The notes under the pieces: generated by a model
The model's database searches: none
What the model saw: only the letters and a program-made list of their open reading frames with translations
What the model was told of the DNA's origin: nothing
NCBI RefSeq assembly: GCF_000718165.1
Contig: NZ_JOEY01000093.1
Coordinates: forward strand, 1 to 21,647
Direction: 5' to 3'
From: Streptomyces fulvoviolaceus
GTDB lineage: Bacteria > Actinomycetota > Actinomycetes > Streptomycetales > Streptomycetaceae
Length of the DNA: 21,647 bases
Program-made: the position numbers and the translations under genes
In this document: one piece after another, positions 1-21,647 of the stretch
How the letters are laid out: each line of letters begins with the position of its first letter
How positions within the stretch are numbered: position 1 is the stretch's first letter

Positions 1-94
1 CACCCGCTACGAGAAACGGGCCTACACCTACCTCGGCACCGTCACCCTTGCAGCCCTCATCATCTGGCTCCGCACATGATCCGAGAAACAGCGC
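1..94 (+). mobile_element. Right end of an IS5-type insertion sequence (partial)
   Basis: The first ~94 bases carry the 3' end of a transposase gene followed by a short non-coding tail that stops inside another gene. The last bases before the interrupted gene read, on the minus strand, GGCGCTGTTTCTCGG, which I take to be the terminal inverted repeat. A CTAG sits exactly at the junction (95-98), compatible with the YTAR/CTAG-type target preference of IS5-family elements. The left end lies outside the window, so neither the matching inverted repeat nor the target duplication can be confirmed. The exact right boundary is uncertain by a few bases. Confidence 0.65.
2..79 (+). CDS. IS5-family transposase, C-terminal fragment (runs in from the left edge)
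   Basis: An open frame enters from the left edge and stops at TGA 77-79. It encodes about 25 residues, including RYEKRAYTYLGTVTLAALII and then WLRT. This matches the conserved C-terminal tail of DDE transposases of the IS5 group common in Streptomyces (RYEKRA...L..LAAxxIWLR), downstream of the catalytic glutamate region. The transposase would cut and rejoin the IS ends. No catalytic residues are inside the window, so activity cannot be judged. The assignment rests on this short tail plus the adjacent gene disruption. Confidence 0.7.
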   Translation, partial: TRYEKRAYTYLGTVTLAALIIWLRT

Positions 95-1463
95 CTAGTT
101 CGAAGAGCACGCGCGCGTGGACCTCGGGTGGCGGGGGCTCCAGCAGGGCGCGTTCCAGACAGCGGCGGGCCGCGTCGGGGGCGCCGACGGCGACGTGGTC
201 GCGGGCGGCCTCGCGCAGCTGCTCCACGAGTTCCTCGTCGTCGTCCGGGTGGACCTGGAGGAGGTGGCGGGAGGCGGCCGCGGGGCCGAGCCCGGAGTCG
301 GTGACGACCTGGGCGGCGATACCGTGCATGGCGGTGCGCAGGGCGTCGGGGATGGAGTTGTAGACGGCGCTGGCGATCAGCGGGTGGACGAACTCCAGGT
401 CGCCGTCGTCGACTTGGCCGGCGGCGGAGTCGGGTGCGGTGAGGATGCGGGCGGCGCACAGGAGGGCGGCGCAGCGCACCGCCTCGTCGTGCTCCAGGGT
501 GGCGAGCTTGGCCACCAGGCCGACGGAGATGGCGTCGCCGAGGATCGCGGCCGCCCAGGCGAACCGGGTGGCGTCGACGCCGAGTTCCTCCAGGCGGGTG
601 ACGAGTCCGCCGCCACGGGCCGAGCGGTTCAGCTCACGCAGTTCGGCGGCGGAGCCCTCGCTGGGCTCCAGTTCGCTGTCCTGCACCTTGGCGAGGAGTT
701 CGACGGTCTCGTACGGGTTGCCGCCGGTGACGGCCCACACCTCGCGGCAGAACGGGGCGTCGGCGTGCTCGCCCACGGTGGCGCGGGTGAGTCCGGCGGT
801 GGCGTCCGGGGTCAGGGCGCTCAGGTTGGTCATGGGGCGGCCCGCGGCGGCGGCCACCGAGTCGAGATGGCGGGCGCTCTCGCCACTGACCTCGCCGGGA
901 CGGCGGGCCACCACGACCAGCACGGACAGGTCGTCGAGGCGCTCGGCGAACGCGGCGAGCCAGCGCAGGGTCTCCTGGTCGGCCCAGTGGGCGTCGTCGA
1001 TCAGCAGCACGAGCGGCCAGTCGCGCCGGGCGAGCCTGCGCACCGCGGCGACCAGTCCGTCGCACACGCCCTGCGGGTCGGCCTGCCGCTCGCCGGGCTC
1101 CGCGATGCCGAGGGCGGGGCCCGCGATGTCGTACCAGTCCCCGAGGTACTCGCGGGCCTCCTCGGGCATCAGCGACAGGAGCGCGGGCTGCAGCAGTTGT
1201 CGTACGACGTTGAAGGGGACGGACCTGAGGGTCTCGCCGCCGCGGGCCGACCAGACAGTGCAGCCGCGTCGTTCGGCGATGCGGCGGGTCTCGGACAGCA
1301 GGGCGGTCTTGCCGAAGCCCGCCTCGCCACGGATCACCAGCAGGCTGCCCGCGGAGGCGCGTCCCGCACACAGGGTGTCGACCGCCCGTTCGACGGCGGC
1401 GACTTCCTCGTCGCGCTCCCACAGGGAGGCCGGGGCGGCCGCAGGGGGCCGTACCTCCGTCAT
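60..1463 (-). pseudogene. LuxR/LAL-type ATPase transcriptional regulator, C-terminus removed by IS insertion
   Basis: The N-terminal part of a large LuxR-family (LAL/MalT-like) regulator. The ATG at 1463 is preceded by GGAGGT at 6-7 nt. Residues 46-53 are the Walker A motif GEAGFGKT and about 151-160 the Walker B motif LVLLIDDAHW, followed by typical STAND-like helical sequence. Family members are usually 850-1000 aa and end in a LuxR HTH. Here the homologous frame runs about 455 residues, to VLFEL near base 98, then crosses into IS DNA, adds about nine foreign residues and stops at 60-62. With no TPR tail or HTH it cannot act as a normal DNA-binding activator, although a truncated ATPase might still be made. 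It diverges from the MFS-anmK pair, which it may once have controlled. Confidence 0.85.
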
Positions 1464-1619
1464 CCCGCTACCTCCCGAAGTCGCCCGAACGACGTACAGA
1501 CCTTGAGCGTAGCCGTCCGGATGCGGAAGCGGAGGCCGGTCGGGGTAGCTGTTCCCGTGACGGGTGACGCCGGGTACGGGCAGGCGACGCGCCGTGCCCG
1601 TGACCAGCCGACTTGGGAC

Positions 1620-1645
1620 TTGACTGACAGTCAGTAAGTACTGTC
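1620..1645. promoter_or_regulatory. Nested inverted repeats, candidate operator/promoter for the MFS-anmK operon
   Basis: ACTGACAGTCAGT (1623-1635) is a perfect 6-bp inverted repeat around a central A. An overlapping second repeat pairs GACAGT (1626-1631) with ACTGTC (1640-1645). A TTGACT hexamer at 1620-1625 could serve as a -35 on the plus strand, but a well-spaced -10 is not evident. The site is AT-richer than its surroundings and lies about 20-45 bases upstream of the MFS coding frame. The architecture resembles TetR/GntR-type operators. No matching regulator gene is adjacent other than the truncated LuxR-type gene. Confidence 0.5.
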
Positions 1646-1718
1646 GAGAAGCGGGGAGAGGCCAATACTCCGGGAACAAAGCACACTTCGCTCCCGCCGG
1701 GCCCTGGTCGCGGGGTCG

Positions 1719-2960
1719 GTGGGCAACCTCATCGAGTGGTACGAGTTCGGCGTCTACGGCTATTTCGCGACGATCATCGCGGCGCGCTTCTTCACCCCGG
1801 AGGGGGGCAGCGAGGCCGAGGCCCTGGTAAGGACGTACGCGTCCTTCGCGCTGGCGTTCTTCTTCCGGCCGGTCGGCGCGGCCCTGTTCGGGCGGCTCGG
1901 CGACCGGATCGGCCGCCGTCCGGTGCTGATCCTGGTGATCGCGCTGATGACGGTCGCGACGACGCTGATCGGCGCGCTGCCCACCTACGCCACGGTCGGC
2001 GCCCTGGCCCCTTGGCTGCTCACGTTTCTGAGGGTCCTTCAAGGGCTCTCCGCGGGCGGGGAGTTCGGGGGCGCGGTGTCGGTGATGACGGAGTTCGCCC
2101 CGCCGGGTCGACGCGGGCTGTACGGGGCGTGGCAGTCGTTCACGGTGGCGCTGGGGCTGCTGGGCGGCGCGGGGGCGGCGGCCCTGCTCGCCACACTCCT
2201 GACGCAGGAACAGCTGGGCGACTGGGGCTGGCGGGTGCCGTTCCTGCTGACGCTTCCGCTGGGGCTGGCGGCGCTGTGGCTGAGGTTGCGGCTGGACGAG
2301 ACGCCGGCGTTCAAGCAGGAGCGTGAGGTCGAAAGTCCACCTGTCCGTGCGGTCGTGGGGGCGATCGCGCTCGGCGCCGGGCGCATCATGGGCTGGGCGG
2401 CGGCCGGCTACACCTTCCTGGTCGTGCTGCCCTCCTATCTGCAGAGCACGCTCGACGCGACCTTCCAGCAGGCGCTGATCGCCACCGTGCTGGCCAACCT
2501 GGGCTTCGCGGTCACGATCCTCCCGGCGGGCCTGCTCAGCGACCGGTTCGGGCGGCGGCCGGTGATGCTGACGGGGGCGCTGCTGGTGACGGTGCTCGCG
2601 GTTCCGCTGCTCAACCTCCTTCAGGACGGGGGTACTTCGAACCCGGTGAAAGGTGCGGCGGTCTTCGGTGCCGGTGCCGTCGTGGGGCTGATGGCCGGGC
2701 CGGGACCGGCGATGCTGGCCGAACTCTTCCCGACGAACGTGCGCTACACCGGCCTGGGACTCGCCTACGCCCTGTCGAATGCCGTCTTCTCGGGCTGTGC
2801 CGGGCTCATCATCACCAAGACCGTCGAGCGGACCGGGAACGTGGACGTCCCGGGGTACTACGCGGCGGCGACGTGCGCGCTGAGCGTGCTCGCGCTCATG
2901 AAGACACCACCGAAGGAACCGAAGACACCACCGAAGGAACCTTCGAGGAAGGCGAGTTGA
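1719..2960 (+). CDS. MFS transporter, metabolite:H+ symporter (MHS) type
   Basis: A membrane transporter of about 413 residues with about 12 predicted helices. MHS-type signatures are GNLIEWYEFGVYGYFAT in helix 1, the loop 2-3 motif GRLGDRIGRRPVL, LQGLSAGGEFGGA in helix 4, and a second copy of the loop motif, LSDRFGRRPVML, in the C-terminal half. Family members import organic acids, betaines or sugar acids with protons; the substrate here is unknown. The start is unusual. The in-frame GTG at 1719 is used here, but homology-like sequence (LRSRRALVAGSV) extends upstream to an ATA at 1665, which has GGAG six nt before it. No ATG/GTG/TTG lies in frame between them, so the original start may have mutated. 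The C-terminus carries a duplicated KTPPKEP stretch. anmK begins 4 nt after the stop, so the two are probably co-transcribed. Confidence 0.88.
   Translation: MGNLIEWYEFGVYGYFATIIAARFFTPEGGSEAEALVRTYASFALAFFFRPVGAALFGRLGDRIGRRPVLILVIALMTVATTLIGALPTYATVGALAPWLLTFLRVLQGLSAGGEFGGAVSVMTEFAPPGRRGLYGAWQSFTVALGLLGGAGAAALLATLLTQEQLGDWGWRVPFLLTLPLGLAALWLRLRLDETPAFKQEREVESPPVRAVVGAIALGAGRIMGWAAAGYTFLVVLPSYLQSTLDATFQQALIATVLANLGFAVTILPAGLLSDRFGRRPVMLTGALLVTVLAVPLLNLLQDGGTSNPVKGAAVFGAGAVVGLMAGPGPAMLAELFPTNVRYTGLGLAYALSNAVFSGCAGLIITKTVERTGNVDVPGYYAAATCALSVLALMKTPPKEPKTPPKEPSRKAS
2901..2941 (+). repeat. Tandem duplication of a 21-bp unit at the 3' end of the MFS gene
   Basis: Bases 2901-2921 and 2922-2941 are consecutive copies of the same unit beginning AAGACACCACCGAAGGAACC. 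In frame they encode KTPPKEP twice in the cytoplasmic tail of the transporter. The unit is a multiple of three, so the frame is preserved. Confidence 0.85.
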
Positions 2961-2964
2961 ACGG

Positions 2965-4119
2965 ATGCGGGTGATCGGCCTGATGTCGGGCACGTCGTAC
3001 GACGCCATCGACGCGGCGGCCGCCGAGCTGCGTCTGGCCGGCGACAGCGTCGTACTCAAACCGCTGGGGATGATGAGTCAGGCGTACGACGACGAGTTGC
3101 GGGAGACACTCGCGGCGGCGCTGCCGCCCGGGGCGACCTCGGCGGCCGAGATGTGCCGGCTCGACACGAGGATCGGGCAGGCCTTCGCCGCGGCGGCCGT
3201 GCGTGCCGACCGTGAACTGTGCGACGGACGTGCCGAGTTGGTGGCCTCGCACGGGCAGACGGTCTACCACTGGGCCGCGTCGGGGCAGGTCCACGGCACG
3301 CTGCAGCTCGGGCAGCCCGCGTGGATCGCGGAGGCGACCGGGCTGCCCGTCGTCGCCGACTTCCGGCCACGCGACATCGCCGCCGGCGGCCAGGGCGCGC
3401 CCCTGGTCAGCCTGGTCGACCTGTTGTGGCTGCGTGGCCGCCCGGGCACCCCGGTCGCGCTGAACCTCGGCGGCATCGCCAACCTCACCGCACCCGACGG
3501 GACGGCCTTCGACACCGGGCCCGGGTGCGCGCTGATCGACGCGGCGGCCCGGGGGTTCAGCGGCGGACGGCTGGCGTACGACGTCGACGGCGCCCTTGCC
3601 GCGCGTGGCGAGGTCCACCAGGTCCTGCTGGACCGGCTGCTCGCGGAGCCGTACTACGCGCTGCCCGCGCCCAGGACGACCGGCAAGGAGCTGTTCCACG
3701 TCGGCTATCTGCGGGAGGCGCTCGCCGGACTCGGCACTCTGTCCGCCGAGGACGTCGTCGCCACGCTGACCCTGCTCACCGCCCGCACGGTCGCCGACGC
3801 CGTGCGCGCGCAGGGCGCCACCGAGGTGATCGCCTCGGGCGGCGGGACCCGTAATCCGGTGCTGATGAGGGAACTCGGCCGGCTGCTCCCGGGTGTTGCC
3901 CTGCGCACCTCCGACGAGCTCGGTCTGCCGTCGGCCGCGAAGGAGGCGTACGCCTTCGCCGTCCTGGGCTTCCTGACCGTGCACGGCCTGCCCGGCACCG
4001 CACCGGCGAGCACGGGCGCCCGGAACGCGCGTGTGCTCGGCTCCCTCACGCCCGGCCGGGACGGGTTCCGGCTGCCGCCGCCCGCGCGGGAGCGGCCGGT
4101 GCGGCTCGTGCTGGAGTGA
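2965..4119 (+). CDS. anmK: Anhydro-N-acetylmuramic acid kinase
   Basis: AnmK phosphorylates and hydrates 1,6-anhydro-N-acetylmuramic acid to MurNAc-6-phosphate, a cytoplasmic step of peptidoglycan recycling. The 384-residue protein is close to the roughly 370 aa of the E. coli enzyme. Visible signatures are GLMSGTSYDAIDA at residues 5-17 (phosphate-binding GTSxDxxD), SHGQTVYH, LNLGGIANLT, FDTGPGCALID near residue 183 (with the catalytic Asp) and ASGGGTRNPVLM near residue 290 (nucleotide binding). The ATG at 2965 follows an AAGG-type ribosome site within the end of the MFS gene. The 4-nt gap to that gene implies coupling. This suggests, but does not prove, that the transporter carries a muropeptide sugar or related compound. 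No MurQ etherase gene is in the window. Confidence 0.95.
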   Translation: MRVIGLMSGTSYDAIDAAAAELRLAGDSVVLKPLGMMSQAYDDELRETLAAALPPGATSAAEMCRLDTRIGQAFAAAAVRADRELCDGRAELVASHGQTVYHWAASGQVHGTLQLGQPAWIAEATGLPVVADFRPRDIAAGGQGAPLVSLVDLLWLRGRPGTPVALNLGGIANLTAPDGTAFDTGPGCALIDAAARGFSGGRLAYDVDGALAARGEVHQVLLDRLLAEPYYALPAPRTTGKELFHVGYLREALAGLGTLSAEDVVATLTLLTARTVADAVRAQGATEVIASGGGTRNPVLMRELGRLLPGVALRTSDELGLPSAAKEAYAFAVLGFLTVHGLPGTAPASTGARNARVLGSLTPGRDGFRLPPPARERPVRLVLE

Positions 4120-4196
4120 CGGTTCGCCCGAGGGTGGCCTGAATCGGGTGCCGCCCCTCTCATCCCTCTTTCACCGACGCCTCATACGGTGGGGAC

Positions 4197-5198
4197 ATGA
4201 CGCAGGTGACTCCTCCCGGGTGGTACCCCGATCCCGGACAGACAAGTGACGGTCCCGCCACCGAGCGCTGGTGGGACGGCAAGACGTGGACGGAACAGAC
4301 CCGCCCCGCGGGATCGGCCGCCGCATGGGGTCCCCCGGAGCAGGTGACGAGTGCCGGGGCGCCCCCGGCGTATCCGGGGTATCCCGCCGAGCCTCCGGCC
4401 GCCCCGCGGCGCGGTCTGCGCACGGGCATAGCCGTGGCGGCGGCGGTCGCGGTGCTCGCGAGCATAGGTGTGGGCGTGTACGCGCTGTCCAGTGACGGCG
4501 GCGGGAACGGCAACACCGCCAACTCGCAGGGTCCGGGCGGCGGCCAGGGCGGTCCAGGGGGCCAGGACGGCTCGACGGGCGGACAGGGCGGTCCCTTCGG
4601 CGGAAACGGCGGCTCGGACGGCGCCTCGCCGTCCCCCGAGGCGTCCGGAGGGTCCGAGGCGCCGAAGATCGAGAGCGGTTCGGTGACCGACGCGGTCGAC
4701 GGGATCAGCCTCCCCATCCCGGACGACTGGTACGGCCAGGAGATCTCGGTCGGCGCTTCGGTCACGTCGAACGACTCCTACGACTGCCCCGGCGACACCT
4801 CCCAGAAGTGCACGAAGGGCGGCGCGTACTCGGCGCCCGCCCTGGCGCTCGGCACCAAGGGCGACACGGCCGAGGAGGTCGCGAAGGCGGACATCTCGGC
4901 CGCCGCCGAGGAGTCCTACGGCGGCAAGGTCTACGGCTCGATCACCTCACACGACGTGCTCGCCTCCAAGGCGGTCACCGTGGCCGGGCAGAAGGGCTAT
5001 CTGGTCCGCTGGAAGGCGGTCACGAGCAAGGGCGCCGACGGCTATGTCCAGTCGCTCGCGTTCCCGTCGCCCGCGAACGCCCAGCAGATCGTCGTCGTCC
5101 GCTTCGGCGTGGACGTCGGCGAGAAGCAGTCCGTGATCGACGAGATAACCAAGGGCATCAAGGTGTCGACGGGCAGCGGCAGCGGCCAGGACGTCTGA
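4197..5198 (+). CDS. DUF2510-domain membrane-anchored protein with extracytoplasmic domain
   Basis: A 333-residue protein of unknown function. Residues 7-32 form a DUF2510 module (PGWYPDPG...RWWDGKTWT), a short WW-like motif common in actinobacterial membrane proteins. A proline-rich linker and one transmembrane helix (about 76-97) follow. Next is a Gly/Asn/Ser-rich flexible stretch (about 100-150), then a C-terminal domain of about 170 residues that should lie outside the membrane. That domain has a Cys pair (YDCPGDTSQKC), perhaps a disulfide, and resembles the PsbP/LpqN-like folds often attached to such linkers; this fold guess is weak. The ATG at 4197 has GGTGGGG 3-9 nt upstream. The gene stands between anmK and a strong terminator and may have its own promoter (TCATACGGT just upstream). 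Confidence 0.8.
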   Translation: MTQVTPPGWYPDPGQTSDGPATERWWDGKTWTEQTRPAGSAAAWGPPEQVTSAGAPPAYPGYPAEPPAAPRRGLRTGIAVAAAVAVLASIGVGVYALSSDGGGNGNTANSQGPGGGQGGPGGQDGSTGGQGGPFGGNGGSDGASPSPEASGGSEAPKIESGSVTDAVDGISLPIPDDWYGQEISVGASVTSNDSYDCPGDTSQKCTKGGAYSAPALALGTKGDTAEEVAKADISAAAEESYGGKVYGSITSHDVLASKAVTVAGQKGYLVRWKAVTSKGADGYVQSLAFPSPANAQQIVVVRFGVDVGEKQSVIDEITKGIKVSTGSGSGQDV

Positions 5199-5216
5199 CA
5201 CTCCCCGGACACCGGT

Positions 5217-5263
5217 CGGCCGGGTGGGGCGCCTCTCCGCTCAAGAGGAACCCCACCCGGCCG
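5217..5263 (+). terminator. Strong hairpin terminator after the DUF2510 gene
   Basis: A perfect 13-bp stem pairs CGGCCGGGTGGGG (5217-5229) with its reverse complement at 5251-5263. A 5-bp inner stem, CCTCT (5232-5236) with AGAGG (5244-5248), extends the structure. It starts 18 nt after the stop codon. There is no U-tract, which is usual for Streptomyces terminators. Confidence 0.85.
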
Positions 5264-5270
5264 GGGGGTG

Positions 5271-5333
5271 CGCGCCGCCCCCGTCCCCACGGTGCGGCGC
5301 GAGCAGGTCACCGTCCAGTCATCCCATGGACGG
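5271..5333. terminator. Two further hairpins between convergent genes
   Basis: CGCGCCGC (5271-5278) pairs with 5294-5301, and CCGTCC (5311-5316) pairs with GGACGG (5328-5333). The second lies 11 nt beyond the TetR stop when read on the minus strand, so it can serve as that gene's terminator. With the larger hairpin at 5217-5263 they form a back-to-back termination zone between convergent transcription units. Confidence 0.55.
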
Positions 5334-5344
5334 CGGCCTGGGTC

Positions 5345-5959
5345 TTATGTGAGCCCCAGTGCCGGCAGCACAGCGGCGTCCACGAAGCGGACCAGGTAGT
5401 CCGGATCGGCGTACTGCCCGTCCACGACGGGCCGGGCGCGCACGACGCCGAACATCTGCGCCGGGATGTACTCCAGCGCCGGATGGTCGGCGGTGATCTC
5501 GCCGCGATCGATCCCGCGTCGGAGCATCTCCTTCAGCGCGGCGATCTCCGGATCGACCAGCGCCTCGCGCAGCGCCTGGGCGAGCTCCGCGTCCTGGGTG
5601 ACGGCGTGCCCTAGGGCCTGCAACAGCTTGGTGTCGTTCGTCGACCACCGGCCCACGGCCCGTGCGGCCTCGCGCAGGTCGTCGGCCAGCGATCCGGTGT
5701 CGATACCCCCGAAGCGGGCCTTACGGCGGGAACGCAGGGCGGCCACCACGAACTGGGGCTTCGTCTTCCACTGCCGGTACAGGGTGGACTTGCTGCAGCG
5801 CGTGGTGGAGGCGACGCCCTCCATGGTCACGGCTTCATATCCGCATTCGCGGATCTGTTCGAGAACGGCGTCGAAGAACTCCTGCTCACGCTGGGGCGTG
5901 ATTTTGGAGCGGCGCGAGGCGGCGACCGTCTCCGGTCCGTCCGCGGCCTGCGACGTCAT
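5345..5959 (-). CDS. TetR/AcrR-family transcriptional regulator
   Basis: A 204-residue one-component repressor. Residues 20-70 are the TetR HTH domain, with the recognition segment MEGVASTTRCSKSTLYRQW. The remainder is helical and resembles the TetR_C_11-type ligand domain. The ATG at 5959 is preceded by GAGGAG at 6 nt. The open frame continues upstream to 6166, but that part crosses the operator palindromes and has no better start. It diverges from the PAP2-DMT operon with about 235 bp between start codons, the usual arrangement of a local repressor. The large inverted repeats in that gap are its likely operators. The effector is unknown; an exported or lipid-like substrate of the neighbouring membrane proteins is one possibility. 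Confidence 0.92.
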   Translation of the reverse strand: MTSQAADGPETVAASRRSKITPQREQEFFDAVLEQIRECGYEAVTMEGVASTTRCSKSTLYRQWKTKPQFVVAALRSRRKARFGGIDTGSLADDLREAARAVGRWSTNDTKLLQALGHAVTQDAELAQALREALVDPEIAALKEMLRRGIDRGEITADHPALEYIPAQMFGVVRARPVVDGQYADPDYLVRFVDAAVLPALGLT

Positions 5960-6051
5960 GGTCTCTTCTCCTCGCTCGTGTGCTGCGGTCAGGGATTCCA
6001 AGGCTTCGGGGTCCGTATTCCAGTGTGGCCCCGATTTCTCGGTGTGTTCTA

Positions 6052-6126
6052 TGTCAATCGATACGCCAGTGTACCGGTACTCGACCGTATCGGTACACTG
6101 GCGTATCGGTACGCACTCGTACCGAT
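6052..6126. promoter_or_regulatory. Overlapping long palindromes, probable TetR operator
   Basis: The 18-bp arm at 6059-6076 is perfectly repeated in reverse as CGGTACACTGGCGTATCG (6091-6108) across a 14-bp spacer. Overlapping it, ATCGGTACG (6105-6113) and CGTACCGAT (6118-6126) form a second perfect 9-bp inverted repeat with a 4-bp spacer. TACACT hexamers lie symmetrically in both long arms and could serve as -10 elements for divergent promoters. A TTGACA lies on the minus strand at 6052-6057 without an obvious -10. The position between TetR and its divergent operon supports repression of both directions. Confidence 0.8.
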
Positions 6127-6135
6127 GAGTTCCAG

Positions 6136-6166
6136 GTGCCGGACGAGTCACAAACCCGTCCGGCAC
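6136..6166 (+). promoter_or_regulatory. Leader hairpin upstream of the PAP2 gene
   Basis: GTGCCGGACG (6136-6145) pairs perfectly with CGTCCGGCAC (6157-6166) around an 11-nt loop. It ends 29 nt before the PAP2 ATG and lies downstream of the palindromic operator, so it would be in the mRNA leader if transcription starts near 6110. It could be an attenuator, an mRNA-stabilising structure or an additional operator; nothing in the sequence decides between these. Confidence 0.5.
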
Positions 6167-6195
6167 AGCACCACCGTCAGCGAAGGGGCCGGGGG

Positions 6196-7032
6196 ATGAA
6201 TGCCCGCACCGAGCCTGCAGAAGCGGAGCCGAGCGCTATAGCGCGGCCGCCGCTCGTCCGTGAGCTCCTGCTCGTCGCAGGGCTCTTCCTCGTCTACAAG
6301 CTCGGCAGGCAGCTGGCCACGGGCCACACCTCCGAGGCCCTCCGCAACGCCCACCACGTGTGGGACTGGGAGCGGGCCCTCCATCTGCCCGGCGAGGGAT
6401 CGGTGCAGTCCCTGCTGCTGCACGGCGACACGCTCGTGCACATCGCCAACACCTACTACGCGACCGTCCACTTCCCGGCGACGCTCGCCTTCCTCGTCTG
6501 GCTCTACCTGCGGCGCCCCACCCACTACGTGTGGGTCCGCCGGGTCCTCGCCGCGGTCACCGGGGCCGCCCTGGTGCTGCACCTCGTGTTCCCGCTCGCC
6601 CCGCCCCGGATGCTGGCCGCGACCGGCCTGGTGGACACCGCGCGGGTGTACGGCCCCTCCGTGTACGGCCCGCCGCAGACCGACACCCTGTCCAACCAGT
6701 TCGCGGCGATGCCCTCGCTGCACTTCGGCTGGGCCCTGATGATGGCGATCGGCCTGATCGTGGCGACGAGGTCGCGCTGGCGCTGGCTGTGGCTGCTGCA
6801 CCCGCTGCTGACGCTGCTGGTGATCGTCGGGACGGCGAACCACTACTGGCTCGACGCGATCGCGGCGACGGCCCTGCTCGGCCTCGCCCTCGCGCTGATC
6901 CTCCCCCAGACTTCGTCCGGGGGGACCCCCATCTCGCTTCGCTCGCCGCACCGGACGGCGACCACGGCGGGGCGTACACAGGACACGCTCGTGCCGGCCG
7001 AGGAGAACGTACTGGTCGGAGCAGTCCGATGA
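6196..7032 (+). CDS. PAP2-superfamily integral membrane phosphatase/phosphotransferase (PAP2_3 type)
   Basis: A 278-residue multi-pass membrane protein resembling inositolphosphotransferase Aur1/Ipt1-like PAP2_3 proteins. These remove or transfer phosphate-linked head groups on lipid substrates at the membrane face. Motifs are FPLAPPRM (132-139), PSLHFGW (173-179, catalytic-site motif with His) and ANHYWLDAI (214-222, second catalytic His and Asp). Family members share H..N/D-type active sites rather than the full KXXXXXXRP motif. The ATG at 6196 follows GAAGGGG. A longer frame to 5980 would cover the operator and is rejected. The stop overlaps the next ATG (ATGA), so it is coupled to the DMT permease. 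Residues about 237-250 come from a palindromic insertion-like stretch absent from the rest of the fold. Substrate unknown. Confidence 0.88.
   Translation: MNARTEPAEAEPSAIARPPLVRELLLVAGLFLVYKLGRQLATGHTSEALRNAHHVWDWERALHLPGEGSVQSLLLHGDTLVHIANTYYATVHFPATLAFLVWLYLRRPTHYVWVRRVLAAVTGAALVLHLVFPLAPPRMLAATGLVDTARVYGPSVYGPPQTDTLSNQFAAMPSLHFGWALMMAIGLIVATRSRWRWLWLLHPLLTLLVIVGTANHYWLDAIAATALLGLALALILPQTSSGGTPISLRSPHRTATTAGRTQDTLVPAEENVLVGAVR
6903..6930 (+). repeat. REP-like palindromic element inside the PAP2 coding sequence
   Basis: CCCCCAGAC (6903-6911) faces GTCCGGGGG (6915-6923) with one mismatch and a 3-nt loop. A G-run/C-run inversion (GGGGGACCCCC) continues the structure to 6930, followed by ATCTCGCTTCGCTCG. 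I recall very similar G/C-run palindromes scattered between genes in Streptomyces genomes; that is memory, not a search result. In frame it encodes PQTSSGGTPISLRS, which does not look like membrane-protein sequence and lies after the last helix. Confidence 0.5.
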
Positions 7033-7982
7033 GCGCCACCGTCCTCGCCGTCGTCCTGTCCCTGTTCTCCTCCGTGGCCTACGCGGCCGCGGCCGTCGCC
7101 CAGGAGCGGCTCGCCTCCCGCAATCCCGGCTCGGGCCTGGCGCGGATGCTGCGCTCGGGCGCGTGGTGGGGGTCCGTCGTACTCAACGCGTCGGCCGCGC
7201 TGCTGCACGTCGTCGCCCTCAAGTACGGCCCGCTGACCGTCGTCCAGCCGCTCGGCGCGCTCACCCTGGTCGCCGCGGTGCCCCTGGGCGCGCGGATCGC
7301 GGGGCGGAAGGTCAGCGCGGTGGAGTGGCGGGGTACCGCCTTCACCCTGCTCGGGCTGGCCGCGATCCTCGTCGTGGCGTCCGGGCCCGCGCCCGAGGAC
7401 GTGCTGAGCGTGCCCGAGGCGCTGATGGTCGCGGCGGCGACGGCGGCACTGATCGGCGCGCTGGCCCGGCGCGGCACCCGGCCCGGACTGCGGCACGCGT
7501 CCGCTTCCGGCCTCGCCTCCGGTGTGGCCTCCGCGCTCACGCAGACGGTGACGGTGGCCGTGACGGACCGCTCGGGTTCGCTGCTCAGCGTCCAGGTGAT
7601 CGGGGTGGCGGTGCTGGTCGCGGCCTTCGCGACGGGCGGGCTGCTGCTGTCGCAGACGGCGTACCGGGGCGGTCTCGGCGCTCCGCTCGCGGTGGTGACG
7701 CTGGCCAATCCGGTGGCCGCCGCGGTGATCGGACTCTCGCTGCTCGGCGAACAGCTGCAGGGCGGCGCGGCCGGAGTGCTCCTCGCGCTGGCGGGGGCGG
7801 GGCTCGCGGCCTGGGGCGTGGTGCTGCTGAGCCGGGTGACACCGGTCGGCATCGAGGACGACGACCACCCGGTGGCGGCCGTACTGGCGCTGGAGCCGCA
7901 CTCGGCGACGGCCGAACCGGCGTTGCGGGACATGAGTGTGCCCCGGCCGTCCGTCGAGCCGGGGCACCTCACACCGCTGTGA
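7029..7982 (+). CDS. EamA/DMT-superfamily permease
   Basis: A hydrophobic protein of 317 residues with roughly nine to ten helices, in two halves like DMT-family permeases. Supporting sequence includes the N-terminal helix ATVLAVVLSLFSSVAYAAAA, ALKYGPLTVVQPLGALTLV (the first-repeat 'PL..v.PL' signature) and LANPVAAAVIGLSLLGEQLQ (the second-repeat 'P..a.ll..l.lgE' signature). Its substrate is unknown; related proteins export amino acids, nucleotide sugars or drugs, or carry Mg2+ (NIPA-like). The ATG at 7029 overlaps the PAP2 stop by 4 nt. The hydrophilic C-terminal tail of about 50 residues, and the last 15 codons in particular, coincide with a strong hairpin. Co-expression with a PAP2 lipid enzyme hints at lipid-linked or surface-metabolite trafficking; this is inference only. 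Confidence 0.87.
   Translation: MSATVLAVVLSLFSSVAYAAAAVAQERLASRNPGSGLARMLRSGAWWGSVVLNASAALLHVVALKYGPLTVVQPLGALTLVAAVPLGARIAGRKVSAVEWRGTAFTLLGLAAILVVASGPAPEDVLSVPEALMVAAATAALIGALARRGTRPGLRHASASGLASGVASALTQTVTVAVTDRSGSLLSVQVIGVAVLVAAFATGGLLLSQTAYRGGLGAPLAVVTLANPVAAAVIGLSLLGEQLQGGAAGVLLALAGAGLAAWGVVLLSRVTPVGIEDDDHPVAAVLALEPHSATAEPALRDMSVPRPSVEPGHLTPL
7938..7967. terminator. Perfect hairpin at the convergent gene ends
   Basis: GTGCCCCGGC (7938-7947) pairs perfectly with GCCGGGGCAC (7958-7967) around a 10-nt loop. It lies inside the last codons of the DMT permease gene, 15 nt before its stop, and about 50 nt past the stop of the convergent scramblase gene. It can therefore act as a shared bidirectional terminator embedded in coding sequence. 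Confidence 0.65.
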
Positions 7983-8022
7983 TCGGGATCAGCCGAACAC
8001 CGCTGTAGGCGGGATCAGCCGA
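7971..8022. repeat. 26-bp tandem duplication spanning both gene ends
   Basis: Bases 7971-7996 and 7997-8022 are adjacent copies of a 26-bp unit beginning ACACCGCTGT and ending GGGATCAGCCGA, differing at about three positions. The first copy holds the stop codon of the DMT gene. The second holds the stop codon of the convergent scramblase gene. A slippage-type duplication at the junction is the simplest explanation. Confidence 0.8.
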
Positions 8023-8875
8023 GGCCGCGCGAGTCCTGCTTGAGCGCGGTGTCGACGGTCAGCGCCGTCGCGACCACCAGGCTCAGCAGCGGCTCGGGCA
8101 GCTGGTAGTGGATCTGCAGGACGTAGTTGTCCGCGGTCGTGAACATCGTCTTGGCGAGGCCTTCCCAGGTCTTGGTGATCCGGGCGACCTCGTTCTCGGC
8201 GTGGTCGACGATCGCGAAGTTCCAGGCCCGCCAGTTCTCCGCCTTGATCGCGCCGACCTGCTGGCCGTTGACGTTCATCGCGAAGTTGATCTTGCCGATC
8301 ATGTTCTGCTGGACGATCTCGCCCACCGTCGAGCCGTCCGGACGCTGCACGATCACCCGCGACTTGAGGAACTTCGCGGGCCGGGTCAGCAGGAGCACCG
8401 GCTGGCCGTAGGCGTCGCGGATCTCCAGCTTGTGGGTCAGGAACTGGTCGACGCTGGCGACGAAGCGCAGGGCCTTCTTCAGCGCGCTCTGCCCGACCTG
8501 GATGACCGAGCCGACCTGGGTGCCCTGCTGGTTCATGACCTTGTACTCGTTGGTCAGCTCGATCAGCTTGGCCTTCTGGTTCACCACCAGGACCGGCTCG
8601 GTGAACAGCGTGCCGCCGCCGGCGCCGCTCTGTGCGACGCCGGCCTGCTGATGCACCTGACGCTGCACCCGCGGGTCGGGTCCGGCCTGCTGCTGCGGCA
8701 TCTGCGGTGCCTGCTGCACCGGCTGGGCCGGTACGCCCTGAGCCTGTCCCGCCGCCTGCTGCTGGTCCGCGTTGGTGTGCTGGGTCCACTGCGCGCCGTC
8801 CCAGTAACGGAGCGTCTGGGGCGCCCCGTGCGGATCGGGGTACCAGCCTGCAGGAGTGTTCGAATGCGTGGTCAC
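8015..8875 (-). CDS. DUF2510 - LURP-one/phospholipid scramblase-like fusion protein
   Basis: A 286-residue soluble protein. Residues 8-32 are a DUF2510 module (AGWYPDPHG...LRYWDGAQWT). A Gln/Pro/Ala-rich linker (about 35-78) follows, then a LURP-one/Tubby-like beta-barrel domain (about 85-275) with repeated strands such as LEIRDAYGQPVLLLTRP and VIVQRPDGSTVGEIVQ, typical of the scramblase-related family. The C-terminal hydrophobic helix LLSLVVATALTVDTAL is the analogue of the buried helix of the Tubby fold and may be mistaken for a membrane anchor. Eukaryotic scramblases move phospholipids; the bacterial role is not established. The start is GTG at 8875 with only a weak upstream GGGGTA. It converges with the DMT gene and shares a duplicated junction with it. 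Confidence 0.85.
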   Translation of the reverse strand: MTTHSNTPAGWYPDPHGAPQTLRYWDGAQWTQHTNADQQQAAGQAQGVPAQPVQQAPQMPQQQAGPDPRVQRQVHQQAGVAQSGAGGGTLFTEPVLVVNQKAKLIELTNEYKVMNQQGTQVGSVIQVGQSALKKALRFVASVDQFLTHKLEIRDAYGQPVLLLTRPAKFLKSRVIVQRPDGSTVGEIVQQNMIGKINFAMNVNGQQVGAIKAENWRAWNFAIVDHAENEVARITKTWEGLAKTMFTTADNYVLQIHYQLPEPLLSLVVATALTVDTALKQDSRGLG

Positions 8876-8953
8876 CGGGGCACACTACCCCGGGACCATC
8901 GGTATCTGGCCAGTCCCCTCGACAGGGCGTTCATCAGGCCTTTACCGCATCTT

Positions 8954-11008
8954 TTACTTCGCACCCAGCGCCGGGTCACTGACCCCGGGACGCCCGTTCT
9001 CGACATGTCCGGCGAATCGCCTGAGGAACGCCGGGTCGGCGTCGGACGTGACGGTCAGGTCGTACCAACGCCCGCTGCCCGCGAGGCCGAAGGTGTGCCG
9101 GACGGTGGCGCCCGACCGCACGGTGAAGGTCCTGGCCGGCTCGCCGTAGCCGCTGCTCGCCGTCAAACGCACCGTGCCGGAGCCCTTGTTGGTGAAGGTC
9201 AGCTCGACCTCGTCGCCGGTGTGCCGGGCGGTGACCTCGGGTCCGGCGGTCTTGTTCGGGCCCTTGAAGACGCGCAGGAAGCCGTTGGGGCCGTGCACGG
9301 TCAGGTCGTACGAGCCCTTCGAGTACGCCGAGTTCCAGGTGTCCGACACGGCCTTGCCGGCCTCGGTGGTGTAACTCCACGGGCCGTCGGTGCGGTTGCC
9401 GGACGTCACCAGGAACGCAGCACCGGCCTTGCCGCCGGAGGCGAAGGTGAGCGTGAACTTCCCGGCCGCGGTGTCGGCCGAACCGTCCACGCGCGGCGCG
9501 TACTTGAGCGGCCGGGCCGGACGCAGACCGCGCTCCTGTCCGGGCAGGACCGGGTTGGCGGGCGGGGTCGGCACGTAGTCGGGGTGGCGTTCACGGTCCG
9601 GCGGCTCGTAGCCGTCGGTGTCCGGGAGGGCGACCGGCTTGACGTCCTTGCGGGAGAAGTCGAAGGCCGAGGTGAGGTCGCCGGAGATCGCGCGCCGCCA
9701 GGGCGAGATGTTCGGCTCGTGCACACCGAAGCGGCGCTCCATGAACCGGATGATCGAGGTGTGGTCGAGCGTCTCGGAGCAGACGTAACCGCCCTTGCTC
9801 CAGGGCGAGACGACGAGCATCGGCACCCGCTGGCCGAGCCCGTACGCACCGGCGACGTGCCCGCTGTCGCCCGCGAACAGGTCGGGGCCGACGTCGACCG
9901 TGGACTTGCCCTGCGCGTCGGAGGCGGGCGGGAACGGCGGGACCATGTGGTCGAAGAAGCCGTCGTTCTCGTCGTAGGTGATGAACAGGGCCGTCTTCGC
10001 CCAGACCGCCGGGTCGGAGGTGAGCGCGTCGAGCACCTGGGCGATGTACCAGGCGCCGTAGTTGGCGGGCCAGTTGGGGTGCTCGGTGAAGGCCTCGGGG
10101 GCGACGATCCAGGAGATCTGGGGCAGCTTGCCGCCCTTGACATCGGCCTTCAGCTGGTCGAAGTAGCCCTCGCCCTTGGTGTAGTCGGTGCCGGTGCGGG
10201 CCTTGTCGTACAGCGGGTCGCCGGGCTGGGCGTTCCGGTACTGGTTGAAGTAGAGCAGCGAGTTGTCGCCGTAGTTGCCGCGGTAGGCGTCCTGGATCCA
10301 GCCCCAGCTGCCGTTCGCGTCGAGGCCGTCGCCGACGTCCTGGTAGATCTTCCAGGAGACGCCCGCCTCTTCGAGCCGCTCGGGGTACGTGGTCCAGCCG
10401 TAGCCGACCTCGTCGTTGCCGAGGACCGGGCCGCCGCCGGTGCCGTCGTTGCCCGTGTAGCCCGTCCACATGTAGTAGCGGTTCGGGTCGGTGGAGCCGA
10501 TGAACGAGCAGTGGTAGGCGTCGCAGACGGTGAAGGAGTCGGCGAGGGCGTAGTGGAAGGGGATGTCCTCACGGTTCAGGTACGCCATCGTCGTGGAGCC
10601 CTTGGACGGGACCCACTTGTCGTACTTGCCCGAGTTGACGGCGGCATGTCCGTCGTTCCAGCCGTGCGGGAGGTCCTCGAGGAAGGCCATGCCCAGGTCG
10701 TCGGCGTCCGGGTGGAAGGGCAGGACGTCCTTGCCGCTGCCGTCCGCCTGGTGCCACACCGACGTGCCGTTCGCCTGCGTCACCGGCCGCGGGTCGCCGA
10801 AGCCGCGGACGCCGCGGAGCGAGCCGAAGTAGTGATCGAAGGAACGGTTCTCCTGCATCAGGACGACGATGTGCTCGACGTCCTCGATCGTCCCCGTGCG
10901 GTGGTGGGCCGGGAGCGCGGCGGCGCGCTGGATGCTGTTCGACAGCGCGGTGAAAGCGGTCGTGGCGCCCGCGAGTTGCAGGAATCTGCGCCGATTGACT
11001 TCGGGCAT
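8954..11008 (-). CDS. Secreted phospholipase C, phosphocholine-specific type (Tat substrate)
   Basis: A 684-residue exported enzyme that hydrolyses phospholipids such as phosphatidylcholine to diacylglycerol and a phosphorylated head group, releasing phosphate or carbon sources. Residues 5-12 are a twin-arginine signal (NRRRFLQL) followed by a hydrophobic stretch to about residue 32. The phosphoesterase domain (PF04185 type) carries ENRSFDHYFG (53-62, metal/nucleophile region), FIGSTDPNRYYMWTG and YDENDGFFDHM near residue 345. The last ~220 residues match paired C-terminal beta domains (DUF756 type), seen as two repeats of a ...TVHGPNGFLR / LTVTSDADPAFLRRF ending. The ATG at 11008 has GAAGAGG about 9 nt upstream. 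It appears monocistronic, 78 nt upstream of the scramblase-like gene on the same strand. Related Streptomyces enzymes are phosphate-starvation regulated, but I see no convincing PHO box. Confidence 0.93.
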   Translation of the reverse strand: MPEVNRRRFLQLAGATTAFTALSNSIQRAAALPAHHRTGTIEDVEHIVVLMQENRSFDHYFGSLRGVRGFGDPRPVTQANGTSVWHQADGSGKDVLPFHPDADDLGMAFLEDLPHGWNDGHAAVNSGKYDKWVPSKGSTTMAYLNREDIPFHYALADSFTVCDAYHCSFIGSTDPNRYYMWTGYTGNDGTGGGPVLGNDEVGYGWTTYPERLEEAGVSWKIYQDVGDGLDANGSWGWIQDAYRGNYGDNSLLYFNQYRNAQPGDPLYDKARTGTDYTKGEGYFDQLKADVKGGKLPQISWIVAPEAFTEHPNWPANYGAWYIAQVLDALTSDPAVWAKTALFITYDENDGFFDHMVPPFPPASDAQGKSTVDVGPDLFAGDSGHVAGAYGLGQRVPMLVVSPWSKGGYVCSETLDHTSIIRFMERRFGVHEPNISPWRRAISGDLTSAFDFSRKDVKPVALPDTDGYEPPDRERHPDYVPTPPANPVLPGQERGLRPARPLKYAPRVDGSADTAAGKFTLTFASGGKAGAAFLVTSGNRTDGPWSYTTEAGKAVSDTWNSAYSKGSYDLTVHGPNGFLRVFKGPNKTAGPEVTARHTGDEVELTFTNKGSGTVRLTASSGYGEPARTFTVRSGATVRHTFGLAGSGRWYDLTVTSDADPAFLRRFAGHVENGRPGVSDPALGAK

Positions 11009-11179
11009 GGGTGGGTGCCTCTTCTCATCCTGAGGTGCGGATGGCCGGAACATGACGGAATACGCGCGGTGCGAGTGTTCCAAGAGCACCAAACGTCAGG
11101 GAAGGGTCTGGTGGCGCTGATGTGAAAGTCGTCGGTACGGCAGGTGTGCCGGGTCCGCGGTCAGGGGATGGTCGCGATC

Positions 11180-12484
11180 ATGACAGAGACGACGCGCGCG
11201 GAATCCTCGCCTTCTCCGCCTCCCCCACCGACGAAACGGCCCGTCCGCCAGCTCCTCGCCGCCTCCGTGGGCAATGCCGTGGAGTGGTACGACTGGTACG
11301 CCTACACGTTTCTGGCCACCTACATCGCCACCGCGGTCTTTCCCGAGAGCGCGGACAACTCGCTGGTGCCGCTGCTGTCGACGTTCGCGGTCTTCGCGGT
11401 GGGCTTCTTCATGCGGCCGGTCGGCGGGCTGCTGATGGGCGCGGTCGCGGACCGGCACGGACGGCGGGCCGCGCTGACGGTCACGATTCTGCTGATGGGC
11501 GGCAGCAGTCTGCTGGTCGGGCTGACCCCGACCTACGCGGCCGCCGGCGTCCTCGCACCCGTGGTCCTGGTCCTCGCGCGGCTGCTCCAAGGGCTGTCGG
11601 TGGGCGGGGAGTTCGCGGCCTCGACGACTTTTCTGGTGGAGTCGGCGGGGCCCGGCAGGCGCGGGCTGTTCTCCAGTTTCCAGTACGTGTCGACGACCGC
11701 CGGGCAGCTTGTCGCGTCCGGCATCGCGACGCTGCTCGTGGACACGCTGAGCGACGGGCAGATGAACGGCTGGGGCTGGCGGATCCCGTTCGTCCTCGGG
11801 GCCGTACTGAGCCTGGTCGGGTTCTGGATCCGGCAGGGCGCCCAGGAGACACGGAGCGAGGAGCAGCAACAGGCGCCGCGTCCCGGCCTGTTGGAGGCGC
11901 TGCGCCGCCATCCGCGCGAGTCCCTGCTGATCTGCGGCATCACGGCGGGCGGCACGATCGCCTACTACACGTGGACGTCGTACCTGCCGACGTACGCCGA
12001 ACTCAACACGGGCATCGACAAGTCGGACGCCCTGCTCGCCGGCACGATCTCGCTCGCCTTCTTCGGCCTGCTCCAACCGCTCGGCGGGCTGCTCTCCGAC
12101 CGCTTCGGCCGCCGGCCGCTGCTGCTCTTCTTCGGCCTGGGCTTCGCCCTGCTGAGCGTGCCGCTGCTGCACTCCCTGAGCGACTCCTTCGCGGTGCTGC
12201 TGCTCGTCCAGTGTGCGGGCATGGTCATGCTGACCGGCTTCACTTCGATCAGCGCGGCCGTGAACGCGGAGGTGTTCCCGCCCCGGGTGCGGGCGGCCGG
12301 CATCGGATTCCCCTACTCGCTCACGGTCGCGCTGTTCGGCGGGACGGCGCCGTATGTGGGCACGCTCTTCAAGGAGTTGGGCCACTCGGGGATCTTCCCG
12401 TGGTACGTGGCCGCCCTCTGTCTCCTGTCCTCGCTGGTGTACCTGCGACTGCCCGAAACGGCGCACAAGCCGCTACGGCGCTGA
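11180..12484 (+). CDS. MFS transporter, MHS type (KgtP/ShiA-like organic acid:H+ symporter)
   Basis: A 434-residue membrane protein with 12 predicted helices. MHS-family signatures are SVGNAVEWYDWYAYTFLA (helix 1), GAVADRHGRRAAL (loop 2-3), LLQGLSVGGEFAAS (helix 4), WGWRIPFVLG (helix 6) and LLSDRFGRRPLLLF (loop 8-9). It resembles alpha-ketoglutarate/shikimate permeases more than the first MFS protein in this window does; the actual substrate is unknown. The ATG at 11180 is chosen because the conserved-type Ser/Pro-rich leader starts there. ATG 11168 and GTG-type starts further up remain possible, and the GGGG upstream is poorly spaced. It diverges from the phospholipase C gene. It converges with the glycoside operon, overlapping its last gene by 12 bp, so it is not co-transcribed with that operon but may share its physiology. 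Confidence 0.9.
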   Translation: MTETTRAESSPSPPPPPTKRPVRQLLAASVGNAVEWYDWYAYTFLATYIATAVFPESADNSLVPLLSTFAVFAVGFFMRPVGGLLMGAVADRHGRRAALTVTILLMGGSSLLVGLTPTYAAAGVLAPVVLVLARLLQGLSVGGEFAASTTFLVESAGPGRRGLFSSFQYVSTTAGQLVASGIATLLVDTLSDGQMNGWGWRIPFVLGAVLSLVGFWIRQGAQETRSEEQQQAPRPGLLEALRRHPRESLLICGITAGGTIAYYTWTSYLPTYAELNTGIDKSDALLAGTISLAFFGLLQPLGGLLSDRFGRRPLLLFFGLGFALLSVPLLHSLSDSFAVLLLVQCAGMVMLTGFTSISAAVNAEVFPPRVRAAGIGFPYSLTVALFGGTAPYVGTLFKELGHSGIFPWYVAALCLLSSLVYLRLPETAHKPLRR

Positions 12485-13405
12485 GGTCCACCGCTCCGCC
12501 ACGGCCTTCCCCGCCCGCAGCGCGGCCACCGGGTCGGCCGCCTCGTCGAGTTCGATGAGCACGGTGTCCGCGCCGGGCGTCCGGGACATCGCGTCGGCCC
12601 AGCCCCGCCAGTCCACGATGCCCGTGCCCAGTTCGGTCATGTAGGGCTGCTGCTGGGCGAAGACCGTGTCGTCGATGGTGAGTTCGACGTCGATCGGCTG
12701 CACCGCGTCCTTCCAGTGGGCCAATGCGATGCGCTGGGAGTGGCGTCGCGCGACCGCGACGGGGTCGCCTCCGCCGAGGGCGATGTGACAGGAGTCGGGG
12801 CACAGCCACACATAGCGCGGGTCGGTCAGCGCCATGAACAGGTCGATGTCCCGCTCGTACCAGAGGGTGCTGTTGGACTCCGTGTGGAAGGCGAGCTTCA
12901 CCCCGTGCCGGGCGACGGCCTCACCGACCACATGGGCGATGTCGGCCATCCGCGTCATGTACCCGGCGTCGACGAAGAAGGGCGGGCTCGTCCCGAAGGT
13001 CGTCCTCATCGGCAGCCCTGCGACGAGGAGTTCGGCGCCCGCCTCCGCGAGAAAGGCCGCGCGGCGCTCGGCGTCGGCGACGATCGCGGGCAGGTTGTCG
13101 CCGTGCCGCCAGTCGGGGGCGTCGCTGCCGGCGATGAAGGCGCTCACGACGGACAGGCCGCGGGCCTCCAGTTCACGACGGAAGGAGGCCGCGCTGCCGA
13201 AGGCCCGCAGGGCCGAGTCGATGTCGCCGGGCGCGAAGGTCAGCTCGATGCCGGTGACACCGGCTTCGGCGAGAGCGTCCATCACCCGCGCCCAGAAGCT
13301 CTCGGGGTTCGTCAGGGCCCAGTCGCGCACGGCGTCGCCGGAGTCCAGGCCCCAGAAGTCCGGGTGGTAGAAGGTGATGACGTCGGTCGCGAAAGCGGGC
13401 GTCAT
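12473..13405 (-). CDS. TIM-barrel sugar (phosphate) isomerase/epimerase-like enzyme, AP_endonuc_2 fold
   Basis: A 310-residue (beta/alpha)8 protein. Putative metal ligands in the family order are Glu176 (AFHTESNST), Asp204 and His207 (CPDSCHIALGG), His230 (ALAHWKD) and Glu285/287 (VLIELDEA). GTGIVDWRGWADAM at 260-273 is the usual substrate-loop region. The fold covers xylose-isomerase-like, IolE/IolH-like, 3-keto-sugar lyase/epimerase-like and DgpC/CarC C-glycoside-cleaving subunits. Being last in an operon with a pyranose-oxidase-like flavoenzyme, I favour action on an oxidised (keto) sugar or keto-glycoside. The ATG at 13405 overlaps the deaminase stop (ATGA). It is served by GGAGGGG (13410-13416), itself the last copy of a 21-bp repeat. 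The exact reaction is not determined. Confidence 0.85.
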   Translation of the reverse strand: MTPAFATDVITFYHPDFWGLDSGDAVRDWALTNPESFWARVMDALAEAGVTGIELTFAPGDIDSALRAFGSAASFRRELEARGLSVVSAFIAGSDAPDWRHGDNLPAIVADAERRAAFLAEAGAELLVAGLPMRTTFGTSPPFFVDAGYMTRMADIAHVVGEAVARHGVKLAFHTESNSTLWYERDIDLFMALTDPRYVWLCPDSCHIALGGGDPVAVARRHSQRIALAHWKDAVQPIDVELTIDDTVFAQQQPYMTELGTGIVDWRGWADAMSRTPGADTVLIELDEAADPVAALRAGKAVAERWTSAP

Positions 13406-14076
13406 TCGGCCCCTCCACGGACGTTTTCGGCCCCTCCGCGGGCGTTTTCGGCCCCTCCGCGGGCGTTTTCGGCCCCTCCGCGGGCGTTGTAGACGACGAT
13501 GTCGTCGGCCGCGTCGACGGCCTCCCGGTAGTTGCGGAAGACGGCAAGGGCCTCGTCCCGGAGCACATCTCCTACGACCTTGATCCTGCGTGCCTCGAAC
13601 TGCTCGGCCCAGTCCGCGCCGAGCGGGCCCTCGTCGAACGTGGTGATCTCCTCCAGTTCCGGGCCCTCGCCGGCGACCACGAGACCACGCACCCCGGACC
13701 ACATCGTGGCGCCGTAACACTGGATGCAGGGACGCCAGTTGACGACGAGCTCGTGGGCCGGCAAGCCGTCGCCGCCGAGGTCCCAGCCGCCGGTCGCCGT
13801 CTGGGCGAGGCCGAGGGCGACGACCTCGGCGTGCGCGCTGGAGATGCCGGAGGCGAGCACGACGTTCACACCGACGGAGACGATCCGGCCGGTGTCCTGT
13901 TCGGCGACGAGCGCGGCGAACGGGCCGCCGTTGCCCTCGCGCCAGTTGCGGTCGGCGAGCCGGTGCACGAGACGCATGCGGTCGTCGCGGTCGGGAAGGA
14001 CGGCGGGCACGTCGGCCAGTTCGTCGTCGATCCAGGCCGGCAGGGCGACGCGGTATTCCTTCGCGATGTCGATCAC
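13402..14076 (-). CDS. Nucleoside/base deaminase, cytidine deaminase-like (CMP/dCMP zinc-binding) fold
   Basis: A 224-residue zinc-dependent deaminase of the TadA/guanine deaminase group (COG0590-like). The zinc motifs are HAE at 82-84 (SSAHAEVVALG, with the proton-shuttling Glu84) and PCIQC at 116-120 (Cys117 and Cys120). The N-terminal ~45 residues precede the usual core GGPFAALVAE. Such enzymes hydrolytically remove an amino group from cytosine, guanine, adenine or similar aminated heterocycles. Finding one inside a sugar-uptake operon suggests an amino-bearing aglycone or nucleoside-type substrate (inference). The C-terminus is odd: residues 197-224 are four copies of N(A/V)RGGAE encoded by a 21-bp DNA repeat. 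It starts at GTG 14076 with GAGAGG about 10 nt upstream, 13 nt after the flavoenzyme stop. It overlaps the TIM-barrel gene by 4 nt. Confidence 0.88.
   Translation of the reverse strand: MIDIAKEYRVALPAWIDDELADVPAVLPDRDDRMRLVHRLADRNWREGNGGPFAALVAEQDTGRIVSVGVNVVLASGISSAHAEVVALGLAQTATGGWDLGGDGLPAHELVVNWRPCIQCYGATMWSGVRGLVVAGEGPELEEITTFDEGPLGADWAEQFEARRIKVVGDVLRDEALAVFRNYREAVDAADDIVVYNARGGAENARGGAENARGGAENVRGGAE
13405..13488 (-). repeat. Four-copy 21-bp tandem repeat carrying repeated Shine-Dalgarno sequences
   Basis: Four contiguous 21-bp units (13405-13425, 13426-13446, 13447-13467, 13468-13488). Three are identical and the one nearest the TIM-barrel start differs at two bases. On the minus strand each unit contains GGAGGGGCCGA. 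In the last unit this is followed directly by the ATG of the TIM-barrel gene. The same DNA encodes the N(A/V)RGGAE heptad tail of the deaminase. Confidence 0.95.
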
Positions 14077-14089
14077 TCGTCGATTCCTC

Positions 14090-15643
14090 TCAGTGCGCGG
14101 CGAGCGCGGAGTTGCGGGCGGCGACGGCTCGGGCGGCCCTGATGGCGGTCACCGCGCCGGTCAGGGTGACGTTGGCGGCCATCGCCGTGGGGATCACGCC
14201 GTTGCCGGCGAGGTACAGGTTGTCGTGGCCCCACACCCTGCCGTCGGGGTCGCACACACTCGTGCCGTCGTCGACGGCGCCGGCCCGGACGGTGCCGGTC
14301 AGGTGCAGCGACGAGCCGGGCGGGAGCACCGCGCACTCGGTCGCGGGGTCGAACGGGCCGAACTCCTCGGCCAGCGACCGGACTTCGTCGAGGGCCCGTG
14401 CGATCAGCGCGCGGTCGGCGTCGGAGTAGCCGAACTCGACGCCGATGCGCGGCATCCCGGCCAGGTCGGTCTCGGTCGCCGAGAACACGAGCCGGTTCTC
14501 GGGACGCGACTCGACGGGGGCGTACAGCGACAGCCCGACGGAGTGCGCGAGGGGACGCTCGTCCTCGTCCACGTACGTGCGGTTCATGATCTGTCCGTGG
14601 AAGGGCTGCGCCGCGCCGTTCTGCGGCAGCCAGAGCGAGTCGGTGCAGAACTCGCCGGGGCGCTGCAGGGGCAGGTCGTCGACTGCGATGCCGAAGCGGT
14701 CCAGGTCGAGCAGCACGCGGGCGGTGATGAACGCGTGCTCGTTGAGGTGGCGGCCCAGTGCCGTGGGCCGGATGCCCGAGGCGAACAGGAGCTGCGGGGT
14801 GCGCAGGGCGTCCGCGCAGACCACCACGGTGTCCGCGAGGAGTTCGGACTCGGTGCCGTCGACGATACGGCGGAATCGGGCGCCGGTGACCCGGCCGTCG
14901 GCCGTGACGAGGAGCGAGGTCACGAGGGCGCCGGTGACCAGGGTGAAGGCCGGGTCCCCACCCGTCGCGATCGCGGGGAAGATCGTCCCCGGGGCGGTTC
15001 GGGGCATGGGGCCACTCGGTGTGGCGGTGACCGCCATGGGCATCGGCTGAGGCCGCCGGTCGTCCGGGCCGACTCCGTCGAAGTGCCGACGCAGCACGTC
15101 AAGTACCACGTCTCCGACGGCAGTCGGCCCGATCGCCGAGGGTGTGACCGCGAGCGCCTGGCGCGCGATGTCCAAGTCGGCTGCCCAGCGGTCCGGTTCG
15201 CCGAAGTCGAACACCTCGTCCCCGGCGGGCCACGGTGTGGCGGCGGTCCAGTGGACGCCCATGCCGCCCGCGTTCCACGCGAGCGCGGCCTGCGGCATCG
15301 CCTCGGCGTCCTCGCCGAAGGCGAGCGCGTGGAACATGCCGGGCGTCAGGTCGGTGAGGCTGTCCGCGGCCTCGCGCACCACCTCGGCGCCCGTGTACAT
15401 GCCCTGGATGCCGGTGGCTACCTGTTCGTTGTAGCGCGCCCAGAGGACCGGGTCGTCGAGGTCGTGCAGGTGCAGGCCGGGGGTCTCGCCGATCGCGGTG
15501 CCGCCGTCGACCATGGTGATGTCCAGCGCCGGATCGGTGGCGCGCAGCTGCCGGGCCACGACGGATCCCATGATGCCGCTGCCCACGATGAGGACGTCGG
15601 TGCGGAGGGTGGGGGTCAAGTGGGACTCCATAGGTTGGTGCAT
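14090..15643 (-). CDS. Pyranose 2-oxidase/glycoside 3-oxidase-like FAD-dependent oxidoreductase (GMC fold)
   Basis: A 517-residue flavoenzyme. LIVGSGIMGS near residues 18-27 is the Rossmann FAD motif. GGMGVHWTAATP near 126-137 matches the pyranose-oxidase flavinylation motif (GxxTHWTCATP in the fungal enzyme), so His131 may bind FAD covalently. LHLTGTVRAG places a candidate catalytic His near 447, and PTAMAANVTLT an Asn near 491. The ~44-residue spacing equals that of the His548/Asn593 pair of Trametes pyranose 2-oxidase. Family members oxidise C2 or C3 of free sugars or of C-/O-glycosides. At ~515 aa it is closer to bacterial glycoside 3-oxidases than to ~620-aa fungal enzymes. No signal peptide is seen, so it acts on imported substrate. 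The start is uncertain: ATG 15643 (8 nt after the ROK stop) or ATG 15631, neither with a good ribosome site. Confidence 0.87.
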   Translation of the reverse strand: MHQPMESHLTPTLRTDVLIVGSGIMGSVVARQLRATDPALDITMVDGGTAIGETPGLHLHDLDDPVLWARYNEQVATGIQGMYTGAEVVREAADSLTDLTPGMFHALAFGEDAEAMPQAALAWNAGGMGVHWTAATPWPAGDEVFDFGEPDRWAADLDIARQALAVTPSAIGPTAVGDVVLDVLRRHFDGVGPDDRRPQPMPMAVTATPSGPMPRTAPGTIFPAIATGGDPAFTLVTGALVTSLLVTADGRVTGARFRRIVDGTESELLADTVVVCADALRTPQLLFASGIRPTALGRHLNEHAFITARVLLDLDRFGIAVDDLPLQRPGEFCTDSLWLPQNGAAQPFHGQIMNRTYVDEDERPLAHSVGLSLYAPVESRPENRLVFSATETDLAGMPRIGVEFGYSDADRALIARALDEVRSLAEEFGPFDPATECAVLPPGSSLHLTGTVRAGAVDDGTSVCDPDGRVWGHDNLYLAGNGVIPTAMAANVTLTGAVTAIRAARAVAARNSALAAH

Positions 15644-15651
15644 GGGGGGGA

Positions 15652-16791
15652 TCACGCGTTCGGGACGAGGGGGCCGAACAGTTCGGTGTCCATGCGGTCG
15701 AGGGCCAGCTTCACGGCGCCGATGAGCGGGGCGTCCTGGCCCAGGCCGGTGGCCCGCAGTTCGATCGCGGGGGTACGGGCGTCGCGCAGCGCCTTGCGTA
15801 CCCGGGGCAGCAGCACGTCGGCAGCGTCCTCCAGGCCGCCGCCGAGCACGATGAGCGAGGGGGCGACCGTCCACGACAGGGTGGTGAGGATGGACGCGAT
15901 GTTCTCCACGAACTCGTCGACCTCGGCGAGTGCGGTCGCGTCGCCCGCGCGGGCCGCCTCGAACCGGCCGAGCGCGACGCTCCGTCGGTCGGGTTCCGGT
16001 GAGGTGAGCCAGGCCACGGGGCGGTTCTCCACCGAGCCGGCCGGCAGCGACACCGCTTCGACGATCTCGCCCGCGGCACCGTCGAGACCACGGTGCACGG
16101 CCCCTCGGATGAGAATGCCCAGGCCGGTCCGGTTCCCGAGCATGGCCCATACGACGTTGTCGTGGTCGCCGGCCACGCCCCGCCAACGCTCCGCGAGCGC
16201 ACCGAGGTTGGTGTCGTTGTCCGCGAACCAGGGCATCCGGACGCGTCGCCCGAGTTCCCCCGGCAGGTCCACGCCCTCCCATCGCGTCGTGTGCACCAGA
16301 CGCCGTACGACTCCCTCGTCGTCGATCGCGCCACCGGCCGCGACCGCGCCGGCCCGGAGCCGTTCCGGCGACCCGCCCGCGTCGTCGAGTGCCTCGCGTA
16401 CGAGCGTCGCCGCGTCGTCGAGGCTGGTCTGCGGATCCTGGTAGGCGCGCAGCGGCCGGTGTGACCGGCCGAGGATGCGGCCGCGTACGTCGGCGACGAC
16501 CGCGGACACGTCCAGGGTGGTGATGCGCACGGCGGCCAACAGGGCGTGTTCGGCCCGCAGTTCGTAGCGGCGGGCGGGCCGTCCCGCGGAGCCGGCGAGG
16601 GGCACGCGGTCCAACTCCGCCACCCAGCCCGCCTCGACGAGCGAGTCCAGGACGATCTCGATCGTACGGCGGGACAGGCCCGTCTGCTCGGCGAGCGCGG
16701 TCAGCTTCCTCGGCCCGGCCGACACCGCCAACGCCCGCAGGATCACTGCCGTGTTGACCCGTCGTACCGCGCTCTGGTTCATCCCCGACAT
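15652..16791 (-). CDS. ROK-family transcriptional regulator
   Basis: A 379-residue protein with an N-terminal winged HTH (about residues 29-60, LTALAEQTGLSRRTIEIVLDSLVEAGWV) and a C-terminal ROK sugar-kinase-like domain. NagC/XylR-type members repress sugar operons until a sugar ligand binds. The catalytic-position Asp is present (PWFADNDTNLGALAE, about 187-201). The usual Cys-rich zinc motif (CxCGxxGCxE) is missing after the GAAGEI element, so it is unlikely to be a kinase and its DNA control may differ from classical ROK proteins. Start ATG 16791 is chosen because GGAGG lies 7 nt upstream and it forms a TGATG overlap with the esterase stop; ATG 16797 is too close to that site. As fifth gene of the operon it probably autoregulates it. 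Confidence 0.9.
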   Translation of the reverse strand: MSGMNQSAVRRVNTAVILRALAVSAGPRKLTALAEQTGLSRRTIEIVLDSLVEAGWVAELDRVPLAGSAGRPARRYELRAEHALLAAVRITTLDVSAVVADVRGRILGRSHRPLRAYQDPQTSLDDAATLVREALDDAGGSPERLRAGAVAAGGAIDDEGVVRRLVHTTRWEGVDLPGELGRRVRMPWFADNDTNLGALAERWRGVAGDHDNVVWAMLGNRTGLGILIRGAVHRGLDGAAGEIVEAVSLPAGSVENRPVAWLTSPEPDRRSVALGRFEAARAGDATALAEVDEFVENIASILTTLSWTVAPSLIVLGGGLEDAADVLLPRVRKALRDARTPAIELRATGLGQDAPLIGAVKLALDRMDTELFGPLVPNA

Positions 16792-18119
16792 CAGCATGCC
16801 TCCGCCCCCGCCCGCACGACGGGATCGAACACGCCCTTGGTGTCGGCGGCGAGCGCCGCGCCGGGTCGGCCGTATTCGCGGGCCGGATCGCCGAGCGTCC
16901 CGGTCGCCCGTGCCCAGCCCGGCTCCTGGCCGCGGACGAAGCCGACCAGATCGGCGTGCATCAGCGTGGCCAGGTCCGCGGGCGGCCTCGGACCGAGCGT
17001 CTGAGCCACGCCCGGTGCGTCGAGCACGTCGAAGAAGAACGGGATGTCGATGCAGTGCGTGGCGCCGCCGAGCACGGGCGAGGGCCATTCGAAGGAGTAC
17101 AGCCAGGTGCCGGCGGACCCGGCGCGCCGGGCGGACGCGGCGCGCGGACAGGCGGAACGGAACAGGGTGTCCGTCACCCGGGTGCCGGCCGCGCGCTTCT
17201 CCGGTGTGCCGGCGCCGTCGAACTCGTCGCCGGTCGCGCCGAGCAGCAGGGGTACGTCGTGCCCGTGGCCGGCGAGTCCCTCGGCCACGGGCACCGGCAG
17301 GACGTCGTCGCCGACGAACGGGGCGAGCACGAGCACGTCGTCACCCCGCAGGTCGAGGACGCCCTGTTGGAGCTGCTCCGGCGTGCGGCTGCCGAATCCG
17401 GCCCGCGTCGGCGGCACGCCGAGCCTGTGCCCGAGCCGTTCCAGGAAGTCGTGTCGCGCGCCCCCTTCGAAGAAGCCGCCGGACAGGCTCACCGCGCGGT
17501 GGAAGCGGCCTCGGGCGGCGGGCGACGACAGGAGCGCGAGCACCGCCGCTCCCCCGGCCGACTGGCCGGCGACGGTCACCCGGTCCGGATCGCCGCCGAA
17601 CGCGGCGATGTTCTCCTGGACCCAGTCGAGGGCGCACAGCAGGTCGCGCAGTCCGAGGTTCGTGGGTGCGTCGTCGAGTACGGCGAACCCGTCGACGCCC
17701 AGCCGGTGGCCGACCGTGACCGTGACGACGCCGTCGCGGGCGAAGGCGCGGCCGTCGTACCAGGGGCTGGCCGGGCTGCCCGCCAGGAAGCCGCCACCGT
17801 GGATCCACACCAGGACCGGCAGGAGCGTACGGTCCGCACCCGCGGCCGGGGCGACGATGCCGAGGTTCAGCACGTCGTCACCCGGCACCGACGGCTCCGG
17901 AATCGTGGTCGTGGCGAACAGCGGTACGCACTGCGAGGTGGCGCCGTGCCGGGACGCGTCGAACGGCTCCGTGAACCGGCCGCGTGGCACGGGCACGGCG
18001 AACCGCCTTGCTCCGGTGGGGACTTCGGCGTACGGGATGCCGAGGAAGCGCCGGACGTGGCCGGTGCGCCGGCCGACGAACGTGCCCGCGGGCGCGTCGG
18101 TCGAGTCCATCGCGCTCAC
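16791..18119 (-). CDS. Type-B carboxylesterase (alpha/beta hydrolase)
   Basis: A 442-residue cytoplasmic serine esterase with no signal peptide. The catalytic triad is visible: Ser187 in GQSAGG (185-190), Glu299 in GATGDEFDG and His355 in GGATHCIDIPFFF. The oxyanion hole motif is HGGGF (107-111). Family members cleave carboxylic esters of varied alcohols. They are usually ~500 aa, so this is a shorter version lacking some of the lid region. Within a sugar ABC operon it most likely removes acyl groups (acetyl, aryl or phenolic) from the imported compound; this is inference. It starts at GTG 18119, overlapping the permease stop by 4 nt (GTGA). An ATG three codons later (18110) is an alternative. 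It ends in a TGATG junction with the ROK gene. Confidence 0.9.
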   Translation of the reverse strand: MSAMDSTDAPAGTFVGRRTGHVRRFLGIPYAEVPTGARRFAVPVPRGRFTEPFDASRHGATSQCVPLFATTTIPEPSVPGDDVLNLGIVAPAAGADRTLLPVLVWIHGGGFLAGSPASPWYDGRAFARDGVVTVTVGHRLGVDGFAVLDDAPTNLGLRDLLCALDWVQENIAAFGGDPDRVTVAGQSAGGAAVLALLSSPAARGRFHRAVSLSGGFFEGGARHDFLERLGHRLGVPPTRAGFGSRTPEQLQQGVLDLRGDDVLVLAPFVGDDVLPVPVAEGLAGHGHDVPLLLGATGDEFDGAGTPEKRAAGTRVTDTLFRSACPRAASARRAGSAGTWLYSFEWPSPVLGGATHCIDIPFFFDVLDAPGVAQTLGPRPPADLATLMHADLVGFVRGQEPGWARATGTLGDPAREYGRPGAALAADTKGVFDPVVRAGAEAC

Positions 18120-18937
18120 CGCATTCCCGTCCCGGCGATGCCCTGCACGAAGTAGCGCTGCAGGAACAGGAAGAGCAGCAGTACCGGCAGCATCACGACG
18201 ATCGCGCCGGCGAGCATCAGGCCGTAGTCGGTGACGTGGGCCGCGGCCTGGCTGGTGGCGGCGAGGCCGACCGGCAGCGTGTAGGTGGACATGCTCTGGG
18301 CGACGATGAGCGGCCAGATGAAGTTGTTCCACGAGGCGAGGAACGACATGATCGTGATCGTCGCGACGGCCGGTCCGGCCAGCGGGAGGAAGATCCGGAA
18401 GAAGATCCGGAACTCACCGGCACCGTCGATGCGGGCCGCTTCGAGGAGTTCGTCGGGGATCGACAGTGCGTACTGCCGCATGATGAACACCGACATGGGC
18501 AGGGCCACGCCGGGCAGGGCGATCCCGGTGAGGGTGTCCGCGAGCCCCATGTCGACGGTGATCACGAACTGCGTGACGAACACCGCGCTGAACGGCACCA
18601 TCATGGCCGCCATGACCGCGCCGAACGCGAGCCGCTTACCGGCGAATTCGAGCTTGGCGAGCGCGTAGCCCGCCGCCGAGGCCGCCACGATGTTGCCGAC
18701 GACCACCATGAGCGCGACCACGATGCTGTTGACCATGAACCCGCCGAAGCCCTCGGTCGCGAACAGCCGGGTGAAGTTGTCGAAGGTCAGGTGTTCCGGG
18801 ATCCAGGCGCCGGGGTCGGCGCGGATCTCGTCGAGGCTGCGCAGCGAGCCACTGACCGCCAGGGCGAACGGGAGCATCGTGAGCAGCGCGCAGAGGATCA
18901 GGGCGCCGTACAGCAGGGGGCGGCGGTAGAGGGTCAT
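18116..18937 (-). CDS. Carbohydrate ABC transporter permease, MalG type
   Basis: A 273-residue inner-membrane subunit with six predicted helices. The cytoplasmic EAA loop that docks on the ATPase reads EAARIDGAGEFRIFFRIFLP (about residues 180-199), matching the CUT1 family. The C-terminal helix ends QRYFVQGIAGTGMR, the typical MalG-type tail (QRxFVxGIxxGAVK). Start ATG 18937 overlaps the stop of the upstream permease by 4 nt (ATGA). It works as a heterodimer with the preceding permease. The operon contains no ATPase gene; in Streptomyces a shared MsiK-type ATPase commonly energises such importers. Confidence 0.95.
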   Translation of the reverse strand: MTLYRRPLLYGALILCALLTMLPFALAVSGSLRSLDEIRADPGAWIPEHLTFDNFTRLFATEGFGGFMVNSIVVALMVVVGNIVAASAAGYALAKLEFAGKRLAFGAVMAAMMVPFSAVFVTQFVITVDMGLADTLTGIALPGVALPMSVFIMRQYALSIPDELLEAARIDGAGEFRIFFRIFLPLAGPAVATITIMSFLASWNNFIWPLIVAQSMSTYTLPVGLAATSQAAAHVTDYGLMLAGAIVVMLPVLLLFLFLQRYFVQGIAGTGMR

Positions 18938-19884
18938 GTGCGGGACCTCAGCAGCCGGAACTGGACGACGCTCACCACGGCCACCAGCACGAGCATCACG
19001 AAGGACGCCGCCGAGGACGTACCGAACTCGCCGGATCCGAACTGGCGGTAGGTGTACAGCGCGACCGACTCGGTGGAGCCGAGCGGGCCGCCGCCCGTGA
19101 GCAGGTACGGCTCGTCGAAGACCTGGAGGTAGAAGACGGTCAGGAGGACGGAGACCATGAGGGTGGTGGGGAGCAGCAACGGCAGGGTGATGTGCCGGAG
19201 TTGACGCCATCGCCCGGCCCCGTCGAGGGAGGCCGCCTCGTACACGTCCTGCGGGATCGCCTGGAGACCGGCGAGGAACAGGACCATCGCGGTGCCGAAG
19301 TTGCGCCAGACGCCGAGCAGGATGACCACGGGCATGGCGAGGTTCGGGTCGTCCAGCCAGTTCGGTCCACCGAGGCCGACGGCGCCGAGCACTTTGTTGA
19401 CGGTGCCGTCGGCGTTGAAGGCGTACTGCCAGATCAGGGCGACGGCGACGACGTTGGTGACGACCGGCGCGAAGAAGACGGTACGGAACACCCCGCGCAG
19501 CCGCCGGATGCCGGAGTTCAGCGTGAGGGCCAGGGCGAAGCCGATTCCCATGGTCAGCGGCACGCCGACGGCCACGAAGAGGGCGGTGTTCAGGATGTCC
19601 CGCACGAAGGTCTCGTCCTGGAACAGCCGGGCGTAGTTCTCGAGGCCGGTGAAGTTGACCGCGAACGGGGTCCGCAGGTCCGCGCCCCGCAGGTCGGTGA
19701 GGCTGAACCCGAGCGCGGCCACGGTGGGGATCGCCGTGTAGAGCAGGAACACCACGGCGAACGGCGCGAGGAACAGCCAGGCGACGGCCGTACGACGGAG
19801 GGCGGGCCTGGAGCGACGCGCCTCGCGCGGCTGCACCGAGGGCGGCCGCGTCCGGCGCGTGCCGGGGATGAGGGTGACGGTCAT
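18934..19884 (-). CDS. Carbohydrate ABC transporter permease, MalF type
   Basis: A 316-residue inner-membrane subunit with a basic N-terminal extension of about 32 residues, then six helices beginning AVAWLFLAPFAVVFLLYTAI. The EAA loop reads EAASLDGAGRWRQLRHITLP, as in CUT1 sugar importers. QVFDEPYLLTGGGPLGSTES near residue 255 is the conserved sugar-permease segment preceding helix 6. The ATG at 19884 lies 7 nt after the stop of the binding-protein gene. With the next permease it forms the transmembrane channel for the imported glycoside. Confidence 0.95.
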   Translation of the reverse strand: MTVTLIPGTRRTRPPSVQPREARRSRPALRRTAVAWLFLAPFAVVFLLYTAIPTVAALGFSLTDLRGADLRTPFAVNFTGLENYARLFQDETFVRDILNTALFVAVGVPLTMGIGFALALTLNSGIRRLRGVFRTVFFAPVVTNVVAVALIWQYAFNADGTVNKVLGAVGLGGPNWLDDPNLAMPVVILLGVWRNFGTAMVLFLAGLQAIPQDVYEAASLDGAGRWRQLRHITLPLLLPTTLMVSVLLTVFYLQVFDEPYLLTGGGPLGSTESVALYTYRQFGSGEFGTSSAASFVMLVLVAVVSVVQFRLLRSRT

Positions 19885-19891
19885 CGGCGGG

Positions 19892-21190
19892 TCACTCCGC
19901 CCCCGTACCGACGCTCTCGGCGTACGCCTGGATGTTCGCGGCCGCCTTCGCCGCGGTCTGCTTGCCCTTGGCCACGGCTTCCGTCTCCTTGCCCAGCCGG
20001 GTCGCGACCTGCTGCCAGGTGCTCACCTGCGGGAAGGCCCGGGTGTTCTTGAGCTGGGTGAAGAAGGCGCCGAGGAGCGGCTGCCCCTTGATGGCCGAGT
20101 CGTCCCAGGCGGAGATGACGGCGGGCAGCGAGCCGTACGCCTTGTACTGCGCGACCTGAGTGCTGGGCCCCGCGAGGTGACGGACGAGCTTCCACGAGGC
20201 GTCCGCGTTGTCGCTGTTCGCGAGGACGCCCCAGGTGCCGCCGGCGGAGAAGGAGACGCTGCCCGAGGCCCCGGCCGGCAGGGGTGCGGTGGCGACGTGG
20301 GAGGCCGTCCAGCCGTCCTTCTTCGCGGCGGTGTCGAGCTGGCCGACGACCCACGGGCCGGTGATCATCGAGGCGGTCCTGCCGGAGACGAAGTACGGCT
20401 GCGCGTCGAGGAAGGTGGGCCCGCTGGTGTCGGCGGTTCCCTCGGTGAAGAACGACGCGTTGTACTTGAGCGCGTCGACCATCTCCGGGGTGTTCAGGGT
20501 CCATTTCCCGGCGGAGGAGACCAGCGAGCCGCCCGCCTGCCAGGCGTACATCGCGATGTCCTGGCCGTTGAAGATGTCCCAGCCGATGTCGGCCCCGAGG
20601 CCACGGGTGGCTCCGGCGCTCTGGAGCGCCTTGAGGAACGGCGTCATCTGGTCCCAGGTGGTCGGCGCCTCGACGCCGGCCTTCCTGGCGAGGTCGGAGC
20701 GGTAGACGAGCGCGTAGGTGTAGGCGTACCAGGGCACCGTGTAGGCCACGTCCCCGACCACACCGGCGTCCCAGAGGCTCTCGAAGAAGCTGTCCGGATC
20801 CACCAGACCGTCCGGAACCGGCTGCAGGGTCGACGAGTCCAGGAACTGTGCCTGCGACTCGGGGAAGAACTGGGCGACATCGGGTCCCTTGCCCGCCGCG
20901 ATCGCCGCCTGGAGCTTGGTGTAGTACTCCGCGTTCGGGATCAGCGTGGTCTTCACGACGAGGTCGGGGTTCGCGGCCTTGAAGGGCTTGACGACCTTGT
21001 CGAGCACGTCGGCGTCGCCCTGAGCGGCCCAGACGTCGACGGTGCCGGTGGCCGGGGAGGCGTCGACCTTCTTGACGGTGCCGGCGGCGGCCGTGCCGTC
21101 GTCGCGTCCGCAGCCGGCCAGGGGAAGAGCGGCGCCGAGCGCCAGGCCGGCGGTCAGTCTGAGGGCGCCGCGTCGGGAGAGGTGGGGCAC
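19892..21190 (-). CDS. Sugar ABC transporter substrate-binding lipoprotein
   Basis: A 432-residue extracytoplasmic CUT1-type binding protein. The N-terminus has a twin-arginine-like SRRGALRL at residues 5-12, a hydrophobic segment and the lipobox LAGC at 24-27, so Cys27 would be lipidated. The Tat-like signal plus lipobox is common in Streptomyces. The mature protein follows the SBP_bac_1/8 pattern (VDVWAAQGDADVLDKVVKPF, GKGPDVAQFF, ITGPWVVGQL, GGTWGVLANS). GTG at 21190 is preferred because AGGAG lies 6 nt upstream; the longer frame from GTG 21208 would place that ribosome site inside the gene. It is the first gene of the eight-gene operon and defines ligand specificity, which cannot be read from sequence. 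Confidence 0.93.
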   Translation of the reverse strand: MPHLSRRGALRLTAGLALGAALPLAGCGRDDGTAAAGTVKKVDASPATGTVDVWAAQGDADVLDKVVKPFKAANPDLVVKTTLIPNAEYYTKLQAAIAAGKGPDVAQFFPESQAQFLDSSTLQPVPDGLVDPDSFFESLWDAGVVGDVAYTVPWYAYTYALVYRSDLARKAGVEAPTTWDQMTPFLKALQSAGATRGLGADIGWDIFNGQDIAMYAWQAGGSLVSSAGKWTLNTPEMVDALKYNASFFTEGTADTSGPTFLDAQPYFVSGRTASMITGPWVVGQLDTAAKKDGWTASHVATAPLPAGASGSVSFSAGGTWGVLANSDNADASWKLVRHLAGPSTQVAQYKAYGSLPAVISAWDDSAIKGQPLLGAFFTQLKNTRAFPQVSTWQQVATRLGKETEAVAKGKQTAAKAAANIQAYAESVGTGAE

Positions 21191-21261
21191 GGGGGACTCC
21201 TGTGACACGAGGTGCTGAGGACAGTGGCGTGATGTCCGGTGACGCTATGAACCGCGTGTTT

Positions 21262-21275
21262 CGGCCACGTGGCCG
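21262..21275. promoter_or_regulatory. 14-bp perfect palindrome upstream of the ABC operon
   Basis: CGGCCACGTGGCCG is a perfect self-complementary 14-mer centred on CACGTG, 72 bases upstream of the binding-protein start codon. It lies within the likely promoter region of the minus-strand operon and may be a regulator site. In such GC-rich DNA a chance palindrome of this length is unlikely but not excluded. Confidence 0.4.
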
Positions 21276-21290
21276 TCCCCGCCCTCAATA

Positions 21291-21312
21291 ATTTCGGAAC
21301 TTGTAGCGAAAT
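21291..21312. promoter_or_regulatory. AT-rich inverted repeat, candidate ROK operator
   Basis: ATTTCG (21291-21296) and CGAAAT (21307-21312) form a perfect 6-bp inverted repeat with a 10-bp spacer, in an AT-rich island in otherwise very GC-rich DNA. The spacing and the T-run/A-run outer halves resemble NagC-type ROK operators (TTATTT...AAATAA). It lies about 100 bases upstream of the operon's first start codon, which fits autoregulation by the operon's own ROK protein. The link is inferred. Confidence 0.45.
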
Positions 21313-21563
21313 CGGTCCGTCACTGCCTCGTACTCGCCCTCTGACCAGGCACATCACCCTTGCGCTCCCTGCTGCATCGCCCTCCTCGTACCGTCGACGA
21401 GGCCGTTGGACGCTTCTCCGGGAAAGAGCCTTCTCGGCCGAACGACCGACGTCGTCCGGCACAGGTGCCGCCGGAATCGGGCTCGCCGCCACGATGGCCC
21501 TGCCGCTCTCATCGGCGCACGCCATCGCCACGTCAGGCACGTAACCCAAGGAAAGGCCATGCC

Positions 21564-21647
21564 ATGCCGACCTGGACCGACGACGAGCTGGACCGCATCG
21601 GCTCATCCGTCGAACTCGACCTGGAGTCCGAGCGCGCCGACGGCACC
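21564..21647 (+). CDS. DUF2255-family protein, N-terminal fragment (runs off the right edge)
   Basis: The first 28 codons of a plus-strand gene. The sequence begins MPTWTDDELDRIGSSVELDL and continues ESERADGT. It matches the start of DUF2255 proteins (W...ELdrIg.a.EL.i...R.DGT), small proteins of about 125 aa of unknown biochemical role, sometimes described as nitroreductase-like or pyridoxamine-oxidase-like. ATG 21564 is chosen because AAGGAAAGG lies 7 nt upstream; the ATG at 21559 is out of frame. It diverges from the ABC operon. Confidence 0.7.
   Translation, partial: MPTWTDDELDRIGSSVELDLESERADGT

Follow-up and report, generated by a model that had tools for sequence, protein, structure and literature searches.

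A conserved actinobacterial operon that places a probable clade III pyranose/C-glycoside oxidase beside a deaminase of an undescribed kind

Introduction

The described systems closest to the operon analyzed here include the CarABC and PsG3Ox/PsCGD clusters (PMC10646112), in which an oxidase from the same flavoenzyme family is likewise paired with a TIM barrel. Judged from the excerpted text of that paper, the present operon differs in having an oxidase of clade III rather than clade IV, one TIM barrel instead of alpha/beta pairs, no CGD beta subunit and an additional deaminase. The Agrobacterium GlycDH/AtOGE/AtHYD operon, as far as the consulted portion of PMC10628242 describes it, shares the logic of first oxidizing C3 and then using a metal-dependent TIM barrel that has no beta subunit, whereas its oxidase is of another family, its Gfo-type reductase has no counterpart here, and the deaminase and esterase are extra on our side. 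The flavo-oxidase itself is best compared with ScPOx of Streptomyces canus (UniProt A0A117Q443), a probable orthologue for which glycoside oxidation has been demonstrated, with a preference for the isoflavone C-glucoside puerarin (7.35 U/mg) and poor activity on the O-glycosides tested; in the sections of that publication consulted, it was studied as an isolated enzyme and no operon is named (PMC9659204). Homoorientin and isovitexin are also oxidized by clade III enzymes according to the available text of PMC10807413, in which a text search found none of the words operon, gene cluster or deaminase.

We analyzed a stretch of 21,647 nucleotides from Streptomyces fulvoviolaceus (contig NZ_JOEY01000093.1; hereafter the window), reading from its sequence the protein families, gene order, conservation, active-site residues and a regulatory dyad.

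Results

Gene order and conservation

Eight genes, all on the minus strand at 12473-21190, form a real and conserved operon. A CUT1-type sugar-binding lipoprotein (19892-21190; SBP_bac_1, E 5e-36, with sugar-binding proteins as the nearest solved chains) is followed by a MalF-like permease 1 (18934-19884) and a MalG-like permease 2 (18116-18937), both BPD_transp_1, then by a type-B carboxylesterase (16791-18119; COesterase, E 6.6e-68), a ROK transcription regulator (15652-16797; ROK plus HTH_IclR), a GMC flavoenzyme (14090-15631, or from an alternative start at 15643; GMC_oxred N and C), a deaminase of the cytidine-deaminase superfamily (13402-14076; dCMP_cyt_deam_1) and an IolE-like TIM barrel (12473-13405; AP_endonuc_2). 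These coordinates and Pfam domains agree with an earlier, sequence-only reading of the window, which had listed eight same-strand genes of the same families. The genes are tightly packed, with a 7-nt gap between the binding protein and the first permease, overlaps of 4 nt between the permeases, 4 nt between permease and esterase and 7 nt between esterase and ROK gene, a 13-nt gap between flavoenzyme and deaminase, and a 4-nt overlap of deaminase and TIM barrel. The earlier statement that no gap exceeds 13 nt holds if the flavoenzyme starts at 15643, which leaves 8 nt after the ROK gene, but not if it starts at 15631 (20 nt). The lipoprotein and two permeases correspond by their domains to a predicted CUT1 carbohydrate ABC transporter. 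Pfam found no transporter ATPase among the eight operon proteins; in Streptomyces, the CUT1 ATPase is often the shared MsiK.

Across 75 named loci carrying the flavoenzyme, tblastn recovered the ROK regulator in 74, the deaminase in 66 (spanning several families) and the esterase in 39. Each locus also has either of two distant TIM barrels, never both (type 1 in 53, type 2 in 22). De-esterification, which the sequence-only reading had ascribed to the operon, stands only as an option and not as a general step. The order binding protein-permease-permease-(esterase)-ROK-flavoenzyme-deaminase-TIM is repeated across Streptomyces and Nonomuraea, and it recurs with the other TIM barrel in Promicromonosporaceae, Rathayibacter, Agreia and one Microbacterium, so the operon is not due to chance. 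Loss of this neighborhood in related genomes, which the earlier reading had named as evidence against it, was not what we found in the 75 loci. For a tree of 41 rows, we used 17 of the 52 Streptomyces/Nonomuraea loci (chosen by hand), 22 of the 23 others (L107 failed the length filter), the window and one outgroup. Within the genus, an oxidase of at least 79% identity is present in 27 of 392 genomes with a deaminase match adjoining in every case, and 3 of the 392 have the deaminase without a close oxidase; given these three and the nine loci that lack it, the deaminase is separable from the operon. At E<=1e-40, it was found in no plasmid record.

A candidate operator upstream of the binding-protein gene

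A 22-bp dyad, ATTTCGnnACnnGTnnCGAAAT, lies at 21291-21312 upstream of the binding-protein gene. It was found through words shared among loci, having been missed by a search for perfect short palindromes, and its core matches exactly at 21292-21311 (0.02 matches expected by chance within the window). All 52 Streptomyces/Nonomuraea-type loci carry it upstream of the binding-protein gene, 39 exactly and 13 with one mismatch. The source genome has one exact copy; allowing up to two mismatches gave 10 places versus 8 when the motif was reversed as a control, which leaves the exact copy as the sole credible one and none that would make up a wider regulon. The dyad is likely the operator of the ROK regulator, a protein weakly similar to NagC and Mlc whose binding here we infer.

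The flavo-oxidase groups with glycoside oxidases

The oxidase has the GMC domains and aligns over its full length with the glycoside oxidases 8qve, 7dve and 7qf8. Both it and 72 of the 75 relatives contain GVHW, printed as the clade III flavinylation motif in the portion of PMC10807413 consulted. The substrate loop of the window protein, RTYVDEDER, is one residue off the published R(P/T)(F/Y)VDEDG(E/R); that string is a consensus, and the strict VDED pattern occurs in only 7 of the 75 relatives, others drifting to forms such as RTYVDEAGR. The catalytic His and Asn align with those of 8qve and 7dve, with a crude motif count being mixed across the 75 relatives. Three S. canus genomes each have one such oxidase gene, which is the operon copy and is 82-86% identical. 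By family and clade motif, which it shares with ScPOx, the flavoenzyme appears to fit the actinobacterial pyranose/C-glycoside oxidase clade III, of which ScPOx is the characterized member. The kinship with glycoside oxidases proposed earlier is borne out by the alignment and GVHW; together with the TIM-barrel profile matches below, they also favor the proposed outline of import, FAD-dependent sugar oxidation and TIM cleavage.

Two interchangeable TIM barrels

Profile matches of the TIM barrel include IolE, the 3-keto-glucopyranoside lyases 8tcs, 8tcd and 8tct, the 2-hydroxy-3-keto-glucal hydratase 8ro4, and 8bvk. By sequence and fold, it is related to 3-keto-glycoside eliminases/lyases (AtOGE, AL1, BT1), a superfamily tie common to many isomerases. 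No C-glycoside deglycosidase is among the 50 fold matches listed, an absence that carries no weight against such a role, and other AP_endonuc_2 enzymes scored almost as well as the best, so the fold names no function. The metal-site set H174, D204, H230 and E285, assigned by comparison with the consulted text of PMC10628242, is invariant in 18 aligned TIM barrels. According to the alignment and the same partial text, the window protein has Glu176 where AtOGE and PuCGE carry a catalytic His. This AtOGE-type His, two residues past the first metal His, is absent from type 1, which has His-Thr-Glu in 53 of 53 (HxE), and present in all 22 type 2 barrels as LHNH, retaining the HxH of AtOGE.

These residues bear on whether type 1 breaks the glycosidic bond at all, or acts instead as a hydratase or epimerase after a spontaneous or distant cleavage. 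The missing second histidine speaks for such a role; the dehydratase IolE is the nearest fold, and a second TIM barrel stands behind the first in 5 of the 75 loci (one of them shortened). Against this, type 1 and type 2 are exchanged one for one and type 2 has both histidines, suggesting the same central step for both, and we consider the hydratase/epimerase role unlikely.

The catalytic His of CarBC/Dgp-type alpha subunits likewise has Glu176 in its place. Searching for the CGD beta subunit (PF19906) gave no match in the source genome, nor in the control set of the same search. Of 13 other genomes with the operon, 12 gave none either; the remaining one, Microbacterium sp. B19, acts as the positive control with five matches, none within its operon stretch. 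A Car/Dgp-type C-deglycosylation operon was rejected on the absence of the beta subunit from these 12 genomes, and the CarC/DgpC parallel drawn in the sequence-only reading is not supported, given this and the Glu that replaces the AtOGE/PuCGE histidine.

The NWRPC deaminase

The deaminase, the new element of the operon, is of a kind so far undescribed. It resembles the Nitrosomonas europaea guanine deaminase NE0047 (2g84 and others) in fold, zinc ligands and catalytic Glu (HAE and PCxxC, giving H82, E84, C117 and C120 in the alignment), in N71 and E149, equivalents of the guanine-contacting Asn66 and Glu143, and in the C-terminal YNAR. Unlike NE0047, it has NWRPCxQC for EPCxMC beside the zinc cysteines, a one-residue insert before FDEGP, a longer stretch before YNAR and a place in a glycoside operon. 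NWRPC occurs in all 13 aligned operon deaminases and in 66 of 66 overall, as does FDEGP in the 66, versus EPC in 11 of 11 aligned ordinary proteins. The plain label of guanine deaminase was rejected because EPCxMC is replaced, a change that would say the substrate is other than plain guanine; a guanine-deaminase-like action is compatible with the residues kept. In the window, a 21-bp tandem repeat of 4.4 copies (13395-13488, minus strand) spans the deaminase stop and the TIM start and lengthens the deaminase by about 21 residues, aligned relatives stopping at YNARGGAE. The sequence-only reading mentions neither this repeat nor the upstream dyad, nor the deaminase's departure beside the zinc.

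Outside the operon, two Streptomyces loci combine an NWRPC deaminase with a Rieske gene, a reductase and an NMT1-type transporter. At class level, 16 NWRPC matches were found and the neighborhoods of 12 were examined. An NdmA-like Rieske oxygenase gene adjoins the deaminase in 8 of these, and L170 has it beside xanthine dehydrogenase. In L160, it is flanked on one side by a PnrA-type transporter and a 2OG oxygenase and on the other by xanthine dehydrogenase, while L161 and L162 have no telling partner gene. The Rieske and xanthine dehydrogenase neighbors point to an aminopurine-like or aminopyrimidine-like aglycone. Used as queries, the L160 xanthine dehydrogenase subunits had no match scoring over 70 bits at any of the 75 operon loci, but did have one in 7 of 21 short (3.5 kb) loci of ordinary deaminases.

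Discussion

We give about an even chance to the reading that the operon oxidatively deglycosylates a pyranoside whose aglycone is an amino-N-heterocycle (purine-like or pyrimidine-like). The CUT1-type transporter, for which the operon encodes no ATPase, would import the glycoside, and in some strains the esterase would first deacylate it. With O2, the clade III flavo-oxidase would then convert the C3 hydroxyl of the sugar to a ketone, producing H2O2. The IolE-like TIM barrel, probably metal-dependent, would cleave the resulting 3-keto-glycoside at its glycosidic bond by beta-elimination or, alternatively, act on the keto-glycal so formed. From the heterocycle, whether already freed or still bound, the NWRPC deaminase would hydrolyze the exocyclic amine to NH3, leaving an oxo-heterocycle, and the ROK protein would repress this self-regulated catabolic unit through one operator. 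The elimination, the class of aglycone and the order of deamination are steps that we infer. In favor of the heterocycle reading are the conserved gene set, the oxidase family, the TIM metal site, the NE0047 residues of the deaminase, the NWRPC neighbors and the dyad. Against it are the separability of the deaminase, the puerarin preference of the sole characterized clade III enzyme (judging from the consulted part of PMC9659204), the absence of a purine or pyrimidine gene near the operon (75 loci, L160 xanthine dehydrogenase queries), the Glu176 that replaces the catalytic His, and an NWRPC change that speaks against plain guanine as the substrate, with L161 and L162 uninformative.

The activities of ScPOx on puerarin and of clade III enzymes on homoorientin and isovitexin would suit an operon that degrades nitrogen-free plant glycosides such as puerarin and homoorientin in the manner of CarABC/Dgp, with the deaminase, missing from nine loci, as a passenger or side function. 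This we judge rather unlikely, since the CGD beta subunit was not found in the source genome or in 12 of the 13 others searched, the deaminase is kept in 66 loci of several families with its gene overlapping that of the TIM barrel in the window, and a class-specific motif in every one of those deaminases hardly fits a passenger. An amino-sugar glycone, whose C3 oxidation and elimination would give a 2-amino-3-keto-glycal (enaminone) for the deaminase to strip of its amine, is very unlikely: a vinylogous amide is chemically conceivable as a zinc-deaminase substrate, the pocket beside the zinc is altered and the ROK protein weakly resembles NagC and Mlc, but Asn71 and Glu149 are kept and the NWRPC relatives adjoin nucleobase-type, not amino-sugar, genes.

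A more specific version of the heterocycle reading, in which soil actinobacteria oxidize hexopyranosyl purines or pyrimidines at C3 and eliminate the sugar non-hydrolytically, with the dedicated NWRPC deaminase acting on the base at its guanine-type amine, is possible and yet doubtful. As a guess, vicine of faba bean and its acylated forms may be named as a concrete candidate substrate, one that the sequence does not single out. Vicine carries its glucose O-linked and differs from convicine by a 2-amino versus a 2-oxo group, the very change that a guanine-type deaminase makes. Malonyl, hydroxyadipoyl and ferulic derivatives are reported from faba seedlings in the consulted part of PMC10934171; if vicine is the substrate, removing such groups would be a task for the optional esterase. 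In the open-licence library searched, we found nothing on the operon's combination of parts, a pyranose oxidase paired with a guanine deaminase or a keto-glycoside lyase, and for vicine degradation with a deaminase we found food papers; by title and abstract, nothing relevant appeared on C-glycosides with a deaminase in Streptomyces, guanine deaminase with Rieske or methylguanine, or cytokinin, purine or pterin glycosides.

The operon places clade III pyranose/C-glycoside oxidases, so far studied as isolated enzymes, in a conserved pathway with two interchangeable TIM barrels and a deaminase subfamily that has its own signature, NWRPC, and that also marks a second, Rieske-linked gene set resembling methylpurine catabolism. 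If vicine is a true substrate, these enzymes could strip vicine and convicine from faba bean, and if the aglycone reading is true, soil actinobacteria would degrade N-heterocyclic glycosides without glycosidases.

Operon layout and upstream element

The eight genes lie on the minus strand, their junctions being overlaps or short gaps, from the sugar-binding lipoprotein gene (19892-21190) to the TIM-barrel gene (12473-13405), and a domain search bore out the domain content that the sequence-only reading had given them. The genes downstream, for an MFS transporter in divergent orientation and a phospholipase C/scramblase pair (8015-11008), are outside the operon unit. A 21-bp unit in 4.4 copies (13395-13488) covers the last part of the deaminase gene together with the TIM-gene ribosome-binding site and adds about 21 residues to the deaminase. 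This extension is absent from aligned relatives and from an otherwise fully identical database protein of 203 aa; the repeat is either strain variation or an assembly artefact. Elsewhere in the window (1719-4119), a sugar-type MFS transporter gene is followed after 4 nt by one for anhydro-N-acetylmuramic acid kinase (AnmK), likely a cell-wall sugar recycling pair.

A 22-bp dyad (21291-21312), present as one exact copy in the 11.6-Mb genome and predicted to be bound by the ROK protein, precedes the binding-protein gene by about 100 bp. All 52 Streptomyces/Nonomuraea-type loci contain its core, 39 of them exactly and 13 with a single mismatch, as does one of the 23 other loci (L081, two mismatches); of these 23, three have no binding-protein match and one (L080) has no upstream sequence.

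Conservation and history of the gene set

Scanning named genomes with the flavoenzyme, we took the best 80 of 93 relatives, which gave 75 distinct loci, some clipped by contig ends; counts over these loci therefore apply to near relatives. Using tblastn (>100 bits) with the window proteins and a second, distant TIM barrel (type 2; the window's is type 1) as queries, we found the flavoenzyme in 75/75 loci, ROK in 74, the permeases in 74 and 73 (those of L102 being unrelated matches only, at 29-31%), the binding protein in 72, the deaminase in 66 and the esterase in 39. TIM type 1 occurs in 53 of the 75 (31 with esterase and deaminase, 21 with deaminase alone, one with neither) and type 2 in 22 (eight with deaminase alone, six with both, six with neither, two with esterase alone). 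When mapped on an oxidase tree built from 41 selected rows, the deaminase requires four changes, the TIM type requires two and the esterase requires eight, a pattern that fits a history in which the deaminase may have been gained once early and later lost, the TIM barrel swapped once (outlying L102 apart) and the esterase may repeatedly come and go.

Of the 392 genomes in the genus sample, 36 have the oxidase (E<=1e-60), 27 at no less than 79% identity and nine with distant copies only (<=51%). The deaminase is found in 30 of the 392 at the same threshold: the 27 close-oxidase genomes, in all of which its match adjoins the oxidase in short loci, and G182, G193 and G201, which have no close oxidase. 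In G201 (L134, 9587-13330) the lone deaminase (82%) directly precedes the same phospholipase C and scramblase-domain genes that the window has downstream of its operon, and is possibly a remnant of a lost operon. Three genomes (G125, G261, G292) have a second deaminase copy elsewhere. The deaminases of L007/G122 and L044, aligning at only 59%, are possibly damaged copies, as possibly is the L101 oxidase, whose match is in two separate pieces (9001-10526).

Two further genes recur at these loci. Members of one related 2OG-Fe(II) oxygenase family stand beside the operon in 8/75 loci from different families, behind the TIM gene (L039, L042, L049, L052, L103) or before the operon on the other strand (L090, L096, L100). 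In 5/75 loci (L040, L054, L058, L060, L086), the type 1 TIM is followed by another AP_endonuc_2 TIM barrel, which is hydroxypyruvate-isomerase/epimerase-like and, in L086, shortened.

Affinities of the flavoenzyme

The flavoenzyme aligns over its full length with its closest solved structures, 8qve, 7dve (MtCarA, PMC9659204) and 7qf8. In PMC10807413, the key to the clade III oxidases is GVHW and R(P/T)(F/Y)VDEDG(E/R); the window enzyme has GVHW and a loop reading RTYVDEDER. GVHW recurs in 72/75 relatives, and the substrate loop is variable, the strict VDED pattern matching 7/75. According to PMC9659204, the characterised clade III enzyme ScPOx of S. canus has an activity of 7.35 U/mg on 0.2 mM puerarin, and of 0.045, 0.006 and 0.001 U/mg on glucose, naringin and rutin, respectively; in its authors' view the natural substrates are not monosaccharides. 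Because three S. canus genomes have a single such oxidase gene each, which lies in the operon and shares 82-86% identity with that of the window, ScPOx is, judged by sequence, very likely its orthologue.

The CarBC system differs from the operon in its C-glycoside deglycosidase (CGD) beta subunit, which has no counterpart in the window's own genome. Identity with a CarBC operon was rejected because this subunit's family, PF19906, had no match there or in 12 of 13 operon genomes; the exception, Microbacterium sp. B19, has five matches (four above cut-off), none within the 19.5 kb examined around its operon.

NWRPC deaminases outside the operon

Deaminases with the NWRPC motif also occur in other gene sets. 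At two Streptomyces loci (L137, 9547-16022; L138, 3796-10260), one that is 63-67% identical closes a gene row that also encodes a Rieske oxygenase with its reductase and an ABC transporter of NMT1 type. Among solved structures, the oxygenase is closest to SxtDIOX/SxtT and the methylxanthine N1-demethylase NdmA, and the binding protein to one unnamed solute-binding and one pyrimidine-binding protein. Where it stands next to such an NdmA- and SxtT-related Rieske gene, in these two loci and in the eight given below (L163-L169, L171), the deaminase seems to belong to a so far undescribed catabolic set of methylpurine type. The other Streptomyces copies (L134, L135, L136, L139) have neither these partners nor those described below, the one exception being an opposite-strand Rieske gene of distant similarity (27%) in L134. 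Class-wide, 19/394 genomes have the deaminase (E<=1e-58), 16 besides the three operon genomes, which are also the only ones of 374 with the oxidase (E<=1e-120). Among 12 of the 16 whose neighbourhoods were examined, a Rieske gene adjoins the deaminase in eight (L163-L169, L171; in one of them recognised from a 45-residue match), L170 carries xanthine dehydrogenase as well as NMT1-type transporters, and L161 and L162 show no telling partner. In L160 (3623-14850), a PnrA-type transporter, 2OG-Fe(II) oxygenase, NWRPC deaminase, xanthine dehydrogenase and SDR form one row, likely a purine catabolic set with an unusual deaminase. Rieske-linked deaminases read NWRPC(V/A)MC and GFDEGP, and operon deaminases NWRPC(V/I)QC and TFDEGP; the Q is also found in non-operon L160 and L161. 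What these gene sets have in common is a putative initial stage that removes a group from an N-heterocycle, followed by deamination.

Probable role of the operon

No description of an oxidase-deaminase operon was found in the accessible parts of the open-licence literature, most subscription journals being outside the scope. At family level, it is close to certain that the eight genes form a conserved operon that acts on a glycoside by sugar oxidation. The best reading of the aglycone, which we hold with about even confidence, is an amino-N-heterocycle; vicine/convicine would be one candidate among several, alongside hexosyl purines, pterin glycosides and cytokinin glucosides, with none singled out.
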